DNA of 64,000 bases from the NCBI GenBank assembly GCA_963920765.1, contig OY987252.1, positions 2,713,966 through 2,777,965 of the forward strand, read 5' to 3'. The DNA comes from Ulota crispa. Taxonomy: Eukaryota > Streptophyta > Bryopsida > Orthotrichales > Orthotrichaceae. This document shows positions 1 to 64,000 of this stretch, piece by piece. Both the position numbers and the translations under genes were made by a program. The first letter of the stretch is position 1; each line of letters begins with the position of its first letter. The notes below the pieces were generated by a model, which was not told the origin of the DNA, searched no databases, and saw only the letters and a program-made list of their open reading frames with translations.

Positions 1-226
1 ACTTTTGAGTTACTTAAAGCAAAAATATTTCAAAAAATAGCATTGATGCAATAATTAAATATTTCAATTTTTTTGTATTTGTCATGTTTTCTTTCAAGGA
101 GGTGATAATGTTGTGATTGAATGAATGATGAACCACTTAATAAATCAAAAATAGCACTAATTTATCAAATTTCATGCTCAAAAGGGGTGACCCGTTAGCA
201 ATTTAGGGTGTTGTTGTAGTAATCCC
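1..226 (-). mobile_element. MITE family M1, truncated by window edge
   Basis: The right-hand terminus (about 180-226) is the reverse complement of the left end of the element at 33,839-34,239. The similarity continues through the interior, including the CATCATTCATTCAATCA stretch. Only the outer half is in the window. No coding capacity is visible. The terminal sequence holds the words ACACCCTAAATTGCTAA and CACCCCTT when read on the minus strand. Confidence 0.7.
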
Positions 227-824
227 CAACCTTTATAACATATTAAGTTAGCATTCAAAACAGTAATGTCATACAAAATTATATCAAAACTTTATGAAGA
301 GTCAATAGTTTTGGGTTGCTACCACGACAAAGAAAATATGTCTAAACTGATAAATTTTTGACAAATTTTTGTAAACTGTGTTGTCAATTAATGCTTGAGC
401 GCCCAGGCTATTTTCACCAAAATCAAGGTTTTTTGAGATCAACAACTTTAATGCATTGTATCTATGTCAATAGAAGGATCCATAAAAAGTGACCACTGAA
501 AATAGTGGAACACGTACTTAGAAAACAACTTGCAAATTTTGGAAACAACTGATCGTGAGAGATGGGAGAATACAACGTTTGATCAAACATGTGATGACAA
601 AATCTCATTTTTTGGTAGGTAGTTGCTATTTGATGATTTTTACAATATTCTGTAAGCCCCAGATTCATCTCAAATTTTGTGAGCAGCAGGATTGGATGTA
701 AACGCACACACTTGTAAATTATTGAAGATTGCGCTTCTTCTTATGTCAAGTTTTAGGGCTTCAAATCACTATTGCACGGAAAATAATGACTAGCACAGTC
801 CATGACGGTTGCCATAATAAGGGT
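227..824. other. AT-rich spacer, nothing recognised
   Basis: Only short frames without domain-like composition occur here. I see no repeat shared with the rest of the window. Confidence 0.5.
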
Positions 825-1055
825 CTAGAACATGCTTGAACCCTTTTCAACAACTTTCCCGCTACCACAAAGCTTACACAAGGAAGCTTCCAAAGGATAT
901 TGACCGGTTGCAGCTTGTAAAACACTGCTTGCTACTCCGTTGCTTAGTCTTTTTTTCTCAATCAAATCTCTTGTAGCACTTGTCCAACATTTAGCTTTCC
1001 TTGCCATTATTCCATTGGCGTGGACAACTTGAATGACTTCATAATTATAATTTAT
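825..1055 (-). pseudogene. Orphan coding-like exon with CKLCGSG motif
   Basis: The minus frame is open from about 1055 through an internal Met at 1007 to a stop near 825. The peptide has a balanced, protein-like composition (MARKAKCWTSATRDLIEKK... then CKLCGSGKVVEKG) in otherwise AT-biased DNA. The CxxC pair could be half of a zinc-binding site. I do not recognise the family. No partner exon was found nearby, so it is probably a fragment of a mobile or host gene. Confidence 0.3.
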
Positions 1056-1381
1056 AGCAAGAACACAAATTTAAATCTAGTGCTTCAAACAAGGCTTTGA
1101 AATCATAGGAGTTGAGGCAATATTTTAGGCACTGGGACACTTAGAAATTAAGACATGTTGGTTTAGGCATATAATTAGCACACTTTTGTTAGTAAATTGA
1201 CAAGGAAATTGAGAGATTTTTGTCTACATATATCTCAATGTTGGACATCAACAAGTGTCAATTAATTCATTGTAAATGACCTTGCCATGCTAGTTTGTTG
1301 TCTTCAATCAACACATTTCACGTGCCTTTTGCGAACTTGCAATTAAAAAATCAAAAATTGCATACTAATTGTCAATGCTAT

Positions 1382-1450
1382 CACTACAAGGAAAATGGCT
1401 CCATACTGACAATTTTTAGACAAAAGTTTGTTTGAGATAACAAAAAAGAC
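1382..1450 (+). mobile_element. Orphan CACTA-type terminal inverted repeat
   Basis: CACTACAAGGAAAATGG followed by a GACAATTTTTAGACAAA stretch closely resembles the reverse complement of the right end of the element ending at 42,008. This is a left-type end facing right. I found no matching TAGTG end downstream, so the element is truncated or its other end is unrecognisable. Confidence 0.5.
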
Positions 1451-2599
1451 GTTTTACAATGATTCAACTATTATTGTGGCCTTTGATTGTGAATTTTTTG
1501 TAGGCATGACTATATTTGCATCTAAAATACAGCAATGACATCTACGTGGACATCTTTGCGCCAATTTTAAAGTTGTGCATGCAGTTTTAAAGTAGCTTTT
1601 GATGCATTCATCAAAACTTACTCACTTCCCTATGGTAATGGCAAAATGGTCTTAATTAATTAAAAAAAATTATTATGGCTTGTAGTAAGGCATCATATTT
1701 TATTTATGTTTCCACCTAAAAAAACTATGTCAATGCAATATTATATCAACATGCAAAAATTTATGGGTACAAAATTGAAGGTAGTTTCTAGACATACAAA
1801 ATAACCCTTGAAAAACAAATGTAATAGGTTAGAAAAAGACAAGACAAGCTGTTTTCATACTCTAAAGTTACCAAAAAGCTCCTTCAAACTTTAGTTTTTA
1901 TATACAATTAGGCTTATTTTAAAATAACAATTTGCATTAGTGCAATATATGGTTTCAATTAGAAATTGGCGTACAAATTTATAGAAATGTTTTTGAAACA
2001 TTGATATTATAATATAGCTATGCTAGTTACTTAGGTGACAAGTTTGAAAACCATGCCTAAATGATTAAGCCATAATAACAAACATTATTTTAGAATATTG
2101 TATGCTAGTATAAAGGGAGATCTTTAGCTTTTTTGGCAAAAAACCTATATTTCTCATTTTTGTTTAGTTTTTTAAAGTGCATGCATTGGCTATTCCATGT
2201 ATACTTACACTATAATTAGAATTTTTCAAAAGTTTAGTCATTTTTTAGCCAAATGATTTAGATTTCAACTAGTTTTTTCTACATTTTATATGGCTAACTT
2301 TCTAATTTTTTTGCTCTTTCCAAACATTGTTGTATGGTTATTTTATGTTAGAGACAAACTCAAAAACAAAGACAAGATAGAGAAATTAAATAAGGAAATG
2401 TTCAAGATTAGAGCACAAAGACGTACTAAAATTAAAGACCAAAGATGTATTCCATGTGGTAACAATAGAAAGCAAAACTAAAACTAAACAATTAGATTTA
2501 TAGGTCAAAACTAAGATGGCAAAATGAATTGTCAAGACTGAGGAACCTCTCAATCTTGACATATGTATATTTGAACATTGAAGCTTTATTGTAAAATTT
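1451..2599. other. AT-rich spacer, no gene recognised
   Basis: The first part may be the interior of the truncated CACTA element that begins at 1,382. Only short frames of low complexity are present, for example a 63-residue frame at 2,290-2,481 with no recognisable motif. Confidence 0.45.
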
Positions 2600-2850
2600 G
2601 GAAGTTGCTTAAAAAACTTCTTCAAGATTGAAAGGTGCTTGAGGAGCTTCCTATAGCTTAGAAGGTGCTCAAATTACTTTTATTGCATAAAAGGTTTCTT
2701 GAAAAGCTTCCGACTTTCTAAAACCTTCTAAAAAATTTTAACCTTCCAAAACCTTTTGAAAACTTTTAACCTTCCAAAACCTTTTGAGAACTTAGATTAA
2801 CCTTCTAAAACCTTTTGAGAACTTCTCACCTTCTAGAATCTTTGAGGACT
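2600..2850. repeat. Degenerate minisatellite, AACCTTCCAAAACCTTTTGA-like units
   Basis: Units of roughly 35-40 bp recur with drift. The clearest copies lie between 2,715 and 2,835, where CCTTCCAAAACCTTTTGA and related words repeat. Copies to the left are more diverged (GAAGTTGCTTAAAAAACTTC, GAAGGTGCTC). Confidence 0.55.
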
Positions 2851-5129
2851 TTCTATATTTGGAACAATGGCTAATTCATTCATGGCTCTAACACCTAAAA
2901 CATTGCTAAGTTTACATAATCATTGTGGATTCTTGTGTTTTTGAACCTTTATTATCTTTTATTGAAATAGCAGCATGGTACTTGCTGTGTTGAAATTGCT
3001 TTCTTTGCCATAGTTGTAACAAAAATCATTGCCACCAATTCAAAAAATTATAATAATTGTTAATTTAGATTTCAGCTTCATGTCACATATTTCAAGTTTT
3101 TAGCTTTGCATTCTTATAACAATTACAAATCTCATTAATATAGCACACTCAATAAGTTTCAACATATTCATTTTTTACTATCATAAATAAATTGTGTTAA
3201 ATTTGTGTTGGAAATATGTAAATTTTGCTACACATATAATGCAAAGGAACCTATCTTTCTTGTAATATACTATAGCACTTATTGCCTTCAATTCACGAAA
3301 TGTAAAAAAACTTATAGATGGGTATTATAATCAATTTTTTTTTCTCAATTTTGTTTATTAAAGTGGTTATTTTGAAATTGTCTTCAGTAGATGATATTTC
3401 ATTCAACTCATAGTCTTTTTTTGAAGATTTATATAAGCTAGAAGAAATAGTTGGCTTTGTAACAAATACAACAATATCTTCTAGATCATCTATCTAGGCA
3501 ATAGGGATTGAGAAGAAATCCTAGCTAGTTAGTCTTTATTGGCGTACACTAGATTATATTGCAAAAAGAAATTTGATTGCGCTAGAGCTTTATAAAGGCT
3601 AAACTCTGCAATGATGAGTGGGGAGTTTTTTAGTCAAAACAAAGTGGATTATTAAAAGCTGATTGATGAGTTACAAACAAACAATGCATAAAAGCTAGAA
3701 AAAAAAGACAATAAATTTATAAAGTTTTGGGAAATTTCTAAAATAGTTGCAAAAAATAGCAAACCTATTAGCTACAAATTGCGTTGCCATGTTCTCTTAT
3801 GTATCAATAAAAAAACAAAGTGATTCCAATTTGATTGTGGATGAGAGGGAATTTTGCACGTACTTAAAATTGATACACGTAAAGAGCCAAAAACACTCTT
3901 ATTTATATAAAATAATGTCATTTGGAATTTTTATTTAAAAAAAAATTTTGGACTGAATTGCAAAAAGAATTTTATTGTGATTCCTTAGAATGATCTAAAC
4001 TGTACTAATGTTAGAACAAGTAGCAAAATGAGCATACAAAACAATGCAAGGAGTGCAGATTACCCAAAGAACAAACATCCCATAATATATGGATTTTGCA
4101 AGGAAAAGTTTCAAACAAAATAATGAAAATGATAAAACTCAAGAAATTATGGTAGAAGCGTTGGCATGTTTTGAAAAGCATGCAAGCATCAATAGGTTTG
4201 TATATCTCAATCAAAGAACAATAGGGGCCTATTTGCTATGGTGGTGCAACAAATCAATGCAAAGTTTTGGATAAAATATAACGGTAATCTTAGAAATACT
4301 ACAAAGTCAAGAGATTAAAAATGTAATAAGCTCCAAATGAATGTGGACAAATTGGAGATTATAGCCATGTACTTGTAAAAATTAAGTGAAGTTTGCTTCA
4401 TTGTTGCTTGTTACTATAGGGATATGCCATGAGTCAAAATTTATGCATAATAACCTTTCATCAGCTAGCATGTGGTTATGTTTTGATCTTTGGAAGAAGA
4501 ATATTGTATACAAATGGATTTGTGATTGGGACATTTCTAGCCAACTGTGAAAATGAATTGTCTATGTTTGGATTTTAAAAGTTGGAATTAATTCAAAATA
4601 AGCAAAAAAACATAAATCTGTTATTCCAAGATTGTTTGATGTTTTGGATCAAGAAAGTTTCATTACTCCATTGAGATTGTACATTGGTGCAACTTGTACT
4701 TCATGGCAATAGATGCATACATAATGGGGCCGGTAGATAGTGGAAAAGATTGAGAATATGGTGATTGCAAGAAAGACTTCACGTTTTTGTCTGAAAATGC
4801 CACTTTTTGGGTGTAGTACTGGCTTTACTACTAGTATTGCAAGTACTATATAGCATCTTTGCAATGGAAATCTAAACCGTCCCTCCCATCCTAAATCTAT
4901 TGGGAACAAGGCACATGGCATGTCATTTAGGAAGGCCAACTATCAATAATGGCAATTCAATGAATGGATGAAAAAAAAATTCACATCCTTAGATGATGTT
5001 AGTGGTCAGTGGTACTACATGGTGCCACTTAATGGAGGGGAGTACTATGCAGGCATGTGGAGTAGAAATTACCAAAAATTTTAGGCTACCATGTTTTCAA
5101 TTTTAGTAATCACAAAAAAACCCAAAAAA
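2851..5129. other. AT-rich region with at most decayed coding traces
   Basis: No family recognised. A 61-residue plus frame at 4,089-4,274 has a protein-like composition (KTQEIMVEALACFEKHAS) but is isolated and surrounded by stops in all frames. It may be a relic of a mobile-element protein. Confidence 0.35.
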
Positions 5130-5575
5130 CAAAACAAAAAATGGCCATTTTTGCTCTATTGAAGACACTTGAATTGATGAAATTTCTTTTTTGGAGAAGT
5201 TTGTTTTCTTTCTCCAATGCTTAACCAAAGGATGCCCACTTTGAGAGCATGTGGAAGGCAGAGAATTCACAATTTCTTAGAATCCACAAATCCAACTTAT
5301 GCTCTATGATGAATAACTTCCCTGATTTGTGGCATGATATTTTCTTTTTTGGACCCAAAATAATACTAAAACCCCCAAAATGGCCAAGGTAGACACCTAT
5401 TCAAGGCTATTTTAAAATAGTAAAATGATTTTTTTTTAAATTGCAAAAATTACTAAAGGTCTGTAACTATGACATGTACCTTTTTCTGAAATTTCAGCTC
5501 AAAAGAGCTTGCTGAGCAAAAGTTACAAGCTAAAAAACACCTCCAAGAGTGCAAGGAGACAAACTAGTACAAGTG
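5130..5575 (-). repeat. Dispersed repeat R1, copy a
   Basis: This segment is the reverse complement of 51,870-52,325 over about 400 bp with moderate divergence. Shared words include AAAATGGCCAAGGTAGACACC, TTTGGACCCAAAATA and GACATGTACCTTT. Copies lie in opposite orientation about 46 kb apart. I see no coding sequence or clear terminal repeat, so the class is unknown (MITE or SINE-like). Confidence 0.65.
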
Positions 5576-6599
5576 AATCTTGCAATCACTCAATAAAGAG
5601 TATAATCTAAGTTACTTTAAAGTGACTTCTACACATTTTTCAAGGTTAATCATTGCATTGCATTACAAAGCTCACAAGAGAAAAATATGAAGAAAAAAAC
5701 AAATGTGTTGGACATTATAAGGACAATGATGAAAACACTTTATAATTGGAGCATTCCAAAATATTGATTTCATAGTCAATAAGTATTTACTAGATGCACC
5801 TTTGTTTGTGTGATAATATAAGAATTTTTTGTTGTTTCAAAGAAGACTTTGAGACCATGTGGTTTTGGCATTATTTTTGAGTCATTATATTGAATATTAG
5901 AATATATGGATTTCTAAATAATTTGTTTTTATAATTTTCTTGTTTTTATGGATGTCATATCACATAAACATAAAGTAGCAAGATTGAAGACCCTATGGTC
6001 AAATACCATTTTTTCTAATTTTTGGGATTACATAGTAGGTTTGTCAATTATGATTTTGCTACGAAAACAAAAATGACTTGCACACTCTTGGATATTCATT
6101 GTTATTTATGTCAAATATAGAATTTGAAAAATCTTAAGTAGATTGAATCAAGCAAAGAATATTTGAAGATTTTTTTAAGATGGTAGTGCACAACTTTTTA
6201 ATTAGTATTCTTACTATATTAATGAAAGGTATAGTTGCAAAACGACTCATTTTTTAGAGAAACTTATGAATGTTAGACATTTGTTTTTGGATTTTTTTTG
6301 TTATAACATGTGAACAAATTTTATAATCTTGTGCTTTACATTTGATCCACACAAGTTCTCTAGGTCAACATCTTGCTCCTATGTTTGCGCTTGGCCTTTA
6401 TGTTGGCATTTAGGCTCAAGATGTTTAAGCTTGAGTCCTTCCTCTGCACCTAAGTTAGTAGTCTACTTCCATGCCCATCACTTGTGTCCTAATCTATGAT
6501 TTGCGCCTTGCCTTTATGTTGGAGTTCATAGGCTATATATTTGTGCCCAAATATCCTTTTTACTAGCTAGCACATTAGGTCTATGTCTATGTTTGCCTT
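5576..6599. other. AT-rich spacer, nothing recognised
   Basis: No coding frame of protein-like composition and no repeat shared within the window were seen. Confidence 0.45.
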
Positions 6600-7020
6600 T
6601 TTTACTATTTTCTAAAGTCAATTATGGATTGACTGCATTGGATAGATAAGAGCTTAATTGAGCACTTTGAGCACATGGTCAAGCAAACAAACAATTTGTT
6701 TGATGATACAACCATGTCTATGTCAAAGGTGTTAGTCCGTTGTATTTGGACAATCAGCAATTGCCAAATAGCAACCAACAAACATGAGCAACTATGCATC
6801 AAATGCTTACTTGCAAACAAAAATTCAAGTTAAATTGTCATGCAATCATGAAATAAGAGTAAATTGGCATATACCAATTAGTGCACAACAATTGGGGATT
6901 TTTAAAACTTGCAATGAACAAACAAAGATATAAATAAAGACAACATTTGGCAGACAAACACACTAACACTATAGAAGGGATGCTAGCAAAATTGAGAAAA
7001 AAATGATTACAATATGTGAA
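6600..7020 (+). pseudogene. Possible decayed coding stretch, unknown family
   Basis: Plus-strand frames between 6,615 and 7,010 show protein-like peptides (KSLIEHFEHMVKQTNNLFDD, later NTIEGMLAKLRKK) interrupted by stops and frame changes. The composition is less AT-driven than its flanks. There is no recognisable domain. This could equally be a chance open stretch. Confidence 0.2.
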
Positions 7021-8554
7021 CTTCACTGTCGATTTGGCCCACTTGATTTAAACCTGTAGTTGATTGATTTTTATCCTAGGGTTCTCATTTTGAACAAATG
7101 GCCACGTTAGATTCCATTTAGTTTCTATATGAGCAGACATTTTAGAACCAGTACATGTTAGCACAATCCTTTGTTTCTCTAAGCTATTTCTAAATATTAC
7201 AATGTTCCATCATATTCTTTAAATGCCAAGGCAACTTACTAAATAGGAAGGTATCTGTGTAAAACCAGCAATTAATCTTACATACGCATCCCATAGCCAT
7301 TGCATTCATTACACGTGTACATATTAAAATAGCCTTATTCACACAGATTTACAATGTAGGTTGAGCTATAAGGATCTCTAGAGGTGCTTTGAGATATTAA
7401 ATGCAATTTCCTTTCCAAGTGAAACATACGATTTTTGTTATTTTCTTTGAGAATCTATGGATCTTCCCTACTAGGGTGGATTACAAACACTTGAAATCAA
7501 TAAAACTTGTATATTACAAATGCACTGTCCGCAATGGTCACCATTTTTGTGAAAAACTAAACATTCCATTAGATGCTATAGGTACACTTGTATCAGATAT
7601 ACAAGGCTATATATGTATGCCAATTACCAACAATTTCTACTCTCAAACTCTCTTATAGCTGCCCTACATCTACATACAAATATACTAGCATAAATGGTAA
7701 TTTAATATAACTCAATTCACAATTAACTATTGCATATCATGCCTAAAAAAATAGATACTTTATGTGGCAAATCTAAAACCTTAAAAGTATATTGTCTAAT
7801 GAAATTGGCATCCACACTCAATAGCTACAGCCGTGTCTTGCCTTCTTCAATGACACTAGTTTGAAAGCAAAATCTCTTTCAATTAAGTTTTTTCCTTCTT
7901 GGTTGCCCTATCCATTGAACAAAATTAAACAATTTAATGTTTCTCAGTATCTTTTGAGCTCTGTAAAAAAATAAATATGTTAGAGTATGCTCTTTTATCA
8001 AATTTGCTACATCCATTTTTAGAATCACTTTAATCTAAATTTGCATAAAAAAAAGCCCACACATGCTAGTGAAGTTCGTGAAAAGATAAGTGTTTGCCTA
8101 TTGAGGATATACTTGTACAAATTGACAACCTACAGCAATTGCATTCAAATTATTAGTGGCATGTGCACAAATTTCCATGTAATATTAGGACAACATTCAT
8201 GTACGTATTCAACAATTGTTAGTACCACATGTGATTGAAATTGCATTATTCAATGGGCTTGGACGTATGTGACACTACTAGTTACAACAATCATAATGCT
8301 AAACCGATTTCTCTCATTTTTATGGCTTTCAGGTAATCATATAAAACACATGCTACTCTTTTCCATCTTCTAGTCCATTGACAAATTGCACAAATAATGA
8401 ACACCTTAGTCAAGCACTAGAAAGAATTTGACACTGTCATTATTGTATATGCAGTAAGAGGAACACTGCACTTGTGGTTGGACTGGTTTCGTACTTTCAT
8501 ATGAGAATACAATTGGAAATTGTAGTTGTACCTTTGTTGTGCAACTCACCTTCT
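7021..8554. other. Non-coding or intronic sequence left of the interrupted gene
   Basis: If the minus-strand gene interrupted by the large CACTA continues leftwards, this is its next intron and beyond. A possible minus-strand exon lies near 7,850-7,965: a TTTTACAG acceptor followed by a frame reading AQKILRNIKLFNFVQWIG. That exon is only a suggestion. Nothing else is recognised. Confidence 0.35.
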
Positions 8555-8611
8555 TTGGGAGACTCTCTAGAAAAGCTATCTTCTCCAACAACTGACAAAT
8601 GTACAAATCAA
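8555..8611 (-). pseudogene. 3' part of exon of the gene split by CACTA-1
   Basis: On the minus strand this short piece reads DLYICQLLEKIAF...ESLPKK and ends at a good splice donor (AAG|GTGAGT). It continues, in frame, the peptide that stops at 24,794 (..GDKNKVV) once the CACTA element and one copy of the CAA duplication are set aside. That continuity shows both pieces were one exon of one gene before insertion. Product unknown. Confidence 0.7.
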
Positions 8612-8649
8612 CACTAAAGAAACCCGCGTTTTTGGTAATGTCAAAACAA

Positions 8650-9960
8650 AAACAACCTTGTGTTAATTGTGTTTATTCCAACAAAATTTTGACATCAATT
8701 GGCTTTCAAAATCTAAATTTTTTTGATGTCAAAATCTGTTGACGTGAACTTTACGTGCAATAGTCAGGAAGAGCACTCTCAATGTCCAAAAACACCACAA
8801 CAACATTTTTCAATACATAAATGTCATTATAAATGTCTACCAATACATGAATAGAAATGTAATTATTAGTTTGACAAGGGCACTTTTTTTTCACTATGGA
8901 TAACTCTCTAGAATTTTCCCTACAAATTTTGGTAAAAACGTTGCCCATTTTAAAATTATGGCCTAAAAAAATAAAGACGTTGTTCAAACGTCTGGCTAGA
9001 CATTGTGATTAACATGATTGTAGTTCCTTCAATGGAGGGGCAATTTCACCATGGGTAACTTCTTGGATTTCACTATTTAGATATGAGTGAAAGCGCTGTC
9101 CACTATAAAAAACGCAGTTCACAAAATTTTTGGATGTCTAACAAGATGTCTTCCTTGATATCAAAATGAACATAGCTACCAAGGTGGCATTGACAGTTTG
9201 TTTTACCAAAAGTAACTTCCCCAAAATTATTGAGCATATACAAGTGAAACCGTTTACCTTAAAAAAACACCTACTTTGGGAAGTTTGACATGTCTGCCAA
9301 GATGTCCGCTCAAATGTCAAAACAAATGTGTTTGCCACTTTGACAAATTGGGTCAATTTCACTAAAAGTAATTTTTGGGGAGTTACCATGCACTAGAAGG
9401 TAAAAATCCTACTCACTTTAACAATTTAATTTTGTCAAAGTTTGGATGTCAAAGACATGTCCATTTCAACATCAATCTCAACATGTCTGCCATGCTGGCA
9501 ATTCTAGCTCAGTTTAACAGTGGATAATTTTTCAAGGAGTTACCATGCAGGGCTGGGTAAATACATTGCCCATTTCCAAAGTCACAGACCGCGTACATGT
9601 CGATATCTGCTCCAACATTGAGTTACACATCATTGTGAACATGATGTGTCACGTTCAAAACAATGTCCACTTTGACATCTTGCTGAACGGATCTTCAATT
9701 TAGGGTGACAATTGGGTTGCAAGGGAGTCTCTGAGGTAGATCAAGCACGTAAAAATTTGTGTGGACATGTGCCACAATACTATCAACATCAACGTTGATG
9801 TTTTCACAAACACAATTTTTGATGCAGATAACACTAAGTTATAATGCAAGGCTGACGACTGCGTGTTCAATGGAACATCCCACTAAGTATGTAAATGCTC
9901 TGAAAGTCCACATTGTTTGTGACACATGTAGGCCTTGATGTCCACTAAAATATTGTGAAT
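8650..9960. repeat. Left subterminal motif region of CACTA-1
   Basis: GACATC, GATGTC, GATGTCAAA and their complements recur at short intervals (for example around 8,690, 8,725, 9,135, 9,300, 9,450 and 9,610), often paired in opposite orientation. In known CACTA elements such subterminal clusters bind the TnpA protein. No credible coding frame is present. Confidence 0.65.
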
Positions 9961-10020
9961 GTCATACAAAACGTGCTTATGACAATGTTTTGGCCATGCA
10001 ATTTAGAGCTACAACGTGTA

Positions 10021-10760
10021 TCAATCCTCAATTGCAATGGCATCATCTTCATTTTCCTTTGTAGCAGGCACAACATAGGTACCACTCCTAGTGTCTGGTC
10101 TTCTTCTAGGTTCCGTTTCTCTTGCAACGAGTGCTAAAGCAACAAAGTCAGCATCGTTACCAACATCAATGATGGCAGGGTCATGTTGATCTTCATGCGA
10201 TGTTACACATTGCCCATGCATGTCTATTCTACAAATAATCTTCAATTTTTTTCTTTCCACATCGTTTGACAAGAATACTTGCTGGCAATGCAATGGAAAT
10301 GCAAACGAGTCAGCGTTCATAGCGCCGTCCATGCGGTTAAAATTGGCCATGCTAAAGCAGCACCTGTCACACTCAACGGTAGGGAATCAAGCATCTTGGG
10401 TGCCTCTCACCCAGTTGCACACCATTACTGTGGTGCAATGGTTGCTATAATCCAACTCCAAGATCTCTTCTATGTATCCCACATCTTTGTGGTCCTTTCC
10501 ATGGGTCTTCCATTGAAAATTCCCCATCGCAGCTGTTTAGTGAAAGACACAACCACGCACGGGTCATAAGTAATAATACCGTGTTCTGCACTCCAAACAC
10601 ATAAATGCATCCCAAAGGCATGCATATGTTGATGCGTAGTTGCATATCTCTTGCGTGGAAAAGCATATTGGACGACGTCCCCTTCAAGCTCTTTCTTGTT
10701 TCTTTGCGCGTCTGCCACCAATGACCTCAACCAATTTGCGAATGAAGGTAGCTTGTTCAA
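10021..10760 (-). CDS. DUF4216-like C-terminal segment of the TNP2 protein
   Basis: Two minus-strand frames (10,470-10,760 and 10,021-10,350) carry YDPCVVVSFTKQLRWGIFNG, then DSFAFPLHCQQVFLSNDVER, and an acidic tail ending IAIED. This matches DUF4216 in position and pattern (region of Tyr/Phe, an Asp-rich turn, Phe-(I/A)-hydrophobic, Q-VF). A frame change separates the two halves. Confidence 0.7.
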
Positions 10761-11419
10761 ATCATCAGGGTACCTTTGCTGTCCAAGAAGGCGATGGTGG
10801 TGAAATTTAAGTCAATGAGCCTCTCGCTCTTCCCATTTGCTTGCCTTTGCGGCTCTGTAATCCCTGCAACCAATTGCAAAGCCCTTTAGATATTCAAGAT
10901 TTTGATGATATCAGAATGTAATATATATTTAATCAACAACCATGCCTAGTTGCACGTTAATTGAAGCATTGTTCCATTCCCCTAGGTGTCCTCCTGGATA
11001 CTGCCTACATCATACTAGACATGCAAAATATGGCGTTGTTGTTTTTGGGGTTTAAAGCTCACGTCACACTTTGTACAGTACTCTTCTCTAGGGATGTTGC
11101 TATGTTTGAACTAACATATATTAAAACATTATATATAATATGGAAGCACTTTGAAATGTAAGCAAATTGGTTGTTCACAACGTTTGCAAATACACTGAAC
11201 AACATGGCCACGAGTTCCAATTGGCATTACCAAGGCACAGATGTAATCATGGTTGTTATAATTTCTAATCACACCTAACATTCACAAGATCCTGATAATA
11301 CTTATTCCCAAAATTGTTCCAAACATGTTGCATTGTCAAGAATGAATGAATGCGCATGGCACGCACTGTGTCTGACATCTTCCGTTTCCTAGTCTTGTTG
11401 GGGTTTAAGATATTGTTGT

Positions 11420-11935
11420 TCATAGTTGCATCTTTTTGTTTGCGTCCCATATGCAATGAGTCGTTGCCTTGTGTTGTGTCATGTATTTTGTGCAAAACCC
11501 CAATGCCTCTTCCATGCGATAGCCTTTTGCTATGCTCCCTTTTGGATGAGCGTAAGATCTAATGTAGTCCTTCAAGGTCTTCAAGTATTGTTCAATGGGA
11601 TACATCCACTTGCAATGGATAGGACCGCAGATAAACAACTGCTCCACAAGATGCATGGGGAGGTGTATCATGATGTTCAACAATGTTGGTGGAAACTCCT
11701 TCTCTAAAATGCAAGTTGCAGTAACAATGTTCTTCATGAGCTCTTCTTTGCTGTCCTCTTGCACCTCTTTGTTGCATAACCTCTGAAATACCCGACACAA
11801 CTTTATGATTGCCAGCCGCACCACTTTGTCTAGAAGGTTTCTAATTGCCACAAGAAGTACCTGCAAATGACAAGTTCTCGTAGTGTGATTGTCTGCCAAA
11901 TGTGATGCATTACTAAACATTAATAACAAGACCAT
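11420..11935 (-). CDS. DUF4218 segment of the TNP2 protein
   Basis: The 171-residue open frame contains LLNIMIHLPMHLVEQLFICG, PIHCKWMYPIEQYLKTLKDY, IRSYAHPKGSIAKGYRMEEA and LGFCTKYM. This is the hallmark of DUF4218 in plant CACTA transposases (HL-HLVEE--GPVH-RWMYP-ER). It is the longest uninterrupted frame of the element. A fragment at 11,265-11,495 in another frame (VWNNFGNKYYQDLVN) continues the protein. Confidence 0.88.
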   Translation of the reverse strand: MVLLLMFSNASHLADNHTTRTCHLQVLLVAIRNLLDKVVRLAIIKLCRVFQRLCNKEVQEDSKEELMKNIVTATCILEKEFPPTLLNIMIHLPMHLVEQLFICGPIHCKWMYPIEQYLKTLKDYIRSYAHPKGSIAKGYRMEEALGFCTKYMTQHKATTHCIWDANKKMQL

Positions 11936-12960
11936 GTCATGTACAATGAGTAGTTCTTGTTAATTTGCACATTCAATATAACCTCCTCTACTTCCAAGCA
12001 CGTCAATTGCATTCCATTTTGACATGTTCCAAACATCACTATTGAGTATTAGATGTCTTATTCATATAAATCAAGCCGTCCATTCACACATACATTACTT
12101 TTGCATATGCAAGTATGGACATGAAATGGAATGCTAGGAGGTAGTACATGTTTACTTGTTGCATGAAAATGTGGTAGTCATGCGTCTTCATGTATTGAAG
12201 TTTTTTGTCCTTGAGTCTCTTTTGAATACAACCTACATACTTTGAGGGTGTACGGATGTTTGACACTATCTGCGCAAACTCCTTTTGCTCACCTGGCTTT
12301 AAAATATACAAGGCCCATGGCATGCAGAAACGATCTCTTTAACAATGCACCCATAACTCTTTTTGGATTCCCAAGTCCTCCAAGTCTTGTTGACTTCCTA
12401 GGCTATCATTCATGCCTAATAGAGTCTTCAAAATGTTCTCGCATAAGTTCTTTTCACATTGCATGACATCTAATGTGTGTCAAACCAACAAGTGCTGTCA
12501 ACATGAAATGGATGCTTTTGAATACCATTAAACAATATAGGAACGTCCATTTTGATGTACGGATATTCAGTCAAACATTTCTTCCAATATGACATTGTAC
12601 CCTATGAAAACAGTGCACGACCTTACTGTTGTTTTAGACAACCTACAAAACATCTACTATAACTAGGAGATGTTCTCTTTCATATCGATATGCACATACA
12701 AAATTTGTGCAGTCTAAGGTGACAAATAAAATGACTTGAATGGGCAATTGCAAAGACAAACTACATGCACATCCAATTACTCTAACATTTACTTTGACGT
12801 CTGACCCAATGCCTATTACATTTTAATTGACATTGACTGGAATAGTCACTTCTTTAATTCATATTGTTTGTTTGGCAATGAAGAGCACGTGCGTGAGGGT
12901 TTAGGATTCTCCATCCACACACCTGCCAGTACAGTAGTTCATAGAATGCACTCATTCATT

Positions 12961-13611
12961 TCATGCTTGAATAGTGAATTCATCTTTTCCATCCTCTCGA
13001 CCACCCATCTCTAGGTACATCTGGCACCACCCAGCATCCCTAATGACATCCAACCCTGACATGATTTTGGGTTTAGGGCAATGGTTAGGGTGTCCACTGA
13101 ATCTTGGAATTAGCCGATACGGATGTATAGCATGCAGATACCTACAAGCCCTGCCATACACAATTTTGTTGCCCCTCACAAACCTGTCCGGTAGCATGTC
13201 TCCGGTCTTAGCCATCCTTGAGTCAACGTCAGAGCCGCACGACGGACATCCTCGATAGCCCTTAAAACATAGACCAGATATGAGGTCGTATGCTGGAAAG
13301 TCTGAGATTGTCCACATCAACAGCCCACGCAGCTTGAAACGTCAAGAACCCTAATGCTGCAAATAATTCAATGCTGGGACACCCTCCCACAAAATGTGCA
13401 ACTCTCGTAATAGCGGTTTTATAAAAGTGTCAATGTTTTTTGCAGTTGGAGATTGCTTGCTTGATATGAGGATGCTGAGTGAAATGAAGAATTTCTTCAT
13501 CACAAACCATGGCTCAAAATTGTAAATCAATATCAACACTGGCCACGTTGACCAGTTTGTGTTGCTAAGCTTGAATAGATTGATGCCGTCCAACACCAAC
13601 GCCAAACGCAT
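12961..13611 (-). CDS. TNP2 catalytic-core segment
   Basis: The right part (13,351-13,611) contains LVLDGINLFKLSNTNWSTWP, then YNFEPW, matching the DG-NPF-STWPV-YNLPPW signature. The left part (12,961-13,320) contains MWTISDFPAYDLISGL, GYRGCPSCG and, further on, RFVRGNKIVYGRACRYL, matching the W-IND(F)PA and CP-C block. The two parts are in different frames with a short gap near 13,330-13,350. The conserved Asp and Cys residues of the family are visible. Confidence 0.85.
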
Positions 13612-13793
13612 GTTTCAATTCTTAGCGCCAAAATTCCCAAAGGCAATGTCTACGTTGATGTGCTTCCATGCAAGGCTGTCCATTATTGAACGCATCACGC
13701 TATCATTGCTAACATGCTTGGTATGGCCCATCAACATGTTTCAGTATCCAACAATCTCCACATTTGCTTCAAACGCTAGATGAGAGGAAAATG

Positions 13794-14156
13794 TCAAATG
13801 ACTTTTGTGGGAACAGCATCTGTACCGTCCATCCATTGTAATTTTGAACACTTTGGACATTCATTCAACGTTGCTTCTTCATCCTCATACAACATACACC
13901 CGCTAGGGCAAGCATGAATGTTGTAATACTCCAAACCTAATCTATATATGGTTTTTTTTGCCTTGTACTGAGTCCTTAGCAATTTGTTATGAAGAGGCAG
14001 CAAGTCTGTTGCCAAATATTGCAGCAGCTTGTTTGAGAATCTGTTGCTGACACCAAAGACAATGCACATGTTCATGAGAACAATGGTAGCTGACACCACG
14101 CTTGTCTTTGAACCTGTGTACAAAGGTGTCAATGCCAACTCGTACAACTCCTGCAA
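13794..14156 (-). CDS. TNP2 N-terminal domain segment
   Basis: The segment of about 120 residues includes ALTPLYTGSKTSVVSATIVL, then KAKKTIYRLGLEYYNIHACP, CMLYEDEEATLNECPKC and the following aromatic/Trp residue. It matches the conserved opening of the TNP2 family: LYPGS, the long Leu/Ile helix, IHACP, LY-E and CPKC. The HxCP...CPKC cysteines likely form a zinc site. It is open without internal stops, the best preserved block of the gene together with 12,961-13,320. Confidence 0.85.
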   Translation of the reverse strand: MQELYELALTPLYTGSKTSVVSATIVLMNMCIVFGVSNRFSNKLLQYLATDLLPLHNKLLRTQYKAKKTIYRLGLEYYNIHACPSGCMLYEDEEATLNECPKCSKLQWMDGTDAVPTKVI

Positions 14157-15249
14157 CCCATTTAGTGTGGCATCAACATGGTCCTCAAACTTGGGGGAAC
14201 GTCTACATTAGCATGGGCTTGTTGGTGCAATTCGTCAACACGGTTGAAGGCCTCTATCACTTGCATTTGCACATCATGATGCTTGTCCAACACAACATTC
14301 TCGTTGTCAATGCTAGCTCTTTCTTTGACACTCGGCACCTCACGCTTAGCACAAGCTTCATTGACATCAGCTTCGCCACAAACATCAATGTTGCCCATAA
14401 TGACATCATTGTCATCATAAGCCATGTCTTCAATCCAGATTCCTTACTAAGGGAATCCATCTGGTGGATCATCGCCTATAATGGATTGCGTCAAGAACGG
14501 ATCCTTGCCCACAAGCAAGTGGTGTCTTCTAATCACCTCAATACATTTGCGTAAACCTCCATGACAATCTCTACATGGACAAGGATAGGACAAGTCGTTT
14601 TTCTCTATGGCAACTTGCAATTCTATTTGCAAAATCAAATCTCCAAGTGGGATATGCCGCAGCATACATCCGTCAGTTGCAATTTGGATTCTTGCACCGC
14701 ATTGAGGCATATTGAATGGCAAGCTGGCTAGTTCAAGGGCCCGCAGTGTTGCATGTCCATTCTCTTAGAACCTGAATTAGACATACAGAATGCAAGAAAT
14801 TCATTAATTTATAATATGTAGACCAAACTCTCACTAAATATCTAGACATGTAGTGTGGGCTAGATTTGAGATGGAGATGTACCAATAAATGTAAAGGAGA
14901 CGTAAGGAGACAATTACATTAATGTGTGATGTCACATTTTCAAAACGTAGTGCGTGTCTAGTATAACACCAACTTAGACATGAACGTGAAAATCTATGTG
15001 AACATCAACATGTGAACAACGTTGGATAACGTCAATATGACATTACTATGCACCTACCAAGTCACAAAAAACATCCACAAATTACAAACAGTACCAAGTC
15101 CAAGATTTTCAACTCAAATCTACTTTCTTTTTCATTTATAAATTTTCTAAGTTATCCTCAATTGCTAAATCCTAACCTTGAGGTAATATTAATACTAAGC
15201 AATTCATGAGTAATGGATCCAATACATCAAACGTAGCGGAAAACATCTC

Positions 15250-16790
15250 CACGTCCTAAAACAAACCAAGAATTTATCAAACTAGAATGAGAAAATAGCC
15301 CTAGCACATCGACAGAACTTAGCAATCAATCAACAAACCCAATTTTTATCAATTTCAAGTGAGAAAATAGCCAAAACACAAGTCCAAAACTTAGCAATCA
15401 AACAAATACAAAAATCAGAGCTTAAATTTTAGAAAATCATCTTGCAGCCCCTAACAAAGCCCAATTTTTATCAAACTAGAATGAGAAAATAGCCATACAC
15501 AAGGCCAAAACTTGGCATTCAATCAAATACCAGATCAAAGCTTAAACTTCAGAAAATTACCTTGCGGCCTCTAACTAAAACAAATTTTATCAAACCCAAA
15601 TGACAAAATAGCCCTAACACTAGACAAAACTTAGCAATCAATCAACAAACTTAGATTTTTTTCAATTTCAAATGAGATAATAGCCCTACACAAAGGCCAC
15701 AACTTAGGAGTCAAATAAATATAAAAATCAGAGCTTAAAATTAAAAAAATTACCTTGACAATCCCTAACAAAACCCAATTTCTATCAATTTTGAATTAGA
15801 AAATAGCCAAACATAAGGCTAGAACTTAGCATTCAATCAAATATCAAATCAGAGCTTAAATTTCAGAAAATTACCTTGCAGCCCCTAACTAACCCAATTA
15901 TTATCAAACTCAAATGACCAAATATCCCTAACACATGGCTAGAACTTAGGAATCAATCAAATACCAAATCAAAGCTTAGATTTCACAAAATTACCTTGAT
16001 AGGCCCTAACTAGAACATTTTTTTATCAAACTTGATTGACCAAATACCCCTAATAGTGGACAAAACTTAGCAATCAGTCAATGAACCCAAATTTTTTCAA
16101 ACTCAAATGAGAAAATAGCCCTACACAAAGGCCAGAACTTGGCAATCAAACAAATACCAAATTAGAGCTTAAAACTAAGAAAATCACCTTGCAGCAGCCC
16201 CTAACTAAAACAATTTTTATCAAACTCAAATTAGAAAATAGCCATACACAAGGCTAGAACTTAGCATTCAATCAAATTCCAAATTAGAGCTTAAATTTCA
16301 AAAAATCACCTTGACAGCCCCTAACTAACCCAAATTTTATCCACTTTGAATGAGAAAATAGCCAAAACACAAGGCTTGACCTTAGCAATCAAACAAATAC
16401 TAAATCAAAGCTTAAAATTCAAAAAATCACCTTGCTGCCACTAACTAAAACAATTTTCATCAAACTCAATTGAGAAAATAGCCAAAATACATGGACAAAA
16501 CCTAGCAATCAATCAAAAACCAAAATTGCTAACAACATCTTACAGCCCTAATCCCTCCTCATTCCATCACAAATTCAAAATTCATTAATTCCAAATGAGA
16601 GAATGCACCTAACTCATGGACAAAGCATGATTGACTAAAAAAATACCAAAACTCACGCATATGAGTTAAAGCATCCCGCAAGCCCATAGAGAAGCCTTCA
16701 TTTGACCAAATCAATGAAGAACATACTCTAACACGTGCACACAATCTACCAATAAAATCAAATACCAAAAACTAGTGATTAAAATTCCTC
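15250..16790 (-). repeat. Higher-order tandem array HOR-L in CACTA-1
   Basis: Read on the minus strand, each unit carries CAAGGTGATTTTCTGA-like, AAGCTCTGATTT, TTGATTGCTAAGTT and CTATTTTCTCATTTG words. The AAGGT anchor falls near 15,440, 15,556, 15,752, 15,873, 15,992, 16,186, 16,307 and 16,428. This gives spacings of about 119, 196, 121, 119, 194, 121 and 121 bp. Three subunits therefore make a higher-order period of about 436 bp. The array lies just upstream of the TNP2 coding start, probably in its 5' intron or leader. Confidence 0.85.
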
Positions 16791-17590
16791 TGCCCCTTTC
16801 AAGCCGTACGATCACACTATATGATGCAATATATGATGCAAGGACATCTACATGTGGGACTACCTCAATTGATAAAGTCCACATCTACTTGCAATGACCC
16901 ACCCTACTTTTGGTTGGAGTTGAAGGTGCCTCTGCACATGATTGTTTTCAACATTATGGGAAATATTTGTATGCAAAAAAAAATCATTGACATTTCTTTG
17001 GAGATATCCAAATAACCATTGGCATTACTTAATTTCTGCATGGAACTATGTTAGATAATACCTCAAGTAATATTAGAGTGATGGCATCAATTTTCAATTT
17101 GACAATAACTTTATGGAAGCCTAGACTGCAATGCATACTCCATTATTGGAAGCTGGCATTTTCTGAAAAAACTTGGCAATTTCTTTCCTGTATATGCTTG
17201 AAGCCCACCTCCTTTTTTAAGCAATTTGTCCTTAAATTGCCCAAGAAATAATTACTGCCTCAGCATGAAGCTTGACAATACAACTGTTTTTTTTTTAATC
17301 TATTGCGTAATTGCTCACAAAAATTTGGATTTTGACATTGTTTAAAACACAATGATGTCAACTTTGATGTCTATCATGAAGTTTCAAGCAACACTTGACT
17401 CTTGTAAACGTGGATTTTGGGAAAATGGTAAGCTCACAGTATTTCACATGGTGTACTAAATATACAAGATGACATTATTGCCCAGCTTCTACCAAAAGGC
17501 TCAAAAAATTGCATGGAATCAATAGGTGGTTTATGGTCCATCATTCTAGATTGTGAATGTGCACAATGCATCTCAAAGACGTCAATGCAG
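16791..17590. other. Central region between the divergent genes
   Basis: AT-rich sequence with a few GACATC/GATGTC words (near 17,330-17,380). No coding frame is convincing. By position this should hold the divergent promoters of the two CACTA-1 genes, but no clear TATA element can be singled out. Confidence 0.4.
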
Positions 17591-18600
17591 TGCAATACAA
17601 AGATGATAGGGTTTGGAAGGTTGGAGAAGGCGTACCACTAGTTTTGGAGGTCATGAACAATGCATTTGCCATATTCACAAATTTCGTGTAGCAAGTGGCC
17701 ACTATGACTCCTCCTGCAACTCCAATCACGCAATCCAAGAGTGCGCAAATAAGACAAGGATTTGCTAGCAACCAAGATGCAAGGCTTGGAGGAGAGGCTA
17801 CTGCACATGGAAGCAAGGCAACGAGGGCAAAGCGGAAAGGACTCTTAGTCAGAGGAGGTTTTGCAGCATTGTTGCTAAAGAGGAGGCTAGGTTGGCATGC
17901 AACATGAGCAGGAGCAGCTGCGTTAAGAGCGGTGAGTGGAGGAGCAACAATACAAGAAGCGGTGACCGGAGCCCCGAGGATACGCGAGAACAAAGAACTA
18001 GTAAGCTTTAGTGGTGGTAGGCCCCGCTTGTGGTATTTGGTTGCATGGCCGTGCCGCTAGTCTAGCATTTTTGGCTTTAATGAGCTTGGCTGATGGGACA
18101 AATGGGCTTATTCCCATGGACAGTAGAGGTAGGTGCTAGAGAGTCAGAGATATTCACAGTTCACAAATCCAGACGTCTTGTTGTTGCAGGTGTGTTGATG
18201 TTGCGTTGCTTGCTTCAAGTTTGTTGTGGTTGTTCATGCAAAGATAAGGTTGGAATTGCATCTGGTAGAACTCAGCCTTTTGTCTTGGCAGTTCCAGCGT
18301 TGGACTTCTAGACCAATGAGGATGGAAAAGACGTTGGGATCAAAGAAGCGGCCTCACTCCCAGCAGTCGCAACCCATTGACCTAGGTGATGGAACGGATG
18401 ACAGTCGATGGAGACATGGTGAGTCCTAGCGCAAATGCAACAAGGAGGCACGCCCAAAGGCTCGGCAATACCCAAGAGCATCTAGCTCAAGAGGAAAGGC
18501 CAAACTGCCGGTGGAAGTGGTGCCGCAACAGCAAGCTCTAAAGGGACAGGTAAAGCAATCCACAAAACCTCAAGAGGAGATCAAGATTTGAGAGGAGGCG
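17591..18600 (+). pseudogene. GC-richer coding-like 5' part of the TnpA-like gene
   Basis: Base composition rises sharply. Plus-strand frames read protein-like sequence: ARLACNMSRSSCVKSGEWRS, then GDRSPEDTREQRTS (about 17,880-18,000), and RMEKTLGSKKRPHSQQSQPI followed by DLGDGTDDSRWRHGES (18,316-18,426). This continues after a TAG with a Lys/Arg/Ser-rich stretch to about 18,590. The content is basic and low-complexity, like N-terminal parts of DNA-binding transposon proteins. The minus-strand frame at 17,541-17,993 is taken as its shadow. Exon limits are uncertain. Confidence 0.45.
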
Positions 18601-18894
18601 TAAAAGGAATACAAGTACTAGTTTCTTTTGGTACCTCCAGGAACGTCACTTGTCACTTGTAGTGAACGTCTTGTATATGTCAAAACAAGCAAGAATTCAG
18701 ATTCAAATCTAGGGCACTTTGAGTTTGTAATCACTGATTGCTGGTACTTGATCGATTTGTAAGTTGTGTCCATGTAGTGGGTGCATTTTATCTTTCAGGT
18801 TTAATAAATTCTGTGTTCAATATGAGCCCTTGGGAGATTGCTTTTAATTTAATCACCAATTGCTGCTGGCTAGAAGAATAGTAAGATGTGTCCT
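18601..18894. other. Presumed intron start of the TnpA-like gene
   Basis: Non-coding sequence joins the basic 5' coding part to the repeat array. The first degenerate repeat-like words appear from about 18,835 on. Confidence 0.4.
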
Positions 18895-19830
18895 TGTAAT
18901 TTTGCTATTTCCTCCTTTGAGTTTGAAAAAATTTGAGTTTGTTGACTACTGTCAAGGTGATTTTCTGAGTTTTAAGCTCTGATTTCTGTATTTGTTTGAT
19001 TGCCAAGTTTTGGCCTTTGTATAGGGCTATTTTCTCATTCAAATTTGAAAAAATTTGGGTTTGTTGATTAATTGCTAAGTTTTGTCCAATGTTAGGGGTA
19101 TTTGGTCATTTGATTTTGATAAAAAATGTTTTATTTAGAGCATATCAAGGTAATTTTGTGAAACCTAAGCTTTGATTTGGTATTTGATTGATTCCTAAGT
19201 TTTGGCCATGTATTAGGGGTATTTGGTCATTTGAGTTTGATAAAAAATGTTTTAGTTAGAGGCCGCAAGGTAATTTTTTGAATTTTAAGCTTTGATTTTG
19301 GTGTTTGTTTGATTGCTAAGTTCAAGCCTTGTGTATGGCTATTTTCTCATTCAAAATTGAAAAAAATGGGTCCATTAGGGGCTGTCAAGGTGATTATATG
19401 AATTTTAAGCTTTGATTTCTGTATTTGTTTGATTGCCAACTTCTAGCCTTTGTATAGGGCTATTTTCTCATTTGAAATTGAAAAAAATTTGGGTTCATTG
19501 ACTAATTGCTAAGTTGTGTCTAGTGTTAGGGGTATTTGGCCAATTGATTTTGATAAAAATTTGGGTTAGTTAGGGCCTATCAAGGTAATTTTGTGTAATG
19601 TAAGCTATGATTTGGTATTTGATTGATTCCTAAATTTTGGCCATGTATTAGGGGTATTTGGTCATTTGAGCTTGATAAAAATTGGGTTTGTTAGGGGTTG
19701 CAAGGTACTTTTTTGAAATTGAAGCTCTGATTTTGATATTTGATTAATTGCTAACTTTTGTCCATGTATTAGGGACTATTTTCTCATTTGGAATTGATTA
19801 AAATTGGGTTTGCCAAGGGTTCTAAGGGGA
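18895..19830 (+). repeat. Higher-order tandem array HOR-R in CACTA-1
   Basis: The same units as HOR-L lie in inverted orientation. The CAAGGT anchor falls near 18,953, 19,145, 19,264, 19,384, 19,577 and 19,700, spaced about 192, 119, 120, 193 and 123 bp. The same 190+120+120 higher-order period of about 431 bp results. Relative to its own gene (plus strand) the array has the same sense and place as HOR-L has to TNP2. The most likely setting is the first intron of the TnpA-like gene. Confidence 0.85.
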
Positions 19831-20138
19831 CATTTCAATCATTCTTCACTAAATTTTGGTACTTGATTTGATGGGATACAGTTGGTTTCAAGGGTTCATT
19901 CTCTATTAGTGTCTTTGATGGTTTATGAATGGAAGGCCTTAGTGGAAGGGGGATGATGGTATGTGCACAATGTACATGTTTGAAGATGGTCAAGTCTTAG
20001 CTAATGTGTCTTGTAGACATACATGGTTGTTCCTGCGGATGTCATTGTTGAATGTGATGTTTCTTTTGATGGTGTAATTGTTCATTGGGGTGACAACCAT
20101 GACATCCATGTTCATATGATTGTTAATTTTTACATCGC

Positions 20139-22128
20139 TTGAGACACTGTGATCTTAGTCTTGATGTTTTGCATACATGTTTTAGTCCTTATGATTCCTC
20201 ATCTGAGGAAGATGAGGAGAAGGACAGTGACAAAGAGGATGAGGGCACGGATGAGGAGGAGTCCGACTTTGACCACGCTCCTCTACCACTGAGGCCGAAG
20301 GTTGAAAAGCTAGCTTTTGAAGAGGCTTTGACCTTTGCAGGACGTCAAAAAGAAGAAAAAGATCTTGGCTAACGTCAATTGCAACCCATGTGGCAAGATG
20401 GTGCAGACCTTGGAAACAAACATTAGGCTCCTCTCTAAGGACTTGGATTGCTACTACAATTGGTAGCAGCAGACGAGGGCGGCCAAGAATTGATTCTTCG
20501 ATTGTTTGTATGCGGGTATTTCCATTTTACTTTAAACTTGTTATTGGTTGGCTTAGGTTTTTCTTAGGTTTTTCTTGTTCTAACACATCAATCTTGTACT
20601 AATGCTTGTTTGCACATGGTATGTCATGTCACCTTATTGTTTGACATCCTTGCAGAGTGGGAGTTGCGGGGAAAGATGAGGGGAAGAAAGATCAATGCGA
20701 AGTGGTTAGGTCCAAAGATGACCAAATTACTCATTATAGAGCAATTTTGGTTCAACAAGATGATTGATGACCACTTGCCAAAGCTGCCAGAGGTCACAAA
20801 TGAGCAGTGGGATCCTCTAGTAGAGAAATAGGCAACGCCAAAGTCCAAGGCAAAGTCTCAGCAGATGCAGGCACTATCACAAGGCAAAAGGGGGAATGTG
20901 GCAAAGATGAACGCACTACGGACGGGTGTGACTTATAAATTGATAAGATGTATGTCAATTCATGTTGTGTTGGATGTCTCAGAAGTTTATCACATGTAAG
21001 TCTTGTACTGTTTGATGTTTTGAGCAATGCTAGTTGGATCATTTTTATGTTTACAATGACATCCACTTGAACAGTTCAATCCTAGGTGAATCATCAGGGA
21101 CGTCTACAAAGATTTCTTCTCTGACACTGACTTGGATTTATTTGTTCTAGGGCAATGAGTTTGGAAGGGAGCCGTATGAGTCTGAGATTGTTGAGGAGAT
21201 TGAGAAGGAGTTCAAGCGGTTGGAGGGTGAGAAGGGAAAAGGGCATGGACACTTGGGCGAAGATATTTTAGAGCTTTGTGCTGAGATAGGTGAAGTGCAA
21301 GGGTTGGTTGCTGAGCTGTCATTATCTATGATGAGTACACAATCTCACTCAAATGAGATGTTGAAGGAGTTGGTTGCAAATGTGTTTGCACTCACCGCCG
21401 CACAAGCTCAAGGAAGAGAGAAGAAGCAACCAACAAACAAAGGAGTTCAGGAGGTCAAGATGGAGGGAGGAGGGGAGTCGGGAATTGCAAAGGTTGGTGG
21501 GGAAGAGGTGGTGGTTGTGAATGGTGGTGCATTGGTGGATGGAGGGCTGGTGATAGATGGAGGAGGTGCAAAGAAACCCAACAAGGAAGACATGGCGGTG
21601 ACACAAAATGGGGGTGTTGCTAGCAAGAACATGTTGGACTCTAGCTAACCTCCAACAAAAGATGAGTCAAAGGGTGTTGCCGTGGACATGTCAAAGAAGG
21701 TAAATAACGTGTCTTTCAATGTTGGGTTTGACATATTGATGTCCATCAAGATGTGTTTTAGGAAATTTTCTTGATTGGATACACGTCAATGACAATGTTT
21801 TGTTGGACACCTCTTAGAGCACATAATATTTATTCTAACATTTTGATATGCATTGTTTATAACTGTATTGTGTGGTGACATTTGCTTGCATCAGCAAGCA
21901 AACCCCAAAGACTCATATAAAATGGGTGACAATGTAGGGGCAGTTGCACCAAAGCCGGTCGTGACCAACCACTTGAGGTCCATCAAATCAAACGGAAATG
22001 TTAGTGAGATTTGCAATTTCCTTGAATTTTGATAAGAACCTAAACCACGAGCATAGGTTTGACAAAATAAATGTGATTGTGTAGGCTAGGGCTTCGACGA
22101 GCAGGGCAGACGCGGCAAAGAAGAAATG
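20139..22128 (+). pseudogene. TnpA-like gene of CACTA-1 (Ptta/En-Spm type, decayed)
   Basis: Exons on the plus strand encode four parts. An acidic segment is rich in Asp/Glu/Ser (20,190-20,372). A segment reading KWLGPKMTKLLIIEQFWFNK, then TNEQWDPLVEK, continues past a TAG into a Lys/Ser/Gln-rich run and NVAKMNALRTG (20,655-20,945). An exon from a TTCTAG acceptor near 21,150 carries EFGREPYESEIVEEIEKEFK and a Gly/Val-rich tail (to about 21,700). Two short basic exons end near 22,128. Trp-...-Val, the Asn/Lys-rich run and the later Gly recall the plant transposase (Ptta/En/Spm) domain. The protein would bind subterminal motifs. Introns carry GACATC words. Family assignment is tentative. Confidence 0.5.
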
Positions 22129-23189
22129 AAGCCCTTTGCTTTTGGGATGCTGGTGAGTGTGAGGATTTGAGATTTTGTAGTGAAGACATCATGGTCAGTG
22201 TTTATGTGTTTGTGAGCACGCTATCATTATCATAGCTAATATTGTAGTGGACACTATGTGCAGCATTTTGCATGCATCAACCCTAACAATGGCGATGTTG
22301 ATTTTGACTTCTCAATGAACATCTGGCACAACATTGGATTTCATCTAGTGGGAGAGGAAGCTTAGCTTTACATGTGGAAACTCAATTTTAGTGCTGGGTT
22401 ACTTTATGTACACATGGAACCTTGAAGTATGCATTGGAGCAGTGTTTGTTTTTTGGTTATGATTCCTGTTTGACTTTCAATATTGGTCATACACCATCAT
22501 TCAATACGGGAAGATGAAATTGATTGTAATGCATGTAGGGAATGACATTGAATACATTAAAATGTGGTCAGCGGCACATCTGCCTTGATGTTCATCTAGT
22601 TATGTAGGGGACATGAATTATTCCTTGTACCATGAAAGCATGTTCAACAAGGTACTTCTATTATCACAATGGATGTCCAATGGTACATCTAAGTAGATGT
22701 CATGGAGTATAGGACTTGATTGAAATAGATGTTCATAGAGTTGTTGAGTTCAACAATTGACGTTTTTGTTCCATAATCCATGACATTGATATAGGCATGT
22801 ATGAGGTGAATTGTAGGAATCTATGAAAGCCCTTTTTAACCCATGATGTTCACTCAAACGACATGGAGACATGGACAGACATGGAACTGTGCAAGTGTTG
22901 CATTGAAATGAACATCACCCTAAATCCCATGCATCAAAGTTGATGTCATACAAAACATTGTCACCAACAAGCAGAGGTTGCACTATATTAGACAATGACA
23001 TCACATAAACGCACTACGCACATAAAGCAATGCCATGTGAAATCAATCAATCATCCACCTAGATGCTTGTTTCACGGCAGTTGATGTCATGAGGTACATG
23101 TATTGGTACATGCATTGTCAATGAACTTATGTTTTTTTAAACAACATTGCGCAAGAAGTTACACCTTGGAAGATATCAATTTGTACATT
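22129..23189. repeat. Right subterminal motif region, outer part of the 3' side
   Basis: GATGTTCA, GATGTCAT, GACATC and ACATCTA words recur at high density in both orientations, as in the left subterminal region. No coding frame is supported. Confidence 0.5.
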
Positions 23190-24515
23190 TTTACAAAATG
23201 GTGCGCAGACATGGCTGTCAAAATCAATATCCATGCCAGCGTATGTTACGTCTTGAAGGATGTCATGGAAAACATAAATGCCATAGAACATGTCAATTTG
23301 AACACTTTGTTTAGTAGTAACGTGCCAAAATTTACATGCTTAATTTGGCATGGTAGAATGCTATATGTAATGTGGAATGCCAGAATGGACAAGCTTGACA
23401 AACATACTAAGTCCAATGATGTAGCAAAGTTTTTTCATGGAAACATATGCGTGTGTAGTTTGATGTGAAGGTGATCACCTAAACCAACATCTGTATGTCA
23501 AAAATGACAATTCCAATAACATCCAAATTAATAGTGGGTGCTACTTTCAAAGCCTAGAGTGAAAAAATGGTACATCAAAGAGGATAGTGAATGGGGAACA
23601 AAACCTTGGAGTCCAAGTATAACATGTCTTCATTTGCATGAATTGGAGCATCTTGCAAATTAGGTTCACAAGACATTTGACGACGATGTGGACGTAGATA
23701 TTTAAATATTAGATGTTTCTAATGATGGCCTGATATAGTTTCTAACGTTGTTGATGACATTTGTGTGTATGTTGAAAATGGTCACAGTGACCCTTCTTTG
23801 ACATGCCACATCAAATTCTGTAATGCATGATTGTAATTTTTGATGTGAAATTAAATACTTTCATAACATGGTTTGCAACCATGTTTGTCAAAATTAGTAT
23901 TCAATTTCATGTATGTTAGGTATTGAAAGATGTCACGATAAACTTGAAATGCCAAAAAACATGTAAATTGAAGCATTTTGCTTAGCGGTACTGTGCAGGA
24001 ACGTACATGCTTAATACAGCATGGTACATGCCTTGTGTCACCTAGAATGCCAGGGCGGACAGGCTTGACATCCTTACAAAGACCAATGATGTAGCAACGT
24101 TTTTCCATGGAAAAACATGGACGTTGGATGTTGTGTCAACAAGATCACCTAGTCCAATAGGTCTATGCTAAATTTGACAATTCTAGGAACATCCAAATTA
24201 ATCGTGGGCATTAGCGTCATTGCTTTGAGTGACTGAATGGTACATCTAAAAGGACATTGATTAGAACACTAAACCCTAAAGTCCAAAAGTAATGTGTCTT
24301 CATCTGCATGAATCATAAGATCTTACAAATAAGGTTTATGTGATTTTTTACGCCAAAGTCGACAATGATTTTTGAATTTTAGTTCGTAATGATATCCTAA
24401 CATTGATGTTGACATCACGGTTGACGTTATTCTCTTTTTTGGAATTGGTCATAGCGACCCTACCCTGACATGCCACGTCAAATTTTGAAATGCGTGCATT
24501 TCAGAGTTAATGTCA
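23190..24515 (+). repeat. Direct tandem duplication of about 665 bp
   Basis: Two copies lie head to tail: about 23,190-23,855 and 23,856-24,515. Shared landmarks are offset by 664-666 bp: GCATGGTA...TGCCAG, CCAATGATGTAGCAA, ACATCCAAATTAAT, CATGCCAC(A/G)TCAAATT. Copies are clearly diverged, so the duplication is old. It lies within the right subterminal zone of CACTA-1. The 121-residue frame at 23,103-23,468 lies in copy 1 and is not conserved as a frame in copy 2, so it is not called a gene. Confidence 0.75.
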
Positions 24516-24793
24516 GATACTCATTGGATGAAAAACAAAATTTATTGCATGAAGCTTTCTAGGGCAAGCACTGCCCATCTGCTCCCTTGGGCAATTTTTT
24601 CTTACCCCCCTGGAGCCATGTTAAAGTTGATGTTCATCGTTAACATACCCTTGTTTTTCTAAAATTTTGATGTTTTTTGCTAATCGAGGTTAACGCAAAA
24701 TTTTTGACATAGATGCAAATGTGTTTGACATCCAAATCAACGCAAAATTGACATATTTTGAACATCTAATAAAAACGTGGATTTCCTATTGTG

Positions 24794-25773
24794 CAACAAC
24801 TTTGTTTTTGTCTCCTTTGGAATGCACTCCACATGTTGTAATAATTTCATATGCAGTACTTGCATTATTAACAACATGGACAATTGGTTCAACAAATGGA
24901 GCTGTTGTTACCTGTACTGAGTTGGTCTCTTCAATGGACAAAATCTCTCTAGTTTCGGTCTCTTTAGCGCCTTCTACTACCTCTACAACAACTCCAAGCA
25001 GCTTGTTACTCCCATGCATGATTTTGTCTATTGTGTTTTGTTTCTTTTTCACCATACCTTTTATTATGGAGCATCTTGGCCTCAATTTCTGATGGCTCTG
25101 GAGATCTTCCAAAATCTCTTCTAAGCCACGCACGTCAATCTTCCTGGATGGACCTCTTTGCCCAAAATTGATTTGGTTGGTATTGGCTTTACTGCAATTT
25201 TGTGATTTTTGGATAGTCATGAGATGTAGTGAGTCCTCTATCTGGATACGCCATGTCCAATCTGAAATGTCCGCTAGTTTAGCCTCATTCATTTTTTTTT
25301 TTGTAGATCCGCATGCCAAAGAGTTAAACCTCTTGCAATAACATCTTTCAACATTTTAGACTTTATGGGATTTGAATATTCCCATGTTTGCTTAATCCAT
25401 TTAGAAACCCTTTGCACTTCATTCTCTAATTGTTGATTAATGCTACCTATTGTTGGGCCTAGACTCATGGACAAAAACATCAAATCTTTTTTCCATTTTG
25501 AAACTCTTCCATCATAGGATATTCTAATGTACTCATCAACATGCAATTTGTATCTGGGTAGGCCGGCTTGCCGTCGGCAATCTCCTTCTTTTTCCCTTAA
25601 GGCCCTTGCACGTCTCCTAACCCTACAATGGTTAGCCTGTGTTTCATGGAGGATGTTTGCTACATTAAATAGTTGATCATTTTTGGAATATACACACAGT
25701 CTTCCTTGTACATATCCTTGTTCTCTTCAAAGATGGCACTACGTTCTTCTTCTACACCAAAAACCATATTCAT
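24794..25773 (-). pseudogene. Unknown gene, 5' part of the exon split by CACTA-1
   Basis: Read leftwards from Met at 25,773 (open further upstream), the peptide begins MNMVFGVEEERSAIFEENKD. It continues with HETQANHCRVRRRARALREK, VDEYIRISYDGRVSKWKKDL, SLGPTIGSINQQLENEVQRV and SKWIKQTWEYSNPIKSK, then a Lys/Glu/Val-rich stretch ending GDKNKVV at the insertion site. Two frame changes (near 25,670 and in the A-tract near 25,290) break it. It is hydrophilic and helix-prone, a possible coiled coil. I do not recognise the family. It has the same orientation as the DUF7869 gene to the right and may belong to the same element. Confidence 0.6.
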
Positions 25774-26655
25774 TAAAATGGGAGCTTTGGAACTTCTCAA
25801 ATTAACACCATCTAGATATTAACCCTTAAATCAGAATAAAAACTTTAGGTATAGGATCAGTTTAATTAAATTTGAGTGAAAGTGACTTGAAATTTCCATT
25901 AAAATGAGAGTATCTATTCCTAAGATTGCTTGTACCAACTACTGTTCAATGTAATGACAATGATTTTGTATATATTGGATATTGTGTGTTCTATTGAATG
26001 CCAAGTTATGAGCAGAGTGGTAGGTTGGAAGGAGCTATTTATATCCATTAGGTGGTCCAAATTTGATTCTTGTTGAACTTGTACAAGCGTCTAGTACTAG
26101 AGATTCATAACTTGGTGCTGCTAAGTGAGCCTTGCAGGCAAGAAAGTTGTAACAACCAACCAACCCCCTAAAACAGTGACAAGTGCTTATTGTGCTAACA
26201 AGACAAAAAGTGGTCTTGTTCACCACCAATTTTATTAATTATAGTTAATTAAAAAGTCAATCATATATTGTCAAACAAATTGAAAATGATGTATGTTTTT
26301 GGCACAAAAAATATTCAAAAAATATAAAAAACATAATTATAGTGATAACAACGTATTGTCATTTGCTTTGCAATGCAAATATACACTTCATCTGTATTTT
26401 CCATAATTAATATATTAAATCAAATCAAAAAACCCAGTTTATGTCATTTACAAAATGAGTTGCTATATACAATTGCTTGAGTAGCAAAACATTTCAATGA
26501 AAAAGTACATTCAATAAAAACTATGAAAAGAAACTATAACTAACAAAGAAACTTCTCTCTTATTTGCATGTCAATTAGAACTATATGAAGCCAAGCTTCC
26601 ATTTATTACATCTATTTGTGCTGATGGGATTTTGATGACACATTCAACAGTGTCC
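25774..26655. other. AT-rich spacer between the interrupted gene and the DUF7869 gene
   Basis: No protein-like frame or shared repeat recognised. Confidence 0.4.
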
Positions 26656-26659
26656 TTTT

Positions 26660-29408
26660 TAACTTTAGACTTCCAATACAATCATGAGAGTACTTGCTTC
26701 TTTCCAAATAGGATCTTGAGTCTTGTCCACTCTCTAACGCAGTCCTTTGACAGAGTCCCATCCAGTGTAATATTCTTGAACATTCACCTCTCGTATGGTA
26801 GGACAAAAGTATTGAATGAATACACAAGTAGGGTGTTTTGGGTTACTATAAGGATCAGATAAAACTCTAGCAATCCACGCAGGCCTTATATCATCATCTG
26901 CTAGTTGAATTGCAAGGAAATAGCCTTCATAAACATCATGTGCCACACAAAATGACTGCTGCGGACAATTGCATAGTGTGCCCACATAGGTTTCATCCTT
27001 AGCAAACTCTTCACAAATCTCACCATCTTTTGAACTAATTGGTCATCATTAGACTCCTCTAGTCAAGTCAAGGGTCAGAAGCTATCATTCAACAAAGTAC
27101 TTGGTTCAATTGGCTCTTGCAATGTTGCTTTCACTGCCCGCCAATAAAATATCAAATGCTTGTGGTGTCGCCGATACTCATTGCTTGTATCTTTGTTGCT
27201 CAATGTTTCCCAGTAATTGATAAACCCAGACAATCCTCTCAAAATTTCTTCTATGCTACGCATTTGAACGTGGGCAATAGGCATTGGCATTTTGCAGCCA
27301 TAAGCTTTGTCCTTGAGAATCCTCTCTCCACAATTTTATTCCTGCACTTTCTTGTGGCAGCCAATCTTCATCACTACAATACTTCATATATTTTATGACT
27401 GGACACCCTATAGAATCTAAGTAAAATTTGAATTGTTGTGCCTTGGTATGGCCAACAAGTGCATTATCACCTTTTAAAAAATGACCTTCTATGAAGGTTT
27501 TGAAATCCGACACTTCTTCAATGAAATGCAGAATCACTGGCATAGGACCCACATCCATGAATGACTTCATGAGAGATGGGATGGTTGGGAAACTGTCTTT
27601 TTTCAAATCCATGTTCCATTTCCCAAACAAAGCATCAATGTTGTCATGTGTGTGTCCTATTAACATAAACCTCACATATGCCTCCCAAAATATATTTTTT
27701 GCAACAAAAAGAGACCAAAAACAAAATACAAATCTATTCTTTTTGTCTCTAGTGGCATTATCCATTCAAATAATTAAAACCGAGGATAAATGGGTGGCTA
27801 GAACTGGTATTGCTGGAGATGGGTGTAGAGAATTTTTGCAAATATCTTTGCCTTCTAATATAGCTTTAAAAAGAGGAATAGATCTAGACCCTACAAATAA
27901 TCTCCTTGACGAGTATTTTGGAAATAGCTCAAGGTCACGCAGAAGTTTTGCAAGTGATCCCAGTGTATAATTTGAGTCGTGAGAATAGATGTCAAGACCG
28001 TAATGCGCATACTGCACATCACCATGCCCATGGGCAATTATACTTGTCATTGGCATCGGCAATTTAAAGAGCCCATCTAATTGCTTGCTCTTGTGTGAAA
28101 ACACGAGAGAAGCAGTTTTCGTATGATCCATTTTGTCATGTATGATTGTCAAAATTTCATGAAGAAAAGCTTTGGATCTATATCGGTTTTAATAATATAG
28201 GTCACAATGTGATTGTGCTAGAGCCAAATGCTTGTCTAAAGCATCTTTCCATTTTCTTTTCAGTTGAATACTAGCGTTCCTTTTAAGGGTTTGTAGATGA
28301 TCACATTTTGAGCAGTGCGCAAAATTTTCTCTTGGTTTCTTTGCATTGAGCTCTAGGAAGTTTCTTTTCTGAATCTTTCTGATAATAGAAGGAGAAACTC
28401 CTTTCAACCCAAACACAACATTCACTGCATTAATCTCAAGAATGGTGTCCATCCATTTAAATGTAGCTGACAAAACCCTAGAAACTACTTTCTCACCCAA
28501 AAGTACAATCCAACTTTTGTGAGGCATATGGTCTACTGACTTGTCTAGCATGCACCTCAAAGTTGCAGTGGCTTGCAAAGAATGCTTCCTGGTCTTCTGC
28601 ATCCCTACATTGCAATGAGGTTGAGCATGTCCTCCCATTTTTGTGTATCCTTGAAACCGGTGGAATGTAGATTCTGGGACACCAAAAATAAACCTCCATG
28701 CTGCGTGACAAAATGTCGATCCCTTTGATAGTCACGACCTTCTTCCTCTTAGAATTTTGGTGTATTTGCCAGTGAACATCCAACTTCATGTGGTGTCAAA
28801 ATTCAAAAGTCGTCTTGTTGTACATATGCTCTTGGACTGCCTTGATTTTTTCCCTTGGAAACGACTGTATAGAGTTGTTGGAGCAACAGACATTGCTTGA
28901 AACAAGTAGGATTGAATCTTATGTGAGAAGTTTTTTGCCTTTCATAGAAACCTATGGTGTGCAGGAACTCTGATAGAAGTATTGTATGGTCTAGAACCTT
29001 TAGAAGAAGGCTAAGTCTAATTGGCTTACTAAAGATTGTATTCATATCAAACTTTGTGATCTCAAAAACTTGTACCATTCAAATAAACCCTCACAATTGG
29101 CCAAGCAAACATGGAGTATTTCCATTCCTCTGAAATGTGGGCAACAAACAAACTCTTGGAAATTTGGACTGCGACTTTGGATCACCCAGAGGTCCACTAC
29201 TTCCAACAGCAGCATCAAAGCTAACACTGTAATATATGCCTTTGGCAACAGATACACCAAACTCATTCTGAAAGATGACAACTCTTGTAATCCAATAATG
29301 TCAAGGAACACCTTTGCAATCAAGTATCTTAGAAATATCCATTGGCACACTCTGGATGATATCCTCATCAGAGGAGTACGCCATTCCTAGCGCAGATGAG
29401 GTGCTCAT
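26660..29408 (-). pseudogene. DUF7869-family gene (mobile-element protein, decayed)
   Basis: A TTTGCAG acceptor precedes ATG at 29,408 (MSTSSALGMAYSSDED). The middle contains KPRENFAHCSKCDHLQTLKR (about 28,330), and then IHDKMDHTKTASLVFSHKSK and HGHGDVQYAHYGLDIYSHDS (27,766-28,152). After that come MDNATRDKKNRFVFCFWSLF, FMLIGHTHDNIDALFGKWNM and the downstream acidic helix (27,256-27,765). DKMDH, the Asp of MDN, and the GHTHDNID motif match DUF7869. Such genes are, to my knowledge, multi-copy in non-seed plants and some animals and are presumed element-encoded. The C-terminal part (26,660-26,985) is in another frame. Several stops and frame changes are present. Exact function is unknown. Confidence 0.75.
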
Positions 29409-30420
29409 ATCCTGCAAATGAAAAAATTTCATGTCATCAAAAGTCCAAAGTGAAGAATTCAAACATATTCATGTCATTGAGTATTGAAGTGTCAATCAGA
29501 CCCATGATTAAACTTGACTTGAGTTAATTTGATGTGAGCGATACTGCAGTTAAATCCAGATAGAATTTAATTTTGCGAAGTCTTACAATTAATGATTATT
29601 GTATTGAATTAGACTATAGTGATATTCACGTGTAAGCCTGACACTAGTTCCAAAAAGGATACTTACACAATAGATTGTATCAATTAATGAACCTCACATT
29701 CAACTTGACTTGAGTTAAATAGGTCCGTGAAATGACAAAATTCAACTCAAATGGATTAGATTGATACAAATGGTCAATACCCACAGAAAACACAAAATTT
29801 GGTTTAATCAATTTAGAGTGTTACATATGATTTTGGAGATGGCTAAAAAATTACATTTCTAGATAACCTTCTGACACAATGAACCACATAATCAACTCGA
29901 CTCAAGTTAAATTGGTCCCTTATATGCTAGAATGCTACTTGGACAAATCTAAGTAATTAAAATGCTTAACACTAAGTTTATCATCACTTTGAAATATAAA
30001 ATTCTTAGATTATTACATGGCATTTCATAGGTGGTGTGTCTGATATGTACTTAGATTATACTCTGACGTGATTGTCAAACTTAGTTTAATTCAACTTGAG
30101 TTAAATTAAAGCTTTAGAACTAAATATGATTTGGATGAGAGAATGACAATGTTTGTTGGTAATGGATGCAATTAATAGCTAGTTTGGTTATCATTATTCA
30201 TATCAAAGGGTTAACTTAACTCAAATCTAGCTAAATAGTTATTATAGCGCAGTATAAATATCTTCTGATGTGTCTCGCAATTTCATATGATGCATTCAAT
30301 CATATTCATTCCACTACCGTAATTCTCCATAGCAGATTTCCATTGGTAGTTCAACTCAAATTGAGTTGAACTGCTTCATGTGCATTGGCATCATTATTTC
30401 AAAACCCAATCAGTATAAAG
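29409..30420. repeat. Palindrome cluster upstream of the DUF7869 gene
   Basis: Imperfect palindromes built from AACTCAA and TTGAGTT occur at about 29,514, 29,700, 29,738, 29,896, 30,088, 30,210 and 30,349. The best, AACTCAAATTGAGTTGAA, is near 30,351. The same motif family surrounds and enters the gene at 52.6-57.8 kb. It may be the binding site of an element protein. No coding sequence is visible. Confidence 0.75.
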
Positions 30421-31522
30421 ACTTCCATAATATCCGCCGCAGTACTCAGAAGCATTTCACAAATTACGCATGCTATCAATATCACCGCCATAGAAACTCC
30501 AATACAGTTGTGATCAAAAATTGCGGCACTAGAACATAGAAAACAACATGCATTGTTCTAGACGACTTGGAAATTACGTCCCTACAACTTAGAATATGAC
30601 CATATCACACCATATAACTAATCATGATTTGCTACCAGAAGAACAAACAATTGAAATGCTAGGTAATAATGGAATAATATAAAACGCCTTCACTACCCTG
30701 CAACAATAGTGCAAATCAACCTGCAAATACTCACATCATCCACCTAAAGATTGATTCTTGAAATGATAAGGGATGCCAACAAACTACGATACATGCACGC
30801 TATTGTGCAACAATGAAGGGCTTCAGTTAGAGCAAGCAATGACAGAGAGATAATGAGTGAAGACAACAACAATAAGGCTACTGCAAAACCAAAACTCAAA
30901 AGTTGGGTGATACATTATAGCGGAGAGGAACACAGTGTGTGGTGGGAAATTTGAACGGCCACATTTTTGTCTCCCACAAAAAAAATTGCATAAAATGTAT
31001 TTTAAGTAAAAAAATCAACCTTTCCGAATCCTTGGAAATGGCTTTATCTTTCTAGAAGTGATGCTGTTTCTTTCATGAGACTATTGCTATAGTATTATGA
31101 ACTTTTAACAGAAGTGCTCATATTCTTGGATACAAATTTTTTTTTATGGTATGAAAGGGTCAAAGATTTCAACGCATTTATCTACTCTTTTGATGGCAGG
31201 AGCCCCTTCACTAAGTGACAGCAAGTCTCTTGGATCCTAGTTGTGGGCAAGGGTGATCCCGGCCCTTCAATGCTAACGCAAGATCTGTACCGCCAATTTT
31301 CTGAGGGAATATCTCCAAAATTCTGGGTCATGCGCGTGACAGTGCTGGGGAGGAGACACGTCAATCCTCGCTTGATAGGATTTTGAGAATCCAATGTTGA
31401 GGGCTTAGGGGGGTTAATTGGAATGGGTGAAGTGAAGCATGAATTTTAGGGTTTTTAGTAGGTGAATCAGTGAATGAAGTTTTGAAATAATAGTGTCAAG
31501 TTAGGAAGAGGAAATTAAAATG
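30421..31522. other. Flank of the DUF7869 locus, possible element end
   Basis: Mostly AT-rich. At 31,225-31,385 composition rises and a plus-strand frame reads KGDPGPSMLTQDLYRQFSEG then KFWVMRVTVLGRRHVNPRL, a coding-like fragment with no family I know. No terminal repeat of the DUF7869 element was identified. Confidence 0.3.
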
Positions 31523-31928
31523 GGAATTGATACATGTAGCACCCCTTTACTATTCTACCACACCCTCGTATGTATGGTCAATTATTACAATACAAAAATA
31601 GGGGTGAACCACAAGAAAAACATCACATATTTGAAAATACAACTTCACATGGAAGTTGGAACTTCAGTTGGGTTTTTTGGGTTTTGATCTTGCTCATAAT
31701 ATCAATTAAAAAAGCTAAATTAGGTTAAGTTTAATTCTAATTTTTTAAAATTGAAACAATGAGCAAGATGAAGCTGAGATAAAAAAATTGCAAATTCTAT
31801 GTGAAGTTATATTTTCAAAGTAGTGATGTGTTTTCCATGGTCTACACCTATTTTAATATTGCAATATTGACAATATATAGTAGGGTCTAGTAGAATAGTG
31901 AAGAAGGGGTGGTACTTGTATCAATTCC
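31523..31928. mobile_element. MITE family M2, about 406 bp, long terminal inverted repeats
   Basis: The ends form inverted repeats of roughly 100 bp. The left begins GGAATTGATACATGTAGCAC and the right, reverse complemented, begins GGAATTGATACAAGTACCAC. Similarity runs through CTATTCTA and on to the ACATCAC words. AATTAAAATG flanks both sides (31,513-31,522 and 31,930-31,939, one extra base on the right), a 9-10 bp target duplication. Long inverted repeats and this duplication size fit a Mutator-like (MULE) non-autonomous element. Confidence 0.85.
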
Positions 31929-32892
31929 TAATTAAAATGTTGGCATCAATTTAAAAGTTCAAATTCCAACAATTTGTTCACAAAGTTTTTTCAAACTTTT
32001 AAATCATAAAAATTGTTTTGTTTTGTTTAGGAGATGTCTTTAGTGTGTTCATTTGGTCAACATACAATTTCCATGAGTTCTTTAGGGCTGCTTCACATGT
32101 GGAGCTCGGGCCAATTTGGCTTGGGACCGACTGCCTCAAATGTCAGCCCACATTTTTTGTAAGGCCAGCCTCCGCTACTAATCAAATAAGAGTATTGGGG
32201 GGGCCAATTGTCTATTATGTGAAGGCCTACATGCCAAAGACTGAAGCCAATTCAATAAAATTTAGCCATCTTCACAGTAGAGGTCTGAAGTTGTGACAAA
32301 AATCTCTTATGGGCCATGGCTTGTTTTGAAACTGCTAGCCTTTGGAGATAGTGACTTCTTGTTACAATGTAAAGTGAGAGTAGGCCAAAATTGTTTTTTC
32401 ATTGAATTAATTTCTTCATTTTTTACTTTTTGCATTTCGAATTTTTTAATTCAAACAATTACATGATGAAAGAGACCAAACAAATAGAGTTGGATACAAG
32501 GGGTCATTGCCAAAATCTGCATGAACCCTAAATATGAATTCTAAAAGAAACTCTTCAATTCCTTGTTTTTACATGAAGGTATATTATACCAATTTCATTC
32601 TTTTAGTTTCTTTTTATCAACCACTAGGCAATTATAAGATTTTTGCATATTAATTAGTTCTTCTAAAAATCAAGTTTTTTGCAAAGAGTATCTAGCATAA
32701 TAAACACTATGACTTATAAATCATGAAGGGTATCTTTCATAAAAGTTATTAGATTAAAATACCAATATATCAACATATGCAAGGTTTACATAAAGACTTA
32801 ATGAGAAGCATAGAAGGAAAAAAAGGATTTGCAAAGAAATACAAAATATACAAGTCCAGAGTTTTTCATACACATGAGAAGTAGTTTAGCAA
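31929..32892. other. AT-rich spacer, no gene recognised
   Basis: A 92-residue plus frame at 32,018-32,296 has somewhat protein-like composition but no known motif and no neighbouring support. I do not call it. Confidence 0.4.
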
Positions 32893-32931
32893 CCCCATGC
32901 CCTCCATGCCCCCCATGCCCTCCATGTGTCA
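32893..32931. repeat. CATGCC minisatellite, copy 1
   Basis: CCCCATGCCCTCCATGCC units repeat about four times in a GC-rich island within AT-rich DNA. The same motif recurs at 33,663-33,715. Confidence 0.8.
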
Positions 32932-33662
32932 TGACCTTTGATGGATGATTGATTAAAAGATGAACTAATTCATAATGAATTGTGAATTAGTAATTTCACA
33001 ATTGGTGAGGAACTGATTTCTTATAAATTGTGAAGTAGTAGATAAGATGCAAAGACTAGAAGGATGACATCTTTGGATGATGGATTTATGCATTGGAATT
33101 AGACAACTCCACGTGGATGACAAATGACTGTACATAATGTAAGCTTGACGAGAATGGTATGGGATGTACCTCTGAGGACTAGTGAAAGGCATGTACATTG
33201 TTGACAAGTGTTAGAATGAACAATGGATGAAAACTATGAAGATGAACATTGGATGATAAGTGTCAGTATGAACCATGGATGACAAGTTCACATGATTTAC
33301 ACTTGATGATAAGACAAAAGATTACACCTTGGAACTACATTTCTTCAAGTAAAAGATGAGATATGGTAAGAGTTATTTTTTGAATATTTCTACAAGTTTC
33401 ACCTTAGCCAAGGGTTGGAGATAAATATTATATATGAAAAGATAAAAATAGTTGTAGTAATCCTATTTTTATGAAAGAATTGATACTATAAGATGGGGCT
33501 CGGAGAGTGAGGAGATTAAATCTTGGTGGGAACTAATCTCTCTCCATGGTTGAGTGGATTAGTTCCTTCAAGTTCTTTATTGATTATTGTGTTATGTATA
33601 GATTGTTGTGTATTTGAGTATTTCAATGATTTAAATTACGTATTGTAGGAAGTACGTAACAC
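32932..33662. other. Block between the two CATGCC minisatellites
   Basis: It contains loosely repeated ATGGATGA(A/C)AA and GGATGA words (32,938-33,310), a weak degenerate repeat, and no coding frame. Confidence 0.4.
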
Positions 33663-33715
33663 CACGCCCCCCATGCCCCCATGCCTCCCATGCCTCCCAT
33701 GCCCCCATGCCCTCT
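33663..33715. repeat. CATGCC minisatellite, copy 2
   Basis: CCCCCATGCC and TCCCATGCC units repeat about six times. They lie 770 bp from the similar tract at 32,893-32,931. Confidence 0.85.
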
Positions 33716-33755
33716 CTAGTGCCTTCTAGGTTTTGGAATAACAAATTTGATTAGG

Positions 33756-33756
<1 letters not shown>

Positions 33757-33833
<77 letters not shown>
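33757..33833. repeat. (TA)n microsatellite, about 38 units
   Basis: A nearly pure TA dinucleotide tract with one TACA interruption. Confidence 0.97.
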
Positions 33834-33838
33834 GAGAA

Positions 33839-34239
33839 GGAAATTACTATAGCGACACCCTAAATTGCTAATATGGCACCCCTTGTGAGGATGAAACTTG
33901 ATAAAATAGTGCTAATTTTTATTTATTCAAGTGGTCCATCATTCATTCAATCATAGCATTACCATGTATTTTGAAAGAAAACAAGACAAATACAAATTTT
34001 TGTTGAAATATTATTGCACCAATACTAATTTTTAATGTATTTTTACTTTTAGGAAATCAAAAGTCTTGTATGTTTTAGTTTCAAATTTTAGCACACATTT
34101 TTTTTGTAGTATAGTCTTAGAATGATAAAGGTCAAACAAACCTTTCAATCCAAATCATAAATTTAGCATTAAAAGTCACATGCCATGCTCACTAGGGGTG
34201 TCCCAATAGCAATTCAAGGTGTTGCGTTAGCAATTCCCT
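33839..34239. mobile_element. MITE family M1, complete, about 400 bp
   Basis: Imperfect terminal inverted repeats of about 52 bp. The left reads GGAAATTACTATAGCGACAC and so on. The right, reverse complemented, reads GGGAATTGCTAACGCAACAC and so on, roughly three quarters identical. The left half is the reverse complement of 1-226. It inserted next to the (TA)n tract. No target duplication can be fixed and no coding sequence is present. Confidence 0.8.
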
Positions 34240-35324
34240 ATGAAAAAGCATATTTATTTAATGAAAATGCACATTGGCCCAAATGCTAAGAATTGGCCTT
34301 CCTATCTTGGTGCACCCAATTAAGTGAGCTTGGGACATGTCAGATCTTGTCTTTCTTGAATAAAATATTCATTCCACAAAAATTGCCCATACTATAGGTG
34401 TAAATGGATTGGGGCTGATTTCAACTTTGTATCCAATTACAGGTTAGAGAGGATACTGGCCTCTGACACACGGAATTGGATTTACCCAAAATTTTAAAGC
34501 GGCCCTAAGTATTGACATTGGACACTTAGAACTGTCATGGTAGTGACCCAAAGACAACACTTTGTCACCAAAAGCCATCATTTTATCACTAAAAGCCATC
34601 ATTTTGTCACCCATAACCAATTTTTTAATAATACAGTCAATGGCTGTACTAACACCGCATTGTTGGAGATCAAGGATGGGGACATGAACAATGCAATGTT
34701 GTATAATGACCTAAACCTAAAAACTTGGATTGAGGTGAAATTTGCAGCATACCCTAAATCTTAATGCATAGAACTCACATGAATTTTTGTGGAAATAATT
34801 GTGTGATACTCGGTGGCCACCCCTTTTGGAGCAACCATTTTCACGATAGAGGGAATGGGGGGTTCATTTGAATGGATTTCATTATGACAAAAACAAGTAG
34901 TACAAAAAAAACCTACATGATTGGGTTTAGGTTCCCAAAGTTGTGCAAAAAGCGTGTTTAAAGTGTGCATATCTCAATAGAATTTCTAAAGGTGTCATTA
35001 CAATAGAATGCAAGAATTTTGGGTACATGATAAATGGAAAACTTGGTAGGCATGTGGTAGATAAAGAAAATGGTGAGGTACATGAAGATCTTTAAATGTT
35101 TTTGAAAGAAGTAGATAGTTGGTACCCTTTTAGGAAAGCCATTAATTGACTTAAATATACAAATGTGCTTTTCATTTTAAGTTATTTATGAATTTTTATA
35201 TTAGTGAACAATTGTATTGTGCTAGTGATTTTCATTTTATTATATACTACATTATATGACTATGTACATTTTATATGACTATTTTGCATCACCGTTTCTA
35301 AACAAATAGGGTTTTACATTGGAA
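34240..35324. other. AT-rich spacer with a short 18-26 bp tandem repeat
   Basis: At 34,555-34,612 the words TTTGTCACC and AAAAGCCATCATTTT repeat two to three times. Nothing else is recognised; the 75-residue frame across this repeat is not called. Confidence 0.5.
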
Positions 35325-35477
35325 TACTAGAAAAAAACTATGTCCTAAAAGACTGGTTTACAATGACTGCAAATGTCCTAAACAACTAAACAACAACTAA
35401 ACTACAATCAAATTGAGTCATTTAGGACATTTTTAGTTGTTGTGAACAAGACTTTTAAAGCAAGATTTCTTCTAGTG
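35325..35477. mobile_element. Mini-CACTA (153 bp), non-autonomous
   Basis: The left end TACTAGAAAAAAACTATGTC and the right end, reverse complemented, CACTAGAAGAAATCTTG pair over about 55 bp and converge on AATGTCCTAAA. GAA flanks both sides (35,322-35,324 and 35,478-35,480), a 3-bp duplication as expected for CACTA. The whole element is a hairpin-like MITE. Confidence 0.85.
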
Positions 35478-35913
35478 GAATTTTGTGAAGTGTTACTTAT
35501 TCAATACACAAAAACTAAAGTGAAGATGGTGTATCATGGAGTGTAATATTTTCAAGTATGAATAAATTAAATATTTATTTGTATAATATATATTTTGGTA
35601 GATTTAGGGTTTATATGAAACATATTGATATAACATTAACTTCTATTACCTCTATTTTATTTTATTTTGCTAAATATTAATCATATGTTCTAGCATAAAC
35701 ACTAATGGTCTTTGGAGATAGAAATAGAAAATACTATTATAAGTAACTGAACTATCTTCATTGATTAAAAAAAGGTCTTCATAGAATTAATAAATCTTAC
35801 ATGTTCTGGTGTTCAACATATATCAAAGAACATAAATCATATATAAGTTGAGAATACATAGAGTGAAACTAACAATGAAAAGTGTATAAATGCATTGCAT
35901 ATGATTATTTGTA
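35478..35913. other. AT-rich spacer, nothing recognised
   Basis: Short gap between two CACTA-type insertions. No frame or repeat stands out. Confidence 0.5.
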
Positions 35914-36783
35914 CACTACAAGAACTTTGGTGTCCCGTATGACAAAAAAATGACAGATGTTTGTCAACTACCTTGTCAATTGGGGCTTGTTGATGTTTAC
36001 CTGCATGTGACAAATATTTGACATGATTCTGACTTGGAGCTATAGAGAATTGACAAGGTATTTGCAGTCTTTTAACATCCATTTTGGGTGAGATTACATT
36101 CAACAAACAGTGCATTAAGAATTAAGTGCATTTTGGCAACTTCCCATTGATCATTAATCCACACAAATGTACCAAGTAAACAGTAGCAAATATGCATGTC
36201 ATCTAGAGATTGGGTACACGGATTCAATAGCTCAGGTGCTATGATGCTTTGCTATCATCCTTGCAATCTTAAGAGGTTGCTCTATACTTCTAAACATTCT
36301 GTTTGTTTCAAGCATATAATATTCCAGCTACTATGTTGCATTTCACCACATCAATCAACTTTATTGTTAAAAATAAGTACTACATGAAAAAATAGCACTT
36401 ACACAAAAACATGGACACCTTTGTACACTTCTCCATACAAGTATGTTGAATATAATTTATTCATAATCAAAAATAGAATATCCTACATAACAATGACAAT
36501 GACCTGCCAATGTCAATGCAACAAATCAACTAGCTAGTACTTCTTGAAACTTTGTATATGGAAGAACCTAATTTCAAAAAGACGACTTTGGAATGGTTTC
36601 TCCTTCTACTTCATTATTTAATCCAGTTCCTCAGCTTCCCATTGCTTGTTAAGTGCACTTGCATTGTCCACATAGCCCGTGTTACAACTCTTGCATTACT
36701 CCATACGCATACTTGATGAAACATGAGAACGCTGATGTACGTGATAATCAAATAAAAAGGAGCCAGAAAATTCTAGGCTAGAA

Positions 36784-36784
<1 letters not shown>

Positions 36785-36815
<31 letters not shown>

Positions 36816-36832
36816 GTATATATATATGTATA
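36785..36832. repeat. (TA)n microsatellite with CATATGTA interruptions
   Basis: TA dinucleotide tract inside CACTA-2. The minus-strand frame rich in Tyr/Ile across it is an artefact of the repeat. Confidence 0.95.
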
Positions 36833-37549
36833 CAAGGAAACACAAAGTCCAAGTACCTTGATACATGAGAATTGACAAATAGTTGATATAACAACAAGAA
36901 TTACTTGAATTTTATTTTTCTTATTATGGAACAATTTGAAGCTCTACTCTCCCGTACTCTGGCACTTACATTAACCAAAATATCCACCGAAGTCAAGAAT
37001 ATCTAACTTGAAAGGCTTTTATGAAGTATTTTTTGAAAAGATTCACCAAACATTGCCAACATTAGCTGATTTGGATGACATTCTCATACAATCCAATGCA
37101 TTGAAGTCCTCCTTCAAAAACCAAGTAATACTACATTTCAGGTGAAGATGCAACAAGTACAAGGGTTCCATTTGATGTCCAATTAGGAAGAGAGAAACAT
37201 CATCTTCCAATTTGTATTAAAGGCCACATCAGTGAGAATACTTTACATTTCGCACCATAAGATATGCCGTACGGAACATCAAAGTAAGAAACAAGGATCA
37301 GGCAACAGCTGAATGCATTTTGTGGAATAAGATATACATCATGGCCATTTTAGGTAGCCAGTCCTACATTCTAGTGGCTAGTGCTCAATTTTTGCAAAAC
37401 CCTATGAAATATCCAAATCCACTTTGATAACACCTAGGTTGTTCTTCTCCATGGTGAAATTCCTCCTCAAATAATGAATAACTATGATGTGCTTAAATAT
37501 TTCCTCTTATAGCAATTGAGTTCTTTACAAGTGTCACAACATATACTAG

Positions 37550-39080
37550 ACAAAACCTCGAACAATAGAAACTTGCAAAAGAGAATAACCACACCTCTTC
37601 CATGGCATGTGCTGCCACATCAGCCTTCACTTCCATTTCTTCCACACTATGCATTCACAACATCATGCGATAGCAAACTCCAACAAAGAGCCAATGATTA
37701 GAAACTTCAAATTCTAAGCTCGTTACTAGTGGATGCTTGATGTCCACTTTGACAAGTTCACATTTCACAATAGATCCATATTAGATAAAAGGAATCAAGC
37801 CATACAAAACAAAAGCTATATATTTGGAAAATGCTCATGGAGTCTTCTCACGTGACTACAAAGCAAACAAAGTCATTTGCAGGAAAATGTACCGCTCAGA
37901 AAACCCAAAGGACTTGCAAGAATGAGAGACAATACTTACTGGTTTGGCAGCACAATTGAAACTAGAGAGATAGAACATCAAGCTCCTTCCAAAGTTTCTT
38001 ACAAACATTTTTTTCTACAAATCTTACATTCCTGTTTAGAGAAGTACATATGTCAGTAATCTAGAAATAGAGCAAAAGAATGAAGACCAAACTTATAAGA
38101 ATATCCTAAAACATTATAAACAGAACGGATGTAATTGTCACGATCTTTTGAAACAGTGCTAAGTACCTTGACTTTGAAACCCTATGCAGCAAGTACAACA
38201 GGTATTGCAAGAGCACTACTTCCATAACCTGTTCCTGCCAATTTTGACACATGAGTTCAAATGCAAAGATCAGCCATGCACTTGCACTATGAATTTTAAC
38301 AACCCGGTTACCCACATCACTTGTTCCCCTTCAAAATAGAATAACTGGATGCTTCACAGTGGACATACTCATATCAAAAGTATACAAAAACTACCACATG
38401 TTTGAAGAAAACATACCATCACTACTAAGAAGAATAAAGATGTGAACACAGTACCCAAAAACTATCTTAAAGCCCTTCTTTGATTTTCTCTTCATCTTGC
38501 AATTCAAAAGACAAATCCATTTCATGGTTAGTCAAGAGTTTGCAACAACTATAGTTGCCGGCAACCAAACCTACCATCCACGTACTATTTAGGTAAGAAC
38601 AACTCAAATCAAAAAAGCCCTACACCCAATCATAAACTGGAGGTACTACTGCCTACATCAACATAGAAACACAACTGAAGTTACTACCCTGAAAAACTTT
38701 AATACTCAAACATGCGTTATTTCTTGAAACTAATCAGTCTACAATAGTCCAAATACTCAATTTCTATAGGATCATAGATGCAAATTTGCACCTATTTACA
38801 AATTTTGTACAAAAATGTGCTAATGAACAAAAGGGAAATCATACTATTGCACTTAAAGGGAGTAAGAGAAATCCTCAGCCTTGATATCACCTTTCTCAAT
38901 ACATGAGCATTTGCAACCACCCCCATGATTGTTGCAACATGTCATACACCAATACGTTGATGCTTTTGAAACTTGTCAAGTACACTTGAAAGAACACCGG
39001 CCTTGTGAGCTTCTTTTCCAAAAGGACTCATGCCCTCTTTTGTAAGGCTAGCTTTGTTTGTCCTTTTCACTAGTTCTTTA
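37550..39080 (-). pseudogene. Coding-like minus-strand exon fragments in CACTA-2 (left group)
   Basis: Three stretches read as protein on the minus strand. One is near 38,890-39,085: VVAKELVKRTNKASLTKEGM then SPFGKEAHKAGVLSSVLDKF. One is near 38,110-38,240: GTGYGSSALAIPVVLAA, a TAG, then GFKVKVLSTVSKDRDNYIR, with an AG acceptor before it. One is near 37,560-37,690: MHSVEEMEVKADVAAHAMEE. They are separated by AT-rich intron-like sequence. I do not recognise the protein. They look like exons of a captured host gene or a second element gene. Confidence 0.4.
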
Positions 39081-39682
39081 GCTACAACCTGTCAGTATAA
39101 AATGGTGAAGTTTATACAAAAATTTACCAATCAAAGCTTCATATTACTAAAAAAAAAATGAAGAATTGAGTTGCCAACAAACACTGTCAAACACTCCCAC
39201 TACAAAAAGACAAACAAAAATGATCAAAATTTCAATAGTAGAAGAGCACAAAAGGTTGTGAACTAGCATAAGCTCGTCATGATTTTTTAGGGAAAACCCC
39301 CATTCTCTATAGTTTGAATCTCAAATTTAATCGAATGGAATTGGCAAAAGAAGGGCATATCTTTGGCCCACACCCAACATTTTGAACAAAAATTATGGTT
39401 TCTACTATCTATTGCTCACAAAGATTATCCCAAACACCATCTAAACCTAAAATCACTACATTGTTTTTCTGCACTTGGAAGTTGTAAACTTGGAAATGTC
39501 ATAGAATCAACAACACAGTGTCGAAGAGAAAGGATACGATACTAGGTACCTAACTTTGGTGTGAATTGAGGCAAGCAAAGTTAGCATCCCTAGCAATAAT
39601 TCAAACATATCAAAAAATTAAAAACGTGCAATCCTATTATCTTTCAAAGTTTATGACACTATTTGCAAAGAAAAATAAATTT

Positions 39683-39895
39683 TCAAACCTCAGCCAATGC
39701 TAGATCATCTCTTTCAATGCCAATTTGTTTGGATAATTGAAGCTTCAAAACATGATTACTGATTTTGCCACCTGCAAGCCAATTCTTCAATGCACACATA
39801 GGTGTAAATTTGCTAGACTCCAATCTAACAACTAAGGATATAGATATGAAACTCAAGCTTGTGCTTAAAGAAAGTATTACATCAAAGAAGTCCAA
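39683..39895 (-). pseudogene. Coding-like minus-strand fragment in CACTA-2
   Basis: The 70-residue frame has FTPMCALKNWLAGGKISNHV then LKLQLSKQIGIERDDLALAE. It ends at a possible donor (GAG|GTTTGAA). Composition is protein-like. Unknown family; it is probably part of the same gene as the neighbouring fragments. Confidence 0.35.
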
Positions 39896-40107
39896 CTCTG
39901 TTGCCTTATTCTAGGAATTTCCTAACATCCATCAATCACACAATTCCCATATTTGTTGGTGGACTACAACAAGTATCTTTTGCCTCATGAGATGATATAT
40001 CTAAGGCCAAAAGAGGAGCCTGCAATGGTCTGAAGCTGTTTCAATGAGTTAAATATCCAACAACCCAAGAAAGGAATTAACCTGGTCATATAAAGAAGCT
40101 ATTGACA

Positions 40108-41087
40108 TCATTGCAGTGCCTTGAGACTTTGTTTACTTTGCTGCTTACACAAGAATTGATTTGGGATTGGACATATTCCTTCCATTGCAAGTCTTCTCCG
40201 CATAATTCTACATAAGTTCTTGCACATAATGTCCAATATTGATTTTTGCCATCTTAGATTCCATCGGTACATGATTTTTGTACGTTGACCGTCAATTGGG
40301 GATCCAATGCACGGGACATAAGCAACATGATAAACAAATTCTTCACAAAAGATGTGGGGCAAGAGTAAATCTGATGTAAATTGTTCAAAAAGGTATCCAG
40401 GCTGAGCAAGCAAGCTGACTAAAGAAATTATTTAGGCCAATGTAAAACGACTACTGAACCACCAAAAAAATTCAGCATTCTCAAAATCCAAACGTGACAA
40501 TCTTGCAATTTCTTTGAAATTTGGAAATCTATTGCTGATTTTTCCAAAACAAATTGAAACATGCCCTTTGCTAGCATCATGGTGGCAGACGGAGAAGGTG
40601 TCAATGAGCCACTTGTCCGGACCATCTTGGAACAAGGAATAGAAAAAAAAATTCACCTACACCCATAGCTTTGAAATATATTGCTCCTCAAATCAATCCT
40701 CTCCATTGATATGGCATCATAAAACTATGCAATTTGATTAAAGCTTCCTCCTTGCCTGCACAACAAGAACCTTGCCCATTTAGTTAAGAGTCCTCTAGCA
40801 GTTCTAGACAAGTTTCCAAGAGTATGTATCAAAATTGCAAGAATCTAATCCTAGAGAATATGGTGAGGAGATTCTGGTTTTACCAGTGTTGAAGAGAAAA
40901 ATGACAAAGTGTTAGAAACCTTGGGCCTAGGCAGCAATTCACGCATCATTTCAAGCAAGACCCTACCAAAGAGCTGCAATCTTTGGCTCTTTTGGCTGTG
41001 ATGACTATATTGATATGTGTTAATGCCAAAAGTGCATTCTAGAGCACTGTCTTTATATTTGGGGTGTACACAAACCACATGTTTCAA
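40108..41087 (-). pseudogene. Coding-like minus-strand exon fragments in CACTA-2 (right group)
   Basis: Segments on the minus strand include 40,851-41,087 (LLEMMRELLPRPKVSNTLSF) and a possible exon near 40,690-40,765 reading KEEALIKLHSFMMPYQWRG. Another is 40,430-40,656 (GPDKWLIDTFSVCHHDASKG, with LDFENAEFFWW in the same frame). The last is 40,108-40,413 (HIFCEEFVYHVAYVPCIGSP, then RWNLRWQKSILDIMCKNLCR). Plausible GT/AG sites separate them. No family is recognised. Captured host exons are my preferred reading. Confidence 0.4.
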
Positions 41088-41746
41088 TCCAAAAAAACTA
41101 AAAACCTTCTTGCAAAAATTTCTCTTTTGAGTTGAAATACTTTTGGATTTGAGTGAAAGTAATCTACGTCTACTACCACTTCTATATTTGCTATTCCTTA
41201 TGTCTCTGTGACTTAATCAAGCTTGTAAAAATCAAGCACGTAAAAGTAAACACACACGATTTAATAAACCCAAGATTTGATGCTTCCTTAAGTCTGTAGC
41301 TATGATCATGTCTCTAGTACCTGAAGCAAAAACAAACCACAATAAAGAAATTTAATACGTTGTTCAAGCATGCTGCATTGTTTAAATCCAAATTTCTGAT
41401 TTTGAACATCACAACCTCACACACTTTGCAAACTTGTTCTCTTATAAGCTCATTTGCAACCCTAATATTTGCCGATCAAGGAAGAGGAGTGTTGTGACTA
41501 ATGCTGTGACGGTACAAATGAAGATGTGAAGTGAAAGGAACAGGCAGAGTCTCCATGACACTTGGCAACTTCAACCTCACCACCTATTCATCCATTGAAA
41601 GCAACTTAGCTCCCATTCCATGAACTCCCACCTGCCAAGTCTATAACCACCACGGCAAACCCTAAACATCAACCCATGACCATTAGGACAAACCCTAACC
41701 ATACTACCACAAAGATCTAGAACACCAAGGTTTGTTTCACTTGCCT

Positions 41747-41845
41747 CGCGCCCAAGCTGCTCTACAATCCCCGTGCTCAAGCTGCTCCACGACCCTCGCA
41801 CCTCAGTTGCTCCACAACCACCGCGCCCAAAGTTGTTCAATGAAG
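41747..41845. repeat. 25-bp minisatellite, four units
   Basis: Units such as CGCGCCCAAGCTGCTCTACA followed by ATCCC repeat four times at exactly 25 bp with drift. They lie in a GC-richer island close to the right end of CACTA-2. The minus-strand 115-residue frame (41,577-41,924) reads through it as a Gly/Ser-rich peptide and may be a coding remnant. Confidence 0.8.
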
Positions 41846-42008
41846 TCCGTATCTTCCTACTTAGGGAGGCCTTGCACTTGCCTAGCACTAGCCTTGATGG
41901 CCTACTGTGAGTAGGTATGTCCATATTGACAGGAAGATATTGAGTTTTGTCAAAACAAACAAGACCTTGTCAATTTTTAGTCATTTTGGATGCCATTTCC
42001 TTGTAGTG

Positions 42009-45000
42009 ATACAAAATGAATAATCAATAATGAAAATTTAACAATTGATGTAGTTTTTGAATATGAGGAATTATTGTGATATTATTAATTACTTCAGTTT
42101 CCAAAATAAATAAAACCATTGTTTTTTCAGTGAATGGTGCTTAAGGGCATTTAAGATGGAATGAATGAATGAACTCACATGCATTATTGATATAATGAAT
42201 TAATGAATGAATAAATCTTGTTTGATTTATATGATTTCAAGGTCTTGATGAAGCATAAGACTTTCATGTAACAAATTCATTTCACAAACGCTTACTATGC
42301 AGATGCAATTTTGCTTTAGTAAATACTTTTTATGATCAACCTTATTGAAACAAATGAGTCAAACTTATTTTATTCTAATGTAATTATTGAATAAATATAT
42401 GAGGTACAATTCCAAAAATAATACACATAGTGTAAATGTTATTGGAAGTGAAAGAATAGGTTTCGAATAAATTTAACTTGACTTATATGGAAATAATAGA
42501 AAATAGAAGTTGTTGATTAATTTGAAAGTTTGCATACTCAAAGGTTTACAACTTTAAGTTCTCAATCATGTACTATTTCAATCAGCTTCAATGATTAAAA
42601 TGAATCAAAAACTAACTTTCATGAAAATTCAATGTATAGTATTGTACTCCTCCATGAATTCAATTCTTCATAAACTGCCTTCAATCTTATCTTACATGTA
42701 ATCCTATACGTCACTGTTTCAAAAATTATATACATATATTTATATGTAGATATATGTTTTGTTTTATTTGTTTTGAACTGAGTTTTTCATGAACTTGAAT
42801 TTCCTAGTAATAATTATTGTCATAAAGTATTTTAAATTTATTCCTAAGTATATAAGTAAAGAGACAACAAAATCAATGATGAAATAAAAATAAGTAATTC
42901 TACCATGTGCTTTGTTATTTCATGGTTACAACTTGAACTTACTTTCTTTACATTCTTTCACTTTAGGAAAAATTACTTTTTAATATTTCATTAAAGCCAT
43001 TTCAATCATTCAAAATTGGTTGCAGTAAGTTTTTCAAGCGTTTTGAAGAACATAAAGAAAACCAATTCAAAACTAAAATATGAACTTAACGATAGTTTTG
43101 AAATTTGGTTTGCTAGTTTTTAGTTTACAGGTCTTGACTCATGAGATAAGTGAAACAATATGAACATGAGATCCCCTAAACCCTATTCAAAACCTTGTAT
43201 AGACATTTAGAGGCACCGCTATATTTTGAAAGTTACAATGCCTTAAACAATCATAATTGCATAAACAGTCTTTTTGATAGGTGGGCAGAAACAATTGCCA
43301 TTCATATATAAGGAATATAATAGATTTGATTGGCAATCAAGAAGGGTTGAAAAATGTACAACCTTCTATAGAAAAGGGCACTTTCAAAAATAAAGGTTAA
43401 ATGAAGGGCTCTTTTAGGAATTCATTTCCAAAATTCTGTCTTATGTTTATTAATGATATTCTAACAAATGGGCAAGTAAAGCAAATTATATAAACAATGA
43501 TACATATGTATAATGCATGTTTAATAATGCTAAAACAAATAGTTTTACAGCCTACATAGCAAAATTGGACAACCACAATCCTGAATGATAAATTTCCAAA
43601 ATCTTAAATTGAAGAACTACCTTCTAAAATTTTACTTCTATTATTGTACTACAAATTCAATGCAATTACTTACTAGGCATCATCATGTAGAAACAGCAGT
43701 AAACTCATGCATTAGTATTGCATCTCTTATGTTCAAACTACTATATAATACAATAACCCAATGGAACCTCAAGGTTTCACTCCCTCTCAAATTAATTTTT
43801 GCGTACACTTGCAATTATTACATATTTAAATCATTGTGGGGGCTATTTACCTTGTTAATAAGATTGTATGACATTGTAGTTTTTAAAGTGAAGGTAAATG
43901 TTAATGATTAAGTGCACCGTATTGGTTCTTATGAATTTTCCATGAGGCTCATTTTAAGCTACCCTATGTTACTTACAACCCTTTATTTTCCTTATTACAT
44001 ATCAAAAGTACTCCTTGTAAATCATTATATATCTTAGAATTTTTTTTGTTTATAACTTTAGGTACGTCTTCATAATGTGTACTATTTGTAATACTTTGAG
44101 CCATTGTTCAATGACATATACACAATTTCAACATAAGAAAGCGGAGGCAGAGCATAGGTAGTAAAAGCCTTAGTAATACAAATGGTAGTATTCAAAACAA
44201 TACAAAAGAATAATTTCTTCTGAAGAACACACCAAAGGATGGAAATATGTTCCCTCCATTGTTGTACATTTGTTATTTGAATTCTGCCCAATAGTATGTA
44301 GAACATATGCATGAATTGTTTTTAAAACAACTTAGAATTCTATTACTGACCCCATAGTAATGCAAGCAAGTGAAGAAAATAATCCAAAAACCATTAGGTA
44401 CACACTCTTAGAATGAACCCTAAACCGCTAGGGACAACCATGCATCCACAAATGAAGGACAATAAAATTTATTGTACGTTTTTTGTCATGAACCCTAAAC
44501 CCTATGGCATGAACTGTAAACCCTACACTCTATACCTTAAGTACTCACTATTGACTTGTATACTAACAATTTTTCTCTATGCTATTACATCTACGGCTTA
44601 CATAATTCCATCATTTTTTTCCAATAATATATTGCATATATTCATGTTTTCCACTGCTATACCTCCCTATATTATATGTAATTTTTTAGCAAAATTTACC
44701 CATACATATTATAATGGACTGTATATTATATTGTACAAAGTTTCTACATTTATAGGAAGTGCTCTCCCCAAAAAGTGAACTGAAAATGATGACATTCACT
44801 AACAAAATGGAATTGACTTATGCCCACTAGGGGATCACTTTAGCACACCCCAATTGGGGTAATTTTTTCATTTATCCCATCACAAAGTTTAATTCTGTAA
44901 ATATGAATTAAAATATTGACTTACACATTATGGTTTATTGTAGAACCACAATTAACCCCTAAATGGCCCATTGGCCATCTCTGACCATGTGTATGGCTGT

Positions 45001-45185
45001 ATATATAGCCATATTTAAGCTGCTCTAAGGGCTTTCCAAAATTTTTTATGCACCCATCATCGTACAACCCTTCAATATGTATGGTTGTAATACTTAATTT
45101 CCAAATAATTCAAACTTTTGAATATTTATTGCAACTATATTTGGTACCATATCTCTAGAGCCCAAGGGCCTTTTAGAGGTTGAAT
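42009..45185. other. AT-rich region, no gene recognised
   Basis: Both strands are full of stops. The longer frames (43,585-43,911; 44,413-44,778) are Ile/Leu/Tyr/Phe-rich with no motif and look like chance frames in AT-rich DNA. Two or three CCCTAAA-containing words lie at 44,415-44,530 without forming an array. Confidence 0.5.
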
Positions 45186-45298
45186 TTGCCATTCAACAAC
45201 ACCCAACAAAAAAGTTTATCTTTTTTTTCAAACAAAAGTACAAGTAACAATTTCCCACAACCTAAACTGTATTGGTGGGTGTTGTTGAAATGCAACTT
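45186..45298. repeat. Short inverted repeat (hairpin)
   Basis: GCCATTCAACAACACCCA near the left edge pairs with TGGGTGTTGTTGAAATGC near 45,275-45,295, leaving a loop of about 70 bp. It is possibly a small foldback element. Confidence 0.55.
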
Positions 45299-45549
45299 TT
45301 ACTAGGTTTATTTAATAAATAATGGTGGTTTAGTCCAAATCAAAATTCAAATTTACAAAATTCATGTTTATAATGGAAGAAAACTAAGGAATAGCGCGGG
45401 GGTTCTTACCAATTTGAACCTTGAACCAAGGTGCTTATATAAATTCACTAAAGAAATATTACACACACTTTGATGGATGAAGTAAGACCCACATTCCCTT
45501 AGCATATGACCCTAATTCAAATGTTAATCACAACAACTTCCCTCACTAC

Positions 45550-45990
45550 TAAACCATGAAGGCCCCTCCCTTTTTGGCCGCATTTGTAAAATGTTACTCC
45601 AAAACATGTTAGGGATGACAAAGTGTCAAAGAATTCCACAATGGAAATATAACCCCTACCCCAATATTTTCTCTAACCATTTCAAATGAACCCCTCCTAT
45701 ACCCTTGCATCTCACGTTTGCCAACAAGTGACTCCAGAAGGGGTCACAATTCATGATGTGTCAACTCATTCTACATAAATTCCAACAAACCCCTTCCACT
45801 AATATCTAGCTAGTACAATTCAAACCTAAAGCCCATTCCCAAACTTTTCACCTTTGAATATGAATGAACCCCTGTTTACCCTAAACTATAGCACACAATT
45901 GGAAAAATGTGACCAATGAAAGGGTCACCAATGACAATATGTCAGTTCATTTTACAAAAATTGGTGGAGGCACCTTACCCTAATACAAAC
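45550..45990. repeat. Diverged internal repeats sharing words with 50,550-50,780
   Basis: ACGTTTGCCAA, GTGACT..AGAAGGGGTCAC and TGTCAACTCATT-like words recur two to three times here at 135-180 bp spacing. They appear again at about 50,565-50,780 (ACGTTTGCAAAATGTGGCTC then AGAAGGGG). This is an old, low-identity repeat family of unknown class. Confidence 0.4.
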
Positions 45991-47240
45991 CACTACTATA
46001 GATTTATGCCTATTATTAGCTATTGTAGCACAAGAAAGTACTTATCCTCTTATTAGCATTCAAAAGTGTTAAAATGCCAATAAGATGACTTGTTTATTGT
46101 TCTCACAGAGATTTAGTTTCTAGACCCTTAAGATGACCGGAACAAGATAGGAAAATATTGTTTAGAATTTGCAACAACACACTAAAACAAACACACACAC
46201 ATACAAAATAACCAGAATATCCGGATGATTATCCGGATCTTTGCTAAGATTTGGCTCTGGCAGGACACTTAACTATGACAAGAGAAGTTTATCCTCTATA
46301 GCAGAGGGTTCCGCTATTTGATTTAAAGAATGCAGCATGAGTTCCTACCCTTTGACAGTTTATAGTGTATGAAGTATCACTAAACAAAACAACCACAAAG
46401 AACACAAAGATAACACAATACAAATACTTCCCCATAGCCAATCCAAAAGTGATTTCAGACAAACAGGTCACTTAGGAAACCCTTACAACCCCAAATTACT
46501 ACAACAACGGACCCTTCTTGACCTAATTCTTGGTGCTAAAATGGTGATCGGATACCTAAAGGATCCATGTTACTATGCTCACAATCCCTCTTGCTAGTAG
46601 TAGAACCTCTCAATCGTCAATTAGCATGCATTGAGATTGCTATCCGGATCGCATCTAATCTAAAACTGGCTATCCCTCACAAGAATATCTAGATCATAAA
46701 CCCAAACAAGAACTGCCCCTAAGAACATGCAGTTTTCCAACCACCTCAATAATGCTACAGAAACTTGATCAGACAAGATTCGGGGACTATCTTTGTTTCC
46801 TTCACACTCAATGTCCAACTATCCGCACAAAACAATGGTCTAGCACTGCTTGTATACCAACATTGCACCAAATCATCAACTCAAGACTCAAAAGTGGAAA
46901 TCCGGAACTTGTTGTGCACAAAGAAAATCAAAAATATAAAATTGCCTAAAGTAACAATGGTATAGTTGCCCCTAATAACTAATGCCCAAGAATCATTGAA
47001 AAGCTTCTTGAAGGTAAAGTTACTGATTAGAGAATGACACATTTCATTCTTTGATCCACAAAAAGGGGGTCTGAACTCCCATCGCAAGTTGTCCCTAAAG
47101 GTGGATCTCAGATCCTCAAATCCAGGATTTGCAATCCTAGAAAGTAGCACGATAAGAGGCTATCCCTAATTTCTTGTAACCGCCTCCCCTTTATTTCAAA
47201 TTACAAGACTACCACTTTATATTAGGTGATAGCTAATTAT
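45991..47240. other. Sequence with scattered CCGGAT words, no gene called
   Basis: TATCCGGAT-type words occur at 46,220-46,240, 46,640 and again at 48,040. The composition is slightly higher in GC than before and suggests part of a mobile element connected with the coding region at 47.6-49.1 kb. No domain is recognised. Confidence 0.35.
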
Positions 47241-47244
47241 TCTT

Positions 47245-47994
47245 CTTCTTCTTCTTCTTTGCTGCAGGTGCTGCCAGTTTGGCGGGACTCTTACGTGTCT
47301 AGGGTCTTTGCGCCAAAGCTCAAAAATTCCCTGTTGCTTTCCCTTTCTTTTTTGCGCTCTTTGCTTTTAATAGCCTTACAGCTTCCGAGTCAGTGTCGCC
47401 GGAGGCTTCCGTCAAAGTCTCGGTCTCCTCATCACAATTTGTGTTGGAGGTAGAAGGTTTGTCATCCAAGTCAATCGTTGGGACGGGGGACGTTGACGCT
47501 CTGGAGCATTTTGGGGTAATCTTCCTCTTGACAGGACTTAGTACCTGGGCAACACCTCCACTATCAAGAGTTACCTAGGTTTGGCTCTGAGTACGTGATC
47601 TTGGCATAGACCCTTCTCCAGGTTAAAAGTCAACCTTGCTGGGCAATTACACGGAACAAGGTGTCCTCACTTTCTCTGGTCCCTCTTTAATAGTAGGACA
47701 AGGAGACAGCGGAGGTGGAGTTTTCTGAGTAGGTGTGGCTCCCTTCCTCCCGAATCTTTCCCCTTCTTCCAGCATCTTGCTTTGACCATGCAAGATCGTC
47801 CGCATCTCGTGCAACGTTTCCTCCATCTTGCTTGCATATTCCACCAACACCTCCACAAGCTTGGCACTCATTGCTGATTCCATCTTCTGCAATTTGTAAT
47901 CAAACAGCTTAGCTTTGCCACCACGTCCCTCGAAATGGCGACCATACTCCGGATTTGAGTCATATCCTGGTAGGCGTGTTGGGCTAAAAGTCAC
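47245..47994 (-). pseudogene. Coding-like region, C-terminal part of a mobile-element-like protein
   Basis: The minus-strand frame 47,647-47,994 encodes a charged helical peptide (FDYKLQKMESAMSAKLVEVL then EYASKMEETLHEMRTILHGQ), coiled-coil-like, followed by a Pro/Thr-rich tail. The GC-richer stretch down to 47,245 may continue it. It follows the coding region at 48.3-49.1 kb in the same orientation. The class of element is not known; a gag-like role in an LTR element is possible but unproven. Broken. Confidence 0.4.
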
Positions 47995-48316
47995 CCTTCG
48001 ATTGCTGTTGTAGTTGTGAGGTGAGGACTGTCACCTATCCGGATAGGTTTTGCACCTCCATCCAGCTCTGCTTCTTGGTCCGATAGAGATCCTTCATAGT
48101 ATCATAATACTCATTTTGACGGATAGCATTTGTCAATACAAGCAAATTGTAAAGGACATCTCTATCAGACATGACTACCTCATGGACCCCCTGAATCTGA
48201 CTAATAATGTCAAAAAAAGGTTCCTTATCTCGGTAGTCCTTGGGGTTTTTCTTGACTAGCTTTGCCAGAGATTCGGAAGCCTCAGTAGGTTCCTTGCCCT
48301 CTAGTTTGATTTGCTC

Positions 48317-49094
48317 CTATCTCTTTGGTTCAAGGGGCTCTTCTGCCTCTGCTTCTGGTTCTTCTTCTTGGTCCAATTCTTGGTCCGGTTCTTGGTCCGG
48401 TTCTTGGTCTGGTTCAGGTTCCGGAGTGATGTCAAATCTCATCATCACTTTGGCAGCTTCATAGGCTCTACTCTCTTTGTTCTTCAATAATTCTACATGT
48501 TTATACAAATGGAACAAGAAGGGACTAAGCCCTAACGGATTAGTGTTCCCTATCGAGTTCACTAATTTCATCACTACATCCTTGACAACTATCCTCCAAT
48601 TCACCGCTCTCTCCGAGGATAGAACACCAAAGATGGTGTTAGCATAGGTATGGGTGAGGGTGGTAGGTTTATTTGGAAGCAGAATAAGAACCAAGAATTC
48701 TAGAACTCGCCTCTCCTGATTTTTCTTACAATCGGCAATAGTGTACCTGTTCTTAGAGTCGGCTGCTGTTGTGAACTTCCCCTTGCTGTACTCCTCTCCC
48801 CAAAGGCAGAGCCTCCCTCCCTCAGTTGCAAAGGAGTATACTCCAGTCTAGACCTCCTCTGACCAAGTATACGGATGGGCTTGTTTAGAATTGTCCCACT
48901 AACTTGCTGGATCCCCTAACAATTTCCTGATCATCTCTTTGTCTTTTCAACCCCAGGGAACCTTACGGAGTGCCTCACAACCCATTCGGCTTAGATCCTC
49001 CTCTAACATCTTTCTTGAGTCAGGATCTGCAAGAACTCTCAAAAATACTGACCTAAACGCAATCGGCACTTCCTCTCCCTTATCCGTCCTACCC
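48317..49094 (-). pseudogene. Mobile-element-like protein with EPDQ repeats
   Basis: Minus-strand translations begin MGRTDKGEEVPIAFRSVFLR and continue with GVLSSERAVNWRIVVKDVVM, LVNSIGNTNPLGLSPFLFHL and YKHVELLKNKESRAYEAAKV. They end in an acidic repeat of EPDQ/EPEA units (about 48,330-48,430). The Leu/His-rich middle and acidic tail resemble plant transposon-associated proteins of unclear class, or a gag-like protein. Only the general composition supports this. Broken. Confidence 0.4.
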
Positions 49095-49412
49095 ATGGCT
49101 CCAAAAGTGGGTGAAGAAAACCTGCACCCAACAACTCACTCCACAAGATAGCCTACCACTCACAGCGCCTCCACACTCTTCTCACAAAACAAATGTGCAA
49201 AATGTAAGGATCAAGAAGCAAGATGAATGAGACTTGGGAAATGAACTCGCATTCTTCTTCACAAGCTTATGATCAGGATTCCCCCATTGAACCATTGCAT
49301 TCACTCTTGTAATAATAATTACAAGATAAACCATTGCTATTATTCCTAGTTCTTCTGTTAGTGACTGTTGGTCACTAGGCAACGCGTTTACCGTTTCCGG
49401 AATTTGTCCCAC

Positions 49413-49924
49413 TAGTGCACTATAAAACCCAGTTTATAATTTTAGGCAAACATTTCCGGTTGAATAGGAAACTATTTTTGATTTGGCAGGAAATCTTTAA
49501 TCTCATGTTAACCGTTTTAACTACTTAAGGAATTGCAAAATTCCTTAATTGATAATTTTGATAAACTTCTCCATTTTACGCTGTAAAAACAAAAAAATTA
49601 TTTGAATAGGAAGATTTTACATATTTGTATGGTCTAAAATTTTGAAGTTGACTTTTCAAGTTGCAACATGAGCTTATTTGCTATGGATTGAATAAACCCC
49701 CTTATTGCTAGTGCTTGCTAAATATGACCTCAAAATAAGTGACCACTTAAATATATTTCAATTACAAGCAAATTAAACCCAATTCACTCTCACCTTTACT
49801 TACCCGTACATTGCAAAAATCAGCCCATTCCCACATTCTTTACTACCAATTTGGAAAATAACCATGCATTAATCTTGCACATGTCTATGATTTTTTGTTA
49901 TAGAAATAAAAAATGGTAAGGAAG
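49413..49924. other. AT-rich spacer, nothing recognised
   Basis: No protein-like frame or shared repeat. Confidence 0.45.
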
Positions 49925-50245
49925 GACCACCCATAAGCATCAATGTCTTCATAACCATCACTTCAAAAATATAGGAAATAAAGTGGAAGTGAATAGATAT
50001 AATGACAATACTGTACAACATGTGAACATGAATTCTTCACAGTGGTTATGGGTGTTATTATGGTGGTTTGCTCTTTAAAAACTCATAACTTATTCTCACA
50101 ATATCTAAATAATACCATTGTAACTACAAACTCATTTTTTTTCCTGTTCCTAATAGGATCATATAACATGTTACTTGTTTATTAATAGTCATCATGTTCA
50201 AAACCTTGAGTTTGACATTTATGGGTGCTCCTACTTTAGGAACAC
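49925..50245 (+). repeat. Dispersed repeat R2, copy 1
   Basis: About 320 bp shared with 50,250-50,560 and 61,970-62,275 in the same orientation. Landmarks are CATAACCATCAC, ACAACATGTGAACATGAA, TGGTTATGGGTG, ACTCATAACTTATTCTCACA and TAGTCATCATGTTCAAAACC. No coding sequence. The class is unknown. Confidence 0.75.
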
Positions 50246-50249
50246 CCAT

Positions 50250-50560
50250 TGGTGTTACTGTCCACTGAACCATTACATATAAAATTTAGAAAAATCTATG
50301 GAAGTGAGTACATGGAATTACAAGGATGTACAACAAGTGAACATGAATCTTTAGTGTTAGTTATGAGTGCAATGGCAGTTTAGTCTTTCAAAATTCACAA
50401 CTTATTCTCATAGTATACAAATAATATATTCAAAAGTTAGTTTTTTTTTTTTTTTTTTTTTTTCCCTATTAAAATACTATAATTTATTAGATGTTTATTA
50501 ATTGTCATCATGTTTGAAATCCAGAGTATGACTCTTATGGGTTCTCCTACCTTACACCTC
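50250..50560 (+). repeat. Dispersed repeat R2, copy 2 (tandem with copy 1)
   Basis: Directly follows copy 1 in the same orientation, with the same landmarks (ACAAGTGAACATGAATC, TTCACAACTTATTCTCATAG, TTGTCATCATGTTTGAAATC). A poly-T tract of about 25 bp (50,439-50,463) interrupts it. Confidence 0.75.
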
Positions 50561-51869
50561 ATTGTGGCCACGTTTGCAAAATGTGGCTCTAGAAGGGGTC
50601 TGGATTGCTTATGTTCCAAATAACTCTCAAAAAAATCTCATTCAACCTAACCCTAATTTAATCCCATAGTGCAAAATTCAACCCTTTCCAATGATTTTTA
50701 AAGAAACCAACAAATAACTTTCAAAAAACACGTTTGCCATTATGTGACTTCTATAAGTGGCCTCTACTAACTTTAATTACAATGTATGATTATCAGGGTT
50801 GGACAATTTCAAATCACACTTGGAAAAGTATTGAGCGGCCTAGATTTGATGAAATCAAGTTTGGCAAGCGCTGGTATTTCTAGTTGAGGGTTGGGCATCT
50901 CTCTTAGGTTTGGGGTAGCTTTGGCTATTTACGTTTGATTCAAGTGTTGGAGGTCGTCACTCTTGTTCTAGCATGCTGTTGCTTTTTCACCTGTCGCGTG
51001 TGAACTTTGTTGAGCAATTTGTTGAAGCTTTGGGAGGTTTAGGGTTTCTTGTTCATGCGTCGTAGTACAGTGCAATTGGTTGTTTCCTTTGTCGCATGTG
51101 AATTTTTGTGAGTGCTTTCTGTCAACTTTGGCAGATTTGGAGTTTCTTGTTCAAGCAAAGTTGTACATTTCTGTTTGCAAGGGTTGAGGGTTGAAACTTG
51201 CCATTTGGGAGGTCAGTGATTGTAAATCTTCAGTTTTGGAAGGGCGTTGACTCCTTTTCAGAGGTGGGACTTCTCTTGTCTTCACTGTACGTTTGTTGGT
51301 GTTGCAACTTGGTTGCGGTTTTGTGACATGGATTAGTTGCTGAAGAGTTGCTGTGGATACACGTCGCTGCACCACCATTGATATTGAAGAACTCGGCCAA
51401 TCCTCTGTCTTTCTTGCAAGTTAATTTCAATATTCCAAGATTGTTTTTGTTTCCATCTTTGTGTAGGTTTACTTGTAATTTTAGTAGCTGAGTTTTTGTT
51501 GTGGTTTTCTCTATTTCCAGAGCGAATGTTTTGTGCGTTCTACAAAATGCATCTACACCTCCGTTATTCTTGTCTTTGTAACAAAATTTGTACTTGAAGG
51601 TTTTGTAATTTAGTTCAAGGTATGTGATTTCAATGTGTTCTCAGAAATTGTGCCCAAAATTTCATGAATTACGTTTACATAGAAGTTGGAATAGTAACTT
51701 CAGAATTAAAGGAATTGAAAAATACCTTTATGATAAGTTCATTTGTTTGTTATGTTCCACAGTATGCATAATTACAAAACATTGCACACTATATTATGTT
51801 CATTTATGATACAGATAGGATTGCAAGGTAGAGGGTGATTCCAAGAAACTCTTGTACTATTTTCTGTCC
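50561..51869. other. Spacer with an old ~95-bp tandem duplication
   Basis: TGTCGC(G/A)TGTGAA and G(G/A)GTTTCTTGTTCA words recur at about 50,990-51,060 and 51,088-51,155, offset by 92-98 bp. The region 50.9-51.45 kb is GC-richer than its flanks and could be a transcribed leader, but no coding frame is convincing. Confidence 0.4.
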
Positions 51870-52325
51870 CCTTCACCTTCTGTAGGTGCTTTTTGGCTTG
51901 TAACTTTTGCGCAACAAGTTCTTTTGAGCTGAAATTTCAAAGGAAGGTACATGTCATAGTTATAGACCTTTAGTAAATTTTATAGTTTTTTAAAAATTAT
52001 TTTACTATTTTTAAATAGGCCCCAAATAGGTGTCTACCTTGGCCATTGTGGGGGGTTTTTAGTACTATTTTGGGTCCAAAAAAGCAAATCTCATGCCACA
52101 AATCAAGGAATTTGTTCATCATAGAGCATTACATGGATGCGTAGAAGGATTTCACAAAATTCTAAATTCCATGCCATGTACACTGACTCAAAAAGGACAT
52201 CCTATCTCCCTGCCTAGGGGATAGGCAAAATATTAATCAAAAATTGGTTTACATGAGGCAATGGATTAGTAGTAGCTCAAAAAGGACCATTTTTTGTTTT
52301 ATTTTTTTGAAGTTTTCTACTATTT
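51870..52325 (+). repeat. Dispersed repeat R1, copy b
   Basis: Inverted partner of 5,130-5,575. Shared words are AAGGTACATGTCATAGTTAT, AGGTGTCTACCTTGGCCATT, TATTTTGGGTCCAAAAAA and CATGCCACAAATCA. Confidence 0.65.
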
Positions 52326-52559
52326 TCTAAAAAGAAAAAAAGAAATCGTCTTTTTGGCTGTAATTTTTGTCCCTTTATTTTTGTGTATAACTTTTAGAAT
52401 AAATTTGTTCTAGGTCTGAATTTTCACAAGCATGCTATTTTAAATGCTTTACAAATTGTCCATAATTTATTTTATTTTAAAAAAATTATTCCAAAAGCTT
52501 GGTAGTACTACTAGTACTACAAGTACTAAGGGTGTTCAAGACAAAATAGTGAAGTGTTT

Positions 52560-53350
52560 CTCAAAATCACCCTAGAAAAGGGTGTTCTCAATTTCACTCA
52601 ACGTTAATTTAGCTTGACATCAATTTAACTTGATGCTAGTTTAACTCAATAGCAAGCAAAAAGTGCTCTAAACTTCATTACATTTAACTCAAATTGAGTT
52701 GAAATCTTGGAAAACAAGCCAATGTACACTAATAATTAATAAATAATAATTGTTGTAAGAGAAAAGACGTAATATTCTTTAGTTAAATCCTAGTAAGCAG
52801 ACATGATCTCAATAATTCAACTTGACTCAAGTTAAACCATTAACATAAAATACTAGATATCGCCCATTTGGCTACTTATTTGGCAATGGCAAGCATTGTA
52901 ATTTAACTCAACTCGAGTTAAACACAAAGAGCATAACATAAAAAACCTCCTCTTAACATCAATGATTGTTACCAACAAAGCAACTCCTCATGGACATATA
53001 TAAGCAGCTCCATACAGCAGAACTCTGACATCAGCATCTTCGTAAAAGTCTAGAGTTCAAAAATTGACAACAAGGTTTAACTCAAATTGAGTTATATAAT
53101 GCGCTAGGGATCTGCACAAATGGATCTCACTTCCTTCAAATATAATGCAACTGCGTCAAACCACCTACATAAAATAGAGGCATTTGTAATGAGTGATATG
53201 TGTCATATTTTGAGTTCTATTCATCAAGGCAATGCTTAGTTAGCATTTTCTATTGCTACTCGTAGTTAGAAACTTATTGACCCATGACAACTGTATTACA
53301 TAACATCCTGCAATACTTTAACTCAAATCAAGTTGAATTTGACATCTCTT
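52560..53350 (+). promoter_or_regulatory. Palindrome cluster and likely promoter of the 53-60 kb gene
   Basis: AACTCAA/TTGAGTT palindromes lie at about 52,612-52,650, 52,681, 52,818, 52,902, 53,077 and 53,320. The best is AACTCAACTCGAGTTAAA near 52,905. A TATATAAG box lies at about 52,998-53,005, roughly 365 bp before the first Met, so a leader intron or long 5' UTR is implied. The motif family is the same as at 29.5-30.4 kb. The TATA call rests on sequence only. Confidence 0.6.
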
Positions 53351-53365
53351 GCTCTTTGTGCAGCA

Positions 53366-54399
53366 ATGGAGGAACAAATGACCAAACCTGAGGTTTATTA
53401 CAGCAAGCTCAACTTATCAAAGGAAGAAGCTGCTAATTACGGTGATGACGATGTTGTCAATCATATCTAGGAACTGAAGGAGCTTGAAGATGTAGAGTAC
53501 TGGACGCTGATGCTTGTCCCTATGAGCAGCAAGCTCAGCTTTATGATGCAGTTCAGGAATTGTGAAGCAACTTTGCCAATTTCACTACACAAGAAGGTGA
53601 CACTCGTAAGCAATGGACCAGGTGATGTGGTCCTCATCTCATGCACCACCACCGACCTAGATCATGATGCAAAGTATGTAGTTTCATTTGCCATTCACAG
53701 CTGTCAAACAATGTTCTCTATGTCAGCCTACTACAACAGCCTGACAAACTCTCAGTTCTCAAACCTGCAAGTTGAACTAGACAAACTCATCTAGAAGAAG
53801 CACTTGGAGTCCAAAGATAAAGAGTCGCTACCAGCTAAATCATTATAAACAAGGTGCAATGCCCTTGTTAGTGTCTTCTAGAAATCCAAGGTCTTACAAG
53901 CTAAGAAGATGAAGAACATGCAGCCCGTAACCCTTGCCTGCATCTATAGCAGTTATGGTGCTAGTCGTGGCTCGCTAGTCATGGAGACTCCAATGATGGG
54001 GCAAAGTCGCACCAAGAAGAAGACGTGACCCGTGGACAGAAGAGGGATTCCCTCTTTGGCTCTAGCATTGACCTTGAGGGCCAGAGGAAAAGCAACCAAG
54101 AAACCAAAAGAGCTGCCGTTGGAACAAGAGAATAGCATGGTCTTGAAGATTGATAATCTTCCCAAGGACATTGGCGGGGAACACCAGGATATTGACTTTG
54201 AAGCTACAAGGCGTACGAGGAGTATTGGGCAGCCTGCATAGATTCCTACATCCCAATTGTGGAAGATAAATTCTTCCTCAACATCGACCAGCTCAAGACC
54301 CCGCCGGAAAACCTCAACATCCAGGTACTTGAAGAGGCGAGCATGAAGAAGGCATTGAATTTCTTGTTCAACATGCCCGATTTGAAGGAGCATATGACG
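53366..54399 (+). CDS. N-terminal part of the 53-60 kb gene, unknown
   Basis: The translation includes LVPMSSKLSFMMQFRNCEAT, then DVVLISCTTTDLDHDAKYVV, a run of Lys/Arg-rich linker (53,880-54,130), and CIDSYIPIVEDKFFLNIDQL then NFLFNMPDLKEHM before the mini-CACTA. At least one frame change lies between 54,100 and 54,220. It resembles no family I know. The basic linker suggests nucleic-acid contact or a nuclear signal. Confidence 0.45.
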
Positions 54400-54573
54400 C
54401 ATTAGAAAAAACCTGTGTTTTTTATAATGGATTTTTTTGGACGTCCACTTGTTTTCATGTTAACAATGACATCAAACATAACATCAAGATGTTAGTTTTA
54501 ACATCAATTATAACATAAAAACAATTGAACATTCAAAAAAATCCATTATAAAAAACATGGGTTTCTTCTAGTG
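54400..54573. mobile_element. Mini-CACTA (174 bp) inserted in the 53-60 kb gene
   Basis: The left end is CATTAGAAAAAACCTGTG and the right end, reverse complemented, is CACTAGAAGAAACCCATG. Both continue TTTTTTATAATGGATTTTTT, giving terminal repeats of about 42 bp. Flanking triplets are ACG and AAG, so a target duplication is only approximate. Inside are GACATC/GATGTT words as in CACTA-1. The ends resemble those of CACTA-1 (CACTAAAGAAACCC), so that family could have mobilised it. Confidence 0.85.
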
Positions 54574-54609
54574 AAGTTATGAGCCATGCTCCAAAACTTA
54601 AAAAGCGAG

Positions 54610-54979
54610 GCCCAAATCCTTTGAAGACTTCAAGGATATGAAGTTCTGGATGATCAACGGGCAGCACACTGTGGCGGCATCAAAGAGAATGCAGAACATG
54701 CTGCAAGTGCTCGACAAAGCAAAGATCTGTCAAACATGGGAGTGTTTCATTGTTTGGAACAAGGATGATCAGATCATCCAAAAGATCTCCATATATTACA
54801 ACCGAGTCAATGATTTCCAAAATTTTGCGCCCTCATGGGCAACAAATATTATTGGAGGCCGATTTGTGTGGACAATTCTAGGAAGCCCAACTCCACCAAA
54901 GGGATTTAGACAACTAGGCAACGTTGCAAGCTTATCACAGTCAGCAATAAAAGATGGGTCGCACAAACAAAAATACGCG
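54610..54979 (+). CDS. DGQHR/ParB-like domain segment
   Basis: The open segment reads SFEDFKDMKFWMINGQHTVA, ASKRMQNMLQVLDKAKICQT, WECFIVWNKDDQIIQKISIY and YNRVNDFQNFAPSWATNIIG. INGQHTVAASK matches the core of DGQHR / ParB-Srx-like folds ((D/N)GQHR-hA) with Thr in place of Arg. The hydrophobic strand WECFIVW and the YN-N motif follow as in such domains. In bacteria and phages this fold occurs in DndB-like and ParB-methyltransferase proteins. Here it precedes a splice donor (GCG|GTAAGA). The family call is by eye and tentative. Confidence 0.5.
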
Positions 54980-55130
54980 GTAAGATTCAACTCAACTTGA
55001 GTTAAACATAATTTGGATGCAGTCCTCACTGTTGAAATATGTAGACCCCCCACCATAGTTGCATTCAACTTGACTTGGGTTAAAACATAGCTGTCACTGA
55101 ATGTGTATGCCGTTGCCATATATGTGCAAG
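54980..55130 (+). repeat. Intron 1 with two AACTCAA/TTGAGTT palindromes
   Basis: The donor is GTAAGA and the acceptor lies near 55,130. It contains TTCAACTCAACTTGAGTTAA at about 54,986 and TTCAACTTGACTTGGGTTAA at about 55,063. The minus-strand 237-residue frame over this stretch is a shadow. Confidence 0.7.
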
Positions 55131-56035
55131 AGTTCCACCTTGCAATGACAAATTGTTTTAATTGTATTGACGTCAAAAAGAGCCAAGAGCAGGGGAAGAA
55201 GAGAGACATGGCCATCCACAACGAGATCAAGATCATAACCTCATCAAATCCGGTGTTTGAGTTGTGGAAGGAAGTCATCTGCAGCACCTCCATAGGGGAA
55301 CTAATTGATCCGGAGACTTGTCTTAAGTTGAAAGACAAGAAATTGTAGAACATCAAGAAGGACGGCGTCATCACTCGGGAATTCTTCAAGTGGATGAGGA
55401 ATTGCTTGGAGGACAATTTGAAGAGGCTTGCTCTACACATGCTCAACAGAACCCCAAATTGGAAATTCCCGCATTCCAAGGTCACAATGAAGAAATCTTC
55501 CTGCTGCATCGTAGACTGCTATTCTATGAAGGATTGGCTGGAACAATGTAAGTAAAAGCAGGTAGTGAAACTCCACCTCCACTACCAGAAGCTTGACCTT
55601 TGATTAGTCACACCAAAAGGTACTATCTAGAGGGATGAGTGGAAGGTGTTCAAGGTCAAATACAACGTCACACCAGCCATGACGCACACCCTCCTCACTA
55701 GATCAGTGGAGCTATTCTTTGTTGAGGTGAAGAAGCCCTCAAACAAGTTGAAGACCCTCCACGAACTGTCAAAGTATGCGGAGGAGTTTTTCAAAGTATT
55801 TTTGAAAAGCAAAGGGAGATTTCACAAGCTGGAGGCGACGGCAAAGTACAGGGCGTACAACATGACGGAGGGCCGGCTGGGGGTGTGGTCACCAAATGTA
55901 TGGGACGACTTGTTCCAGTCAACACTCAAGTTTGGGATAATCAACTTCCAAAATATCATGGGCATCATCAACAAGGACCTAACCGTCACTCCCTACTTTA
56001 ACAACTTCTTGGACGAGCTAATCAAGTAAGACCAA
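55131..56035 (+). CDS. Helical middle part of the 53-60 kb gene, unknown
   Basis: Peptides include AMTNCFNCIDVKKSQEQGKK, NPVFELWKEVICSTSIGELI and FFKWMRNCLEDNLKRLALHM (55,131-55,550). The best preserved open frame runs 55,646-56,029: TPAMTHTLLTRSVELFFVEV, LKTLHELSKYAEEFFKVFLK, YNMTEGRLGVWSPNVWDDLF and TPYFNNFLDELIK. It is charged and helix-rich. No family recognised. Confidence 0.5.
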
Positions 56036-56061
56036 CCGTAGTTGGCTGATCCTAAGTCTGG

Positions 56062-56460
56062 TTGTGGATAGCTGGCAATACAAAGACAAAGGCGTATCTA
56101 AGGCAGCACGTCTGGGCGCATAAGTGGACAAAGGATTATACAGTGCAAAATGCAATGTGTTTTCAATGTCCAAACAAGCGTCTGCAAGATATGCCTAAAA
56201 AGAAAGCAAAGAATCATATGCAGTTGTTGTTCTTCATTCAAAACGGCTGTAAATTCAATCCAAAGAGCATTCTAAGAACATTTGTTGCTCCAAATATTGA
56301 CAGGTACAAGAAATTGGGGCTGTACAACAAGTTGATGTTCCGGATGTACAATATGGAGTTGAGGATGGAATTCTACTTGAAGGTTCTTGATTTGTTCAAC
56401 TCAAGTTGACAAGATGTTGTCTCCATCTTTGCAAGAGGAAAGTTCATTTGCATTGCCTGG
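56062..56460 (+). CDS. Segment with possible methyltransferase-like motif
   Basis: The segment reads AKNHMQLLFFIQNGCKFNPK, APNIDRYKKLGLYNKLMFRM and YNMELRMEFYLKVLDLFNSS. After a stop it continues QDVVSIFARGKFICIAW to a donor. After intron 2 comes IKSLNHFVIIDSNQKQRFLE. D-x-F-x-G followed by a hydrophobic strand and then an acidic IDSN-Q recalls motif I of DNA methyltransferases of the N4/N6 type, where a ParB-like domain often sits upstream. A convincing DPPY motif is missing (only LADP near 56,045). Weak assignment. Confidence 0.35.
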
Positions 56461-56701
56461 GTAAGTTTCTTTCAACTCAACTTGAGTTAAAACTTGTAGG
56501 AACTACAACACTCTATACAATATGAATATTTTCTCCCCTATCTCTATAGCTTACTTTCAACTCAATTTGTGTTAAAACTTCTATTAACTACGACGCTCTT
56601 TATAACATGATTTCATTCTCCATTGTCTCTGTAGCTTCCTTTCAATTTGACTTCAGTTAAAATGTCATTAACTAACTACTCCATCCATTGTGTAATTGTA
56701 G
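56461..56701 (+). repeat. Intron 2 with three AACTCAA/TTGAGTT palindromes
   Basis: GTAAGT donor and TTGTAG acceptor, 241 bp. It contains TTCAACTCAACTTGAGTTAA (about 56,473) and the two relics TTCAACTCAATTTGTGTTAA (about 56,554) and TTCAATTTGACTTCAGTTAA (about 56,642). Confidence 0.75.
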
Positions 56702-57707
56702 ATAAAATCCTTAAACCACTTTGTCATTATTGACAGCAATCAGAAGCAGAGATTCCTGGAGCTTGCAGAGGGCTCTGAGCATATGGACAAGGATGATTTC
56801 CTTTAGTCAAAGTATGTCATTGACCAAAGTAAGTATGACATGAAGAGTGGGGTATGGGGTTCCTCCTCATTGGGGAGAAAGAGCAGGAGCAAGGAAAAGG
56901 GCAAGCAAAGGATGTCAAACAAGGAAGAGGAAGAAGAAGAAGAGCCTGCTAAGGAGCTAGATAGAGATAACTACATCAACCTTGACTCTGAGGAGGCAGA
57001 TCACTAGAACGATAGTGCACAGCAGCCATAGCCAGGAACTCCCATAACACCAGTGCCTTCAAGAGTGAAGTCTGATTTTGATGACTCCTCAAGATTGTCC
57101 GAGGAAAATGAAGATCGCTAGATGTCCTCTCGTGAACGCAGCAAGAGAAAATCTAAAGCTCTTGGAAATAGTTCAAACACTGACATTTTTTTGCAGTTTA
57201 TGAAGAAGACAATGAGGAATAACAAGCTCTTAAGAAAGGAGCAGAACAACTTCTTTGAGAACCTCATGAAGTCCCTCCCAATCTTGGTAAATATTGCCGC
57301 AGAAGTGACAATAACAAGAATCATGGGAGAACAGCCCCTCCAATAGTCACTTCTAGCACTGGACGTATTGCCTCCCTTCATGATCAACAACCATGCCCAC
57401 AAGTCAAGGGACAGCACCAGTAGGGATTTGCCAAGAGTTAATACTCGATCGCGCTCCCAAGCAATTGCAAAGTTGGCGCGACCCAAGTCTTCCACCAGTG
57501 TTGTCTCTGTCCACGACTAAGGAAATGCTAACACTCATCACAAGCAGACTGGGACATTCAAGTTTGTGATTAATGAGTAGCCTTTCGATGGGTCTGCCAT
57601 TGAAGCTGCTGCTGTCAGCCTTGTGGGGGAAACTGTAGAAGTGCCTAAAGGAGAAGATGATGATCCCGATGAGCAGTCACATGACCCTGTGACTGTTGAT
57701 TCTCTAG
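56702..57707 (+). CDS. Charged linker segment of the 53-60 kb gene
   Basis: It opens with IKSLNHFVIIDSNQKQRFLE and then becomes rich in Lys, Glu, Ser and Asp. Examples are KEKGKQRMSNKEEEEEEEP, SSRERSKRKSKALGNSSNTD, EQNNFFENLMKSLPILVNIA, SRSQAIAKLARPKSSTSVVS and an acidic end PKGEDDDPDEQSHDP. It probably holds a nuclear localisation signal near 57,125-57,170 and a disordered linker. Glutamine-like positions are often TAG. Confidence 0.45.
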
Positions 57708-57920
57708 GTACTTTCTGGTGAATCTCTGATTGTCATTTCAACTCGAGTCAAGTTGAATGTGCTAGATTTCATTATTTTTGGTTAGCAAAGTGAGGTACAA
57801 AGATTAGGTAGCTAGGATTATGGCAATGTACATTCATGTGAAAAAATTGCTCCTTGTGAGACTTTTAATAAATGCAACTTTTCACAGTATTTTGTACCAT
57901 TAAATTGTCCATATTGGCAG
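57708..57920 (+). repeat. Intron 3 with one palindrome
   Basis: GTACTT donor and TTGGCAG acceptor. It contains TTCAACTCGAGTCAAGTTGA at about 57,738, a palindrome with a CTCGAG centre. After the intron a Ser/Pro/Val-rich exon (57,921-58,252) leads to the phosphatase domain. Confidence 0.7.
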
Positions 57921-58502
57921 GACCACTGGAACTGGAGAATGAGTTGCCCCAAAGTTTCATGGATGCTCTTGACTCTTTCCCCACATCTAGCTTTGCAAAT
58001 GGTTTATCTACATCTGCTGCTCCAGTAGTTTCATTGAGTAGAGTAGATGTTGCCTGTCACGATATTAATGAGTTGAGTGTACATGAACATAGCAGTCCCT
58101 CCAATCATCATGTGGATGTCACATCTGAACAATTTGAGGTTCTAATTGATACAAAAATTCTAGATTCGGAAATTCCACTAATGTTAGCATCCCCTGTGGA
58201 AATTGACAATGTGAATGTATCAATTGCTGTGACTGCGGGGCCATTTGAACGGGTATGATTTCTGTCCCTCCTTGTCTTTGATGGTTTCAATGGGCATGTT
58301 TCACTCTCTTCATGTATGAACTAGTTCTCATAATTGTGCATGGAAACGCATGGAGCTTGTGAGTCTTGTCTAAAAATTGTGAATGGCAATGTTGTTTGAT
58401 TTATGTATGTGCATTCTACTGAATTGGTGAGTAGGGTTTTAGAGGTGAATGAAGCGGTTCATTATTAACTATTCTGGCCACCATGAGACCAAGGTGGCTT
58501 AA

Positions 58503-59232
58503 TGTGATCTTGATCTGAATGGTGTCCTTTGTGCGGTTCAAAATAGGAGATATTTTGTCTTGGAAAACAAATTCAGTGACACTTTTGAAATTTACCCCAA
58601 TCTAGAACGTGATCTACGTTTTGCTGTACGGCAAGTCATTGTTTGGCCACATTGTAGAGAGTTCCTGCAAGAGTTGTACAAAATAGTGTACGTTACAGTT
58701 TGGGCCGACATGCGACGGTCAATAGTAAGATTAATATGCCGAAGGTTGTTCAAAGGCTTACCTCCCCCCATCCACATGCTATGCAAAGAACACTGCAATT
58801 ACTATGCAACTGAGGACTTGGGACCCAAGAGTCAACTGAAGAAGGAGGTCTACATAAAATAACTAGAAGTATTGTATCATCAAAAGGGTTCTAAATTCTC
58901 TCGTGAACATAATAATAATTGATGACTCTTTGTCACACCAAGTGCTAAACCCATCAGAGAATGTGATTCTACCGCCCAAGTGGTTTCCCGAGGGTGATGG
59001 AGTGTATGATAGGTTCTTAGTTGATGATCTTTTGCCTTGGATTCAGCGGCTTGAATCCATGGATAAGCAAAGTTTAGTGGCTTTTAGAAGTTTGGATGAT
59101 ATAGGTGGCAACACCCATGGCTATGAGTCTAACAATTCTGACTACGACAACAATCATGCTGCCATACAGGACATGTATACTTTAATCACTAAATGCTTTA
59201 GTGACCGTGGAGTTTGTATGGTTTATCTCTAA
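58503..59232 (+). CDS. FCP1/NIF-like HAD phosphatase domain
   Basis: The open sequence begins CDLDLNGVLCAVQNRRYFVL (58,503). Then come VIVWPHCREFLQELYKIVYV and TVWADMRRSIVRLICRRLF, followed by TEDLGPKSQLKKEVYIK, ending at 58,862. In another frame it continues IIIIDDSLSHQVLNPSENVI and WFPEGDGVYDRFLVDDLLPW. DLNGVL is the catalytic loop (DxDx(T/V) in FCP1), PH-EFL and VTVWA form motif II, and IDDS--NP the motif IV block. The plant NIF-like group has Asn at the second Asp, as here. Such enzymes dephosphorylate Ser/Thr of protein tails. One frame change is present. It follows the DGQHR-like part in the same strand, apparently captured by the element. Confidence 0.75.
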
Positions 59233-59619
59233 TTTCATGAAGTCTTTTGTAACTCACGGTATTAAGTTCCATGTCTGTTCTGGTGTCAATTTCCTAAGTT
59301 TTGCCCTCATTTCTTGTACATTTCTCTCTTTATAGTCATGATTGTATTATCATTCCTTTCCTTTTGGTGCAATGCTAAAATTATAATCTTTAGAACTAAA
59401 ATGGTTTTTGTTGCTCTCTATGAATGCGTTTTCTATGTTTACATGTATTACGTCTTTGCATTTCTCCTTTAGAGTTAGGTTTTCCTTTATCTTCAACTCA
59501 TTGAGTTTATTGCCTCTACAATTTTGCGGGCTTTACTGATTTGTTCATGGTCTATGCACAGTTTGCTATGTTGCAAAATTGGGTTGGGGCTTTACATGTT
59601 GTTGGCAGCCACTGCACAG

Positions 59620-60226
59620 TCAACAATGGATTTATCCATGATGGATGTGGATGACAATGTCTTTGACAGTCCTTCAAGTGCTAGGACTCGTCCTCTTACT
59701 ATGAGGTCTCCTTTGCCTCTGAAGTGTTGTACTGAAGTGTATTTGCCTTAAACTCTGTTTGGAAAGAGTGGCTTGTCTCAAAAAAGACTTTATGACAAAG
59801 ATGACATTATACTTGTTCCCGCTACCCAGGTAAGTATGAGTGATTTGACTTTTTGAATTTGCAATTCCATTTGTCTTTGTAATTATTGTATGTTGAGAAT
59901 TGCAAACTATATACTAATTTCAATGGTTTGTACAATGCACAAATTTTTTGGCAAAGCTTGGTGCCATCATTCAAAGACGGCCTACATTGTCAAATGATTT
60001 TTAGCCCCCTTTGCCTCGATGTTCTTCTAATGCACCTCCAAAACAATGTTACATGGCTCATAACAAGCATTTGCCCCGATTTATTGGCAAATAACCTAGG
60101 GATGCGTGGGAAGAGAAGCCCTTGAAGATGCAAGTACAAAAAGATATAGGATAGTTTAGAGGAAATTATTATGATTATAGTCGTGGGCCTAAAATTATGA
60201 AGGCTTTCGAAAAGTTGAAGAGATGA
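59620..60226 (+). CDS. C-terminal exons of the 53-60 kb gene
   Basis: An exon from an AG at 59,618-59,619 reads STMDLSMMDVDDNVFDSPSS, ARTRPLTMRSPLPLKCCTEV and, after a stop, FGKSGLSQKRLYDKDDIILV, ending at GTAAGT (59,830). The last exon, from about 59,957, includes AWEEKPLKMQVQKDIG and FRGNYYDYSRGPKIMKAFEK. It is Ser/Pro- and Lys-rich, possibly a tail of the phosphatase protein. Unknown family. Confidence 0.45.
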
Positions 60227-60889
60227 TCACATTTATAATTTCAACATTAATAGATTGGTTACTACCTCCACTATGCTAAAATGTAGTATGGAGTTTGTAC
60301 GTATGTATTAGCTCTATTTTTAGAAGGCAAGTATAGTTCTACAAAAATCTTCAATACCATCATCTTTTGGTCTTTAGTTCCAACATCTATAGTAAATGCT
60401 TTTTCTATATTAGTAAGATTATGTATAACAAGAAATGCATGACATTTGAGATCATCCAATTTTATACCTACTTTTTGAATCAATCCAATGATTCTATTAT
60501 GTTTATGGACAACTCATTCTATGAAATTCATGATGTGTACTACTTTTAGGAACTCTCATATCACTGGAAAACTCTCATTTTAATGAATATGGTGTTACCA
60601 ATGTGATCAACATATTTTGCACTTGGTGTGCTTGAGTACAACCTTGCATGAGATTTCCAATTTGTGTGTCTGTATACAATCTCTTGCATTTCATAATTAA
60701 CATGCACTGACCACTGGTTACATGAAGTGTGAAAACCGTTACATCTTACAATGAATTTTGTACATTGAATATAGACCGTGCATAAAAATAGACTCTCTAT
60801 GAAGATTAAGAAATTGAATGCACAAGATGCAATACAATTCTTTAATATTACAATAACATAACAAAATGGCATATGCAATTGCAATAGGA
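60227..60889. other. AT-rich spacer, nothing recognised
   Basis: No protein-like frame and no terminal repeat of the preceding element were found. Confidence 0.4.
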
Positions 60890-61245
60890 ACCTGTTCTTT
60901 TCCCAACATGTTTGCTGAAGAATGAAGCCTAGTGCTCCGACCTATTTTAGGATGAATTAGGGTATCTGTAAAAGTAGTAAGTGCTACTGATGGTCGATAA
61001 ATTTTGCTTGGATGCAACACAAAGTCTTTTGACCTTTGCCCACTTGCGCTTTGTATAGAGGAATGACAACTAACGGGCATCCCATTCCTCTCTTCATATT
61101 GTTCCACATAAGTCCCTTCCATTGCACCGTCAATACTCCTCGCGGATGCCTTAAGTAAGACAATTGCCATACTTTGCGGCATATGTCTAACATTTTGTTG
61201 TCCACTTGCTGATCCATAATCCTTTGTTGGCAGCAATTTTGTCAT
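60890..61245 (-). pseudogene. Coding-like minus-strand exon, unknown
   Basis: The frame from Met at 61,245 reads MTKLLPTKDYGSASGQQNVR, MPQSMAIVLLKASARSIDGA and TYVEQYEERNGMPVSCHSSI. It then turns Ser/Lys-rich and stays open up to a possible GTTCCT donor near 60,890. Composition is far from chance for AT-rich DNA. No family recognised. Orientation matches the next exon-like frame at 61,705-61,911, which may belong to the same gene. Confidence 0.35.
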
Positions 61246-61704
61246 TGTAATTATGCAACATCAACGTCAATGCTTGTACTCTTTTTTTTAATACACTACT
61301 TTGCAAAATCTAACATGTTTATGGTTATTATATATTTTGCAAACTTAACATGAAATTCAAAAAGTTCTATACAAAACACTTGTGCAAGACATCCAAGATA
61401 ACAGTGTACATTGTTGTAGCCATTGGGTATCATGTTCAATTGAACATGTGAAATGCAATATACAAAGTAAACATCCTCTTACTCTTTTTACATCAAGTTT
61501 TACTAATTGTAAAAGAATTTGATATGGGGTTGATTACATAAGTTGCTCCAAAACTAAAATTTTGTCCATATTTTGTATATATTAATCTTTAATCTATTTT
61601 AATCTACATATACAAAAACTGTACATGGTTAAGAGTATTTCTTTTATTTTTTTGGGCAGCATTTACTACTACAATTAGTATTTGAAGTGGCAAAGGATAC
61701 CTAG

Positions 61705-61911
61705 TTACAAAAGACACGTGCCTACAATGTAGTGTGCATATTTGGATATAACAAACCCTCCTTTTTCCAATCCAACAACTAAAGCATGGTAAGATTTTGA
61801 ATTGTCTGGTGATGCTTTACAATGATGTTTAAACATTTTAGGGTAGCAGCAAGCATTATCCTCATTACCAACTGTAGGATCAATGTGAAGTTGTTGTGCA
61901 CGAACAGCCAT
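61705..61911 (-). pseudogene. Coding-like minus-strand exon, possible zinc-binding
   Basis: The frame from Met at 61,911 reads MAVRAQQLHIDPTVGNEDNA, CCYPKMFKHHCKASPDNSKS and YHALVVGLEKGGFVISKYAH. The CC-x-P ... HHC spacing might bind zinc, as in BED-type fingers of transposases. The evidence is thin. Confidence 0.35.
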
Positions 61912-61969
61912 AGAGAACTAGGAGTTTTGAAAGATTTGTGCAATAAGACGTCATTAGTAAGGTAGAAAC

Positions 61970-62275
61970 ATCCAAAAGTGTTATTGTCCCTATAACCATC
62001 ACCTCTAAAATCTTGGAAAATTTGTAGAAGTAAATATATGTAAATACAAGGATATACAACATGTGAACATGAAATCTTAGTGTTGGTTATGGGTTCAATG
62101 GCAATTTGCTCTTTAATAACTCACAACTTATTCTCACAATATCCAAATAATACATTTGAAAGTGCTAACTCATAATTTTTTTGTTGTTGACAAGATCCTA
62201 TAGTTTGCTACATGTTTATTAGTAGCCATCATGTTCAAAACCCTTAAAGCGCTTATGTGTGTTCCTACTTTAATG
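61970..62275 (+). repeat. Dispersed repeat R2, copy 3
   Basis: Same orientation and landmarks as at 49,925-50,560: CTATAACCATCACCTC, CAACATGTGAACATGAAATC, TTGGTTATGGGTTCAATGGC, AACTCACAACTTATTCTCAC and TAGCCATCATGTTCAAAACC. Confidence 0.75.
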
Positions 62276-64000
62276 CCTACGTTTTACTTTTGTCACATGT
62301 GTTACAAAGAACATATATGTATGATCATGCCCTTTGCACCTCACTTAGAGACTTTGCAATAAACATTGGTGCTTTATTTGAGTTGTAAATTATCTTCACT
62401 AGCATGGATATTATAGAAATCTTATAACCCGCCTCTTCTATCCTTAATCTTCTTAAGTTTCAAGGCTCACATATAGAATTTCCTCTACTGCCAACAAATT
62501 GTACAAATTCTTGCCATTATACAAATCTCTCCATGTCTCTTTCAATAGCCATAGAAGTTGCCATTACTTACATGTACTATTATAGTGAATGCTCAAAGTT
62601 CTTTACAAACATCAATTGTAGCGCACATGAAGAACATTTACATTCAAATGACCATTCTAAAAGAAGTGGCCAATACACCACATATGATAAGTACAAAGAT
62701 TTTTTTTCAATACTCTACTATACTAAGATTAAGCAAACATGGTTTATGAAGCTGCTAATGATTTAAAGATTGCCCTTAGAATGTAGATCACATAGACAAT
62801 ATCTTTAATATATTATTAATTGCCAAACGATAACACTTTGCGCCAAAACTCAACAATGTCAATATCATATTCACATGTTAATTACTTGATGTCAAATGCA
62901 CTATACTAGCAATGTCTACGTTATTTATGATGATAGTAACTCAAACACTGTCAATATTTTATCCTTGATTGCCAACCCATGAACTCACAAAAGTGATTGA
63001 TTTATAGTAAAATAGAGTAGAACATTAAATTTGCTAATATCTCAAAAAAGATTGGATTGCAATAAATTTCTTTTAGTCAATAGTGATGTTGTAATGGTTT
63101 GAACAATACTTTGTATTTAAATGACAATTCTTTATTACCTTTGGTTTCTTCTCAATGAACTGACTAGATTTCTAATAATCATACAAAATCAGGATTTAAA
63201 CATCATATCTTGAACTTGCACAATATAAAACATCAATTAGGTGCATACATCTGCAAAGAAGATCAAGTACAAGAGTCGTAATACTTGAAACAACAAAGGC
63301 TATATGGTCCATTTTCTCTTTATATTATATCCCATCCAAATATTGGAAATGTTCTTACTTTCCAAGTGCCTATTAAATTAGAGTCTACACAATTGCAATT
63401 GGTACTTCTTTTTTGAAGTGATGACTACCATATCTTCTTGTTTTTTAAATAAATATTTTCGGATTCTATTATTCTATTTTTTTGATCTTTTTACAACAAA
63501 CAAGGTTGTTCATTACTTGCTATCATCTTTGAACCAAGTATTAACACATATTTTGCTATTAATACAAAGTTTACACTAACACAAGAATGAGGCTAACATG
63601 GGCTTTCCTTTGGTACCAAAATACAAGAACACAGTGTTCTCTTTGGTTCATCAAGAATTTGCTTGTACTTTGATTTTGGCGGCAAGATTTCAATGTGACA
63701 CCAAACAACTAGCTTCTCCAAGTATTAATGGCTAAACTTGGAGTTATTTTTCTTCTTCACATAAGTATAGCTAATGAAGAAGGAGCAGTGTGAATTGCAA
63801 AGTTCTTGTTTAGTTTAGCATTGCCCAATTGGAAGCTGTGTTTTGAGAGCGGTTGCCGTTCTTATCCACCTCTCATTCTCAAGACTCAGCAATGTTTGTT
63901 TCCCAAACTCAATCTACAAACACTTTGCTAATTTTAATAATTATACTAGACCCTTGTTTAGCCCAATGCTGCAAAGCACAGTCATTGTCTACGTTGATAA
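62276..64000. other. AT-rich region, no gene recognised
   Basis: Short Ile/Tyr/Lys-rich frames only (for example 62,533-62,766), without motif or shared repeat. The last 150 bp are slightly richer in GC but show no clear frame. Confidence 0.4.

Follow-up and report, generated by a model that had tools for sequence, protein, structure and literature searches.

A probable giant cut-and-paste transposon of the moss Ulota crispa with a DUF7869 gene and a gene for a GQHT and FCP1/NIF-like protein

In the 64,000-nucleotide window of the Ulota crispa genome analysed here (contig OY987252.1, positions 2,713,966 to 2,777,965), a sequence-only reading had picked out positions 52560-60226 as an unclassified transposon-like locus in which a DGQHR/ParB-like motif is combined with an FCP1-like phosphatase and surrounded by palindromes. 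Such a locus raises the questions of whether it is one mobile unit, where this unit ends and what might move it. We consider it highly probable that the window holds, at 25760-60596, one copy, now decayed, of a giant cut-and-paste transposon that has two genes, terminal inverted repeats (TIRs) and a DUF7869 protein as its transposase. The idea of a single mobile unit was right, and the phosphatase part belongs to it, but the ends are set by TIRs with 4-bp duplications and not by the palindromes. The extent was greatly underestimated: the 7.7 kb described earlier are the right quarter of an element of 34.8 kb, which begins with a left TIR at 25760 and ends at 60596. The supposed left boundary at 52560 falls in a nested high-copy TIR element (51832-52573) inside the giant one.

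The TIRs, of about 25 bp, read AACACCATATTCATTAAAATGRGAG, and both are present in all five copies in which both ends were sought (Table 1); the comparison within the same genome that had been proposed for finding further copies and ends yielded four besides that of the window, each with both TIRs. Exact 4-bp target duplications accompany three of the five giant copies (ACCA, TTAT and ACCA), and the other two match at three of the four bases. Genome-wide, the end motif occurs at 823 forward and 827 reverse sites (about 1650, with 0 for the control), and all 12 close pairs that were fetched are short TIR elements of 186-331 bp, eight of them with an exact 4-bp duplication, two with three of four bases matching and two with none. 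The giant element is dispersed over 11 large contigs, its copies being mostly broken and old; at two loci (L067 and L068) no left TIR was seen in the 4 kb looked at on the upstream side of the fetched stretch. Two other candidates for the ends were dropped, namely a pair of direct repeats at 50.0-50.5 kb and 62.0-62.3 kb, because one of them is internal to the element and the other external, and the palindromes, because homology among the copies stops at the TIRs and the palindromes lie inside.

Table 1. Features of the giant element in the window, and copies of the element in which both ends were found (positions on the named contig where one is given)
Feature	Position	Strand	Basis or remark
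Left target-site duplication, ACCA	25756-25759		direct sequence reading; equals 60597-60600
Left TIR, AAAACCATATTCATTAAAATGGGAG	25760-25784		mean of 0.01 chance matches expected
Left gene, DUF7869 protein, candidate DDD transposase	26615-29411	-	PF25273; 5' extent from tblastx with the C8 copy; broken, borders approximate; tail towards left TIR
Left palindrome cluster, 5' side of the DUF7869 gene	29508-30370		7 matches when 5 mismatches are allowed, two overlapping
Spacer	30371-52682		holds nested repeats, e.g. 51832-52573; tblastx against the C8 copy
Right palindrome cluster, 5' side of the right gene	52683-53337		5 sites
Right gene, N-terminal coding region from ATG at 53366	53366-54402	+	tblastx conservation with L034-L036; stops within
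Foldback inserted in the window copy	54400-54573		86-nt arms, 80% complementary; relatives have about 25 bases there
GQHT segment (INGQHTVAASK), possibly ParB/Srx-like, open	54602-54997	+	59 matches in own genome
Palindromes at the end of the GQHT segment and beyond it	54986-55084		2 sites
Conserved middle region, ending in LRMEFYLKVLDLF...SIFARGKFICIAW, methyltransferase-like motif	55142-56460	+	start approximate
Putative intron	56461-56703		from GT...AG and frame; three palindromes in tandem units of about 85 bp
Coding continuation, NHFVIIDSNQKQFLELAEGS, then charged linker	56704-57702	+	borders approximate
Palindrome in a non-coding gap of the right gene	57737-57757
Acidic coding segment ahead of the NIF domain	57930-58250	+	borders approximate
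FCP1/NIF-like HAD domain	58503-59229	+	motif I DLNG, motif IV IIIDDS; broken
C-terminal region	59581-60226	+	similar in L034-L036
Right TIR, CTCTCATTTTAATGAATATGGTGTT	60572-60596		homology among copies stops there
Right target-site duplication, ACCA	60597-60600		direct sequence reading
Window copy			34.8 kb; both TIRs
Copy on C8	19302-40701		21.4 kb; both TIRs
Copy on C6	21794267-21821296		27.0 kb; both TIRs
Copy on C1	32349040-32372450		23.4 kb; both TIRs
Copy on C11	831032-854763		23.7 kb; both TIRs

Inside the element lie two divergent genes, with their tails facing its ends, and these are all that a tblastx comparison of the window with the C8 copy finds conserved; in the spacer the longest matching segment amounts to 37 codons. 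By its profile matches to PF25273, the protein of the left gene is a clear member of the Pfam family DUF7869; the matches in the window cover 27259-27765 (E 4.3e-25) and 27769-28188 (E 1.9e-4), and that in the C8 copy has an E of 3.2e-38. This gene had been missed by the sequence-only reading. Three acidic motifs, D.MD, DN.T..NKN and HTH.DID, are conserved among the DUF7869 rows; no profile connects the family to any solved nuclease, and the structure predicted for a DUF7869 piece, with a mean pLDDT of 43.2, was set aside as unusable. The protein is probably the transposase of the element.

The right gene codes for the GQHT part, which may be ParB-like, for a middle that resembles a methyltransferase and for an FCP1/NIF-like HAD domain. 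Its split coding segments follow one another on one strand in the order given earlier, the INGQHTVAASK motif standing in an open segment. The motif is there, but its assignment to ParB is weak at the level of profiles: the best match to DUF6551, which we take to be a ParB-like family, has an E of 0.038 (3 of 11 rows) and that to a ParB-like PHROG an E of 0.1 (2 of 11), and in single rows unrelated families reach scores that are as good or better (BNIP2, E 0.0054; phrog_5442, E 0.019). No match to the GQHT rows was found among the PDB profiles, and the structure predicted for the segment of the window, with a mean pLDDT of 42.9, was likewise set aside. The suggested methyltransferase-like motif is also present. 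A block resembling methyltransferase motif I is conserved in 8 of 8 rows of the middle, but no methyltransferase model of Pfam or NCBIfam matches it, and in the PDB profile search an unrelated reductase came out best (E 0.12), with two arginine methyltransferases at E 0.6-0.8; a six-frame genome search with PF01555 (N6_N4_Mtase) gave 4 weak matches and none over the cut-off. The methyltransferase assignment is a weak one, drawn from motif resemblance. As to whether the GQHT and NIF parts make up one gene or two, which had been left open, a single gene appears to be favoured, because no start codon directly ahead of the NIF domain is conserved across the copies.

The FCP1/NIF-like domain proposed earlier was recovered by PF03031 over its curated cut-off at 58503-58859 (23.2 versus 21.8 bits), and a second match at 58867-59229 lies under it (17.2 bits). 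The window copy is broken, with in-frame stops and with a frameshift at the start of this domain that can be read from the sequence. The DxDx(T/V) catalytic motif I is absent from the element-type domains: at all 17 distinct loci with a readable motif Asn replaces the second Asp (DLNG in 16, NLNH in one). At the four presumed host NIF loci motif I reads DLDET or DLDHT in every case. Motif IV, DDS, is retained in several element copies.

The palindrome, TTTAACTYRANTYRAGTTAAA, had been noted around and within the right-hand locus and is real, with 11 matches at up to three mismatches against 0.02 expected. At up to five mismatches, all 19 matches in the window fall inside the element, and the 14 control loci (57.7 kb) contain one site. 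Most of the sites lie on the 5' side of one or the other gene or within non-coding gaps of the right gene; four spacer stretches (L066-L068 and L074, 19.8 kb) are palindrome-free. Genome-wide there are 747 sites versus 123 for the reversed control, and among the 53 best sites listed 41 have one of 71 element-gene matches no more than 6 kb away, where 2% would be expected. The half-sites AACTCAA, AACTTGA and AACTCGA vary independently of each other, and no compensatory change between them was found (16 of 44 pairs palindromic, shuffled mean 17.4); this independent variation could be due to CpG decay of AACTCGA.

These observations suggest a scheme in which the DUF7869 protein, with its three conserved acidic motifs, would act on the TIRs as a DDD transposase, while the right-gene protein would be a DNA-binding factor encoded by the element. 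Its GQHT part may bind the palindromes, and its methyltransferase-like and FCP1-like parts, both apparently changed at key catalytic residues, may serve as binding modules, through which the element would control its own transcription or chromatin. Taken alone, the role of the right protein as a palindrome-binding, element-regulating factor is put forward tentatively, as possible rather than probable. A wider proposal is more speculative, and we regard it as rather unlikely: that this is a giant land-plant transposon lineage with self-recognition, in which parS-like palindromes, arrayed where each gene starts and within the introns of the right gene, are read by a fused ParB-like/pseudo-methyltransferase/trap-type CTD-phosphatase protein, which would mark or regulate the chromatin or transcription of its own element, DUF7869 being a transposase lineage undescribed as such. 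The palindrome and the right-gene protein offer a testable pair for transposon self-recognition or self-regulation.

Whether the two genes belong together can be judged from their linkage. Downstream on the same strand, at 1-12 kb, a NIF match accompanies 44 of the 56 GQHT loci (two controls, 0 and 0), a divergent DUF7869 match lies upstream at 36 (random placement, mean 1.7 and maximum 7; same strand, 3; downstream, 4), and both partners are present at 30; the phosphatase part is therefore the element's own. Full-length copies without the phosphatase part, or with that part standing alone as an ordinary host gene, had been named as the finding that would overturn the earlier proposal, and the outcome favours it. 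Neither partner is found at 49 of 111 NIF loci; some of these are presumed host genes, and the others may be fragments or lineages too far diverged for the queries. That the GQHT-NIF and DUF7869 genes are separate repeats inserted side by side by chance would agree with their variable spacing (9-39 kb) and with the 20 of 56 GQHT loci lacking a divergent DUF7869 match in range, but the constant orientation and side and the single TIR pair enclosing both genes in each of the five copies checked make such a coincidence very improbable. That the element is what an endogenous large DNA virus has left behind, as the size and the several unusual protein parts might suggest, is hardly credible: no more than two genes are conserved in both the window copy and that on C8, and the end motifs also bound short TIR elements, most of which have 4-bp duplications. 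When viral contigs were scanned with a GQHT pattern, 57 stretches fitted it, none of them a relative. Endogenous large DNA viruses and Mavericks/Polintons carry polymerase B, capsid and packaging genes, and no Pfam match to these was obtained in the pieces of the right and left genes and in six spacer ORFs. Mavericks/Polintons also make 6-bp target duplications, unlike the 4-bp ones seen here.

The coding regions were under purifying selection in the past. When pairs of fewer than 70 codons or with dS of 1.5 or more were left out, the median dN/dS was 0.22 for GQHT (range 0.17-0.38; 13 of 66 pairs retained), 0.22 for DUF7869 (6 of 10) and 0.53 for NIF (36 of 66), where it was below 1 in all 35 pairs with non-zero dS. 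Among closely related copies the NIF ratio is relaxed, at 0.48-0.86 in the close pairs listed, as might be expected if the GQHT-NIF gene were passenger cargo taken up by an unrelated transposon and playing no part in it; the available part of a review does describe transposons that carry captured genes. We hold this to be improbable, however, in view of the constraint on GQHT, of the two-gene plan kept in copies that are just 24-36% identical in GQHT, and of the palindromes flanking the 5' sides of both genes.

A reading that comes near to an even chance, though somewhat short of it, is that the two-gene transposon belongs to Sola1 proper and has an accessory gene peculiar to its lineage. The 4-bp duplications, the TIRs and the three acidic motifs would fit it, as would the accounts of Sola elements in a moss and of some exceeding 15 kb (available parts of PMC10741241 and PMC9033089) and the ParB-like gene on the opposite strand of an Ectocarpus Sola1 (PMC12477816, likewise in part). 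In what is accessible of PMC10741241, the Sola superfamily has 4-bp target duplications, a DDD-type transposase and variable TIRs, occurs in Physcomitrella and measures mostly 2-9 kb; our element resembles it in the 4-bp duplications, a likeness of description and not of transposase sequence, and differs in copies of 21-35 kb and a second conserved gene.

Among FCP1/SCP (NIF, PF03031) phosphatases, the right-gene domain is placed by its profile match and the DDS motif of several copies, and set apart by the Asn in motif I; a NIF/FCP1 domain fused in a DNA transposon was not found in the literature searched. To this extent the earlier statement that no plant transposon with such a combination is described holds, but a ParB-like and methyltransferase gene in a 21.5 kb Sola1 has been published. 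This is Sola1-1_Ec32 of Ectocarpus, with an accessory gene on the opposite strand (PMC12477816, in its available part), the sole report of ParB and methyltransferase with a Sola DNA transposon in the literature searched. As far as that part describes it, the Ulota element is similarly giant, with the accessory gene opposite in strand to its candidate transposase gene, here that of DUF7869. It differs in having at best a degenerate middle instead of a recognisable methyltransferase, an added FCP1/NIF-like domain and a land plant as host, the two being likened by description and not by protein kinship. DUF7869, an uncharacterised Pfam family not named in the literature searched, is here tied to a transposon whose ends are defined and which has many short relatives, and so gains a likely transposase role. 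Known from giant algal transposons, the theme of a ParB-like accessory gene would extend to a land plant, provided that the weak match to ParB stands.

The transposon copy that occupies 34.8 kb of the window carries two divergent genes, one for a DUF7869 (PF25273) protein, the candidate transposase, and one in which a segment with the motif INGQHTVAASK (here GQHT) precedes a middle region and an FCP1-like HAD domain (PF03031, here NIF). Homology between the window and its relatives ends at 60596-60603 in five out of seven aligned copies; L033, one of the remaining two, is cut by its own stretch, and L038 shows no match at the DNA level. The sequence at this right end, CTCTCATTTTAATGAATATGGTGTT, has its sole other good match in the window in inverted form at 25760, and ACCA stands both before 25760 and after 60596 as a flanking 4-bp duplication. 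Genome-wide, the degenerate end motif was found 823 times in forward and 827 times in reverse orientation, with 0 hits for the reversed control.

Features of the window
Feature	Position	Strand	Remarks
Partial relative of the 742-bp nested element	5299-5589
DUF4218 match	11420-11956	minus	E 6e-30
Repeat arrays, ~120/440 bp	15260-16527 and 18904-19812		Inverted, facing one another
Giant element	25760-60596		Decayed TIR transposon copy
Palindrome			One site, adjoining the left TIR
PF25273 match	27259-27765	minus	E 4.3e-25
PF25273 match	27769-28188	minus	E 1.9e-4
Palindromes	29508-30350		Seven sites, two overlapping; 5' side of the DUF7869 gene
Nested element	51832-52573		742 bp; ~22-bp TIRs (AGGGTGATT...)
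Palindromes	52683-57737		Eleven sites; 5' side and non-coding gaps of the right gene
Foldback	54400-54573		~175 nt; ~25 bases at that place in relatives
GQHT	54602-54997	plus
Tandem palindrome units	56461-56703		Intron-like ends
PF03031 match	58503-58859	plus	Over cut-off in the profile search of the window
PF03031 match	58867-59229	plus	Under cut-off in the same search

Four further large copies were examined beside their DUF7869 genes, namely C8:19302-40701 (21.4 kb, flanks TTAT/TTAT), C6:21794267-21821296 (27.0 kb, AAAA/AAAG), C1:32349040-32372450 (23.4 kb, TGAT/TAAT) and C11:831032-854763 (23.7 kb, ACCA/ACCA, with surrounding flanks unlike those of the window). The two ends of the C8 copy share 21 and 22 of their 25 bases with the end motif. 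The left ends of the other three share 23-24 of 25, compared with a maximum of 19 in 300 shuffles. The left TIR is absent from the 4-kb stretches upstream of three fetched right-gene copies; for one of them the left end was found past DUF7869, and the other two (L067, L068) were covered for 4 kb only.

The genome itself (274.8 Mb, 157 contigs) has six matches to SAM_LFY (LEAFY-type), which fits a land plant. In it, GQHT has at least 59 matching places, NIF at least 86 by profile and at least 46 by protein query, and DUF7869 at least 150, which after merging of neighbouring matches gave 56, 111 and 136 loci, respectively. A same-strand NIF lies 1-12 kb downstream at 44 of the 56 GQHT loci (controls on the opposite strand and upstream, 0 each), and a divergent DUF7869 lies 5-40 kb upstream at 36 (controls: same strand 3, downstream 4; 1000 random placements, mean 1.7 and maximum 7); all three occur together at 30 loci. 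A second GQHT query, taken from the C8 lineage, yielded 66 matches and added seven distant places (24-31% identical) missed by the first, three of which sit 5-7 kb upstream of same-strand NIF matches. Contig C11 (6.3 Mb) is strongly enriched for the family: its densities per Mb are 2.5 (GQHT), 4.0 (NIF) and 5.1 (DUF7869) loci, where none of the other ten large contigs exceeds 0.4, 0.7 and 0.8, respectively. This small contig may be a small chromosome, a sex chromosome or one that recombines poorly.

The sequence-only reading had placed at 52560-60226, over several exons of one strand, a coding order of GQHT, helical middle, possible methyltransferase motif, charged linker and FCP1-like domain, and this order is indeed present there. 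The window copy of the gene is broken by stops within the reading frame and by a frameshift where the NIF domain begins. The GQHT alignment of 11 rows has a mean column identity of 66% and the core KFWMINGQHTVAASK; its matches to ParB-like profiles are weak, unrelated families reaching equal scores, and no match was found among PDB profiles. Eight rows share a middle block like ELRMEFYLxVLDxFxSSRDDVVSIFAGGKxICAAW, and in six of these eight SLNHFVIID or similar opens the next exon. The block resembles that half of permuted N4/N6 methyltransferases which bears motif I, but its glycine loop is altered. No methyltransferase model of Pfam or NCBIfam matches the middle region, and against the PDB an unrelated reductase scores best, two arginine methyltransferases reaching E 0.6-0.8. 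NIF motif I reads DLNG in 16 and NLNH in one of 17 distinct element-type loci, which include six with no partner found in the linkage count; four partnerless loci, presumed host genes, read DLDET (two) and DLDHT (two). As no start codon directly before the NIF domain is conserved across copies, a single fused gene for the GQHT and NIF parts is favoured.

On the left side, the open frame of the C8 copy runs to 607 codons (PF25273, E 3.2e-38). The motifs D.MD, DN.T..NKN and HTH.DID are kept in alignment with the distant DUF7869 proteins L076 and L077, and their acidic residues may form a DDD triad; profile comparison found no solved relative of DUF7869. The two distant proteins (C4:3394500-3402500 and C6:8551500-8557500) belong to a divergent second family with long open frames, 29-31% identical to the window query.

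Median dN/dS was 0.22 for GQHT (13 pairs kept), 0.22 for DUF7869 (6) and 0.53 for NIF (36), the pairs being non-independent and the values pushed up by post-insertion decay. Against three C6 copies, the NIF part of the window (57990-60597) has dS of 0.16, 0.24 and 0.30, and the GQHT part 1.34, 0.99 and 1.50. That NIF is so much nearer to these copies suggests recombination between lineages, and the window element would be of mosaic history.

Palindromes with up to three mismatches number 11 in the window against 0.02 expected, and all 19 with up to five lie within the giant element. Each fetched right-gene copy carries 5-17 (control: one across 14 loci, 57.7 kb), and none was found in the spacer stretches L066-L068 and L074. 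The genome has 747 sites, while the reversed control has 123; among the best 53 of the 747, 41 have one of 71 element-gene matches no more than 6 kb away (2% expected), and at least two of the 12 other best-listed sites fall, by position, in or beside short TIR elements. The C8 lineage has a variant of the AGCTCAA/TTGAGCT type, and no covariation between half-sites was detected. Right-gene introns (L033-L037, and the units at 56461-56703) contain tandem units of ~78-85 or ~120 bp, at which spacing the palindromes, one per unit, repeat.

Short TIR-only relatives of the element occur across the genome, which has ~1650 end motifs in all. The 12 inward-facing motif pairs fetched were all short elements of 186-331 bp (e.g. 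L054-L065), with the 4-bp duplication exact in eight, at three of four bases in two and lacking in two; at least two short elements overlap or adjoin a palindrome copy. The 742-bp nested element has about 40 or more copies among the matches listed, nearly all at 87-92%. DUF4218, also matched in the window, accompanies CACTA-type transposases of plants.

The giant element seems to work like a giant TIR transposon with an accessory protein that, we infer, would bind DNA. Sola elements have 4-bp duplications and a DDD transposase, and a moss example is known (PMC10741241). We do not assign our element to Sola, membership of which would turn on the kinship of the transposases. Sola1-1_Ec32 of Ectocarpus is 21.5 kb long and is reported to encode, on the opposite strand, a protein of 1104 aa that combines ParB-like and DNA methyltransferase domains; the same paper says that proteins of this kind may attach to the transposon that encodes them and modify it epigenetically (PMC12477816). 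Its plan is strikingly like that of the giant Ulota element, to which the FCP1-like domain is an addition.
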